Shown here in pieces: positions 1 to 64,000 of a DNA stretch of 64,000 nt. Position 1 is the first letter of the stretch. Every line of letters begins with the position of its first letter. Made by a program: the position numbers and the translations under genes. The DNA is from Kryptolebias marmoratus. Lineage: Eukaryota; Chordata; Actinopteri; Cyprinodontiformes; Rivulidae. The notes beneath the pieces are model-generated. The model saw only the letters and a program-made list of their open reading frames with translations, made no database searches and had not been told where the DNA came from. Location: the NCBI RefSeq assembly GCF_001649575.2, contig NC_051436.1, forward strand, positions 7,466,134 to 7,530,133. The letters are read 5' to 3'.

Positions 1-2780
1 GATTTTCTTTCCGTTATCAGGCAGAAGGCAGATTAAATCATGTCATCTTCTACTTCCATACATAACTTTGTGCCATGTGCAGCATCCTGCCTGCCGTCAC
101 ATCACACTTTGGCTGCTTGAAGTATTTTTCACATTTCCACCCCATTACACTCGACTAGGCCTTGATGCAGCCAGAAGTACCTGTTTTAATTGCTCTGTTT
201 TATAGACTGTACACGACGCTACGCTCGCTGAATACGGCGTGCTTAAATTAATGGGAGCGTTCATTGTCGGTGCATTTTTAATGACGACTGGAGGCTGCCA
301 AAATAGTTTTCTATGTGATGAGGCATGCTTTCCTGTTTGTTTGACACCGGTGGCGCCCCAAAGACCGCCAGCTGGTAGCCAGAAGAAAGCGGGTGTGCCT
401 GGTAAGGAATAGTTTTTTGGCTGAAGGGGGTTGGTAGGGACAAGTGGTATTCATTCACATTCACAGATATGCCCTAACGCACAAATATACACACGTGTAC
501 ATGACTGGTTTGGTATTTTTCCATGTTCGTACAGAAGAGCGCACCTGTTGTCACTGTAAACACACACACACATACATACACACACAAGCTTATCAAAGAA
601 AAACAAGAGTTTAGAGCTTTCTATGTTGCTGGATTCAGGGTGTGACCCTGATTTACATTTGTATGTGAAGTGCAACGGAGTACAGAGAGTAAAAACGGCA
701 GTCAGCGTAAGAGATAACCCCAAAAACATTCATTCTAAATTTATGCCAGGATCCCATTCCCCCTCACTGAATTAATGCTTTAATCTCTGCCTCTTTGTTG
801 CATGTGGCTCAGTATGTGTTTGCACGCGTGCAGGAGTAGGTTGGGGCTGGGGGGTTGGACGGGGATTATATTTCTCCAGCAGCCACTGTTTTTCTTTTGG
901 AATGAAAGAATTTACCACACACGTCCGGTGCCTGAGAAAATGCACCTTTTGCCATTTCAGTCTTTATTCAAAGTCACACCAATAGTCCCCATCAGTTCTG
1001 CTGTCTTTGCATTTTTCCCCCCACAAAGAAATAGCTAGTGTTCTTTAATGGGAGATTACCTTCAAATGCAAGCTTAAAAGATTATGTGCTTTCATATGTG
1101 TCTTTGAGGTCCCATTATTCTATGTCATTTTTCTGAATATTCGGTGCTTTCTCACACTTTACCTATCTTTAACTCTTTTGTAGTTGTTCCGTGCATCTTT
1201 AATTCACTCTTTTATCTGTTCAAATAATAGTCACCCGGTAATATTGACACGTTTTAAAATATAAATCCATGTCACATCTGTGACAACGCTGGGCATCTTT
1301 GATCCTGCAGCTTACTCTGCATGCAGCACCACCAACCTGTCCACTGACAGACCGTATCCATAATTTATTCTGTTCTAAAATGAAAAACCAGACGTATGCC
1401 GGGGAATATTCATTTTTTCCCCCTCATAACCGTCCTGTCACCTGAGTCATTGCTTTATGAATTATTTTGACGATTGGTAATGATGTCCTGTGTTGGTAGA
1501 CCATTAGAGGAGTGGAACTTAATTCGTCCATTGTTAATTAATTGCTTCATGCTTAGCGGGAGTAATAAAAATGCTATTAAGTAAAATACCTCTATCATTA
1601 ACCTAACTTTGTTAATATGGGTATCAGTGGGGCTCGATAAACAAAAACCATAGTGCCTCCTGCCGCATAGGGGTAATTAAAAATGTACCGTCATTAATTA
1701 TATTGGATGGTGGATTGTCCAATGAGTTGTTGACTATCTCCCTCCCAAGCAAGAGCTCAATCAGGCGCTTCGTAGAAAACAAAAGAAGCTTTTATCAAGT
1801 CTGGACTTTCTGTTGTTTTCCATGGTCCATGGATATTTAGATACATCAAGAACTAATAATTTATTTCTTCACATTTTTAAGAGATAATCCTGTCCTGTAT
1901 AGGCCTTAAATGTGCTGCAATACTAGCTGACGCTTTAGTGTTGAGTCACACTGCTGCGTAACACGGCTTATTTCAAGCTTAACAGATGAAAGTCGGGAGT
2001 TATACAAACTGCAATAAAATCTGTTTTGTCTAGAGACCATTAAGTAATTCCCAGGTTAAATATTTGCTATCTCAGCTATATAAACATAGGCGTTTGTATC
2101 GTAGATAAAATGTTATAGCTAAAACACCTTTTGGAGTATAGTGGAATTTTTTTTTTTTATAGACTAGGTACTTTTCCTTTTGAGGTCTGATGCAAGCACC
2201 AGACCTGTCAAAAAAAACAAAAAAAAAAACATCAGCACAAAAGTGAGAATAATTCAGTGTATCTACATTTTTTTTAAATGAAATGTTAAATTAAATGAAA
2301 ATTGTACAGATTAAAAAAGGCAAGTGATTTTCTTTCCTTTTTTTTTCTTTTTTTGGAGTTAAAACAAACCTTAGTGGTTCTGGAAAGCTACAGCATGAAC
2401 AAGGGTGTAGTTGATTATCTCAATTATCTACAAACATACCATAAAGATTTAACTGAATTGCTGGGAAAATTCCTGTGTTGCATCAGTAAATTGAGAAGTA
2501 GGCAACACTGAGTAAAGATATTAGCTTTCCGAATCCATGACCAATCATTTACACTCAAAACAGGCACTGATACCATTATTGCCAGTTTTGTATATCTCCA
2601 AGCTCAGTCCACCTTTCATCTGAAAGGCTACTAAAGTTCTGTTTATGGATGGGGAGTTTCAGGTTTTTAAGTCAATGTTGGGACCATCACAGTAAATGGG
2701 TCATTGGAGTAAAACAAGCCACTAGCCTCTTTTACTGAACAATTTCAAACTGGGTCTGGGGCACCTTCATGCTGTCTTGG
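1..2780. other. upstream non-coding DNA
   Basis: No exon or known repeat recognised. A CA-rich stretch lies at 560-587. The stretch 1500-1720 is rich in TTAATTA-type homeodomain cores and could be conserved regulatory DNA, but this cannot be judged from one genome. Open frames here are all under 100 codons and lack similarity. Confidence 0.6.
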
Positions 2781-2782
2781 TG

Positions 2783-3205
2783 TAATTTATGTAAGGGTCA
2801 AGGCAGCGTGGTGGGGTGGGGGGTTGAGGTCACCGTACCACTGTTACATCTTTAAGCCGCAAAGAGAGGTAGTCACAGATTTGAAAGAGTTGGTATGTCT
2901 AAGGTCAAGCCAATACTTCCACACAAGGGTGTGATGACCAGCCAGTTTTGGAATTTAAAATAGGTGATGTCCTGAACACATTTTATGCAAAGTTCTCCAG
3001 ACCAACGCTGCTGAGTTTACATGACACACTTCCTACTTTTCCCACAATGCTAACTAAATTTGTGAAACGTTTCATCTTCACAAGATGTGGCCAGCTCAGT
3101 TGGTGAATTATGAATGGCAACAGGCAGCCTAAAGAAAGGCTTATTTTTGCAGACATATTGCATTTTGGAATGGTTTTGTGAAAAGGCCTATTGACCCACT
3201 CATCC
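2783..3205 (+). repeat. R3 dispersed repeat copy 1
   Basis: Aligns in order with 30287-30675 (TTTATGTAAGG, GGTAGTCACAG, GGTGATGTCC, GCCAGCTCAGTTGGT, GGTTTTGTGAAAAGGCCT). Class unknown, no coding. Confidence 0.75.
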
Positions 3206-4365
3206 ATCCTGTGGATTATTTGGGTCGTTTCCCCCTATGACTTGTTTACCAATAGGACCAAGAACTTAGTCACAATCATTCATTCCATGTTTGAAGGAGT
3301 GAATGACTGTGAAACCTCCTTGGGAGAAGTGCCAAGGCTGCATCGTAGGTGTCTCCAACAATGAGAACTGAAGAAATCTTTTGGATGTGACATGAAACAT
3401 CATGAAACAAGAAAAGAAGTCTAGCTACCTATAGTTTTTTTTTTTGAATGAAATGAGAATTTGTTCACTAACATACTCCAAGCTCATTGTTTTCTTTCTT
3501 TTTGACTATCTCCTTTATCTCTTTTTCATCCTTTGTTTTTGTCATCTTCATCTTGTCACTTTTTTGAGAAACTGGCTGCACAGGTGTGAAATTGACGTGA
3601 TGAAAAACAACTGGGATACTTCTATGAGCCATTTACTATACCACTAAGGCCACTGTCTGTTTCCTCTGTGTGGTTTTAGGTTTTCAATCATGAGGGCAAA
3701 TTAACCAGAGCCTCTGCTTCTAACAGGTCTCGCCTACAGGCACCTCCTAACCCAAACTTTGTTTCAAATCTGCTATTTGATTAAAACTCTGTTACTGCAT
3801 AATTTATAATATCTTTTTGCTTTGACACAGAGTTGAGACGATGCAAGTTTGGATCAATGATACTTCTTACGTTAATATAATTTAAGATTGCATTTACAAA
3901 GACAAATGGCTGCAGATAGATAGGAGCGGAATAATAAAGAGCTGCGTTTAGAAAGAACTTAGAGCATCATCTTAAATTGATTTGCTTTTTAATCACTTAC
4001 TTTTCTCAGAACTTGATGAAACATAGGTGGCATGTGCAAATAAATATAAAAAAAGCCTCCCTCTACCCTTACTCAGGTTCATTCTAACGTCCCCCCTGTG
4101 AGCCATAAAATCTGTCTCTGGCTTCTTCCGGAGCTTCCCATTTACAAGCAAAGATAAGGCCAGTTTACACCTTTTGTTGCAGCCGGTCTGACCCTAAACA
4201 TAAAAGGGCATGTTGGCTATCTACCATTGTGCACTGCATAAATCCATCCTTTTGTGTTGAAGCAAAAAAAGAGAAGGGGCTCTTAATTAAGCGAGTGAGA
4301 ATTTCAGTGACTTCCCACAAGCATAAATGAATACTTAAGAAAGTAACTGTGTCATCCTGGATGTG

Positions 4366-4490
4366 GATAAATGAATAAGTTGCAGGATGCAAGCGGCAGT
4401 AAGTGGGTTAGCATGTAAATAAATGAATAAGTTAGCAAATTAGTGTTTAAGTGCGTTAGCATGTAAATAAATGAACAGGCAAGTGAATTA
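4366..4490. repeat. short tandem repeat, unit about 55-60 bp
   Basis: The string GTTAGCATGTAAATAAATGAA occurs at about 4408 and 4457, and ATAAATGAATAAGTT at 4368 and 4418, giving two to three degenerate units. Confidence 0.7.
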
Positions 4491-6572
4491 CAATGCGAGG
4501 GAGTTTGCAGGGTGAATAAAGATGTTAAGGAAGTGGAAGTGTCAGCAGTGTTGGGGAAGTTGTCTCTTTTCAAAAAGCCTTTGACGAGATAGTTGCTGGA
4601 CTAGCTCTCGTTGCAGGGGCTGCACAGCGTGCGTGCATCTGCCTTGCGCATGTCATATTTCCTCATGTACAGATGACATGCCAATTACTTCTTAATTACA
4701 TGCGTCATCTGGACCAAAGTGGCCAGTGCCAGCGCTGATTAATCCTGTTTATTGTGGCAGCGATGACAGTCCCAGTGGACGTGCAGCATCATAAAAAAAA
4801 AAAAAAGAAAAAAATGCAGCAGGGGGATTATGAAGGGGGAGCCGGAGAAGGCTGCAGGAACAGGGAGGCCTGATTGAATGACTTCCTCGCGGTTCACTAG
4901 ATTTCACCCACAGATGATCAGATATCATGAAAATAAGTTTTGGAAATCAGTTTATTTACAGATAGTGGAAATTGCTTGAGGCATTTGGTTGGCAGAAAAA
5001 AAAAAATCTGCCACTGCCAAAAACAATGCCTACTTATAGGGAAAAGCTAGAGCTATTGCTCAGCACAATCCGAAACATGCTTACATCCACTTTCATGTTG
5101 ATGGATGGAAGTCATTCGAATATAACGTCCAGTTAAAAATGTTGTTTATCCGTTTCATCATCTCTCACAGTCGCTAAACAAGAAAGTGCAGCTCAGGTTT
5201 TGTTTTTCTAAATGTGACAGTCATAAGGGGGGCAATGAGTTCATGCTGGTGGTGAGAGTTTCATCTGTGTGTGAATATCTAGACATTACTGTAAACAGAT
5301 CGTAAGCAGAAAGATCTCAGACCGTGACCGGAATATGTGGGGAAATGAGAAGATGGTAACAATGAGATGAACACTGAGATTGTGGATGTGGTTGGGCTGG
5401 CACCAGGTTGGTGACATCCTCCCTCCTTCCATGTCAGGATGCCTAGAGGTGGGTTATCTCCAGATGAGAGATGGAACAGCCTCGGAGCATGGGGATAGAG
5501 GTGGCTTGCTAGCCTCCCCAATCTTGCCGACCCTTTTTGTTAAAGTCGACACTTCCTGTCCCTAATCGCTCCCTCATGTGCTTCCATCTTCCTTTCCCCT
5601 CTTTCCATTCCTGCTTCTGATTCATGCCCCATCTTTGTCCAACTCTTTCTATCACTCACAGCAGCTCCCTCTTGCTTTTGTTACTGCCTGTCACACTCTC
5701 TTTCAGCATTAGCTCCATCTCCATCCATCTGCTCCTTTTGTCTCTTTGCTCTTTTTCACTAGGATGTCTTGGCAAAAATGGGTATTGACTGCTCCTTCTC
5801 TTTCCTCTCATCCCTGCCCTGCTTTTTTTCCTCCTTTTCCCTCCCCCATCACAATGTACTTCAGCAGTACATGCTCCTTTTAGGAGGTGATGTGAAGAGT
5901 AGTAGAAATGCCGCCTGTAAGGGGAAAAAAGGTGATGATACAATCAGTTTTATTGTGCTGTAAGGATTTTTTTCAGGGTTGTGGTTATACACCCCGTATG
6001 CAGGCTCTATGAAAGAATTGCAATTCGCATGCAATTTTTTTTCACTCTCTCATTCCCCCTTTTTACTTCTCTTTTCATTGCTGAAAATAATTAGGCTGCA
6101 ATCTGGACTCCTGGGTGTAATGTTTCTGCTCGCATTTTCATGATACAAACAGAAAAAAAGAAAAAAAAAAACAGGTTGAGCTGCTCCAGAAATTTCTACC
6201 TGCATGTCACCCCCTTCCTCTCTGCAGTGATGCTGCTTTAGCATGGTGTTCCACCAGGCACAATGCACTTTAGCTGACCTAATTCTTCCCTGGCACCCTT
6301 CCAGTGCTAAGAGTATACATAAGGACTGCACTGTCAAGGTATCCAGCTTTGCCTCTCTATTATTTTAGAAATCAAGCAACATCTGTTGTGCTCTGGGCCC
6401 TCTTCGTGGCTCACAGGAGGCTTTTTGCACTTTGCAGAGAAATGCACCTAATTTTGCCCGTGGCTCATGATGAGGTTTCAGTAATGAAATTTTCACATCT
6501 TGGAGTTAATTTTCATCTTTTCTCTGTCTTTTTCTTTCAAACAAAATCAGTAAAATAAAGATTTCTTGTGAN

Positions 6573-6625
<53 letters not shown>

Positions 6626-6626
6626 A
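6573..6626. repeat. compound (TA)14(TG)13 microsatellite
   Basis: TA array passing directly into a TG array, with an ambiguous base at 6572 at its left edge. Confidence 0.95.
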
Positions 6627-7014
6627 TTTCACATGCAGTTTACATTTTTAATTTAATAATGTAGGAATATTATTGAAAATAGAGCATTTGGAAAGAGATT
6701 TTAAAGGGTGACGATCCAGCTACTGCCCGTTAAGAAAGCACAACATTAATTTGGGACTTGTAATAATCTGAACTGAAAAGAAAATATCTACACTTCGGTG
6801 TAAAGAGAATGTTTAAGTTTCTGCCAGTGGCTCATTAGGGTCACCATGGTAACCACACCTGTCTCTGTTACTCCCTGATAGCACTCTTAATAAGAAAAGC
6901 AGGCAGAAATAGTAAGCCTCAAACAGTTGTTGTGTGAAAACACTAAGTTATCTAAAATTATTCTCGAACTATAAGTACCAGAAGTGTCTGGTGGTCACAC
7001 ATGGAAATTTTAAA

Positions 7015-7215
7015 TTATAGCTGCACAATATTAGAAAAACATGCACGCATAATATTGTTGCATATAGTGGTGACAATATCAACGGCATTAAACTCATTTT
7101 CTCCACTCTTGTCTTTTTTTATTCCTATCATCATTCTGCTTATGATTATAAACAAATCGGCATGTTTTATTTTAGTGATAATAATATCACATACCTTGAT
7201 ATTGTTGTAAACTTT
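7015..7215. repeat. AT-rich dispersed repeat (GCTGCACAATATTA family)
   Basis: Begins GCTGCACAATATTAGAAAAA and is followed by ATATTG/CAATAT strings; a second copy starts at about 16109. Confidence 0.55.
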
Positions 7216-7219
7216 TGAT

Positions 7220-10200
7220 GTATTGTGAGGTTCTCTTTTCCACTGACAAAATTTTAATTTTATAACAAACTACTGTGGAAATTCAGCATAACAGCAAGCA
7301 CTATTTTTATATGCCCTGTCAGTAAAAAAAAAAAAAAAAAAAAAATTAACTGCACCTCCTCCACACAAGTGCCACTCATTTCCTCTGGTTGCATTGCCAT
7401 GTGGCATCTGTTCAAATTTTTACAGCAATTTTCAAGTTAAGGTTTGTAGCATTTCAAAGCACCGGCAGTGCAAAGGGCTTGTTTATGTATTTGCAGCCCA
7501 AACCCTCATGGTCCATAAATTTTAATATTCCTTGTGAGTGCTATACCCAAGCAAAACAACAACAAAAAAAGTGCCTCACAAGTCCCTTGCCCAGAGCGCT
7601 AGTTTAGCTGCACCAAGTTCCTCAAGATGCATAACACACCAGGCGTGCACTCACTGTTCCCCGTCTCTCCGGCACCCCTTTGCCACATGCATTTTCCATG
7701 ACTTGTTGGTGATCCTAAACAAGCCTAATAACAGCCTCCCAACTCGTGGCTCAGACAAGAAACTACGACTCGCTTCATGGTGTGATATTTTTCAGCTTTG
7801 GTTTTGGAGACCAACGCCTTTCCTCAGCTCTTCCAAAACAGAGCCGGAGTGCAGAAACGGGGGGTTCCTTGTTGCGCCCCAGGCTCCTTTTTGTGTTTAC
7901 CAGTCACTGTGTGGGGCTGATGCTCTTTTAAATTCCAATTCCCTGCTAGAGCTAACTGGCCCTAGCCTCTTCATGCCATTTGCCCTAATAATGTGGGCCG
8001 GACTCTCTGTGGGGGACAACTAGCCGCCATCCTGAGAGCGGCTAAATGACACAGTGGAGTTCATTGATGGGAAGGATTACACACCCCGCACGCAGGGCGG
8101 CAAAGCGACGAGTTCTCTGAAGGGCACTACAAAGAGAGACGATGTAAAATCTTCACAGAGGGAGAATTCACCAGCTTACTGTACGTCAGAGGCTGAGTGT
8201 TGGTGTAATTTACATGTTATTTAAACTAAATACCATACATTTGGGTTGTTATTGGGAGAGAATCTACTGTAATAATGGAAAATGAATTATACAAACCAAT
8301 TTTACACTTTTCCCCTTCCAGTTGGCCCTATACCTATGTTTTAGGCATTTCTCTTGGTGAAGCAGGGGTGTCCCAAAATACTTTTTGTGATAAAAGGGCA
8401 AGGCAAAGGGGTAATGGCTATCTGGCTGTTCAAACTGATATTTTTAGAGGCACATGTCAAATGAATCAATTCAAATCAAATGCATTTATGCAACACATTT
8501 AAAAACAACTGCCACTGGCTAAAGTGCTGTGCGTAAGCTTGCAAAACAAATTCACAAATGTAGGTATTTTCTCAGCAATAAAAAAAAAAATTGCAAAAAA
8601 ATAGTCATATTTTTCTGTTAAATAAATAAACAGCTATTGTAATTGTTTTATGTATTCTAAAGCTCGTGTTTAGTATCATTGTTGGTTCTATGCAACATGA
8701 ATGAGTTTCTCTAAAACCATTGCTGGTTTTAATTTAGTCATCCAAAATCTGGGAATCCTAGCGAGTTAAATCAGAGGCAACTGGTCGTCTTCATTAGTTT
8801 TTTAAGAAGCTTTACATCTCATCCCAGAAGTTTCTTAATTGAAAGAAAAGGATAGCCCAGAATGTGGCAGAACTGGACTTTAAAAAACATTCTTGACCAA
8901 TATTCTTCTGCATTACATCGTCATCTTTGATCAACATGCATTAAACAATGCCATATATCAGCTGTTGCAAGCTAGATAACTATAGTTACGTGGCATATAC
9001 GTGCATATTTATGTAAGGGTGTGTTAGCGATGGATGTCACACTTTACTACTTAAAGCAAAGTCCGATTTTGTAGTGGAATATTTAAAAAATACTCATTGT
9101 AACTTTAATTTAAGAAACAAAGGATTGTGTTTAATGTAACATTAGAGTATGCAACTTAATTAGGTATTTCAGCTAATTAAAGAGTACCTTTAAAGCAGTC
9201 CTTGGTGATCATTTGACACCACTTTCAAACCACCTACTTGCACCGTGTGCCCATCTACATTTCCTGGAGCCAGTCTGATATGGCATTACATCCTGTGTTA
9301 CTGTAGAGCATAAGCCTTTTGTGAAATGCAACCACTTCCTTTGCTGTCCTCTAACAGGATGAAAACAATATGACATATCAAGTGGAAAAATGAGCCATGC
9401 GCCAAAGATCTGAAAGCACATCAAACGACAAGCCAGACAGCGAGGCATAAGCTGTCTTATTATAGTCCTGAAGGATACATGAATAGATGTAGCACTCTGT
9501 TTTACCTCTGCCCTCAATTAATTCTCATGAATCCAGCCACCATGTATTAAAATGGCCAGATGCTAGGATGGATTCTGTTGGGAGCAATGGCATGCAACAA
9601 AGTGATATGAATCACCCCCCCCCCACCCCCCACTCCAACGCGGTGCAGCAACACACTCTTAGAGAGCTGGTGACACAATTTAAGGAAAAAGCAAAATAGA
9701 CGCAGTCACCCAAGAGCAAATATAGTGTCAAAATAAACACTGCTTTAAAAACAAACAAACATTAGTTTACAGTATACATCATGTCCACCGTAAAACTGAT
9801 GCAAATTTGGCTCTTTATCAGATTCAATAAAACTAGAAATGCAAATAGGAGGCTCTGTGCCATGAGTCAGGCCATGTTAAATATTCAAACAAAGATAATC
9901 ATCTGTGGATTAGTCTCGTTTTGGCTCAGAGAACTCCACTTGACAATTGACTCTCTTTCGAAATTGTGTAATCATTAGGAGAATTTTAAAGCCCAGCTGT
10001 AAGTTTACACCCAAACCCTTTGGTCACTTTGATTTATTTATTCTTAAATGGCTTCATTTGAACTGTATTTGAAAGGGTTACGTTTGACAGTTCACAGCAA
10101 TAAAAGCTTAAAAGGGGACTGGAAGAGTTGAGTTTACTCAACATTATATGGTATGTATGAAAAACCTTCTGGTCCATAGATTCAATCCCATTTGAAAGGT

Positions 10201-12540
10201 GATATCTATACGAGTGGCTAAATGTAACGCCACTATGAAATCAAGACCTGAGGGTATTTTTAGAATGATCAAACATGCATGGATTTTGATCCTGTAGATT
10301 GCAATGTTTAAGCCTCACTATCCTCGGCATTAAACATGACTTATTCCTCATTCTGTACAGTCTCAACACAGTTAAACAAATTCCATTTCTCCCTGTCCCC
10401 ATACTTTTCAGAACTATCTCGTTTTGTACCTGTTAATTCTGGGGAGCATTGTGTCCTGATTATTTTTCTTCTTTTTTTTCAGGGGATATGCAAATGCTCA
10501 GGGCTTTTCAGCTCTTTAAACTGGTATTTTTCAGGGACAAACGTCAAAGGAAAGGTGTATGAACAAAAAATTTTCATAATTAAAAATCATTTTTCTTGTA
10601 GTAAAACCATTATAATGTTTAATTTGATGTAAAACAAATGGTAAAAAAATAGTCACATTTCTCCATAAAAGTATTCCATTGTCCCAGTGAATGTTTTAAT
10701 GTCTAGTTTAGTGTATTTTGATGTAATATTGTTGGGTTTTATTATTGTTCTTCTCTAACGAGCACAAAGAAGAAACGATGTAGGACAAAGTCTGTTGCAG
10801 GGTAGATAATTAGTTTTCTGCTCCATAGATGTTGCGTTTGTTTACGTAAAAGGAATTGGGGTTCCATTTTGTTGTGAAAATGTTGAACTACCTGTTTTGA
10901 CATAAAACCGCAGGACTGAGGGGGGTGAAGGGGGTTACCATATGGGTTAGGGATAACACTAAACAACAACACTCAGCCCGAACCATTTATTATCAGCTCT
11001 GAAAACAAAAGCTTTGGTGTTTCAAACATTAGCTGTTCAGACAGGCTGCGGTTCCCCCGTTTTGAAATGATTTTGTCAATAAATCTCTACATCTGCATGC
11101 AGAGATATCCATCTTCCATTGTGAAGTTTTTAGAATCAAAGACCGTTTAAGAGAGGGAATCATAACGTTATATTCATATTCAGCTTCTGTTGTCCTAATT
11201 GGTATGAAAAGTACAATCTGATAAGCTGTAAAACCGTGACTTACATGCAGCTTTACGGGAGACAGAAATAACATTTATGAGCATATATTCCCTGCCAAGA
11301 CTTCATTTTTTTCCCTATTTTGGCACGCATGTCTTCATTATGAAGTCTCTGTCTGCCTCGTAGCTGCTGCACCTGCGGTTACCAAAAGAATTCCTACTAA
11401 ACTGCTTTTTTTGCTTTAAATCAAAGAATAAATTCCACCTTTTTGATATTTAGTGTTTTATTACCAGCCACAAAGCCACCTACAGTGAAGTGCCCATGTT
11501 GCCCCTATATTCCGATCTGTGCCGTGCCGCTCCATCTGGGCCGTGTGAGGTCACTGCACACGCCACCTGCTCCGATCAGGTTCTCGCCTCGGATTCTGGG
11601 TGGCATCTCTGGGCACGTGGAGAGACGCAGATGTATAGATTTAGTGCTACAAACGCCCTGAGATGTCCATAAACATACACACACATACACATTATGTGAT
11701 GTGTTGTATTCCGGCACGCAGTGAGCGAATGACTGGCTCGCTCTCACACAATCTGTACAACTTAACGTTTCCAGTCCCAGAACCTTTTTATGGGTTTCTG
11801 TGCAATTTTGTGTTTAATGAGACTTACTGTATGTGGTTCACTAATTTAGGAAGACAATTGCTCTTTGCATGCTCAGGTGGACTTAATGGGCTTACAAGAG
11901 TAAAAATTGGATTGGGGTTAGCATATTCCATGGAGTGAGTCTCTCATTACAGGAATGTATTGTCAGAATTTACCTTCATAAAACCGGTGTCCGCGCAGGA
12001 AAAAAAGAACTATTATTTTTAACAAGCACTATTTGTTCTGAATCTGATTGCACAATTAACCGAATCGCCAGAAAAAATCCCAACGTGACCAATAACAAAG
12101 ACAAATAACGGAGACAATAACATTTAGCAGCAAGAGACAATTACTCCAGCAGTAAACCCGTCAGTCCGCCCAACAGAAAAAAGCCACCCCTGTTTGAAAT
12201 ATCCACAAAGCTTTTGTTTTTATTTCACGGAGGCCCTGTTGCCTATACACATCCTGTTGACACTGTATACATGACTCATACTACCACCTGTCCTTTTTAT
12301 TGTCTCTGAATAGACAAAGAAATTTGGCCCAAAGGACTCGAGTCAACTTGTTTGAACTTTTACACCCCAAACAAAAGAAAAATGAATGTTCTTGTCTTGG
12401 CTGGGGGTAAATTGCTCCAACAGGAGAATACTTCTTCTTTTCCTGTGACTTATTTGGAATTAACTAGAAGGGATGAGTCAGGACTTTTTCACGAGGTCTG
12501 TGAAAAGATTAGGAGCTATTTATATCTTGTGTGTTATGGA
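7220..12540. other. upstream non-coding DNA
   Basis: Poly-A at 7324-7345 and a C-rich run at 9617-9632. A 161-codon open frame at 7538-8023 has no recognisable domain and is treated as chance. No gene, RNA or recognisable mobile element. Confidence 0.6.
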
Positions 12541-12549
12541 TAGCTTTCT

Positions 12550-12998
12550 AAAGGACCTCAGTTTGAAGAACTAGTTTAATTGTGACCTGCTTGACGAGCT
12601 AACGGCTAGTCACGGCAGGGCCAAGACCAAAGTGGATTGATGCCAACTTAAAACAACCCCAGCCTCTACTTTTATTTGCACTTGAAAATAATCATAGAAT
12701 CCTATATAAGTAAATGTATAATTGAAACTGACAGCAGAGTAAAGGTTTATAAAATAGCGATTTTGGTAAACGGCTATGAAATTTTGGAGACTGGAATTGT
12801 TTTAGCACAGCGGCATCCTCTTTAGTCTAATCTTGCGGGGATTAGCCGTTAGCTGAAGCTGATGTGGCTGTAAGCTAGCTGTTAGCTCGTCAACCTGCTC
12901 AAAATAAACTCTATTTGTTCAAACTGAGGTTCATCAAACAGGTAAGATAATAAATGTTCATAATCTTTCCGACCACACTTAAAACTATTGCTTTAAAC
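12550..12998. mobile_element. R2 foldback/MITE-like element
   Basis: CCTCAGTTTGAA with GCTTGACGAGCTAAC at the left (12555-12608) is the approximate inverse of GTTAGCTCGTCAACCTGC with TTCAAACTGAGG at the right (12882-12930), so the element folds back on itself. The right end, ACTATTGCTTTAA, recurs in the copy at 53.2 kb. No coding capacity. Confidence 0.75.
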
Positions 12999-13000
12999 AG

Positions 13001-13690
13001 GTGGTTTGATCACTTTCTGAAAGTTTCAATTAAATTCCTCCAGTGGCTCATAAGATATTTTGCTAACATGCAGTTGTCTCCAACAATCATTGCTAAAGTT
13101 TTAAGCAAAGATGTTGTGCAATGAGTGGCACTTGGAGTATGTCTTGTAAATGACTCTCAGCTACAACGACACCAAATTTTAGCACAATGTCTGTAAAAGT
13201 GACCAAATTATAGCAAGTTTTGTGTTTTCTAAGGGCAGTTGGTCAGTGACGGCCATCTTGAATTGGACAGCCTTTAAAAGTTTATCACTTGTAGAGGTAC
13301 GTCCAATCACTATTTTCTGAACGGTTCAGTAAAATCTTCAGAGAGGTTCAGGAGATATTTTACTAACAGACAGACAAAGGTTGATCTCTAACAACAAAGT
13401 TTTAAACACAGAACTCGTGTGATCGTTAGCGCTCGGGGTCTAAGCTGCGGACCAACCTCAGCTACTACCACACCGATTTTTAGTTGAAAATCTGTGAAGT
13501 TGACCGGATCATAATCGTTCATGTGTTTCCTGAGGATTATCAGCTCTGGTGGCCATCTTAAATTGAGTTCTTGCCAAAAGGAAATCCTTTTTTAGATATC
13601 CATAAAATAATTACTTTCTGAAAGTTTCATGAAAATCCGTCCAGTGGGTCATGAGATCTTTTGCTAACAGACAGACTGAGGAACATCTAG
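13001..13690 (+). repeat. R1 dispersed repeat, three tandem units
   Basis: Units of about 300 bp share strings such as ATTTTCTGAAAGTTTCA, GAGATATTTTGCTAACAGAC, TCAGCTACTACCACACC and GGCCATCTTGAATTGG. Three units lie head to tail directly after an R2 element. Non-coding, class unknown. Confidence 0.85.
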
Positions 13691-13804
13691 GCCGGGTTTA
13701 AATATCTAAACTGACGTTTGACAGAATGTGTTGTGTTTATGTACACGCTGTGCCTTACACGGACAGATCCTGAGCTGGTTTTAAGATGGAACTTTTTTTT
13801 CCAT

Positions 13805-13806
<2 letters not shown>

Positions 13807-13856
<50 letters not shown>
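13807..13856. repeat. (TG)25 microsatellite in the ppargc1a promoter
   Basis: Uninterrupted 50-bp TG array about 120 bp before the inferred transcription start. Alternating purine-pyrimidine, Z-DNA prone. Confidence 0.97.
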
Positions 13857-13859
<3 letters not shown>

Positions 13860-13869
13860 AGGATTCTAC

Positions 13870-13978
13870 TCCTGCCAGACTCCGCCCGCTCCCCGCGCGT
13901 CACCGGGCCGAGCGGAGCGGACGCGGAGTCACTCCCCTGCCTACTTTTAATAGCTTTGTCATGTGATGGAAAGCAGTT
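13870..13978 (+). promoter_or_regulatory. ppargc1a: ppargc1a proximal promoter with M-box and TATA/MEF2-like element
   Basis: Seen: a GC-rich stretch with several CpGs (13877-13930) is followed by CTTTTAATAG (13944-13953) and GTCATGTGA (13958-13966). The first is an A/T core close to the MEF2 consensus and about 25-30 bp before the likely start site, so it may act as the TATA-like element. The second contains TCATGTGA, the M-box bound by MITF/TFE factors. The order of these two, followed by a TAAGACAGGTGCC block, matches the human PPARGC1A proximal promoter as I remember it. Half-CRE cores (CGTCA near 13898, TGACG at 13712) are present, but I see no full TGACGTCA. The start site is inferred, not seen. 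Confidence 0.7.
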
Positions 13979-14164
13979 GTAAGACAGGTGCCCTCGGTTC
14001 ATTCTCGGCGAGGGGCAGCAGTCGCCTGCGTGAGAGCGAGTGGGAAGCGCGTGTGGATTTGTTTTTTTTTTTTACTTGATTTCTTTTTTTTCTTTTCTTT
14101 TCTTTTTTTTTTTCTTTTTTTTTTCTTTTTGGGTTTTTCGGGGACCGTCATTCACAGTGGCTGA
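13979..14164 (+). other. ppargc1a: ppargc1a 5' untranslated region (inferred)
   Basis: Seen: the block beginning GTAAGACAGGTGCC at about 13979, and the CGTCATTCA stretch just before the ATG, resemble the human PPARGC1A 5'UTR as I recall it, so transcription probably starts near 13976-13981. There is no ATG between this point and 14165, hence no upstream ORF. Positions 14061-14130 are almost pure pyrimidine (T runs broken by C). Confidence 0.65.
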
Positions 14165-14212
14165 ATGGCGTGGGACAGGTGTAACCAGGACTCTGTGTGG
14201 AGAGAATTAGAG
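14165..14212 (+). CDS. ppargc1a: ppargc1a exon 1 (coding part), residues 1-16
   Basis: Reads [16 protein letters not shown], then donor GAG|GTGAGA. Human exon 1 begins MAWDMCNQDS and ends VWSDIE, so the start and the phase-0 border are matched. This is the canonical (exon 1a) N-terminus. The equivalent of mammalian alternative exon 1b was not recognised in the 14 kb upstream. Confidence 0.95.
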
Positions 14213-14407
14213 GTGAGAAAATAATCCGACTTTTTCCACACTCACTCACACACACATTCACACACACACACCATCATCCCTGTAGTTCTTTGGAGATTTT
14301 CTATTTTTCTATTTTTATTTTTATGGAATCATGGACAAGTCTCTGCTGTTCGGGGCTCGCCGGTGTTAGTGCGCGTCTGGACGCGGCTGAGGATGCGAGG
14401 GATCTAT

Positions 14408-14477
<70 letters not shown>

Positions 14478-17400
14478 ATCCGTATCTGACAAGAGGGAAT
14501 CTTTATGATGTAGTTGCCACGAGGGTTCAAGACCATCTCTTTCCTCTCATTTAGAGGATCTTCCCAATCACCGTGTGTGTGTGTGTTTGTGTGTGTGTGT
14601 TTGCAAAGCCGCGCTCCTGGTGCAAAAAAAAGGTGTTTTCATGCCGAAATGTCACAAAGTAAGGTACCCACGGACGATCAATCCTCCTCTGCTGAGCCTG
14701 GCCCGGAGAGTTCTTGTTGTTTTTGGAGCTTTTTCGGCACGGCGAGGCGTATTTTTGCGCAGGAGCATCATCGTTTCTGAGCGGGCTGTGCCAGCCAACA
14801 TCCGGAGCGGCGCATGGAGCGCTGCCTCGTCGGAGAGCAGCAGCATCCAAATAAAGTCGGTGCTTTTTATTTTTTATGTTTGTGTGTGCGATTTTATATC
14901 GGTTTCTTTCGTGTTCAATCAAGTTATTGGCTCCAATCGACTTTTGATTTATCTTGTCTTACCTGGCTGAAGGTAAAGGATTAATCCCCCCCCTTTTTTA
15001 CCCCTGAGGTTTTGTCAGCACGAGTTCTCTGATGTTTCAGACAGCTGTCATTAAATGGCTGCAGTCTGGTTTCTGATTAGGAGCGTAAGGAACAAACTTG
15101 CATCATCCAGATCTGTTTTTTGTTTTTGGAAATGTTCGCCATAATTCAGCTTCAGGGGAGTTTGATCTGAAAGCTTATTTTCAAATCGGTTCTTAGATTT
15201 GTTTGTTTGCTTTTAAGCACGTTTGCGAAATAAAAGAAAAGCTGCCGTCGGGGCTTCATCCAAGCAGGTGTTTTCATGTGCGGCGCTGCGCGTAAATCAC
15301 CGGAGCGCTGCGCTGCGTGCTGCATCCTGATGGTCTGTGGAGCTGGTTGGCGGCGCTATTTCATTAGTTTGCCCAAGAAAATCGGGAGATAACAGAGCAC
15401 AGGACGTCCAGTCAGTAAATACCTGGACGGTTCGATTGCAGCTGTGTCCCGTCTGACGGGATCAGAGCCCTTAGAGAATGTCACGGTTGCCTTTTCGCCT
15501 TATCGCAGTCACCGTGTGGTGCTGGCGCATTCCGAGGACGTATGAACTGTGACACCGATGTCTGGACGGGTTTTCTCCCCCACTTGGCACAGCATCCTTC
15601 TCTCTCTCGGCTTTGCCCTAAGTCGAACCCGAACCCAAAAGTCTGTGGGCCAAATAGCTCATGGCTTCGCCCGGGGATATGTGTCTTATATCTTTCTTTA
15701 CGCCTCCCTGTGGCGTTCCTAAACGACTGATGTGGTCCTCTGCTAAATTATGAGTGTGTTTCAACAGCAGGAAGAAAGGCTTTGATTTATAATTGAGAGT
15801 GTGAGCAAAGAGCCTAAACATGTTTTCTTTTCTTTTCTTTTCTTTTCTTTTCTTTTCTTTTCTTTTCTTTTCTTTTCTTTTCTTTTCTTTTCTTTTCTTT
15901 TCTTTTCTTTTCTTTTCTTTTCTTTTCTTTTCTTTTCTTTTCTTTTCTTTTCTTTTCTTTTCTTTTCTTTTTACCCTATGTTTTTAAAAGCATTGACTTT
16001 AGGGCTGGTAAAGTTCTGGGACTCTTTTTCTTTCTTTACTTTTGCTTATTTATTTTCTGTTGGATTACACATTGAAAATAACTGATTTTTAAAGGGTTTA
16101 AACAAAGGCTGCACAATATATTAAAAATATTATCACAACAATGTCATAATATCATATAATGTCTCGTTCACATATTATCGATAGTTACATGATACATGTC
16201 ATGTATTGTCACCATAATATCATGTTAGGTCAAAGGTCAATGCAACATGTGTTGTCTTCATATTGTCATGTATTATCATTGAATGTAATTGTGCAAAAGA
16301 TTAATATCCTAAAGGATTTGTAATAAATGCATTTAATAGTCAAGTGGAATCTTGTTGCTCTAAATGCTCATGTCTAGTTTAGATAAAAATGGCCAAAATG
16401 GAGAGAGTTGTGAGTGTTGTGAAAACATCAAAAATAAAAAAAGAGAAAAATGTGAGTTTATTGCAACTGATGTTTTACTAATACTGTGCACACCACTCAT
16501 ACTAGCATACATCTGTAGGAAATGGTGAGCGATCTGTGAACTTGTTTCCTCCTCTTATCAAGGGACCTATCCAGCTCCGGTTCACCACTCTCCTTCGCAG
16601 CCAGGCCAGGGCTGTTGATTTGCGTGTGGAGGAAGCAGAAACAGCTGCTACAAACAGTACACATTGGCTAGATTACATAAAAGAGGCTGATGAATAACAA
16701 AATGTCAACAGGCAGCATTCAGTAGTCAAGAGGCCACCAGCAACAACAGTGTACACAGTGGGCTGGAGGTCGAGCGAAGCTAAGTGGAAACAGGTTGCTC
16801 GTTCTGCTGATCTGCAGCCTGTCGTATCTGCCATGTTAATATTAAATATGGGCGTAGTAAGAACAGTTATAGATTAATTATGGCTTGCAAGCGTTATCGC
16901 ATATGAAAGTGGCAGACACTTCATCAAACTGGGTTTAAAAAAGAACCGTTTTCCCAATCTGACTGGAATAATTTAAGGTACAAAACATTCGATGTCTTCC
17001 TGACCATCTTCGTTCTCTGTCATTTTCTCCAGTGTGCTGCCTTGGTTGGTGAAGACCAGCCCCTCTGCCCGGACCTCCCTGAACTTGACCTCTCAGAGCT
17101 GGATGTCAGTGACCTCGATGCCGACAGCTTCCTGGGTGGCCTTAAATGGTACAGTGACCAATCAGAGATCATCTCCTCTCAGTACGGAAATGAAGCCTCC
17201 AATTTTTTTGAGGTAAGTAAAGCTTTGAGAAATTGGATCATTTATAACATGGCAAGTTGCTGCTGCTACTGCTGCTATGAAGCATAGTTGCACCTATTGT
17301 GATATCATTACTCTAAAGGGTAGGGAGTGAGCTAAAATAACAACATCCCCCCCCCCAGCAAGCACAGTACCTTATCACATTCTTGAATGCAACCCAAACA

Positions 17401-20400
17401 AATTTTACGACTGTTACTAGTTTATAAATACAATTTTACATTGCACCGTAGTACAAAAAGAGGAGATAAGGTAAAGAACGATAAGCTCAGGAGGACCTTT
17501 GTCCCTTGTTTGGCTTTTGGCCACGACGCTAGGCTGTCGGCACAGATCTAAGAAAACGTGTCCGTAGTAAACTGTGGGCACGGAGGCTGTGTTGCAAAAT
17601 GCTTCTCAAAGGTTGGAGTGTAAAACTTTAATCTTTGCACCCCCACCCCCACCGTCCTCCTTTCTTTTTTCTCTCCCCCTTCCTGTTCCTTTCTTTCCCT
17701 CTGGCACTATTTTTCTGTTCTCACCCGGTGGCAAGCGAAGTCCACAGAGGGTGATGATCTGGCCGGGGCCATAAAGCCATCAGTCTTGGGACTGAGTTCC
17801 AGTCCCCAGTTCATTATAAGCCTTTATCAGTGCCAGAGATAGACAAGAAAGACTGAGATTGGATGCTTTAGCCTCGCCTCGGGAGGAAAAACCCTGCGTG
17901 AGGAGCCGGTGTGTGTGCACGCCTTTGGCCCTGTCATGTGCTCACATTTCCAGGGTCTCTGCTGTGTGTTGTGTCCTCAGTGGTCTTTGCAGACTGCTGC
18001 TGATAACAGACTAAATTCTTTCCGTGTTTGCCCCCCCCCCACCCCCCCCACCCCTAACATCCACCACCTTTTTTAGAGTCCCTTTATATCACCACACATT
18101 CTACTTCTCTGGATTACCCCAAACAGTCACCCTCACAACAAGGGGGGGGTCTTAAGTACGAGCTGGTGTGACCGTTGCTTCTCTGTAGTCTGAGAGTGAT
18201 ATGGCTTGCAGCCACCGAGTGGCTCTAGGGAAGGATAAAAATACCAATGAGAGTGTATGCATGTGCTTGTGTGTATCTGTGTGTCTGTATGCGTGCCATT
18301 TTAACACACAATGGAACTCAGCATCCCCTGATGAGGAAACCTGCTCTGAGCGTGAAGCCGTGCGCGAGTTGCAATGTGGGATGGAGCCTATGTCTGTGCA
18401 CCTGCACCTGCACGTGTACATGCTTCGGCACTTCACAGCACGTGTTTGCCTCCATAGAAATTGTGTAAATTGCAGTAAGCGGGTGATGTTTTCACACACT
18501 CGACAAGCCAGCAGCTATTGTATAATGCTGAGGGCATGGAGAGGCTTCTAATTAAGCTGTGCAAACTGGAGTTTTAAACTTTTTTTTTTCCCCCCAATAT
18601 TTGAAAGTCGCCATATGAAGTTCGGAGTTCATCATACGGCAAGACCCAGTTAATCCTACTTAATCTGACAGAGGAAAGTTTGCTGCGCGGCAAGAATCAG
18701 AAGTCCGTGGCAGCAGCTGTACTTCCTGCGCCCCCGTGATTGGCCTCTGCATGGAACAGAGAAACATCCGCTGGAAAGTTCAAGATTAGAGAAAGTGTTA
18801 ATAACTGCCCAGATTTAAAAAAAAAAAACCTGCAAGAGTATTCCTTCCTTTTGTTGAATCTCACCTTCCCTTTTTTTGCATAAACCTGCTCTCAGCAATC
18901 CAGCAGGAAGCAGATTATCAAGGCTCTTTGGCGTAACATGTGTAACAGCTGGGTGCAGCTGTCACACTGACTTGCCCCCTTTTATATGTCCCCCATCAAA
19001 CAATCTTCTCCTAGGAAGAACGTACCTGCATTTACCGGTTAAAGAAATGATTTGCAGCTTTGACAGAAAGACAAACACCTGCTGGTTTCTCTTGAACCTT
19101 TATTCAGGTTCCATGTCACATAGTAGCAAATGAATAAACAAGGTTTGACTTGGTTATAGAGCAAAGTAAGGCCTGAAAATATTGACTTTGCAGCTACAAA
19201 TGTCTTGCAGATCATACATGGGAGAATGGAAATCATCTACACCCTGTTCGAGCAGTTTAAGTGTTTGTATCAATGCCCGTTAGTCCATGTTTCTATCTGT
19301 GTACATTTGTGTGATCTGTTCAGTAGGCAGCCTTAGATCACAAACTGTCCCCTGGCTGGACTTTAGCTTCATTCCCTGCCACTGTCCCAACTGTCCCCGA
19401 CACAAAATGTGGAGAATGGTCCACCACACCACTCCCCCAGTCTTTTAACACACACAAACACACACATGCATGGCAGCTATCGCTCCTGGCCCGGCGTATT
19501 TGACACCTATTCAAAAACGAGCCGACCGTGAAAGTCCATAGTCTATTTTTGACTGCAGTTGTTAAGGGGTAGTTAGTCCAATAAGTTCCCCGTGTACAGC
19601 CAAAGATAACAGCGTAGAAGTGTGACCCGACGTCTTTTTAACCGCGGGTCTCCTCTCAGATTTCATGTCGAGCTTCAGCCGTTTGATTGATGGAAATGCG
19701 CCTCCACGGCTCGGACTTATTCGGATTCCAGTATGGACGTCCTGGTGGCGGTCACGACCACATCACAGATATGCAGATGAAGGCATTTACAGCTGTTGTA
19801 GGCTGCGAGTCAGCATAGTGTGATTTGAAAGAAAATTGGCACTCAGTTTGCTTTTTGACATGCTTCTGTCGTCTTTTTTTTTTTTTTTTTTTTCCCAAGA
19901 TACGCTGATGATAGATGGACAGGTAGAGCACACAAAGCAGAGAGATGCAAAAGATAGAAAAGGCCAGCAAATGACAAGACAAAAACACAAAGAGACATTG
20001 GGACAGATGGATAGAGGAAAAGTCACATGGACAAGGAGAAGCTTGGATTTAGGCCAGTCAGAACTAAAGCCCATGGATTGGAAATAAAAGGTTGTAGGCT
20101 TAGTAGGTAGTAAAATAAGATGCTGAGGCTTAAAGCATTACTGTGATATCGGACATGTTAGTGTACGCATGTGAGCACACATGTGTGGGTCTTTATTTAA
20201 ACTTTTTATTTCACTCCAACATGATTTCAGATGGGTTTCGGTCTTCAAACAGCATTATAAAGCTGTGCATTGATTTATTTGTCTTACTGGACAGATGTGT
20301 CTATTCTTAAGTTAAGGCAGGTTGGAACGATTAATGCTACAGGGATTCAGCGTTTTCCTCAAGCCCTCGTGCCTTTCTTGCAAACACATGTAAGCGTAAA

Positions 20401-23400
20401 TTAGCTCAAACACTTGTTGGCGATATACTCTTGTGAGCCGAAACAGGAGTTTGCAGAAAGTCACACACACACCCCCTCTCACAGCGATCGTCATGCCCGC
20501 GCACACAAATAACACGCAAAAACAGCAGAAACCCTTATTGTCCCTGCTCCTACTCCCTGCTGAATGCCGGGTTGCGTTTATTTTGCAAATTTATGCTGAC
20601 ATTTGAGAGTACACCACCCGCACCAGTTCACCGCTCCAGCAAAGGGTGTATGAATTATCATATTCCAACTGTATAATATGATTTTCTCAAGTGAGTCTTA
20701 TTAGAATACACCATGCTTTCCTCATCTCAAGTTCTTTCGCAGTTTCACCGTGCTGATACATTGTTTGCACTGTCTGATGGAAGAAATCCTAAATCACTGT
20801 CGAAGCGCATTTTCAGACCCGCAGTCATGCTGCTCCGAGATGCACAAATGAGAGGGAGTGTAGACAAATAGGCGCAGATGTATAGCAGGGAGAGATGCAG
20901 ACATCGGCTGTCCAAGCCTGTGTCATCTTAGAGCGTCTGTCAGATCCACTCCACAACAAGAGCTCCCAACCCGCTGTGGGCTCTCTTCTCCTTCTTTCCC
21001 CCCCACCATCCTCTCTCTGTCTTCTCGCTCCCAAGGCAAAGCATTTGTTCTTGGCTGATGGGAAGTTGGAGCAGCAGTGGCAAAACAAATATATTCTGGC
21101 CCGCAACAGTCGCTTCTGGAAAGAACGTCTGGAAGGGAGAAGAGAGCGCTGTGAGGAGGGGGGTGGGAAATAAAAGGATAGTAAACAGAGAGGGTGGATG
21201 TGGCCAACAAAAAAAGTCCCCCCTGGGGAATGTTTGGAAAAAGAGCAAGGGAACATCTTCTGGTCTGATGGTGGCTGCTTGGCTGCATGTCTTGTTCTCT
21301 CACACACACTCAAATCACCGTCCCATTGGGCGGTTGCTGCTGATTGATGCATGTTTGGTGTTGCTGCTCCAGTTGATCCCATGGCCTCCTGTGGATACCC
21401 TTCTCTGTCATCACAGCGGAGCCACCACAATGTGTGGATTGGTGTGTGTCTGTGTGTAAATGAGGGGCCGTCCTCACGGGAGAGGCTTTTTGTGTTTTAC
21501 AGAAAAGTTTTTTTTTACTGTTTCAATCTTGCATCCACACAGAAGCAGCATTTTAGGAGCCCTGAAACAGTAGTTAGTTGAAAACAAAGTTCCAGATCGA
21601 AAAAAAAATCTTGAAATGTCACCTTTGTGCTTTTATGTGGACAGCCTAAACTCTCTGTCCTGAATGGCATCATCGCCCTTTAAACTAACCTACCACCCCA
21701 AGCAAGTCAGACGGACAATAATGGCGTGTTTGTGCTGTAAATGGTACCGAACATAGTTGCTCAACTGCAGCAACACTTTCTTCTTCTTCCTGTGTTTACA
21801 GATCCTTTTTTCTTGTTTTTGATGTATTTTTATGGCAGCGTTACAGCACCATGTACATGCCTGGCATAGTGACTATAAGGTAGTATCTCATGGGGCTGAG
21901 ACTGTTGGTGATGGAGACAGAAAACTGCACCAAAATGTGTAAATTTACTTGGAATCACACCAAATGTCACATTTGCGCAAACTCCCAGCATGTTTAAGCC
22001 CAAATTTAACATGATGACTAAACAATACAGCTCCATCACTTTAGAATTACAAAAACTACATTAAAAAAGGTTTAGAATGGATTCCAGATGCCTGTGACAA
22101 CACTATGACTGTTTGGAGAGAAAAAAATTGCACAAGAAAACAATCCCAGGGAACATTGAGACTTTTTGAAGACGCCCTCCTGAATGTCTTCAGATTTATT
22201 GGTAACTGTTGCAGCACAGTGACTTTCGGTTGTTTTCTGTGTTTTCGTGTGGTTGAAGACATTTCTAGAATCAGTGATGCATTTACAAGGGTACAACAAA
22301 TAGAGCTGATCGTTTTGGAAAACCTGTAGTTCCGTGTAAACAAAGCTTGAGAGAAAGATCAGATCCTCCTCTTCTCTGGTTGGACACTTTTTCAGTTTTG
22401 TGACTGAACTGAACCAAAACTATTATTTTTAGTACCTAGGGTAATCTCTGTTAAGACCCTTTCAGGCCTGTTTCACTTTAACCTGACTATAACACTAAGC
22501 CAATAATCCACCGCCAACCCTCCCAACACCATCACCTAATAACATGTTGCAACGATGCTCTGCGATAAGACCATCCTCCCTTGTATTATTTAATAGTTTG
22601 TACTTTAGAGTAGGATGGTAAAAACACGGTTCCTAGAACGCTTTGATGCTCCTCTTTCAAAGCAAGGAAGAGACGCAGGAAGTGCAGGGTGGTGTAAGCC
22701 AAGAGATAAAACACACTTATAAAAAAAGAAAACACATGGCAGAGAGGTGAAAGCAACAGCTAATTGAAAGAAAACCAGATGAATAACAGTCCAGAGAAAT
22801 GAAACCGGGAGATGAGAAGAGGGTGAAAAGCAGCTTTTAGTCAGTGCGTGATGTGATTCACGGCAGACCAGAATTAAACAAGAGATCTTTTCTTCTTTGG
22901 TAAAGGCTGATCAGTCCCAGTTGTGTGTAGATTCTATGCCAGTGTAGTGGACCAGTCCTTCTGCCTGTTATGTTTTCATACAGGTTCTTTAGATCTTTCA
23001 TTGCTACACGTTCAAATATATTGTAAATAACAATGGGAGAAGCTGGGAAAAATAGCGAGTCAGTTGTAAAACATTTGGAACATTCTCTTGGTTTGTCCAC
23101 GTGGGAATGGGGTTTTGTGACAACACAGTTGTTTAAAAATTATTTCAGCCTTGCGTCCACACAGAAACAGCATTTTAGGAGCCCTGAAATTGTGTTTTTT
23201 GGAAACAAGTTCCAGAGGAGTGAAAAAAATCTTGTAAGGCCACCATTGTGTTTTTGTGTAGACGGGCAAAACAATTTTTTATAACATTTACATCATAGCC
23301 CTGCCTCTAACCTAACCTAAGACCCCATTAATGTCAGCAGACAGGGCTGATGAACAATAACTTCCACCACATACTTCATTCACAGCAAAGAACTAGACAG

Positions 23401-26400
23401 AGAAGTGGGAGGAACCTTTGAATTTGGTGTTTGCAGCTCCTACCCAGCATGTAAGTTTTATGCACATGCGCCACGCCTCGTTCCTGTTTCTGGTGTATTT
23501 CTGTGGCGGCATTACAGCACCACATACAGACCTGGCATAGTTCCTACAGCGATTTCAGTCATTTTTGGTGATTTTGTGCGGATGAATACAATTCTGGAAA
23601 TGATACCTTGCTTAAAAATATATCTTTAGAAGCAGCAAATAAAAAGAAAGATTTAGAAAAACTGTGTTTCTGTGTAAACAATGTATCTGTTTTTTTTTTT
23701 TTTTAACTCTACTAATTGCAGTCCAGTTCTGTGCCTGAGAAAGGACCATTTTTTTTCTGACTGAGAGTCAGTTTTAGTTTTATCAAGAAAAATAAAACCC
23801 CACCTTATTCTAGCTAAGCTTCATGATGTGCACTGCATGCCTATAGCTGCAGCTTATCCCCCCTCCTGAAGCATTTAAGTCTGCACAGGCCTCAAATAGT
23901 TCAAGAGGCTCTCTTAGGCTCTGCTGATGCATGAGTGACTGGATGCTTAGATGACTCACTTGCTGCCTAATCAGTAGCTCCTGAGTGTAAAGTAAAAGCT
24001 TTTTTTCCTGACATTTTCTCACAGTAGATAGAAAAGATTACTTTCATTTTAAAAATGTTTTTTTTTCTTTTTTGTGTTAGAATAGAGAAAAGTTCAACCT
24101 TAAAGGAAAGGCAGAAGGCACAGACAGATTTGAGAACGGATTCGGACCAAAAAGAATTTGAAATTTTATAACTCATTTTATGTTAAATTGTAGATAATTA
24201 TTTAATTTTAATGAATTTGCATAAAATGAAAGGCATTGCATTGCTTGAAAGAATCCACATTACCCACCAACTTTTATACTAGAGTTTTAAACTAAGATCA
24301 TCTTATGTTCAGAAATGATGGAGTTTTAGCTGTTTTGGTCAGAAAAGTAACGTTATGTGCAATCTGTTCGGGCTTGCAGTATGTATTGTGAATAACTCTC
24401 AGCTACTGCCACACCAAATCTCAGCCTACTATCTGTAAAACTGAGTTATAGTTATTTTTGTGTAGCTGTGGTGACCATCTTTAATCAGGATAACTCCAAA
24501 AGGTAATCAGTTATAGATGTATATCCAGTGATTACTTTCTGTGAGTTTCTCTACTGTTTGTTTTGCAGTTCATGAAATATTTCGGTAACAGACAGACAGA
24601 GTTGACTCCTAAAGTAACGCCAAAGGTTTTAAGCAAAGATGTGGCTCAGTGTGGCAGAGCTCAGAGTATGTGTTGAATGGACTCAGCCACTACTACTTCA
24701 AATTTTAGCTCAGTATCTGATAGTTTGAACACAATCCATTCAGTGGTTCATGGGTTAATTTGCCTTTGGACAAATGAAAACATGCACACAAAGAGACATG
24801 CAAAAACATTATCCCTTGTCTTTCAGCTGCTGGTGATAATTATGAAACCAAGCAGGATTTCTTTGGCATAAACACAAATCAGAGGCACGTTTTAATTAAT
24901 TTCTGGAGCACTGTGAATCCATAAAGTGACCTATCTGTGATAAATCGACTGCATATCAGTGCTGTTGAACTCGAGGGCCCTGAAATCATCTGCTTGTTGA
25001 TCTGCTCCTTCCAGAGGACTATTCTGGCTCTTTACACAGGCCAACCAAACCTCTTTTCATATTGCAGAAGGCTTTGTTGTATAATAACGTGACGCTCAGA
25101 GTGGAAGGGGTTTGGAGTGTTTGATGCTCGTCATCAAGTGGCCAAACAGCCATTGATCATCCTGCATTTCCAGATGCTGCACAGTCCTGTAGTGTGTGCA
25201 GGTGTGGTGTGTGTATCTTCAGATGAAGGTGCTAAAGCCTATCCGAACTGAAAAGCAACATATCAGTATTCCACAGAGAACAGTTCCAAGATTACGGTGA
25301 AATTCAGCTTAACATTCAACGTTGCAGCTACAAAAAAAAAAGACTCCTCTCTTCTCAGAGTATCCCTGCCTTACATCAACGAGCAGGGATCGAATTGACT
25401 TATGTGTACAGTTCCTTTGATGTGTGTTTTTTTTTTTTTTCTAGTAAAGATATGTGCAGCCCTACATCGTTACCACTCACAGAACAATCTTGTGAAGTCC
25501 TCTTTGTTCAGCCGAAGCTACCTCACGAGCGTTCTCAAAAACATATGGCACTTGAAGGTGTGCAAAGAAAAAAAAGAAAAAAGAAATTGCTGAGAGTCAC
25601 GGCTGCATCCAGAGGAAACACACACATGCAAGGTGTTTGTGTAGTGATCAGCAAATTGCATTTATGGAGCGAGTGAATGTTGTGAGACTTTGATATGATT
25701 TTTTTTTTTTTCCACTTGTTTTCTTGTTGCACCTCTTTGGTAATGGAAGTAAATTGAATGAAACGAGCATTCCTTGAAGAAATGCATAATAGAGAGCCAA
25801 GTTTCAATAAAGATCTCACACGATCTTAAAGTATGTGTTTAGCACAGTCCTCAGCTACTGACACACCAAACTTCAGCTAAATATTTGTAAAATTAAATGA
25901 GTTATAGCCACGTCTGTGTTTGCTAAGGTTGACTGCTTACTATCTGCATTATTGGTCCCATTATGAAGCATGCCGCTGTGTGTCAGCTATTTAATAGGAT
26001 ATTCAGAATTAAAGACACGTTTTTGTGTCTATTGTCAGAAACACTGTTGCCGCTGTATCTTGTCCACTGTGTCCCAGCTTTCCGCACATATTGGCGTTGC
26101 TCCGACAGAGACATTACTATGACAAATGAAACGTCATAAAGCCTCAATGAGCTTGGCAGGGCCTGAAAGGTCAGAAGCTTGATTTTGCGGGTGGTTTTGT
26201 GTGTTTGTGTGTTGAAATGGTGTCAGCAGCAGAGATGAACAAGAACTTCTGGTCCATTTTAGCTTTGTCGCAGATCTATGTAAATGTCAAGACAAAAATG
26301 ACCAGCCTTTATCTCGTTTTTGGTTTGTAAATGTTTTAGAGATAGCTGCACTTGACTGCTAATGACAGATTTAACAGGGATAGTCGGGTCATTTTTGAAT

Positions 26401-29400
26401 TGATGTTTTGTCAAATAGCTATCAATAGTTAGAACTTTATCAGCAGTGAAATCAGTCATGTAGCATGGAGAAAGAGACAAAAGTCTTTGTCCAGGCTAGT
26501 CCATTGGCTAGCAAAATAAGTGCCATCTTTTGTTTTTAATCTTTTTCAGGCTTATAAAACAACTCTTTCTCCAAACTGACATACAAAATAACCAAAAAAA
26601 AAGAACTCTACTTACATAATAATAATTAGTCCATCAGGAGTTGAATAAACTTTTGAACTAGATGCCCTGATAAGGTGGACTGATACATTCACAGCCACTC
26701 AGCACCATACATTCATGTAGGAAACGCAGAGATTGTTCAGTTGAGAAAACAACAACAGACTAAGCAATGCAAAAGAGTAGAGCTTTAATATTAGCGAATG
26801 AAGCATCCTTTAACATTGGTATGTCATTTTTGATAAAAAGTTGTTTCTTAAGCCTGAAAAACAATAAAAAATTGCACTTATTTGGCAAGTTGTTGGACTT
26901 TTGCCTCTTTCTCTCCACTCTGTGCTCTATGACTGATGTCACATCTGATCAGGTATTAATCACTGAAAGCTATTTGACAAAACTATTTCTAAAATGACAA
27001 TACTATCCCTTTAAATTCCAGCAAGATGGACAGTTAAATCTGTCTTTTTTTTCCTGTCCATCTCTAATCTGTCGTCCTCCCTGTGTTCTTCCGACACATT
27101 ATCAGCAGTGTAACAGTAGGTTCAAAGGCCCCTTGCTTAGAAGTGCACATTCAGAGCTGCCGACTTAAGCAAACAGCTATTTGCATGCCATTAGGAGGGA
27201 AAAAAGCAGAGGGAAGCACCATTTCTCATCCAAATGCTGCATCCAGCTGAATATTTTTTATTCGAGCCTCCAAATCTCTGTTTTTCTCTCCCCCGCTCCT
27301 GCTGCGACCGTCAGAACAAGGCACAGTCAGAGCAATCACAGCAATCAGTGTTTCCTCATGCCAAGCACATTGGGAAGTAGCTGCCAAAACAAAAGATTGC
27401 GCGTCCGGTCATTACGACGGTGTGTGATTTGGTGGTGTTAGGAAACGGTTGCTTGGGCCATCTGTTGAACGGCTGGAGAAGGAAAACAATAGCATCTTGT
27501 GGCAGGACAGTAGATAGACACGCCACAAACTGCGATCTTATCAGTCATTGGGATTCAAAAACGTGAGGTTATTGAAAGACAAGTGCAGCCATTTTGTGCT
27601 GCATTTAGAGAGAAGTTAGATTCTTTTTGGAGGCCCCGAGGCTTTGGAACGCTCTCCCTTCAGCATTGCGCTGCTCCGAATCTACTGACTTTTTCAAAAA
27701 GTCTCAAGACATATCTCTTTAGTTTGGCTTTTTGTTAATTTTGTTCACTGATTTTTATATTGTTGTCTCCATTTCTGTTAAGCCCTTTGTGATTTTATGT
27801 CTGTGAAAGGTGCTATAGAAATAAAGTTTACTTACTTACTTACTTAGGAATGGATATTGCCCACTGCCTTTCATGACAGAGTTTTAGACTGACCTGTAGC
27901 GGTCATCTTGAATTGGGTGGGCTCCAGAAGTTAAGCAGTGGATTATGACATACTGTGCTAACTAACAAACAGAGTTGACTCCAATTGTTAAACACAGATC
28001 TTTTGTGATCAGTTAGCGCTCATAGTATAAGTTGTGGATGAATCTATCATACTACCACACCCAGTTCTAGCTCAAAATATGTAAAATTGACTGATTTATA
28101 TCTATTTTTAAGTTTGCTGTAGCAGTCGTAATGAATTGGTTTGACTTCAAACGTTAATGAGTTGTAGATGTCAACCCAATGATTATATTCTGAAAGTGTC
28201 ATTAAAATCTGTTTGGTGATTCATGAGGTATTTTTTGGATTGATACAGAAACAGATGCACAGACAGGGCAAAAACATTTTTGTCCTTTTAGCTTTTGTGG
28301 AGGGTGATAAAGATCTTTACATGGTCTTTTAATGTACTTATCTTTAAAGCCCACAGGATGATATTTGTCCCAATGTTGGACAGAGCAGGTTAAAAATGGC
28401 ATATGATAGCCTCAGCAGATCTCTGCAGATGGGTGGCAGAGTTCAGGCAGTTAGTATGAGCAGGCTTTACAGGGTAAAGGATTTTTCACAGAAAACTCAA
28501 AAGAACAGCTATTGCCAACATCCCCTTGAGTAGGTGTCTCAATTGGATCTGGCCTGTGTCAGCAAGTGCAACAACAGTCCTCCTTCTCTGTTTGGCTCAC
28601 TCACACATCATTTTCCTCTCTCGTTTCCCCTGTCAGCTCATCTCACGGTTGCTGTAACAGCCCCAAATGGTTCCCAGGAGATCTCTGCACCCACACATCC
28701 CAATCCTCATTGATGGTTCGAATCGTTTCCGTACTGATTTATAACTCTGGTTGACTTCTAAACCGAGACATGCAGCTGGCAACTTCTGCAAATTTCGAAT
28801 GGGACTTTAAAGCACAAAATGCTAAACTCCTCTGTGATTATATTGTTATCCAGGCAAGTTATTGTGTTACAGATATAGTGTAGGAATCTTGATGTTGTAT
28901 TGGCTGATTTATCTTCATCTGCATTAATAGGGTGAGGAATTAAATAATATAGTGTAAACAATATTGCCAAACCAGATACTATAATCTAAAAGAGTTTAGT
29001 TTGAAAATTGGCAATCAATTATAGGAGGTTTACCCACTCTGTTGAATTGGACATATCCACAGTTCTACCACAGATGTGATTGTGTCCAGAAATGTCCAAG
29101 CAAATTTAGCCCACAAAAATTTATTTGTGAAATTATTTCAAAATAAAAGTAGCATTTTATGAAGGAATGCATACTACTCACTGCCTTGCGTACTAAAGTT
29201 TTAAACAAAAATCTCTCACGATCTGTTAGCGCTCAGAGAATCTGTTGGGGATAAGTCTTAGCTACTACCACAACAAAATTTATCTGTTAAAGCCATTTTT
29301 GTTTTTGGAAAGGTCCATTAGCTGTGGCAGCCATCTTAGGTTGACTCTGCAAGTTAATCATTTGTAGATGCACATTTATTGATTACATTCTGAGCATTTT

Positions 29401-32400
29401 CCTAAAATTTGTGCAGTGATTTAAGAGATATTTTGCTAACAATCAGATAATCAAACACACATAGGCTATTACATAATCACCCACCTAAGTGGTGGCTGGC
29501 TATAATAATAAGACCACTTGATTGATTCTAGAGACGCATAGAAAATGACAAGAGTCTTCACTGCTACATCTTGTAAGCCATTCACAGCTCTCACCACAAT
29601 GGTGGTTTAACATTTAGTTTTATGATTTGGAACACTGTTGGACTGTGCCGCCACTGCCTCACACACACACACACACTCACAGAAGAACTTAACAGTGTTA
29701 TGTATGGTTTCATCGCTCCGTATAGGCCATAATCACCCTCTCTCCATCTCAGTAAGCTCATGCTAAATGACCAGACGTCTCTGGCGGCTGCCATGATTTG
29801 TCTCTCTGCCGTGCATCGTGCCGTGCCTCACCCTCCCCTCCCCTCCCCTCCGTCTCCTCCCACCTTCCCTGCCACCATATGTTGTGCCTGTGTGACTGGC
29901 CCACGTGTCAGGCCTGACTAACGCCTTAACGGCGAAGCTGACTTTGATTTATTTCCTCTGAAATCTGGGGGCCGAGGGTAATAACACAGAATGACATTAT
30001 TTGTTTATCAAATCCAAGGCTGCTTTTCTTGGCAGAGTCAAGATGTGATGACTTGATACCAACACCCCACATGCCATACGAGCATATGCCCCCCAGAATG
30101 TTTGATTGTGCCATCTTTTCAAGGTCTAGCATGGTGTTTAACCTCATCAAAGAGAACGTCTTTGAAACCTGAAAGAGTCAGGAGCAGTAGAAAAAAGACT
30201 AAAATCGAGCAAAGTGGGGTCTTTTTCAACTTTAGACCCTTTCACAACGTATTTTCATGCCTGACCTGAGATGCCTTCTTCCCATCTTTATGTAAGGACC
30301 AAGGTGCTATGAGGAGTTGAAGTCAACCTGTCACTGTTATACCTCTGATCCACTAAGGCAGGTAGTCACAGTTCCAAAACAGTCAATATATATAAAGTTA
30401 AACCAGCATCACGATTCGAGAATATGATGTAGTGATGACAGACTGACTTCAGCTTTGAGATTTAGAATGGGAGATGTCCGACACATTTATGTGTAGCTCT
30501 CCAGATTAAAGCCACTGAGTTTCATTCTGTATCTCCATTTCAGTTTGACTGTGTTAATTGTCATGGGCCAGCTCTCTTGGTCCATTTATCAATGACCAAA
30601 GGCAGCTTAAAGAGTTGCTCATATTTGCATCCCCATTTCAGAATGATTTTGTGGAAAGGCCTTTAGCACCACCACACATTTTATTTGTCAAAATGAACAA
30701 AAGTACCCCACAGGTATTACTTGAAAATACCAAGTGACCCTGTACTTTATCTCACCACGTCCTGTAGATCTGTATCAGGTTTTGCCTCTCATCATGTGAT
30801 TGCAAAAGGGTTGTTAATTTAGATCAGACTTTATATGCTGGTGTAGATTCTCAGTCTTGCAGGACATTGTATTCCTTGCAAGTTGAATCAAAGCTAATTT
30901 GACCTTTTTGTTGCTTCTTGAAGACATTTCAATTCTAATCTAAGGAGCTTTCTTGACTGAGAATAAAGAATCAAAACATAAATCTGGTTGTCATTAACTC
31001 AACTAGCTGGGACCAATCTATACTCCATTCAGCTATCAGGTCTATCATTCTGTACTTCCACAACATGTTTGGTTCCCTTTAACACATAAATAATACATTG
31101 TCCCCTGCCAAAAGACTGTTAATATTTGATCCCTTGAAAGTTGCTCAGGACCTTGGAACTCTTAAGAAGCAATGTGCGGATCTAATTTAGCTGTTTGCCT
31201 TGGTGTCCCGGAGTGAGTGTTTGTTCAAAACATCACCTTCACCTCCTGTTATCAGCTCTGTGAATAGTATCTCCGAGAACACAATGGTGAGCTGTAGAAC
31301 CCAATAAAAGAGTAAAAGGCAAGGACAATCTGAAAGACTGCCTGACTGATAAGAAAAGTGTCTCGCCTAATAATGAAAAACTGGGGTTAGCTTTCACTTT
31401 GCTGGTGTGGGGAATATCAGATGGGGTGGGGAGAGTGGGGTTTTGTGCATGTGTGTGTTTGATGGGGGTTGCTGCCAGCTCTTGCCAGTGTGTTTTATGG
31501 CTAATTGAGGCATTTGGAATAAAACTGCAGCAAAATGGCACCCTTTAGAATTGGAGCAGGGTTAATATATAGTGATCCCACAATTAGCCCAGGATTGTTA
31601 AGATCTCTTTAATTCTGTGAGGTCCATTAAGCGGGATGGCTGAGAAAAGTGCCTCCACCGAGACAATTTTTCTCCCCTCTCTTTGTCCGTCCTTTCCTCT
31701 CAGCAGCTGCTGCAGTGATCAATATGAATGGACGTGGTCGTCCGCTGGTTGTTGGGTTATTCTGCCATTTTGGTGCCAAAGCTCCTGAGAGTCGCCCACA
31801 TTGAGGTTTTTTTTTTCTTTCTTTTTTTTTTTTTTTTTTTTTTTGCTAATGTCCAAGAAGCACTTTAGTGTGACTTTGTTTCTGAAACTGTGCAGTGTGG
31901 TCCCTAAGCTGGCATGGAAAAGCTCACCCTCCTGGACAGAGGTATTATATCATTTTCTCTCTTGGGTAGAAACCATCACTAAGGTTTGCTCTTTACCCCA
32001 GTTTCCTAAATCCCCACTTGGCCTATGAGTGCCTCTACTCAAGCCACAGCAGCGGTTGCTGACTGACGATCACGACTCTGGGTTTTACAAGTGTCTCTCA
32101 GAATATGAGAGTCCCTTCTCAGTTATCTTTTGGGATACACTGCACCTGTGGGAGCTTGGTGGAATTGGTGGAGGTTTTTGAAACAGGATTGAGCTCACTA
32201 CGTTTGAGCTTGCCGTGACCTAAAAAAAGAAAAAAAAATCACACAGTTCTTTCGAAAGCATGACATAATAATAATGGTTAGGCAGCCCAGCTTTTAATGT
32301 AACTCCCATCACACAGCGGCATACACGACAATTTTTACAGAATTTAGATTTATGGGTTTAAGGAGGATGGAAGTAGTGGATAAAGCTGCGCCTAAACACA

Positions 32401-35400
32401 GCATTGATTGGATGGTTGATGAGTATGGACTAAACAGATGGCTGACTCATTAAAGACTCATTTGTGATAATCTAAAAGGATCCTAAATTTCAATTTCTCA
32501 TGCAAGGATGTATGTTTGGGCTAAGCCGAGGCTCCAGCTCTATCAGCAGTTCATACCAACTCGCTTAGTGCTCAGGTAATGATTTGGGAAGCTGGAAAAC
32601 GGTGAGCGCTTCAATAGCACGAAGGTTCCAGCACAGTGGATTTTAAAGCTTCTCGCAAGTAATTAAACAGCATGCCACCTCGTACTGAGCAATTTCCTGC
32701 AAGGCATTAGCTTGCCAATGCAGCATGGCCCCCAGTCTACACCGTGTTATCTCTGTGAAATATGTCCCCTTTATCATTTTTTAATAATAACTGAGTGTTT
32801 ATATTGGTAGGAGAAAATCTGCTCAATGAACATCAAATTAACATTTTCCTCACTGTTAGCTGGCTCGCTGAAGATGTATGTGTCAGCTCTAAATGGACAT
32901 TTAAAATCTCAAGTATTAAAAAGGCTGTTGTCACATTAGTAAACCAGTCTTTTCAATGAATATTGATTGTATTGATGGCCATATGCCATCATCTAGTGAT
33001 TATAATCCTGATGTGTGCATAAACATTTGCTTTATTTGGGATAACCACAGAATATCCTGCAAAAAATACTGTTTATCTTTACACTATTTTAAAGTCCCTT
33101 GGGATTTTGTGACCCCTTCACTTTTTGTTGTCAATGTAAAACAAGGCAGATAAAATGTGTGTACAAAACACACACACTTCTGTACAGCATCTCAACTCCT
33201 TGTCACTTTTTATATGCATCTGCATACATACATTCTTTCTTTTGTATATTTTGTCCTCCACATACACTTGCAGATCTCTTATTGCTTATAAAACTCCAAG
33301 CTTACATTTCTCGCTATCTGTCTGGATGTATTTATTGCCCTTTGACTCATGCACATTTAAATTCTGAACTACTTAACAGTCAGCTGCAAGAACAAGCTTT
33401 ATTTATCAGAAAATGTTGATAGGAACTCCCTGTCCTAAATATCAACTGCCAAGACAGCATTTTAAATCACATTTTTTAGCATTTAGTGGGATGTAGCACC
33501 TCATTGAGGGTTGCTTTCGAGCATCTTTTGTCTGCAATCCAATTGTTCTTTTCTGTAGCTGAAGACAGGAAAAAAGCAACTTCATCCCATTGTATATTTT
33601 ACTATTATAAACTTCTCAAGGACAGAACCTGCTCGAAACCGTTTTGTCTTCTGTGCTAATCGGCAGTTGTGTGTACTTAAAATATGCACTAATTTTGTTT
33701 TCTTGAATATTTTAGAATAGGGTAGCTGTTGCACAAAAATCCAACTAACCAGAAACTGTTCTTTTACATGAACAATAAAAGGATCTGTGCAACCATCTAC
33801 CTCTTTTACCTCTCTAATAAAAATCAGATGCAAATTATCTTGACTAAAATCCCCCTTTTTTTCTTGTCTTTCTATGTTTTGTCTCCGTGTTCCTCCTTTT
33901 CCCCCTTTCTAAGAAGATAGATGAAGAAAATGAGGCCAACTTACTGGCAGTGCTTACAGAGACGCTGGACAGCATCCCGGTGGATGAGGACGGATTGCCT
34001 TCGTTTGAGGCCTTGGCAGATGGGGACGTGACCAATACCAGTGACCGGAGCTGTCCCTCCTCCCCAGACGCCTCACCACGCACCCCAGAGCCTGAGGAGC
34101 CTTCCTTGGTAACTTAAACTTGGTTTGATTTTGGAGAGAGTTTTTTATTTCATGATATGACCTCCAGATTTGGACACAGTCTTACTTTTTGGCTACTCCA
34201 CAGCAGTCACCAAATTATAACCTGGCACCAAAAGTGGTCAATAGTCTGTTAGAACTTCTGTTGTCAGTTTCCCACAATATGTTGACAATATGTGTGTTAA
34301 GTGCAAACAGACATGCAGATACAGGGAAGAGACAGAATGGGACAAGTGTGTTGGCTACTTTAGAGCTAATTACATGAAAGTGAAATTGTGTTTCCAAGTC
34401 AATGATATGAACATTGTGATTTAGTAGAGGTCAATTGTTAAAAGTCTTTGAATGACTGATGTGGATCTTTAAAAATCAGAGCTGCCAGTGGTGTTTTTTT
34501 TTCATCTTACAGAAATTTAACTTATTCAACCTTCTGAAAATGATATTGATTTCTTTTAACAGGCTAATTGTATATTGAAAATTTGTGTGTGGAACAAATA
34601 TTTCCTATTGAATATAAAAAATACAACTAATTTGTTCCAATCCTCCCCAAACTATGCACAACACTAACAATCACAGTCATTTTCAGCAAAGTAGAGACAT
34701 TATGCCTGCTTAATAACACCGCTACAAGCATTGTATGGTGAAAAATTAATGAAACAATAAATAATAAAGTCAATGAACCTCTGTTTCTGTTAGACACCCA
34801 CCTCTCTGAGGAATTGCGGCTGGCACGGAAGACGCAGCATAGGGGTGGAGGAGGTGGGAGCAGTTAATGTTTGGAAGGAGAATCCTCTTCCATTATGACT
34901 TCAAGAAAATCATTAAGGGTGCTTTCCATCCTACGGAGTTTTGAACAGCCTAACATTTCAGCAGCATTGACATCCCATTGGCACAAGAAATCAATCTATA
35001 GACATTTGCTTCTGCCTTCTAAATGCCTTAAAAATATGCTATAACATTGTCACAGTACAGATTTTATGCTGTGTGAAACAGGTTTGTTTGTGTGATGTTG
35101 CACACAAAAGCTTTGCCCTTTTTTCTCCAAACGGTGCACTGGAAGTGAACGCCTCCAAGTTCACCACAGGAGACCCGGCACTCTTGTGGCAGCAACACCT
35201 CAGGCCTACTGTAGTGACAAAACAACGTGGGGGGTAGCGAGAGGCACACAGCGGGGTGACTCATGTGCCAAGTGGGCAAATGTTGTGCGAAGAAAATTTT
35301 GTGTTTGGAATATCTGAACGCCATTTGTATTTTTAAAAAAAATTGTGTTCAGGCACATATGGTTGACTGTTTTGCATAACATAAATTAACATCTATTTTT

Positions 35401-38400
35401 AGAAGCGTTTAGTAAAACTTAGCAAAATGGCTGTACAGTGGGGTGCAGTCAGCTGGCTAAAACGGAATCTGCATCTTCTTTTTCTCTCAGTGTTTCTGTA
35501 CAAATCTAAAGGTGGTGACATTTCAGGGGTCTCCTTATGTTTGTAGTCTCCTTCTCTTTTCATTTTTGGCTGTTGGCTGCAGGTATTACATTTGGACATT
35601 CCTTTTTCAAACTCTGCTCTAAAAATTAAACCAAAGATCTTCAATACTTAGCTCCAACTATTTTGCCCCTTACTGTCGTTCATGATGATTGTCACGTGCA
35701 TAATTGAGGTGGATAAGTGGACCGTCATCGGAGAGTCGCACTATCACAGCGGTTCGAAAGCAAACATTTGTAATTGCTTGTAGTGAGACTCAGTTCTTGT
35801 AACTGTTTTGTCTACAAATACCTAATGTCAGGGCTTCTAGGCTCTAAGGTCTTCTTTAATAATTTAGCTTTGGGCCTTCATGCTATTCAGAACGTTTTCC
35901 TGACTATGGTACCACTGATTGAAGGTTTACTATAAATATAGTTCCAAAGTAGTTTCTAGTTATCTGCCTTTTTTTAAAAAAACTGAAGTTGCTCTGAAAA
36001 ATAAGAATGGAAGTCCTACTATTTTTCTGGATAGTTTTTAAAAGTTGGCACATGGACACTGGTGCCCTGCCGACTATCCAAGGTCTTGGTGTAACTATTT
36101 GATTGACATAAGGGTGTAGTGTCATAGATTTCACACTTTTATTGTAAACAGCAACACTGTGCTGCCCACAGATTTACCTGCTTGCTCAATCACAGCCAAC
36201 GGATGATTAATTTAAAAATGACAAATATTTGCTTAATTAACCTGGCCAATAAATTGTCCTTTCTCTGCTATAGTGGGGCCAACAGTGTATACACTACTAC
36301 AGAAACTGAATAAAAGCGATATCATAATAGTAAAGAAAATTAGAAATCCATAGCACCCCATCTCTTCCCAGCGAATCTTAACTGATTTTTAGTTTTTGAT
36401 AAAAGGACAAAGAAAAGAAACAGACCTTTCATTGTGGACCCACCCATATTTGTACTATTATTTGTACTCATGATGTTACAACCTGGATATTTTTCTGGCT
36501 TCAGTGCTTTAACCTAAAATGTTATGTTTTTTTTCGTTATAGTCCGTTCTATTCCATGCCGGTTCCTTTCCAAATGACATTTAGCAAAATGCCTGATTGT
36601 GTTTACTCAATCACACAGGGAACACATGATTATGTGTAGACAAAAAACACCCATGCAGGAAGGAAAAAAAAAAAATATATATATTTTTTTCTATAAACTA
36701 CCTACAACTGTCTCGTCTTTTAAACGTGTCATAGTTTATATATACTTTTTAACCGTAGCATCAGTTTAATTATCGCACATTTATAAAATGCAGGCTGTGT
36801 AATTGAAAGGAAATGGTCATTTGCATAACCCAAGGCTTCTCTCCCCCCTCATTTCCCCCTCCTTCTCCCCTCCTTTCCGAATCTGTTTGGGTCCATTTGC
36901 AGCTGAAGAAGCTCCTTCTGGCACCCGCAAACTCCCAGCTCAGCTATAATCAATACACAGGTGGCAAAGCACAGAACCATGCAGCCAGCAGCAACCACCG
37001 GATCAGACCACCACCTGCCGTCGTCAAGGTGGGGACACACACTTATGCGCACACACACTCACACAATTCCCGTATTGCCTTGCAGGTTTTTCCAGTCTTG
37101 TATGTACAGTTTTTGTTTCTGTTTGTTTATCTCTCTCATTCCGCTCGGTCTCTCTGTCTTGTTTCTTTCTCTCCCTCTCGCCTTGTCACATATTTTTTGT
37201 TTTGGTGGCCGCTTTAGAAGATGTTAGGCTACTGCTTAAGCAGTCTACTATCTCAGGAGGCTGTCTCGTAATGAAAACAGGCTGATTGCTGTTGGGCTTT
37301 GCAGGCAAGGAATCAGCACTGTTGTCTCATTAGCTCCAACACTTATACGACTTGGTGTAGTGCCTGTTAAAAAAAAAGAAGAAGAAAGAAGGGAATAAAG
37401 AAAAAAAACAGCGACAGGCACTTTTGAAGCAAGATTGATGTCTGGAGATGACAAGTTCAAAACATCAGATGTGATGTTCTCATTGGATGGTTTGAAGAGT
37501 GATTTTTATTCAATAGGGATGGGTTAATTAATTTATAAATTTAGCATGCATAAGTATCATTAGTATGTGAAGGTAAAAAAACTGAATATGAGATTTAATT
37601 TTTGTCCGAATCCAGCACAGTGTATGCTGACTGTCATATCAATCTATCACACTTGTTTGCTTTTGCTTGGCAGAAACATCTTCATTTACTGAGACCTTTA
37701 AATTATTAAAATAAAAAAAAACATCTGCATTTGGTGACATTGTATGGTAAACACACACAGAAAGATTTGTAGGTTATCTACATGCTATGTTTGGATATTC
37801 AGTGAGTCAACCTTCCTTACTGAGTCTATTTTCATACCGTGCCTTTGAGTCATCCATTTCTGGAGCAGAGCGAATGAGGACTCCCTGGAGGACACAGTGC
37901 GCATACAGAGTGATGTGGTGGTGCTCGAGGTGGGGGCACACAATTAGGATGATGGGCAGACAACCCTCCCGCCATCACCTCCCAGACTTAGGGGTGACTA
38001 CTGTACTCAGACCCATCAGAGTCAGTGTTGTAGCTTCACTGTGGCTCCATCTCTTTCTAGTTGTATGTTTATATTTTTGCCAAATAAAGTATGTACATTT
38101 GAATCAGCTGTACAATATTAACAACTAGGAGTACATGTATTCTTACCATCGCTGCAATCAGACAGAGTACAATAATTACAGGAGATCACCACTCTCATCT
38201 TTAGGAGGGTGCACACATTATTTTAAATTGTTGTAGAGGAAGATGCTATCTAAAGTACACTACACCAAAGCAACTCAAGTATTGTTTTCTTGTTGTACCA
38301 AACCCATATTGAACTGTGACCTGAGGTATATACCATGATGTATGTGTAACATTACATTCCTGCAAAAAAACAGTGAGTAAAAGTCTTAATACAAGCAAAC

Positions 38401-41400
38401 TTAGCTTTTGTTTCTGTTTATTGCTGTTTTGCATAGATGGAGAGCCCCTGGAATGGCAAGGCAAGAGGGGGTTCTAGCCAACAAAATCGCCCGGTGAGGC
38501 GGCCGTGCACAGAGCTGCTGAAATACCTAACAGCCACAGATGACATCCTGCTCAACACCAAAGCCAGTGAAGCCAAGAGCACCTGGGGAGGTTCCAATAG
38601 CAGGGACAAGAGTGGCCTGGGTCTCTGTGTCTCTTCCTCCTCCTCGCCATCCTCGTCATCCACCTCCTCGTTCTCCTCCTTATCCTCCACCTCCTCTTCC
38701 TCTGCCACTTCCAAGAAGAAGTCAACATCTCAACAGCAGCAGCAGCAGCAGCAGTCGCCGCAGCAGCATCACCAGCGAGGTGAGAGCCGGGCTGCAGGCG
38801 AGTGTAGTATGGCTGGTCATGGGGATGGGAAATGGCTGCGTTGCACTCTCGATGACGGGGTTGAGGAGTCGGAGGGTGCCTCTCTCCCTGTTGGCCGCAG
38901 AACCTACACCTGTGGTCACACCTGCCCCAAACCACAGCATGGGCCACCCAGTGAAGAAGGAAGGCCGCCAGGCGATGTTGGCCGCCTGGCCGCCGCTAGT
39001 TTTATTAGGTATATGCATTCTTATTCCCTCCCTCCCCGAGAGGTGAGTCACAGCTGTGAGCATTGCCGAGAGGCTGCAGGCGCCACTCAGGCGAGTGAAG
39101 GCTTTGGCAGACAAGGCCGCAGTAACAGTAGTGGTGTCGGCCGTGCACCACATCGGCAGATCTCAGTGACAATTAAGAAAAGAGGCATTAAGCCGGGGCA
39201 CCCTTTACTTAGTCAGCTTCTCACCTCCAAACAGAGGCCCACTCAATATCGGGCCCAACTACCCCAAACCTCAATTAACCCTTTACATAGCACTAAGAGC
39301 AAGTCAGCTGGTAAGAGTTCTAAGAACCCTGTTCAGATTTTTTCTAAGATAGAAAAGAAGGAAGTCAGAAGGACCACTAATTACAGAAAGCAGGCTGAAG
39401 AGCCGGAACTCTTGTCACCTTTTGCATTAGACCTAGAAAGCTGGAACAGCCTATTAGATCAAGGGCTAGATATTGGCTTTGAACTAACACTGGGGTGGCC
39501 AAATCAGGAGGGCTATGGGAAGGATGTTGACCATTCTGATGATGGTTTTGTTGATGATGTTGATGATGACCATGTCATGGGCAGCCCGGCAGTGGTGCTC
39601 TCACAGGGCCAACCAAGCCCACTCATTTCAGAAACTAGCATTGCAGAAACCACCCCTCCCTGCGTCATACAAGGGCAAGGGCACCCACACAGGCAGGCAC
39701 TCAGCGAGCACCCCGATGACCAGGGCCACCCATTGTTAGGTAATCATGACTGCATCCCCCCCACCCAACACTGGCCTTATCTCTGCTCTTTTTTTTCTCC
39801 CTATGCTGCTTTAACCACTTCCGAGTTTGATTTCACCACTAACCTGTAATCTAATTTGAATCTAACATTCATTCTGAGGATGCAAACACCAATGACCACA
39901 AACAGCCTGCTCGCCAACGCTTTTGTGCCAGCCCCGGAAGCATTTTTTCTTTAATTTTCAGAGTGCACTTTAGGGGATAAAAAACAAGATGGGGTGGAAA
40001 AAGGGGGTGAGCCTTGTCTTGCTGCTATAGAAACTATATTTACAGAGAATTCTTGAACTTTCTTTGGCTGATCAAGCTGAGTGTTCTGAATATGTACATT
40101 CAGATTCAGAGCCCAGATGCTGCTCTTTAGCATTGTGCTACCAAAGCCACATTTTCTCAGCTGAACCACAAGTCAGCCAAAGCCTCGGGCAACTGCACAA
40201 GCTTCTTTGACTCTCCTTTCTTCCTTCTTTTTTCCCCCCTCCTTCTGCTTTTGGTGCATGCGATCATGACTTTTTTTGTGTAGGGAGGGGCTCACCCACT
40301 GTCACGTGTTTTGTTTTGTAGCATTTGTCTCTGTATGTTTTTTATTCCATTATGATCTGTTCGTTGTCAAGCGCAGTCTGTTTTGTGTATAGACACCTGT
40401 GAAACCATCAGTCCACCCTGCCTCACATAGTCAACAGTCTGTCCTAAGAGAGTAAATTGTTCACATGGGGTCAATTTAATCAACTCTACTTTGTGTAATA
40501 GTGTCAGGGAAAAGACAGGGATTGGTGTTTCTGAAGTAATAAGTGTATTTATTGAGCCAATTTGAGATTAAATGTTGCAGAATGTGGACTTTTTCTCTTC
40601 TGCCATAAGTGTTAGATCAATAATTACCCATGCTCCTTTGTGTTCTGCAGCCAAACCAACCACCTTGCCACTTCCTTTGACCCCAGAGTCTCCAAAGTAA
40701 GTGTGAGAAAGTTTTTCCACATTTATCTAGGCAAAAAGCAACAACAAAGTACAGCAACAGACAAAGCCAACAAAAACATAATCTAAAATCCAAGTTGAGG
40801 CATTTTTTGTGACTCATTTCCATTTCTTAGATCACAAAAGTGTTTTAAAGACTTTATTCCAAGAACTCAAATTTAGTCTCTCTTTTTTTATGTCTTCCAG
40901 TGACCACAAAGGATCACCATTTGAGAACAAAACCATTGAACGCACATTAAGTGTGGAGATTGCTGGAACCCCAGGTAAGCACTTTTTTTTTGGTTGTCTA
41001 AAATCTAAACCACTGATACCATAAAATTTTCATTGGCATCTTTTGGATATTTAAAGGTTAATAGTAGCTTTTCCAACATCTTGATAGCTTTGTTTTAAAT
41101 CAAAGTTCAAAATGAAAACAAAGATCAATTGTATACACCTCTTTATTGATGTTCTGCATGGTTTATTAGCAGAACATTCATACATATTTTTTTTAATGTT
41201 TTTTTTATCTTCTATGAGATCCTAATATTCTCTGTCTGACAAATTACCTGGCTTACACATCACAGGGAAACTGAAATAAAAATGGAAAACCTGTTTTGCT
41301 TTGTAAAAGATGTCTCACACAGTTGTAATTGTAAAGACCTTGTACATGTCTTACTGTGCAAGCTTTATACAAAGTGTTGACAGTAACAAAGTAGATTGAT

Positions 41401-44400
41401 CTGACATATCAGTCTTCACATCAGTGTCCCCCTGGCAGTACTAAAACAAACACTTAAGTCCATATAGTTGTCCATAGTGGGACTAAAAGACCCATTGTTA
41501 TAATTCTGCTATAATTCTCAGAGAGGCCTTATAACGGTTTGGTCCAGAAACAACTCATGACAATATAATTTCATATTGCAGTTGTGAAGAATTAAAATAA
41601 AATTTCAAAGTCCAAAAGTTGCAAAGTTGGGAGTGATCTAATTATCTTTTTAAATTATTTTGTTCCAACCACACATTTATCCATGATTAATCATCTAATG
41701 TCAATAACAATAAACTGGCTGCCCTTTAGCCTTTGAAGCGGGTCCTTTTGGGTATTCATTTACCAGTTAATGGAGAAATGATCCCTGGATTTACTTTGTG
41801 TCTGTCCCCTGCAGCTTTTTTCTTGTGGGGGGTAGAAACTCAAAACCCAAGAGGTTTCCCGCTTTCTTTCTGTCTTTGTTTAAAATGTTTAAACTGTCTT
41901 TGTTTAAAATGTTGCTTAACCCCTTTTTGTAGAGACAAGCTCTCAGAGTCAAACGGGATACCTGTTGACACTTAAGGGAAAGAGCAGTACTCCTTGAAGC
42001 TTATGGGGCAATCACATTCAGTTAATATTTCCACTTGTTTTACTGCCTGTGGGCGAGTCTGTTTGACCTGTGGCCAAATTTATGCATTTGTTCATCACCC
42101 ATTTCACAAGCTCAACCACATAAAGCCCTTCACCTGACTTTTTCTATTCTGGGCAAATTTGGGATTGAATATTAGTAGGAAAGTCATTAGTCCAGAAAGC
42201 TTAGCGTTACTGAGCCCCAATTCGTAGTTAGAGATTACCTTCTGAGGCTCATGCTGTATGAGACAGATGGATATAGATCCTAGTAACCGCTGGTGTAAGC
42301 TGTTACACGTCCTTTGCAGATTTAGAGTAACATTCCATCACAATAGGGATAAGGGTGGTGTTACAGATAATCAGACAGAGGTAGAGTGCATGGTTCTACT
42401 TTAATGGCAGGACAATTGCACATAGTTTATGTGTTTATGACCAGTTGGTGTAGTAGTTGTTTCAACTATTACAAATTATAACAAGCCAAATTATGCTAAA
42501 GAGCAAATAAATGTAACGTTTGCAGCCTTTGTGTGTGTTTGACCCTTCTCAGAGAGGCACTGTAAAGGCTACAAAAGGCAGAGAAGCCCCTTGGGATGCA
42601 ACTGTTCAGGTCTAATCTCTGCCTAGCTAATAGATTTACTCTGTACTGCTGTGTTGTCTTTAATTACTGTATCTCATGACAGAGGTGGTCTGTGTGTTGC
42701 TATTTGCATAGCTTACTGCAGGATCAACCCTTTAAGCCTGGAGTTGTTATTCGCTCTGTGGTCTCCTCGCGATTTATAACTGGAAAGAACAAAAAAATAA
42801 AAAGAGAGTATAAAACTCTCTTTCTCGCTCACTCGTTCTGCCGTTTTCTCACTGGTGTCTGCATGATTGGTGTTTGTGTCTGCAAATCATCCATCAGTTG
42901 CAAGTTTGACTGAGAGGCACATATTTATCTAACTCTGATTTATTTCACCGCCATTGCTAATGGCTCCTAGTTTATGATCCCATGCACAAATGGTTTCGGA
43001 CAGATGGTGCTTCGTTGATGAAACAGTTTTTTTTCAGGCATTGTCGAACATCCGCTTTTCCTTTTTCCAAGCTCCTTTTTTAATTGGCATAATGCGTATA
43101 TACAGTGTCACAATCAGCTGTGGGAGATAAAAGAGATTGATGAGGGAAAAAAGTAAGNGGGGGGGGGGGGATATTAGGTGCTCGCAGTCACATCAAGACA
43201 ATGATGATAACCCATTGGCTCATGCATTTCAAACTAGTTACTTCAGACACAAACACATTTATGTGTCAGGCTCTCACACCGAGCTGTCTCACCAGTGTAT
43301 ATTCTAACACTAGATTTGATACTAATAGCTGTCATTTGGTGGAATTCAATAGCAAGGGCGGCAAAATAATGTGGATTATAGGAATGGCAAAGAAGAAGGG
43401 AGAGCGTAGGCGTTTCAAAGTGCCTGAGTTTGACTCCGGTGAGAGACTGTTGGTGACAAGTGTGCCTCTGTGTGTGGGCACATTTGTTCTGTGTGAGATA
43501 GAAACGGGATAAGATGAAGAATGACAGAAAGGGAGGGGGATGGAGATTGATCCAGGGAAGATGGCAGACACGGGAAGAGAAAAAAGGGTGGAACACCAGA
43601 CTAAAGAAAGAAAGAGGTGGAACGAGAGAATAAAAGTAATGGCGTCGGCTGTTTGTGTGAGTGCGGTAACAAAGCTATAAAGTGGGCTCATCTCAGGACT
43701 TCCCATATAACTGCCATCTGTCTGGTTATAAATCTGTAGAAGGCGAGGGAAGAGATGGAGGAATGGGGGGGGGGGCACGCGAGCAGTAGGGACATTTGTG
43801 AAGAATGTCAACTCAAACGCCAGCTCTTCCAATGTTTCGATGAAATGGCAAACATCTTCAGGAATGCCAAAATGTGCATTAGGAAAAGTATGTTCATTGT
43901 CCTCCAATGGTGCTGAACAGAAAATACAGATGTTGCTTGATAATCTTGAAACAACAAAGTAGCTCTTGGAAAATATATCATACATTTAGGGTCTTTTTCT
44001 ATCAGATGAATTACATTTCCCCGCTGTGGTTTTTCTTTCTTTAAAACAGATCTTTTCAAGGTCAGAGATGAGGACAATGGCAAGTCATCCGTATTACAGC
44101 TCTGCCATATTAAGTTACACCAAGCATTACATTAATCCGTCAAGATTGCAATAAAATAGGATTAGACCAAGCAAAAGTGAATATTTTAATCAGGCATGTA
44201 TCTGTGTCTGCTGTCTATAAACTGATCTGGGAGTTTATAGAAGGGTGAAGGAAGAATGGGAGGAGTGGGTTACTTGGTGAGGGGTCTATATGAGTCAATT
44301 TGCATTTTATTGCTCACACCCAACCTCTGTCTCTTCCTCCCTCCACACAGGTCTGACACCACCTACCACGCCCCCACACAAAGCCAGTCAAGAGAATCCT

Positions 44401-47400
44401 TTCAAAGCATCTCTGAAAACCAAGTTGTCCTCATGTTCCTCCTCAGCCTTGACATGCAAAAGAGCCAGGCTGAGTGAGTTGGGTGCCGGTGCTTTGGCCC
44501 CGGCCCCAGGTGCCTCAGCCGGGGGTCCCATCAGAAAGGGTCCCGAACAGACTGAGCTCTACGCGCAGTTGAGCAAAGCATCTACCAACCTCCCTGCAGT
44601 GGGAGGTGGTTTTGAGGAGCATTGCAGCACTGGCAACAATAAGCGGGCAGCTTCTCGTCGCCACAGCGACCATGACTATTGCCAGGCATCAGCTTGTACC
44701 AAGAAGGATGGGGGCACAACAGCCGTTTCCATGACTACAGCTGTGGAAATGACATTCGCCCTAGGTGCCACTGCTGCTCTTACACCGAGTGCTAGCAAAG
44801 TGGAGAACAGGCATGTTGAATGTAAGGACTCAGCCATTTCAACATCGTATTCATCATCTTCTTGTTCTACATCATCATCTTCACCTTGCCCTTTGACTAA
44901 AGAGCAGAATTTTGTCCCTATGGAAAGAGGAGGAGGTTGTGACAGGGGCATAGGGGAGTCAACCCTTACACAAACCACTGAGATCCCCACGCAAGGTGCT
45001 ACCACTGTTAGGGACCAACTACATCTTTCTGCAGCCAGTCGGAAGCTCCTGTGTGACCAGGAAATCAGAGCAGAACTCAACAAACACTTTGGCCCTCCCG
45101 TACAAGCCCTCTACAACAAGGGTGAGCAGGAGAGAGGTTCAAACAACAAATCAAGCAAGCCTACAGCCCCTCAGTCCTTTGCAGGGGGAGAGAATGACTT
45201 TTACTCCTATAGGCTGTCTGGCTCAAGCTACTTGCCCCCGGGATTTCTGTCCTTTCATGATGAGCTAGAGTTGGACAAGGGCCATGAGAGTCGCTTCGTC
45301 TTTCCATGGGAGGGAACCCCCCTTGACCTACTCTTCGACTGCTCTCCCCGCTCTCCCTCCTGTTCTCCGCCATCAAGTTGTTCCCCTTCACGAGGCTCTG
45401 TCTCCCCACCTTCCTCCCTTCTCTTGTCACCCAGCAGACCTTTCTGCTGGACCAGCAGCGGGTCCCGTTCCCGTTCCCGCTCTCGTTCTCATTCTGGTTC
45501 CCGCAGCTCCTCGTCACGGTACCGCAGACGCTCTCTGTCCAGCTCACCAGACAGACGTCCTTCTTCCTGGTAAGTTGGCATCTTTTCTTGTTTTATGGGG
45601 TAATCTCAGTTGACATATAGGGAGCTGCGCTAGGTTGTGATCAATACTGCAGCCTTGTAATCCTGAGACTGCAGGTTCGAGCCCAGGTTGTATCAGGAAG
45701 GGCATCTGGCGCAAAGATCTTTTGTGCAAAGTTCACTTTCTGTGGCAACCCCTGAAGAAGAGAGCAGCTGAAAGGAAAATAACAACTGTTGATTGACATA
45801 AAGAACTCATAGAACCCATCCCAAATCCTAACCTAACTCTCACCATAACAAAATACTGTTTTTACTCTCAGATAGCAGCAACACCTCAGTGGTAGAGGTG
45901 TTGACTTTCTATGGAAACATAGGGCTACATTTTCCAGCTTGGCCAGGTGTCAAAGTGTCTGTGAGCAAGAAACAAACCCGAAAATGAAGAAACACAGGAC
46001 CACACACACTTGCACTTTAGTTGCTCCCTAAACATCCCATTTCCATGGGGCTATGAGCTGGCAGGGGGTCTAGTTCTAGAGCATAACATGGGTCTGATCA
46101 TTTTTCAGACATAGCATGAGGCGTGATAGAACTTAGACTCTTTAACTGCATTTTCAAACTTGGTATCAGGTTGTTGTTTAGCATCAAGAACTCTTTCACC
46201 TACACCTTTTTAAAAGATTTGCAATTTTTCCCCCTTTTATTCTAAACAACTCAATCTGCAACTATAATCCAACTTCAGACATGAGTTTTTAACTTTCTGT
46301 TTTTTTTTCCTAACCATAATGGCATTATTTTATTAAAATCTGAAACAGGTTATATTTAAATTTGTTCTGACAATCGAGGAAAAAGAAAGGATCAAAAGTA
46401 CAATCAAAATTAAAATTAAAAAAAACAACTATAAGTTGCTTCTGGCGCTAGACGTTTGAACATGATGAGTTTTCATCTCTAGGCAGGGAGTTTTTTTTAA
46501 GCATCTCTCTAATAACAGTCCCTTCTCACTCACTCTCTTGCTCCCATTTACTTTTCCTTTTCTTTGATGCCAGGGCTATAGTTTTAAGCGGCAGCTGTTG
46601 TTTTAACTGAGTGGCAAACCTTCCTCTTTTACATCTCTAGAGATAAAAGCCAAATCCAGTCTGTGGGAATGTAGTCTCCAAACACCTTTAAAAAAAAACT
46701 CTATCAACATGGCCCTCTGTGAGAACTACGTTTCCCATCTTTCCCTTTGATCAGAGCTGAGGGAGTTTCTTTTTTATGGTAGAAGGAAAAAAAGCAAACA
46801 CTAGTTACTGAGAATGATATGAATAAATTGAGTTTGTCAGTAGCGGCTCATTGAGCCCCTCACAGTGTCAGACTCCACTGCAGTGACTCACTTTGTTTGC
46901 ATGATTACTGAAAGGTCAGTTTACTCCACGGAGCCAATAGAATCACTTCATCTTGTTCAGACCCTTGTTCTTTATTCCACACCAACGTGCTCGCAAATTA
47001 TGCAGTAATAGTCTCAAGGCATTCGATCAAAATCTGACACTGACAAGCTTTGTGAAAACACTGAATAGGCGTTCAAGTAAAGAAGCAAAGTCATGCAAGA
47101 ATCAGAAAAAAGCATTTCAGCAGACTGATTCTCAAAACCACTGTTCTTTGTTTTAGTTTCACAGCATATAATCCTCTAGCTTTCAAAACTGGTGTTGCTT
47201 TGCTTCACTTAGCTTCCAAAACTTTTTTCTTTTTCATTATTCAGGCCTTCCTTCTTCAGGAACACTTCAATAATTGAGCATCAGAAGCTCAAAGCGTGCA
47301 GGCATATAAGCGCTACAGTCAGGCCGCCGGGGTTTAAACTATTGACCACTTCTTCATACAACATAGATAGTAGGTACATGCAGAAGCCAGTTCAGGTGTG

Positions 47401-50400
47401 TTTAAAAAAGGCTCAGGTATTAATCATGAACACCTACTGTAGTCATGAGTTGTAGTCAAAACACTTCCTGTAGTATTAACACTTGAGGTAGTATGTCTTG
47501 CATAGCTCAAAAAACCCTAAAAAGTAAAGTAATAGAAAGCACATATCTGAACGTTTTCTAACTGAAAAGATGAATATCATTGTGCTTTTCAAAAATATTT
47601 CCTGTTTTTGTGTCTTCCTACTTTACTTCAGGTCTCATCACAGCTCAGATTTGAACACTGTTCGCTCCAGAATCCAAAAGAGCCCCCACCCTCAGTCTCG
47701 ATCTCCTCACAGCCGCAGGCCAAGGTAATTGTTTTAAATCAATTATTTAGCATGCTGTTTAATATGCATTGTTAACCTTAGTATGTTATGTGCTTCAGGT
47801 AAGGGCAAATGTTTGTGCGCAGGTTTCTGACAGAATTCTAAAGCTTTATGATGGTATGAAGGAAAGTGATGAAATTTCTTTTTAATAATCACTTAGAAAA
47901 TACTTTTTTTTTTTTTCCAAATGTCTTTACTATTACAGCATCAAGAGATGCTGTAACAGCAACAACTGACATCTTAAAGTTTTGGAAATTGTTTAATTCT
48001 GACTGTATTGACAAGTTGATTTAAAAACTTAAAACAACTCAATTCTCAAGATTTTCAAAGATTTCATTCCAATGCTATTTTATAAATCTTTACACTACTA
48101 ATGATTTTGCATTGCATGATCATTCCTTTAGAAATATTATAATATTTTTGCTGGAAGTATCCTGGGCTGCACCAGAAGTGTTATAGCTAGCTGCCACTGA
48201 CACTATTTGTGTTTCCGAATAACCATAAAATTCTTTGTAAATAACTAATTAAGTAAAAGTATATTTACATAACACCATTTACCATTTATAAAAGGCCAAG
48301 TCTAACTGAATGCTTCTTGGAGGAAAAATGTCTTCGGCTGGTTTTTAGGTTTCCACAGTGTCTAAACTTTGCAAAAAAGAAAAGCTACTGCTTGAAAACT
48401 TTGGTCCCGAAGAGAGACTGGGGACCAATAAAAAGTTCTGATTAGATGACTTCAGACAACAAAAGGGAAATAACAGCGTAATGCAAAATTGACAACAGTG
48501 TAAAAGTTTATAAAATAGCATTGGCATGGACAGCTATGAAAATTTTGAGTCTGGAGCTGTTTTTATTGTGAACTGCACAGTGGAGCATCTGATTAGCACT
48601 TTTGCCTCTCAGCAAAAAGGTCACAGGTTCAACTCCTGGCATGATGTACCCTGACTCTCACCCAATGACAGTTGGGGGCAGGCACCAACTCCCAGCAACC
48701 CTGAACATGAATGTAGAATATAGAAAATTGGCTGTGTTGATGGATGAGTTGAGGCAGCAGTCCACTCAGGTCTGGGCCTTGCTCAGACTAGCCTTTAGCT
48801 CATCAATCCTGCCAGAATGAAACCATCCCTTAATGGCAAATTTGTTTAAGCAGATCATGTAACTTGTAACCCCCCAAAAAAGAAAAAAATTGCCATCTTA
48901 CTGTTGCACTTTCATGCTACACTCATGAGTTGATGCTCCCAGCTTTCTACTCATCTGAGTGTCTGTCTGTAGTTTTCCTTGAGCAACTGCAGACAGGACT
49001 ATTTCATATGCAGAGAAGTACTGGCACAGACTGACCCCATCTCAGCGCTCCGAGCTGATTTGGCTCCTACGTGTCTAATGACACCCGACAAGCCCGAGAG
49101 TCGCTCATCAGTGGAAAACTTAGTGGACATGTCTTGTGCTAGTCTAGGGCAGAGAGGGGGAGGAGGAGAAAGTAGCACTTTTCCTTCTTGATGAAGCCCT
49201 AACTAAGCAGAAAGTAATGACATGTGAAGTTGTGCTGACAGCTGCAGCTGCCTGGGTCCCCGACTGCGCCGCTTGCCGGCACTCCCGCGGGCCTGTCCTG
49301 CAGGCTCCACGTTCTTAGAAACGGCGAAAAAGACATCTTATTAACACGTCCATCTCCTTTACTTTGCAACCAACTCCTCAGCCGTCACGGGACTTGGTCC
49401 TTGGTGGATACCAGCAATTGTTCTTCATAAGCATCGACAGGAACGACGCATTTAAAAAGGACGGGGGAGGACAGTGATCAATGTCGTACATATCTTTTTC
49501 CTCCGCAGGTATGACAGCTATGAGGAGTACCAGCACGAGAGGCTGAAGAGGGAGGAGTACCGCCTGGATTACGAGAAGCGGGAGTTTGAAAGGGCTGAGC
49601 AGAGAGAAAAGCAAAGGCAAAAAGCAATAGTGAGTCAACTAAAGTCACATTTTCTCTAACAGCTGGGTTTTTTTCTTCTTCTTTTTGTTGCTCGTCTTAT
49701 TTTCCTTGACCACTGCTGATAAAGGAGCACATGTAATCAGTGATGTGGCACAGAACCTTCCCACAGACACACACAGATCACTTAGGATGAGACAGCCTCA
49801 AGCTCCATGCCATGTGCCAGAGCATTTCTCCACTGAAAGAATACATACAAAGTGAGTTCCTGAATGATTCAGGCGACAGGCCCTTCCTCTTTATCACTGG
49901 GTTGTATATTTTTAACATCTCTGTCGTCTGGAAACACTGTCAACTCGTATTAATCACACCACAGGGGTTAAAACAGCAGAAAATAGAAAATAGCAGAACA
50001 AGAAAAAGAGAGGTTAAAAAAACGGAAGAGGAAATGGTCACTGAATCTTTGAGATCTTTCTTTTTTATCACCCGCTGCTGAAAGGTGAAAGGCCCACGTC
50101 TGTATATGTGCTTGTGTGTGCGTCTGTATTTTATCAAAACATTGCATAAATGACTAGACAAATTTCATTGGAACTGGCACAAAGTAATTATTGGGTGTAT
50201 ATCTAAAACTGATTTCCTTCTGGAGGCAACCCGATTTAAGATGGCTGCTACAGCCAACTTACCTTAGAAAACACAAAACTGGCTATAATGCAGTCAGTTT
50301 TACAGTTTTTGAGCTAAAGTTTTATGTGGTTGCACCTGAGAGTCATTCGCAGTGCATACTCTGTGCATAACATCTTGTGATAATGCCAACATTTGACCAA

Positions 50401-50811
50401 AACAACTATAACTCTGTCATTTTCCAACATAAAAAAGGAAGTGGGTGGTATGCATTCCTTCAAGGAACAGATACCATTTTTCATTGGTGTCTGTTTCCAA
50501 ATTCAGAACAAATCAGTGAATATCACAATTTCTGACTTATCTCTGCTCTCCTTGTCTCAGTGGGAAATTACTCAGGTTTCCAGTGGGGCTAACGCTCCTT
50601 ACCACCCGTTGATAAAACACACATTAAATGATACAGTAATGCCAGCTCGGCTCAGCGTGCATATATTTTTCCCAGAGACGGAGAGACAAACAATCATGAG
50701 CAGTCAAGCTCAAGCTGTCAAACAAGATTTGGGAGGCTGGAGATGAGAAAGTGTCTCTCTGTCTTGCTCGTTTTGCTTTTGCCTCGTTTCTCCCCTCCTT
50801 CTGTATTCATT

Positions 50812-50845
<34 letters not shown>

Positions 50846-53800
50846 AAACATAAGCAGCCCTCAGGGTGCCATCAAAAAAAGACCACTTATTTATCATTTG
50901 TCAGCAACAAAACCCCTAATTCAGCAAAGACTTTTTTTTTTTGTCTAAAACAGTACGTAAGCGTAAAAAAAGACTGGGAAAAGCATTAATCTGTGGTTAA
51001 TTTGTTCTCAGCCGTAAGCCGAGCGGACAAAGGTGAACTTTGAGTTTAGAGAAAGGCGACTCATTTACATATATGTTACTGTTATTCTCAGGACGGCTTT
51101 TAAAATTTGCAACAGACCTCGGAAGACTTGCCCCACTTGTGGCGAGTAAATGAATGAATGAATAAATAAATAATGTTAGTGATGGACTATAGCCCAGGGG
51201 CTTAACTGTATTAGATGATTAGCAGATGCAATTAAACCATTCAAAAGCCATAATTGCTGCCTTCTGCAGTTTGTTCCTAAAATTATTCCAACTTGACCCT
51301 CACGTCCTTTGAGGTTCAAGGAAAATCTATGGTTTTCTGCCTTGTGGCTCAGTGCTTTTAAATGCTTCCGTTCTCCTGGGTATGAATATTCTCTTAATAT
51401 TAACAGACTTTCTCATTTTGCAAGCAAGATTTCTTTGTATTTTATCCAACGTTGCAAGGAAAAAAAAGCCAAGCCTTTCTGATATATGACTTAGTCACCC
51501 CCATGGCTTTATTTTTAGACTTCACACAAGAAGCTGCAGTCCCAAACTTGAGACTTGGCATCATTTGATAAAAATCATTCTGCCTCTGGTTGATGAGTTG
51601 CAGAGAGAAAGAGGAATTGTACTGTCAAGGTAGATTGAAGGTGCTCCCGAGCTGCTACTTCATCAGATAAGAGGAAGCAAACTGAACCAATCACAGATGA
51701 ACACAAGCAAGCAGACAGCAAGGAGAGGACAAAAAAAAAACAGGGTCCTAAAGTCAGCAGCAGCAGTATCCACAGGAGTGATCAAGACCAATTCATTAAA
51801 GCCTGGAGAAGAAAGAGACAGGGGAAGGGGAAAAACAGTCTCCCCCCTTTTTAATCTTCTTGCCCACCTCTGTCTTTCCCTTTAACGAGCAGGAGGAGAG
51901 ACGGGTGGTGTACGTGGGGCGACTGAGGTCCGACTGCAGCCGAACCGAGTTGAAGCGCCGCTTTGAAGTCTTTGGGGAAATTGAAGAATGTGCAGTGAAC
52001 TTAAGGGATGATGGGTAAGGCCCCAGGATTTTTCCCTGCGTCCTCACTGCAGTCTAGCATTAGTGTTGGTTGGATGGGTGACGATTATTTTAGATTTACT
52101 AACAAAACCTCATTTCTTCAAGTTCTGATCTTTTGAATTAGGACTCCGTGGAAACATTGTGAACACTGAATATCTTACCTGTAGTAGATGGATCAGTTTA
52201 GAGAAGCAGAGTTGATTTCTGACCCATAGTCATGGGAACGTGTTTCAGTTTGGGGGATTGCTGTGTGAATGTGTAAATTTGTATCTCGTTTAAAACCCAT
52301 AAAACCAAATATAGGCATTAAAATGCACACTAGAAGGGCATCTTGTCTATGGGCATTAAAAAATCTATTGTATAATTTGGAGAGATGTGTCTATAATATT
52401 GCAATAATAACCTAATGCTAATCTGCTCACTTGTACTGACAAGTTTGTAGGTACACTTAAAGAGACTATTAATCCTTGCATCATATTCATGCTTCAAACT
52501 AAGAGTTTGATTTTAATTAGTATCACAGGTGCTTTTAAGGTTTTCATCATGCGTTCAGCTTTTTTTAAAGGGAAACATGCCACTGTTTGGTATTGTGTGT
52601 ACCACACTGAACATGGAGCAGGGAAAGCAAAGGCAAGAACTATCTGAGGAGCTCAGATAGAAGATTATAGATATCCATGTTAAAGGTAAAGGCTATAAGA
52701 CTATTTCCAAGCAGCTTGATGTTCCTCTGACCACAGCTGCCATTATTATTAAAAAGTACAAGGTTCATGGGACTGCACCTCCCGGGATGTGGATGCAAGA
52801 GGAAATGCAACCCCAAGTTGATCAGACGGATAGTGTGGTGGGTCGAAAAAGAGCCAAGGAAACCATCCAAAACCATTTAGGCTGAACTCTAAGTCAAAGT
52901 ACTCCACTTTCTGATCGTACCATCCATCACATTTTGAATTATAACGGGCTCCATGGAAGAAGACCCAGGAGGACTTCACTACTGTCAGAAAAACATAAAA
53001 ATAGACAGGCAGGAATTCCCTAAAATGAATGTTGACAAGTCCCAAAAGTTTTTGGGAAATTTTGGAAATTGAAGTTGGTATGGGTCCCAGTCAGACTAGC
53101 TATTAGCTTGTCAATCTGGTTACAATTAAACTGCAACTCTAAACTGAGGTTGTTCAAAAAGCTAGCGACAACAAATAGGTTCCTAATTGTTTATAACCTT
53201 TCCACAGAACCCCACTTCAAAACATCTGAACTATTGCTTTAATTGCATTTGACAAATATCTTTTGCTGTACCTGCTAAACTTTAAGGCGGATGACAGAGA
53301 CAGATATTTGCAGTCTTGCAGTGTCTCCTGATTCATCTACTTGTATGCCCACAAGAGATTCAACAGATACACCTTTATTGATTCTCTTTTGCATATAAAT
53401 AGTGTGATCGTCATCTAAGACAAGGCCTTTCTGTTGAGTCATTGTTACCCCACAGCAACGTACTGACGTGTCTTTTTCTATTCCTGTCCAGGGACAATTT
53501 CGGCTTCATCACATACCGCTACACTTGTGACGCCTTTGCCGCCCTTGAGAACGGACACACCTTACGCAGGTCAAACGAACCTCAGTTTGAGTTGTGTTTC
53601 GGCGGACAAAAGCAGCTCTGCAAATCACATTACACAGACTTGGGTAAGTGCAGCTTTGTTGTTCACTCTGTTGGCTGCTGCGCTGTATATTTGAGTGCTT
53701 TGAATACTGTCAGTAACAAAAAAGGGAAAAGGGCATGGGCAAAATAAGATCGCAAAAAGCCTTAAGTGATGCTTCCAGATCAAAACACCCCCTTCTCTGT

Positions 53801-56800
53801 GCTGAAACCAATTCGTGCAGCACTGAATGTCTCCACAAGGCATTTGTGGTTCAAGATTGCAAAGCAAGGGCAAAGGTCAGCATGTGAACATGCTGAGAAT
53901 AGAGCTCCATTTCCTCCCTGTGAGTAGCCATGGTATCTTGAGAAAAATGAGGCAGACTCCATTACCCACGTGGACATTGGATGCATGTTTTTACTTTGTT
54001 GGTATGAAAAGCATCAAGACGTCAGAGGGCAAGATAGCTCTTAAAAGCATCTGTGCCTCCATGTATATAGTGGTTTTTTGTGTCGACATAAGCACGTATA
54101 TGGGAATCCTTTTAGGAGAGCGAGGAGGTAAATTACATGGAAAGAGATGAGGTAAAAAGGTCAAGAATATAGCTGGTGTAAAAAGGATGACGTTAAGAGA
54201 AAGTCTAAAAGTTGAGCCTTGATGTCACACATATAGTTGTCAGAAGTCTGCATACACTCAACATTGGCATGAATGTCATCTTAATTTTGTGTTTTTATTG
54301 ATTTATTTTCATTTTAACCATTCGTTTTCCAGGGTAGAATGATTATACAACATGCAACTTCAGTAATTTGTTGAAACAAGAATTGGACGTGAAATGCAAG
54401 TGGTCCATGGTGCTGTAAACTGGCTTTACTGTGGACAGGGACACTAGTGTTTCAGCAGTTTCCAGGTCATGGCAGGCTTGACCCTTGGTGGTTCTTGAAC
54501 ATCTTAACTGATTTCTACTCCTTAGATCTTCACTGAGTGATGTTAAACAAGTCCTCTTTATGCTGCCAAATATAAACTACCAGCTCTAATCAATATTAAC
54601 TAGTTAAAAGGCCTTGGACTTGTGAAGTTAAATGACATTTGACAACCTTTAGAACCACTTATTAAAATATTTAGGTGAATGTTTTATACCTTGTGTGGTT
54701 TAGAGAAACTCCACATAAATTCAAACTTGTGCATCCAGTTTTTGTTTTTAAAATCACTAAAGTTTTATTTTGCAATAATTCCACCATAGAAAAAAAGATG
54801 TTTTAAATAAATCATATAAAAAACAAAATTAATATGACATTCATATCCATGGTGCTTAAATGTAAACTTCTGACTGCTTCTATACCTGGTAGGTACTTCT
54901 GCCTACGCAAACCTACTGCCTTTACTGGGTGTGTAGGACTCGTGGCAGACTGCCGCACAGCAGAATTCATCTGATTCCCTGGGGTAAACATACACAAACA
55001 CTCAAAGAGAAATCCAACTGGAAAGGATACGGCAGAAGGCTGAGTGATGCATTTGATAAATAATGCAAGCAATCAGCAATATTGAGGCTTTTTTCCCTCT
55101 TTTTGCATGATGCCCCACTTTTGACATATGGAGAAAGTCAAGTACTTTCTTTTTTCCTCTGTTAGCTGTGTGACGACTTAAGGTGATAAGATAGGCCCCA
55201 TTATTATGGGTTCTTGCACAGCAACAAAAGATCATCTCTTCCATTTGATGATGAACATAAGATGAGTATTGACATTTTAGCAGCAACATGTGAGGTCAGA
55301 AATCTAAAATGTACTGCTTTAAGAGGGTCAGTGGGTGATTTTGGAAAAAAAGAGCACTTTTCTAAATAAATGATGCAGTTACCATGCCTTCTCCAAGCAC
55401 ATACTTCAAGCCATTAGCCTTTTCAGAGAGTACATGACACGCAGAAACAGTTGCTAATCCTGAAGCCTTGAGGACAGACATTATACTGAGATTGACTAAT
55501 CAGTCTACTGAAATGGAAAGGCCTTCATTCAGCTGCCTCTTTGTCAAGAACAGCCTATTTTGGTCGCCCTCATATTGATATCACAGTATAAAGAGATTGA
55601 GAGGAGCATTTTCAAGTACTGTGGTATCCAAACCCTTCTTCATCGTTTTTTTTTCTTTTTTTTCTTTTTTTTCCCTGAGACACTGTCCATTAGTTTTAAG
55701 TAGAGCACCTGAGTATTTTTCATCCCTCAAGGTGTGCGGCAAGACACAATCCAGCCCTCGGCCAATGCTTTAGATCACAACTGGCGTCTCCTAGCTGCCA
55801 TGGTCATTCCCATTTCTCAAAGCTCGTGAAGTGTGCTGCTGGGCCCTGTAGGGGCCTCATTTGTGAAGCTGTCTGTTGGGTCAGATAAGATACTTTTTAT
55901 GTATTATCAGGTTGATCGAGATAAACAGGACATACAGGAGATGGACGGAGGGAGGGAGGGAAACAGTTTAGAACCGGTTGCCTTTGTCCCAAGGTTGCGT
56001 GCTTTTGCCCTGCACTTCATATTCAACATGCGTGCTCCCATTTAACATTCATTTTAGTGAATATTCTGTAGTATGTATTGTTCCAGATGAACTAAAATGC
56101 ATTACATTTTGTGTACCAAATTTTGTTATCAGTTGGAGACATGAAACATTTGACAACTATGCTTTCACAAGGTGTAGAAGAGAAGTAGTTAACTGATTAA
56201 AAAAGTAATTATCACTGTGATCAAATATGATACAATACAATATATTTTATTATCTTGAACTTAGTGTTGTCCCAAAAACCTACCAAAAAGATCCATAAAT
56301 ATTTAGACAAATACAATGCAGTATGTCCCAAACCAATATAACCGAACATGATACGATAGACTTCGTAGTTCTCTTGAGGAAATTTGTATTGAACTCAGTG
56401 TTTTTGTCTCAATAGTTGCCTTCACAAAAAAAAACATAAGGATAAAAATCACATGATTAGCTATACAATACAATACTATACAATACTATGCAAAGCATAC
56501 AGACTTACTATTTTTGTGTACAGTAATTTAAAAGCACTTTGACCCTTTATATTTATGTCCATGTATCTGTTTTAGTTTTCTTTAATTCATTACTTCATGA
56601 TGACAGGGAGGCTGAAAATTGCAAGTGTAACAAAGGTACCATGGTAATTGGTGGTTTGACCCAAAGAAAAACTACTTAGAGCCATTTTGTGTCCTGCATG
56701 AGATCCAGATTCCCCGACTGTGTGAGATATGCAATGTGCAAATGTGACTGCAGAATAAATTCTCAACAGCTATGAATTTATTATGAAGTAACAGAAAAAC

Positions 56801-58034
56801 ACAATAATACAACATAATATTGTAATAATATATTGGTACAACTTTACAAAATGGGTACTTTTTAAATTACTAATAGTTAATAATGCAGTTATTAATTAGG
56901 TTGCAAACACTTAACAAACCATTTGTAAGGAGTTACAGTGCATTATATAAAACAAACTATATTGACTTGTGTCTTGCCAACTAGGGAGTCATTTATCTGT
57001 ACTCTCCATTTCCACTGTTCACCTGTATCCTTCATAATTACAATTTCAAATATCAAACATTTGTCAGGAAGTTACCTGCATGTAAGCACTATGAGTGACT
57101 GTAGATATAGGTTGTATTGACATATTAACCTGTTTAGTTTAAAAATAAATCCAAGCTGAGCAACTAGCAAACAAATATACTTAAGCTGAACAAATTAAAT
57201 TGTTATGATTTTATTGATTTTTATTTTGCCAAATGGTGAGCCTGTCTCAGTGTATGAACAGTGTTGCATAATTTGTTTTAGAAATGCTTTTAAAAATTTG
57301 TAAGTGGTATGTTTCATTGTCCCCTTGAAGAAATTGTTTTGAACTCATTATGTCCAACTAGCTGTCTTCACAAAAGAGTCCTAAACAATTAAACAAACTA
57401 TGACTTTACCAAGTCAAAATACATTGAAGATATTTCAGCAAAGCTACAGACATTTTCCAGTGTTTGTATTTGACAAAATTCTTCAATATATAGCATGTAA
57501 ATTGATTTTAAACAGTTATGGTGCCGCTGAAGCTTGTAGTTATTGATTAACAATTCTTTTATAACTGTTTACTGCAGCCAGCCAGACCCTTTAGGTCAAG
57601 GAGGGTATACATTGGGTTGTGCATTAACCTGTAATTTAGTCAAGTTTTCATTTCACCCTTTATGATTTTGTGGAAGTTTGGCATCGCTGCACTTCCTGTA
57701 GTGCCAAAGACAAATAGGAGGCTGTAAAGGTCTCAGGTTGAACAGTTAAGAAACTTATCAAACTGAGACTGGAGCTCCACATGACCGAGTAATATCGGTG
57801 TAAAGGCAGAATATTCTTTGAGCTCGGGCCATAAACTCCTCTGAGAATAACAAAGTGAAGCCTTTGTTTTCTTTCAAAGAAACTCTGTTCTGCTCAACAT
57901 TAACCACAACCTTGCTTGCCCCCTCTCCAGACTCCCATTCGGACGACTTTGATCCAGCCTCCACAAAGAGCAAGTATGACTCCATGGATTTTGACAGCTT
58001 GCTGAGGGAGGCCCAGTGCAGCCTGAAAAGGTAA
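14165..58034 (+). CDS. ppargc1a: PGC-1alpha transcriptional coactivator, 13 coding exons (whole gene span)
   Basis: Seen: 13 blocks with GT/AG borders and agreeing phases join into one 940-codon frame (short exon 5). The order is an acidic activation domain (residues about 17-76), LKKLL (142-146), LLKYL (210-214), a Ser/Gln-rich insertion (about 240-295), [17 protein letters not shown] (444-447), an RS-rich tail (about 708-775) and an RRM (about 820-900). Known for the family: PGC-1alpha is a nuclear coactivator that docks on nuclear receptors (PPARs, ERR, HNF4) and NRF1, and drives mitochondrial biogenesis, fatty-acid oxidation and gluconeogenesis. Its RS/RRM end couples transcription to RNA processing. 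Identity as alpha rather than beta rests on [20 protein letters not shown] in exon 3 and [18 protein letters not shown] in exon 10. Human PGC-1alpha is 798 aa; the extra length here is in exons 5 and 8. Using the distal exon 5 donor gives 1,260 aa. Confidence 0.97.
14411..14475. repeat. (CA)32 microsatellite in intron 1
   Basis: Uninterrupted 65-bp CA array starting 198 bp after the exon 1 donor. Confidence 0.97.
14573..14600. repeat. GT microsatellite, interrupted
   Basis: Short GT array with one TTT interruption, 97 bp after the (CA)32 array. Confidence 0.9.
15823..15972. repeat. (TTTTC)30 pentanucleotide array in intron 1
   Basis: About 150 bp of perfect TTTTC units, a pure pyrimidine strand with mirror symmetry, therefore capable of triplex (H-DNA) structure. 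Confidence 0.97.
16105..16300. repeat. AT-rich dispersed repeat (GCTGCACAATATTA family), intron 1
   Basis: Begins GGCTGCACAATATATTAAAAATATTATCAC and consists of ATATCAT/TATTGTCA strings as in the copy at 7.0 kb. Confidence 0.55.
17033..17212 (+). CDS. ppargc1a: ppargc1a exon 2, residues 17-76 (activation domain)
   Basis: 180 nt, phase 0 to 0, acceptor CTCCAG, donor GAG|GTAAGT. It encodes [20 protein letters not shown] and continues to ASNFFE. This is the acidic, leucine-rich N-terminal activation domain that in mammals recruits CBP/p300 and SRC-1. The human counterpart differs at only a few residues, for example SNQYNNEPSNIFE versus [13 protein letters not shown] at the end. Confidence 0.98.
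21490..22347. mobile_element. R4 DNA-transposon-like repeat
   Basis: Contains CATCCACACAGAAGCAGCATTTTAGGAGCCCTGAAA and ends GTTCCGTGTAAACAAAG; the beginning (TTTGTGTTTTACAGAAAAG) resembles the inverse of the end. A second copy lies 1.6 kb downstream. Confidence 0.7.
23105..23690. mobile_element. R4 DNA-transposon-like repeat, second copy
   Basis: Shares CGTCCACACAGAAACAGCATTTTAGGAGCCCTGAAA, the CCTGGCATAGT block and the end TTTCTGTGTAAACAATG with the copy at 21.5 kb; shorter inside. Confidence 0.7.
24209..24850 (+). repeat. R1 dispersed repeat copy
   Basis: Shares ordered strings with the 13.0-13.7 kb copy (CTCAGCTACTGCCACACC, ATTACTTTCTG, GGTAACAGACAGACAGAGTTGA). Its end, AAAAACATT then GGTGATAAT, matches the end of the copy near 28.3 kb. 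Confidence 0.85.
25735..25945 (+). repeat. R1 dispersed repeat, 5' part
   Basis: Begins with the family start (CCTTGAAGAAATGCATA) and runs to TGTTTGCTAAGGTTG, then breaks off. Confidence 0.75.
26371..27014. mobile_element. non-autonomous DNA transposon with about 125-bp inverted ends and TTAA termini
   Basis: The left end TTAACAGGGATAGTCGGGTCATTTTT and right end ACAATACTATCCCTTTAA are inverse. The match continues inward for about 125 bp, including CAAATAGCT with its inverse AGCTATTTGACAAAAC and TGACTGAT with ATCAGTCAT. TTAA at both ends suggests a piggyBac-type target site. No transposase. Confidence 0.75.
27600..27846 (+). mobile_element. non-LTR retrotransposon 3' end (L2-like) with (CTTA)n tail
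   Basis: A decayed frame reads roughly [16 protein letters not shown] then [11 protein letters not shown], resembling the C-terminal WNxLPxxLR...FKxxLKTHLF of L2-type reverse-transcriptase ORFs. It then has AAAGGTGCTATAGAAATAAAGT and a CTTA tail (27829-27846). Confidence 0.7.
27847..28300 (+). repeat. R1 dispersed repeat copy
   Basis: Begins AGGAATGGATATTGCCCACTGCC directly against the (CTTA)n tail of a retrotransposon fragment and continues through the shared strings to CAGACAGGGCAAAAACATTTTT. Confidence 0.8.
29130..29500 (+). repeat. R1 dispersed repeat copy
   Basis: Starts TTATGAAGGAATGCATACTACTCACTGCC and ends in the GAGATATTTTGCTAACAATCAG string. Confidence 0.8.
30287..30675 (+). repeat. 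R3 dispersed repeat copy 2
   Basis: Counterpart of 2783-3205 (TTTATGTAAGG, GGTAGTCACAG, GGAGATGTCC, GCCAGCTCTCTTGGT, GATTTTGTGGAAAGGCCT), same orientation. Confidence 0.75.
33914..34108 (+). CDS. ppargc1a: ppargc1a exon 3, residues 77-141
   Basis: 195 nt, phase 0 to 0. It begins [20 protein letters not shown], a signature essentially identical to human PGC-1alpha and distinct from PGC-1beta (QIDSENEALLAELTKTLDD as I recall). It ends EPEEPSL before donor TTG|GTAACT. The acceptor is a tandem CTAAG/AAG, so a form lacking Lys77 is possible. LLAVL resembles but does not equal LXXLL. Confidence 0.98.
34109..36902 (+). other. ppargc1a intron 3
   Basis: 2.8 kb, AT-rich, with an (A)n(TA)n run near 36664-36690. 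No recognisable repeat family or exon. Its 3' end is a long polypyrimidine tract (36838-36885) before exon 4. Confidence 0.8.
36903..37028 (+). CDS. ppargc1a: ppargc1a exon 4, residues 142-183 (LKKLL nuclear-receptor box)
   Basis: 126 nt, phase 0 to 0, acceptor TTTGCAG, donor AAG|GTGGGG. It opens with [21 protein letters not shown] (142-146) is the L2 LXXLL motif that docks ligand-bound nuclear receptors. The end reads [12 protein letters not shown] where human has NHRIRTNPAIVK, so the threonine corresponding to mouse T177 (an AMPK site) is replaced by proline. Confidence 0.97.
37029..38436 (+). other. ppargc1a intron 4
   Basis: 1.4 kb. It begins with a CA-rich stretch and pyrimidine-rich DNA, and has an A-rich run near 37371-37410. 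Nothing else recognised. Confidence 0.8.
38437..38779 (+). CDS. ppargc1a: ppargc1a exon 5, short form, residues 184-297 (LLKYL box, Ser/Gln-rich insertion)
   Basis: Acceptor TGCATAG; the frame reads [12 protein letters not shown], then [16 protein letters not shown], matching human RRPCSELLKYLTTNDD. LLKYL (210-214) is the third LXXLL-like box. A run of about 30 residues, mostly Ser (38632-38709), and an eight-Gln run encoded by CAA(CAG)7 (38731-38754) follow KKKS homology. Human has only short SQSQS here. Ser/Gln insertions in this NRF1-interaction region are reported for fish. Donor CGAG|GTGAGA leaves phase 1, so the joined codon is GCC, giving (R)AKPTT as in human QAKPTT. That is the argument for this donor. 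Confidence 0.93.
38780..39739 (+). CDS. ppargc1a: ppargc1a exon 5 extension (distal donor), 320 extra residues, PGC-1beta-like
   Basis: Seen: the exon 5 frame continues without a stop past the proximal donor. A donor TTAG|GTAATC at 39740 has the same phase 1, so the extension is exactly 960 nt and joins exon 6 in frame (HPLL-AKPTT). In long-form numbering the extension holds [14 protein letters not shown] (372-385, DNA 39001-39042), LSQLL (441-445, DNA 39208-39222), [16 protein letters not shown] (490-505) and an acidic [17 protein letters not shown] segment. From memory of human PGC-1beta, the same region holds LIRYMHTYCLPQRK, LRELL and KREVRRPARLQQQEEE in that order. Inference: this is real coding sequence, an ancestral PGC-1 central region kept here and absent from mammalian PGC-1alpha. 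Which donor predominates cannot be read from DNA. Confidence 0.82.
39740..40650 (+). other. ppargc1a intron 5 (after the distal donor)
   Basis: 0.9 kb after the distal donor. The exon 5 frame runs on into it and stops at 39847-39849 (TAA). The remainder is pyrimidine-rich and AT-rich with no exon recognised. Confidence 0.75.
40651..40696 (+). CDS. ppargc1a: ppargc1a exon 6, residues 298-313 (split codons at both ends)
   Basis: 46 nt, acceptor TTCTGCAG, donor AAA|GTAAGT. Encodes (A)[14 protein letters not shown](N). TPESP carries the Thr and Ser that correspond to p38 MAPK sites T262 and S265 in mammals. Exon 6 leaves phase 2, so unspliced reading gives AAG TAA at once, a stop directly after residue 313. 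Confidence 0.96.
40697..40900 (+). other. ppargc1a intron 6 (short, 204 nt)
   Basis: Short intron at the position where mammals make NT-PGC-1alpha by an alternative 3' splice site. Retention ends translation immediately (AAG TAA at 40695-40700). A second AG lies 24 nt upstream of the normal acceptor (40875-40876). Confidence 0.85.
40901..40974 (+). CDS. ppargc1a: ppargc1a exon 7, residues 314-337
   Basis: 74 nt, acceptor TCTTCCAG, donor CCAG|GTAAGC. Encodes (N)[20 protein letters not shown] then AGTP(G). Human has [21 protein letters not shown], so this is one of the most conserved parts of the protein. Function of the segment is known only as part of the p38-regulated repression region. Confidence 0.97.
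40975..44350 (+). other. ppargc1a intron 7
   Basis: 3.4 kb, AT-rich. It contains a small tandem duplication of a TGTCTTTGTTTAAAATG unit (41871-41914), a poly-G run next to an ambiguous base at 43158, and another G run near 43766. A stop-free minus-strand stretch at 43332-43985 has no recognisable similarity. No exon supported. Confidence 0.8.
44351..45569 (+). CDS. ppargc1a: ppargc1a exon 8, residues 338-744 (large central exon)
   Basis: 1,219 nt, acceptor CTCCACACAG, donor CCTG|GTAAGT. It starts (G)[17 protein letters not shown], the phosphodegron/p38 segment; then [20 protein letters not shown] (HCF-1-binding motif, 444-449) and [13 protein letters not shown] (573-585) follow. [16 protein letters not shown] corresponds to human YPWDGTQSYSLFNVSP. 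The end is rich in SR/RS dipeptides (about 708-735), the start of the RS region that interacts with splicing and Mediator factors. Between DHDY and DQEIRAEL the roughly 125 residues are Thr/Ser/Ala-rich and do not align by eye with human, so the MEF2C-binding region is poorly conserved. Confidence 0.96.
45570..47631 (+). other. ppargc1a intron 8
   Basis: 2.1 kb with a tRNA-derived SINE fragment at about 45625-45780. The rest is unremarkable AT-rich DNA. Confidence 0.8.
45625..45780 (+). mobile_element. tRNA-derived SINE fragment
   Basis: B-box-like GGTTCGAGCCC at 45675, followed by GGAAGGGCATCTGGCGCAAA and TGTGGCAACCCCTGAAGAAG, a tail common in teleost SINEs. Confidence 0.75.
47632..47724 (+). 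CDS. ppargc1a: ppargc1a exon 9, residues 745-774 (RS region)
   Basis: 93 nt, acceptor TACTTCAG, donor CAAG|GTAATT, phase 2 to 2. Encodes (W)[20 protein letters not shown] then [10 protein letters not shown](R). The human counterpart ends SRSPYSRRPR, so alignment and phase are clear. Part of the arginine/serine-rich tail. Confidence 0.95.
48480..48830. mobile_element. R2 element copy interrupted by a SINE
   Basis: GTTTATAAAATAGC through GGAGCTGTTTTTATTG matches the 12.74-12.81 kb copy. After the SINE the R2 match resumes with GACTAGCCTTTAGCTCATCAA. Confidence 0.7.
48577..48750 (+). mobile_element. internally deleted tRNA-derived SINE
   Basis: GATTAGCACTTTTGCCTCTCAGCA, then a B-box-like GGTTCAACTCC, then the tail CTCTCACCCAATGACAGTTGGGGGCAGGCACCAAC and TAGAAAATTGGC...GATGGATGAG. 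This is the widespread fish SINE layout from which the middle part is missing. Confidence 0.8.
49509..49629 (+). CDS. ppargc1a: ppargc1a exon 10, residues 775-815
   Basis: 121 nt, acceptor TCCGCAG, donor ATA|GTGAGT. Encodes (R)[18 protein letters not shown] then [20 protein letters not shown] and AI, a charged, probably helical linker between the RS region and the RRM. Close to human [20 protein letters not shown]. Confidence 0.98.
50140..50460 (-). repeat. R1 dispersed repeat copy, inverted
   Basis: Reverse complement carries the same ordered strings, including the family start CTTGAAGGAATGCATACC at its outer end and GCAGCCATCTTAAATCGGG inside. Confidence 0.8.
50813..50845. repeat. (CA)n(TA)n microsatellite in intron 10
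   Basis: CA units followed by TA units. Confidence 0.9.
51893..52014 (+). CDS. ppargc1a: ppargc1a exon 11, residues 816-855 (first half of RRM)
   Basis: 122 nt, acceptor AACGAGCAG, donor ATGG|GTAAGG. Encodes [11 protein letters not shown] (RNP2 is VVYVGRL) and then [17 protein letters not shown]. Matches human EERRVIYVGKI and [18 protein letters not shown]. Beginning of the RNA-recognition motif. Confidence 0.98.
52630..53000 (+). pseudogene. Tc1-like transposase fragment, decayed
   Basis: Frame reads ELSEELR, then [20 protein letters not shown] and [18 protein letters not shown] and [16 protein letters not shown], the paired helix-turn-helix DNA-binding part of Tc1/mariner transposases. 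In-frame stops after ELR and after NHLG, and the catalytic DDE part is absent. Confidence 0.85.
53060..53246. mobile_element. R2 element, right half
   Basis: CTAGCTATTAGCTTGTCAATC, AACTGAGGTTGTTCA and the terminal ACTATTGCTTTAA match the 12.88-12.998 kb copy. Confidence 0.75.
53492..53643 (+). CDS. ppargc1a: ppargc1a exon 12, residues 856-906 (second half of RRM)
   Basis: 152 nt, acceptor CTGTCCAG, donor TTGG|GTAAGT. Encodes (G)[20 protein letters not shown], where NFGFITY is RNP1 with its aromatic pair, then [20 protein letters not shown]. Human has [23 protein letters not shown] aromatic positions are intact, so RNA binding is expected to be kept. Confidence 0.98.
53644..57930 (+). other. 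ppargc1a intron 12
   Basis: 4.3 kb. Holds a Tc1-like element with long inverted ends (54228-54895), a pyrimidine run (55644-55675) and two similar AT-rich segments about 950 bp apart (56371-56520 and 57322-57470). No exon supported. Confidence 0.8.
54228..54895. mobile_element. Tc1-like element with long inverted ends
   Basis: TTGTCAGAAGTCTGCATACACT with ATGAATGTCATCTTAATTTTGT at the left is the inverse of ACAAAATTAATATGACATTCAT with AAATGTAAACTTCTGACTG at the right. The inside is degenerate with no intact transposase frame. Confidence 0.85.
57931..58034 (+). CDS. ppargc1a: ppargc1a exon 13, residues 907-940 and stop
   Basis: Acceptor CCTCTCCAG. Encodes (D)[20 protein letters not shown] then [13 protein letters not shown] and TAA at 58032-58034. 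Human ends DFDSLLKEAQRSLRR. This C-terminus binds the cap-binding protein CBP80 in mammals, with the KSKYDSLDFDSLLKEAQ segment as the key part; that segment is kept. Confidence 0.98.
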
Positions 58035-59443
58035 CCCGGCTCTGTGGCGCCCGCTGTCCGTCACAAAGAGGAACTTCTTATACCTCACTGTTGTTTCTCG
58101 CTCCTTCGACAACGAGACTACCAGAAGTTTTACGCTCTGCCCGAGAGCATCTGAGAATATATAGACCTGCATCGGTAGAAATGAATATATTAAAAATAAA
58201 GTTTACATGAACACGGCTGCTGAAGAGCTGGGAAAGAGACATTCGGTTCTGAGAAAAGCCAGTGGATTCTCAGAAGCTGGTTTAATGCACTCTACTGCTA
58301 TACAACCAGTGAAAGAAGGAAGGACTTTTAGGATTTCTTTTTCTCCAAGTACTACAATACCCATAATTCTTTTTGGGGTGAAGACATGCAGCTTGTTCAG
58401 CCAGATTTTGTTTTCTTTGCTGTTGATTTTTACCTCTTTTTTTTTTTTTTTTTTAAGTCTGGCGTTTGGATCTGGTGTTACATTACAAACAAGAATATAG
58501 GGAATTGTACCTTGGAGGTAAAAACTTGTGAAGGTAATATTGTTGTCTACATTTTCTTTTAAAATGTAGCTGTGCATTTACAAATACTATAAAAAAAGGA
58601 ATATTTTTTATTTTATGTACATATCAAAGTTCTTTATTTGTTACAGCTATGCACTGTAAAACGCAGCCTTTTTTTAAAAAAGAAAAAGAAAATTTCTTAA
58701 TTCCGAATGTTGATCTGTAGTAATTACAATACTGTAAAACATATTGTACACCTACATGATGTTTGAAAGACATGATATGATTGTAAAAAAAATAATAATA
58801 AGACAAAAAAGTAAAGACATTGCTCATTTTGCAGGAGCATGTAAACAAGTCCTTTTTTAAGTTATTTTGTTGGGGGAAAAAAGTCAACCATGTATAGTTT
58901 TCTCTGTTGATAATCAGTGTTTTGCTTATACAGCCAGTGTAAAATACATTTTTAAACACGTTTTTCATGATTGTATAAAAAAAGACCCCATTTTTAAAAA
59001 TTATTTATCATGACTTAATTGTTTTCTGAAAGAATATATTAATTTTATTTTCTTTTTAAAGTTTCTGTGATTGCATTAAACCAACATTTAAGATGTTCAA
59101 ATCAGCACAGACATATCTATGTATTTATTTTAAGATTTTAATCAAAATATATACATATATATTTATGGACTCCATTTTACATGGTGTACCTCATAATTTT
59201 TTTTTCCTATTTATGTTGGGACATTTGATTTGTGTTATTTAATTTTCAATCACGAGACAGGGTGTACAGTAAACGGTTTGGTGGGGATGATTTTACCTTC
59301 TATGCCTTCCAAAACAATCAAAACATTCAGCTAATCGATCTAACAGACTTTTTTTGTTTTGTTTTGGTCATCTGTCTCCAATTTCAAATGGATCTGCTGT
59401 AAAAGACTGGAGGAGTTTCCATAACTTACACCAAACATGAAGC

Positions 59444-59449
59444 AATAAA
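59444..59449 (+). terminator. candidate proximal polyadenylation signal AATAAA
   Basis: AGCAATAAAATGATTTTGCA followed by T-rich DNA (59465-59488). Use would give a 3'UTR of about 1.4 kb. Confidence 0.35.
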
Positions 59450-60882
59450 ATGATTTTGCAGGATTTTTTATTTTTTTATTTTTTTTTGTGCAACTGTATA
59501 AATATCATCATCACTCCACTCATGCTTGATTGTTTGAATGCCAAACAAAAGTTTACAGTTTCCTTTTTTCTGAACTTTTTAAAAAAATCTTGTATTTGAT
59601 GTAAAAAAAAAAAGAATATATAGATATATAGATATATATATATATATATACCACTGATATTATTCACAGTAATACAAGAACATAAATAACAGTGATAATA
59701 TTAATGAAAGAAAAAAGTATATAAAAAGCAATAAATTATTTTTCAGAGTTGTATTTTAGCTTCTAATGTTGTGTGATTTTTATTTTATTTTCCTTTTTTT
59801 TCCTTTTTTTTTTTTGGACTTGACCCATTACCCAGTCGCTGGTTGTTGGGATGATTCCAGTAAAGTAAAGTCCATTTCATCACTACATGACGTGAGGTGA
59901 ATGTTGCACGTAGTGATCCCACCTGCTCGTCCCTTTAAGATGTATATTGGAGTCTGTGTGATTGTAACACACACATGTTGTGACATCTGTGCAAACGTGA
60001 CTGATTCTTAACTCCAACCTGTGTGTGAAACTGTCAAGTCCAAACTGATTGTTGTGTAGTGCATGGCTGTTTATGGGACGGCGTTCGATTACAGCCCCAA
60101 CTACTTTGAATTTCCTAGCGGGCAAATTTTAACTGACATTTTGGCTTCCGCGTCCTGTCGACTCCTCCCCCCCTCCAAGTCCAGATTTCACAGCACCGCC
60201 AACATGACATAAAAGGTAACCTTGCGGTTTCTGGTTCAATTAATATCCTGTTTTTAGCGCGAGCCAAGTAATGAGAGAAGCAGCTACAAAAGCTCTGCTG
60301 ATCATAGGCTTGCTAGTTTGTGAAGACAAAAAAAGGGGTTTTGTGAAGCAAGAAAACAAAAATTGGTTAAAAAAAAGAACCTTTACCTGTTTATTACATA
60401 GTTTTTCTTCCTAATTTTTGCTGTTTGTATAGCGTTTGGGTAATGGTGTCGTGTCCCATTTGATAGATGTGGCTTTAATCATTGTAATAAAAAAAGAATA
60501 AGCTTTGTAAATTGCCTCCAGTAGCAATATATTATAACACCTCCTGGTTCAAATTTCAACTTGGGCGGACTTTTTAATAATATGAACTGTTGAGTATGTT
60601 GCCACTGCTTAAACATTTGTTGGGTAATCATGTTTCTTTTGGAAGGACAAAATGTTTTTTTTTTGGTAAATGTGTGTGTTTGTGTGTGTGTTTGTGTGAG
60701 AGAGAGATGTGTGTTTCAGGGAATGTGGGGTGGGGGTTGTTGCTCTGGATTGTTACCTGTCTGTGTCCTATCCACGTTGCCTTCTGCCAGGTCCTTACCA
60801 ATGCCTTTGTGGTTCTACCTATTGTACTACTTTCTTGTGAATTTTATTTTTTATGTGCAATTCTCATCAGCCTCACCATGCC

Positions 60883-60888
60883 AATAAA
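60883..60888 (+). terminator. candidate distal polyadenylation signal AATAAA
   Basis: CCAATAAAGG followed within about 10 nt by a GTGTTTG stretch and then A-rich DNA. Best of five AATAAA copies after the stop because of its downstream GU-rich element, but usage is not shown by the sequence. Confidence 0.4.
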
Positions 60889-61348
60889 GGGAAATGTGTT
60901 TGAAAAACAAAAAAAAACAAAAAACTAAACAGGCTTATCCTTTAGTGGCTTTTACATTTTCTATCTTCATATGATAAAAGGTATCTGCATCAAGCATCGT
61001 TGTACAAATTTCACTCAGGCTTTATCCCCATTTGCACCGACTCATTCACATTTTTAGTGACAAAAACAGATTTTGACGGACATTTCTCATGGTGGTGATT
61101 TTTAAAACCTAATTTTTGGTGAGCTTTTTTTCCCTAGAAAATAAAAACGGTGGAGCTGTTTTTACGACTTTTTGGACACCTGTCTTAATTTATCCATCAA
61201 ATTTCGATCATGTGCTGAAAAGAATAACTGAGATAAAACAATAAACAATGTAAAAAAATAAATAAATAAAAAAGGGCTACAATTCTTTTGAGGAAACATT
61301 TAGCCAAGCTAAAAATGTATTTGATATGTCACTGATGTGGACATTCTC

Positions 61349-61361
61349 GCCACCTAGTGGC
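61349..61361. promoter_or_regulatory. CTCF-like palindromic core GCCACCTAGTGGC
   Basis: Read on the minus strand it is GCCACTAGGTGGC, which fits the CTCF core CCASYAGRKGGC at every position. It lies about 0.5 kb beyond the distal polyA candidate, a place where a boundary could sit. Similar strings also occur by descent in fish repeats, so binding is unproven. Confidence 0.35.
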
Positions 61362-61864
61362 ACAACATTGGTATTTTTAATGTTTTTGTTTGAATTCTGG
61401 AGTTATGTGGATATTTTTTCCTATAAACAAAGAAAAATATTTATGTTAAAGAAAACATTCAAAGTAGTCATTCAATAAAGAGCATCACACAAACACATTG
61501 TTCTCTAGTCAAGTCTGAAATAAGCATGGAGGCAGTTGTACAAACACTGTAGGTAAAATACCTTAAAATCTCTGAACTCTGAGGGTATTATTAACAAACA
61601 CTCCTGTTTAGTTCCTCCTCTTTGTCAGTAAATGTGAAGTCAGAGATTTTCTTTGACAATCTAACAGATTCATGCAGCATTCAAGCTGCAGCAGCAAAAA
61701 AAATAAAAAAAATAAAAAAGCTACTTTCCAGATTCAGTTTAAATCTCCAAGAAACCAACGCCAGTTTGTAGCCCATGTGTTTGACCTTATCCCCTGCTCT
61801 TGGCTCTACATCTAAAGCACATTCAGTTTATATCTGAAAGAATCCAAATGCCAAAGTGATGGTA

Positions 61865-61935
61865 ATGTATAGGTTTATAAAATACCGCTATGAAATATTT
61901 GAGTTTGGAGTTGTTTTATAAGACTGCAGCAATCC
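61865..61935. mobile_element. R2 element, internal fragment
   Basis: GGTTTATAAAATACC, CTATGAAAT and TTTGGAGTTGTTTTA match the central part of the other copies. Confidence 0.6.
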
Positions 61936-63856
61936 ATTTAAGTCTTATCTCCCCCTCCTAGGCTCACTTTGCAACTGAGTCTTAAATGAAAGGTAAATAA
62001 TAAAGAACAATGACACAATCCCATCCTCAGAACATCTGTCTCTCCGGAGTGTCTATCTGAAAAAATTAACTCTGCCTAATTCAGTGTCATTTGCCTCTTT
62101 GAAATTCACCTGCGAGAGAACACCACAGTCTTTGTGCCCACAATTTGACTCCACATCGAGAGCATGGAAGTTAATTAAAAAAGTTGGAGGGAACAATTTC
62201 ATTACCACGATGGAGAGCTATAGCAACTTGATGGTGCGCTTGATATTCTGTGGGGCTTCATTATGGCGATAATGACCCCCACTTTTTCTCCCCCCTCTAT
62301 AACCCGCATATTCCAGCCTGGAAGCTGGGATCACATCCGGAGCCTCCACTGTGTCCTTTTTCTACAGGTGCAAAGAGAAATATGGGAAGAATGTACATTA
62401 AACTTTAAGGTTGGGGGTCTGATTGTGTTTTTTATTAAGGCCGCTGTTTAGCCCCAGAGAAGAGAGCGTCTGGCTTTCATTTCAGCTTGGCTGCTGAATT
62501 GTGGCAGGAGGTCTCCCTCTGTTTGCCCTTTCCACAGAATGAAACTGTCCCTGGAAATCCTTATGGTCCCCATTGCCCCCCACCCCACCTCTCCCTTCTT
62601 TCCATCATGATAGGTTACCTTTTTTATCTGTTATGTGTCTTTTTTATTTTTAACCAGTAGATAAGCAGCTATCTCTTCTCCAGTTGGAAGTAAGTGGAGA
62701 TAATACGGTTTGATGGGGTCGGGCTCTCTGTGGGACAAACACTGAAATGTTGCTGCTGCTGAGTTTTGCATCTCTATATTTTCTTTGGCATCTAACTGCA
62801 GCTGCATCGTTGGATGCTGAGGAAATCCTCAAAATGGCACTGATTATACAGCCTTAGTTTCCAGCACTGTGACAAGAATCTGTAAATGTTTGCGTTTCAG
62901 CGGCCAGGCAGTTGAGAGCAACGTAAAAATGAAAAGCCTGCTCAGTTCCGACAGCTTTTTCATGAAGATATCCTCTTTCAGAGGCATTGTTCCCCCTCAT
63001 GTCTGTCTCAGTATTATGTAAGCAAGGCAAGGTGTGGGGGGGAGGAAAAGAAAAATCAGACTTTTTGGTAATAAGATTAAACTAGCGGAGCCTGGTTAAT
63101 TAAAACCCGCAGGGTGGAACATGAGGAACCCTACTGGTACTTTACTATAAAGATTTCTGAATTCTTAAATTTCTGCTTGCTAGAAGATTTCCTATTTAAA
63201 TATTCCAGTTTCTTCTTTATATATAAAAACGCAGCATTTATGATGTTGAATTAACATTTATAAAAGATTCTATTTCAATAATTAAAATTAGCTGACACTT
63301 GTGTCTGACTAAAAGGCAGGCAGAGAGAATATTGATAAGATTACCAATTGCCAAAAACAGATAAAAAAATAAAAGTTTGTGACAATGACAAAAAAGAAAT
63401 GAATAAATCTAATAATAATAATAAAAAGATATATATATAAATATATATATATGTTAATGTGTATAATAATAATAATAAATTGTACATAATAACAAACCAT
63501 TCAAGGACTCCAGTGGTATAGCGCTATGTCAGTGACATCCTGTGTTCACGTGTCTTACCCCTCCTGAAACAACAATCTGGTACAGCATCAACAAGACAAT
63601 GCCTGCCAAATTATGAACCAATTGCTGGGTTCAACTCAGGTATTAACTTCAATCCAAATCTCAGGGGTCAGTTACAACAGCTGTGGGTTGACTTGCCACA
63701 GAAGATATTACAATACCTGTATTACTGTTCCACACCAGCCATCATTGTGAGTTTTCCCTTGTATCCCTGCCTGAGGGGATGCCACGCCCTACAAACATGG
63801 GAGCAGCAGTGTCTATGTGCCACCAATTCCATTATCTTTTAGATTTAATGTTATCA

Positions 63857-64000
63857 ATCAATCAATCAATCAAATTTTATTTGTATAGCACATTTCAGCA
63901 GCAAGGCATTTCAAGGTGCTTTACATAATTAAAAAACAAAATAAAAACAGCATGTGACAATGAATAAACAGTAAGAAAGAGACAAACATCAAAAACCCGC
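63857..64000 (-). mobile_element. common teleost dispersed repeat with (ATCA)n edge, cut by window end
   Basis: Four to five ATCA units followed by AAATTTTATTTGTATAGCACATTTCAGCA and AAGGCATTTCAAGGTGCTTTACAT, a string seen in many fish genomes; on the minus strand it would end in (TGAT)n, as a retroposon tail. The element continues outside the window. Confidence 0.65.

Follow-up and report, generated by a model that had tools for sequence, protein, structure and literature searches.

Exon 5 of ppargc1a in Kryptolebias marmoratus probably retains, as real coding sequence, the long central segment of the PGC-1 family, which would be either skipped by splicing at 38779, resulting in a protein of 940 aa, or included by splicing at 39739, resulting in a protein of 1,260 aa. 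This reading is based on a 320-codon open extension of the exon (long form; 38780..39739, + strand), evaluated by translation, shuffling, and period-3 analysis, on an 11-residue motif that recurs in exon 5 of ppargc1b, and on an arrangement of predicted donors that the two genes have in common.

Gene model and identity of ppargc1a

The window, meaning the whole 64-kb stretch of DNA analyzed here (G000 contig C7:7466134-7530133, from a genome of 680,653,423 bases), contains ppargc1a on the + strand. The gene model was built by hand from the order of the human protein and from splice signals and comprises 13 coding exons with a coding span of 14165..58034. The exons before exon 5 are located at 14165-14212, 17033-17212, 33914-34108, and 36903-37028, and those after exon 6 at 40901-40974, 44351-45569, 47632-47724, 49509-49629, 51893-52014, 53492-53643, and 57931-58034, all on the + strand. 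In its short form, exon 5 (38437..38779, +) runs from phase 0 to phase 1 and carries the LLKYL box (38515..38529, +) as well as a Ser/Gln-rich stretch directly before the short donor. Tandem repeat rows resolve this region into a Ser-rich stretch (38631..38702, +; also seen in the translation), probably the Ser/Gln insertion described for fish PGC-1-alpha (PMC6354234), and a CAG-rich run coding a Gln stretch (38734..38776, +), which ends 3 bases short of the proximal donor. Exon 6 (40651..40696, +) is 46 nt long, enters in phase 1 and leaves in phase 2, and is compatible with both the short and the distal donor.

Judged by its sequence, the gene in the window is the ppargc1a orthologue, an assignment made from human PGC-1-alpha peptides of the PDB and from the RRM. 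The peptide of entry 3d24 matched residues 198-219 (exon 5) at E 0.00013 and that of 6kxx was matched at E 0.00046, and the LKKLL and LLKYL receptor boxes are of the human PGC-1-alpha type. TPPTTPP, DHDYC, an Arg/Ser-rich part, and the C-terminal RRM (RRM_1 E 4.5e-07 in the joined short protein) are all present. Of 56 listed frames of at least 100 aa, those of exon 5 (470 aa between stops) and exon 8 (430 aa) rank first and second; the third longest, with 223 aa, is situated on the - strand in intron 2 (20825-21496).

Open frame and coding signal of the extension

The initial annotation had described the exon 5 frame as open past the short donor, and indeed none of the 319 whole codons of the extension is a stop. 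The interval 38780-39739 measures 960 nt or exactly 320 codons, as had been stated, and the short and the distal donor are both of phase 1. As 38779 and 39739 share this phase, either donor joins exon 6 without a change of frame, and the two predicted splice forms have uninterrupted translations of 940 aa and 1,260 aa. The other five frames of the extension contain between 8 and 32 stops. The estimate that such openness is beyond chance was likewise confirmed, with 0 of 20,000 dinucleotide shuffles being open at a mean of 12.9 stops. Taken separately, 38782-39309 was open in two of 5,000 shuffles, and the same frequency was obtained for 39310-39738 (shuffle mean 6.49 stops). The frame continues for a 36-codon tail past the distal donor, which was open in 1,562 of 5,000 shuffles (31%); consequently, the tail past 39739 needs no explanation.

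The period-3 signal of the extension amounted to 5.63, close to the 5.36 of exon 8, and the maximum among 182 overlapping exon-free windows of 957 nt was 2.85. Without the GAT-rich stretch at 39528-39605, which is acidic and adds to the signal, the extension still reached 3.53, above all 182 controls. The segment 39310-39738, which includes this GAT-rich part, gave a value of 3.69, found as high in one of 1,000 shuffles, and 39606-39738 alone gave only 0.67, for which reason periodicity does not place the exon end. An attempt to locate it at 39740 by the drop of period-3 in sliding windows was rejected, the drop coinciding with the GAT-rich stretch leaving the window. As the drop tracks this stretch, only two observations bear on the exon end, namely the change in G content from 27% (39500-39739) to 11% (39740-39849) and the architecture common to ppargc1b.

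Codon usage was not decisive and separates the extension frame poorly: after correction for composition, three of the 182 exon-free controls were as good as the extension. Measured against intron codons, 0 of 584 controls reached it, yet another frame of the same stretch came close, with 16.7 vs 21.5 bits. Pfam reported nothing above its cut-off on exon 5, and a PDB search with the extension returned 0 matches at E 10. An AlphaFold2 model of the extension, calculated without an alignment, was uninformative (mean pLDDT 40.5); its short helix at residues 141-147 of the model, which overlaps LSQLL, was given no weight.

The ppargc1b locus of the same genome

A search of all 680,653,423 bases for the pattern GLTPP[T/A]TPP returned two matches, one being ppargc1a and the other C9:28556895, with 0 matches for the reversed control. 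The second match falls in the ppargc1b region (L011, G000:C9:28547001-28557000), so that ppargc1a (C7) and ppargc1b (C9) are separate loci of one genome. N-terminal exons, exon 5, TPPTTPP, DHDYC, RRM, and C-terminus of the C9 locus match human PGC-1-beta in the same order, and exon 5 matched the latter at E 2.14e-14. By this comparison the C9 locus is ppargc1b, the name being taken from the better match to human PGC-1-beta; the exon 5 match also shows the human sequence used for comparison to be sound in its central region. Exon 5 of ppargc1b carries, in this order, CTELHRHL, LITYMHTYCLP (28553030-28553062), and LRELL (28553255-28553269).

Exon 6 and the end of exon 5 of ppargc1b are predictions from sequence. 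Candidate exons were filtered for a length of 28 to 139, a phase of 1 to 2, a pyrimidine-rich acceptor, and a donor score of at least 3. The candidate at 28554431-28554476 (46 nt, phase 1 in and 2 out, donor 6.14), reading KRACLCLPLNPKST, has the length and phases of ppargc1a exon 6. A second candidate of 97 nt passed the filters and was discarded, showing no likeness to ppargc1a exon 6. If the 46-nt candidate is exon 6, exon 5 of ppargc1b must end at a phase-1 donor. Twelve in-phase GTs follow LHRHL, the best three being 28552955 (7.31), 28552895 (2.80), and 28553726 (0.61). The first (CAG/gtgagg) and the second of these are placed upstream of the ppargc1b motif, and 28553726 marks the end of the frame. 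Hence, as far as donors can be predicted, exon 5 of ppargc1a and of ppargc1b mirror each other, each having an in-phase donor of high score ahead of the motif and another of low score close to or at the frame end. The ppargc1b donor at 28552955 precedes the motif by ~75 bases and, if used, would yield a PGC-1-beta without motif and LRELL.

Relation of the extension to PGC-1-beta

An 11-residue motif, LSQLL, and KKEVRR occur in the extension in the order initially reported, their residue numbers in the 1,260-aa form being 372, 441, and 490. The motif, of the form MHxYxLP (39001..39033, +), was identified by 11-mer ranking and BLASTP as the counterpart of LITYMHTYCLP in ppargc1b exon 5. It ranks first against LITYMHTYCLP, with a score of 41 and the next reaching 30, among the 72,275 11-mers that the six frames of the window contain without a stop. 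In a BLASTP comparison of the two exon-5 proteins, the LLKYL/LHRHL box came first (E 0.003) and the motif second (E 0.007); a box whose homology is in little doubt from the gene family is hardly stronger than the motif. LSQLL (39208..39222, +), an LxxLL peptide, corresponds in the register of the local alignment to LRELL of fish ppargc1b by order and spacing, the distance from the motif being 69 residues in the extension and 75 in ppargc1b, and is a probable further nuclear-receptor box of the long form. For KKEVRR (39355..39372, +) the evidence is weak.

The Arg-x-Met-His form of the motif was searched throughout the genome and matched four times, in exon 5 and at three other sites, with two matches for the reversed control; the pattern could not match ppargc1b because Thr replaces Arg there. 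All three further sites were rejected: the one on C24 is in no + strand frame of at least 60 aa, and of those on C6 and C23, judged by the matched letters only, one is without Leu and one contains a stop. A literature search for the printed letters of the motif found nothing.

The extension had been proposed as kin to the central region of PGC-1-beta. This proposal was supported by the motif, the order and spacing of LxxLL, and the exon architecture, and not by similarity beyond the 11-residue block. The whole extension obtained a local score of 62 against fish ppargc1b. Of 5,000 shuffles, 35 did as well, the highest at 87, and of 791 frames one other, that of exon 8, came to 61. After blanking the motif, similarity across the extension fell to chance level, with 746 of 3,000 shuffles being as high against fish beta; the best alignment still paired LLSQLL with LLRELL. 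Outside the motif, 878 of 3,000 shuffles were as high against human PGC-1-beta. The order of peptides attributed to PGC-1-beta was recovered in fish ppargc1b exon 5 for LITYMHTYCLP followed by LRELL. KKEVRR contributes little to the comparison, since in the best local alignment fish beta reads just PVRR at this place. At the level of sequence, homology is thus evident for the motif and, from order and spacing, likely for LxxLL; for KKEVRR it is not apparent.

Using a profile of two sequences, fish beta and human beta, the expected match of the extension to PGC-1-beta appeared at E 0.036 among 992 sequences (200 shuffles), vs 0.02 for a low-complexity antisense frame; the shared short exon 5 gave E 0.024 among the same 992 sequences. 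A global MAFFT alignment left the motif not lined up. Against unmasked human PGC-1-beta, the exon-5 frame scored 91 and an acid-rich antisense frame 85, and the acid run was consequently masked in later comparisons. With this mask, the extension scored 82, a value reached by 0 of 5,000 shuffles, which we regard as a lead only. Human PGC-1-beta presumably contains the homologous segment within its protein of 1,023 aa. In summary of these comparisons, PGC-1-beta (ppargc1b) resembles the extended exon in MHxYxLP, a downstream LxxLL, a 46-nt candidate exon of phase 1/2, and the two-donor layout, but differs in that it offers no significant alignment to the extension outside the motif.

PRC (PPRC1) was considered as a further relative. 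What we take to be the human PRC sequence, LVRAMHPYCLP, resembles the motif. Kinship along the extension, suggested for comparison in the initial annotation, did not emerge, the local score against human PRC being at chance (246 of 1,000 shuffles). A genome-wide search for pprc1 by MHxYCLP gave nine matches, among which only ppargc1b is in a frame of >300 aa, and fish pprc1 was not found by this pattern.

Splice donors of exon 5

Donors were scored by the base frequencies of a general vertebrate consensus and not by a fitted model. The short (proximal) donor (GAG/gtgaga, 38780..38785, +) scored 5.85 in phase 1 and leads to the 940-aa form. The best score within 38437-40650 was 7.47, belonging to the donor after 39042 (GAG/gtgagt, 39043..39048, +), just past the 11-residue motif; it is out of phase (phase 0), and a truncated protein of 394 aa is predicted from it, compared with 653 aa from retention of intron 5. 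The distal donor (TAG/gtaatc, 39740..39745, +; phase 1), leading to the 1,260-aa form, scored 1.66. The other 11 ppargc1a donors, proximal and distal aside, range from 0.84 to 7.59, and the distal donor is lower than 11 of the 12 other donors, only that of exon 3 (0.84) being lower still. It is therefore weak, yet within the range of ppargc1a donors. Such scores are not rare, 3.5% of 3,715 GTs scoring as high, and 22 in-phase GTs are on offer downstream of the short donor before the frame ends at its stop; hence, the distal donor by itself is not strong evidence.

Among these 22, the middle donor (CTG/gtaaga, 39311..39316, +) scores above the distal one and constitutes a serious alternative exon end. 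In that case the extension would be coding and end at 39310, with a predicted protein of 1,117 aa and the distal donor unused. The middle donor is in phase, has a score of 4.91 vs 1.66, and both motif and LSQLL are upstream of it. We nevertheless consider this alternative unlikely: the part that it would leave out (39310-39738) is itself stop-free to a degree seen in two of 5,000 shuffles and has a period-3 of 3.69, although the GAT-rich part is located there, and ppargc1b too has a weak in-phase donor at its frame end.

Comparison with published PGC-1-alpha

The excerpts of PMC6354234 describe a liver cDNA of blunt snout bream PGC-1-alpha coding for 881 aa, a length that fits the short form. 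Mammalian and published fish PGC-1-alpha share LKKLL, LLKYL, TPPTTPP, DHDYC, the Arg/Ser-rich part, and the RRM with the gene described here. Ser/Gln insertions of 12-31 residues in fish PGC-1-alpha are given in the same excerpts and a serine-rich insertion of the icefish protein in those of PMC6884616, and a 320-codon addition is absent from these excerpted accounts of insertions. NT-PGC-1-alpha and truncated isoforms, as outlined in the excerpts of PMC8036390 and PMC13282225, resemble the present case in that a splice choice in mid-gene alters the protein, but in contrast to them the predicted long form adds a segment and retains the Arg/Ser and RRM parts.

The bream cDNA also bears on the possibility that the extension is a fossil, coding until recently, with only the short form being made today. 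The strong proximal donor, the length of 881 aa (PMC6354234, excerpted), and the little likeness to beta outside the motif all point in this direction. A fossil should, however, collect stops, of which ~13 are expected in shuffled sequence and 0 were found in 319 codons, and the motif has been retained at rank 1 of 72,275, rendering this explanation rather improbable.

We regard it as very unlikely that the long form predominates in Kryptolebias marmoratus and that the proximal donor is a rarely used decoy. Human PGC-1-beta, with its presumed homologous segment among 1,023 aa and a centre matching fish ppargc1b exon 5, would favor such a state. Against it stand the donor scores (5.85 for the proximal vs 1.66 for the distal) and the published fish cDNA, whose length in the excerpts of PMC6354234 fits the short form. 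That the extension is an intron stretch left open by its composition and carrying a chance motif, as its GC-rich first half (57.9%) and the openness of other frames over parts of it might suggest, is largely refuted already and can practically be dismissed in view of 0 of 20,000 open shuffles, a period-3 above all 182 controls, the first rank of the motif among 72,275, and the exon layout common to ppargc1b.

Predicted splice forms and their implications

According to the preferred reading of an exon 5 with a skipped or included coding segment, the strong proximal donor would remove the segment and give rise to the known type of fish PGC-1-alpha with 940 aa. Use of the weak distal donor would lengthen the protein by 320 residues, placed after the Ser/Gln stretch and ahead of the part coded by exon 6. 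The long transcript would be made in some tissue or stage. Its added part would be mostly disordered and bring in the conserved short motif together with the further receptor box LSQLL, and both may change which receptors or cofactors PGC-1-alpha binds. We infer from this a long form of fish PGC-1-alpha with a PGC-1-beta-like choice of partners. The short motif common to the two coactivators offers a ready target for binding tests.

The predicted insertion falls within the stretch of PGC-1-alpha that binds NRF-1 in mammals according to the excerpts of PMC6354234 and PMC7139572 (residues 180-403). The AMPK-PGC-1-alpha-NRF-1 axis has been proposed to be disrupted in fish, partly via Ser/Gln insertions in the NRF-1-binding region (excerpts of PMC7139572, PMC6354234, and PMC6884616). 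If fish make a PGC-1-alpha of 1,260 aa with a central module of PGC-1-beta, this question would reopen in tissues expressing the long form. In bream hepatocytes, siRNA against PGC-1-alpha changed the expression of neither NRF1 nor TFAM, as stated in the excerpts of PMC6354234. The 19 letters of this siRNA match ppargc1a exon 2 (17101-17119), which is common to both splice forms. Consequently, the knockdown does not spare the long form, and any action of the latter on NRF1 or TFAM is to be sought outside hepatocytes.

In evolutionary terms, the presence of the motif in ppargc1b exon 5 fits a segment predating the split of alpha and beta. On the strength of the two-donor mirror and the motif, which provide the best evidence, we read the long exon 5 as ancestral in both genes; the central segment would then be older than the alpha/beta split and the forms without it derived. 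This suggests a vertebrate ancestor whose PGC-1 had one long central exon, with the short PGC-1-alpha as a derived state. More tentatively, and with considerable doubt as to the whole, both PGC-1 paralogues of Kryptolebias marmoratus may share an exon-5 switch, in which MHxYxLP and a second receptor box are left out when splicing uses the strong proximal phase-1 donor and included when it uses the weak distal phase-1 donor. If so, tissues or stages favoring the distal donor would contain, next to the short PGC-1-alpha cloned in fish, a long one with partners like those of PGC-1-beta.

Additional features of the window

No matches were obtained with Rfam at gathering scores or with ARAGORN (0 each), and no relative of the window was found among viral contigs, prokaryote contigs, and phage records. 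The exon at 36903-37028 codes for Pro in RIRPPP at the position of the Thr targeted by AMPK in mammals, a replacement also listed for other fish in the excerpts of PMC6354234. Intron 1 harbors a perfect TTTTC array of 29.8 copies (15823-15971), and CA is repeated perfectly 32.5 times at 14411-14475. In intron 9, an inverted repeat (48065-48113 and 48480-48528) with arms of 49 nt and 82% complementarity perhaps marks the two termini of a small mobile element.
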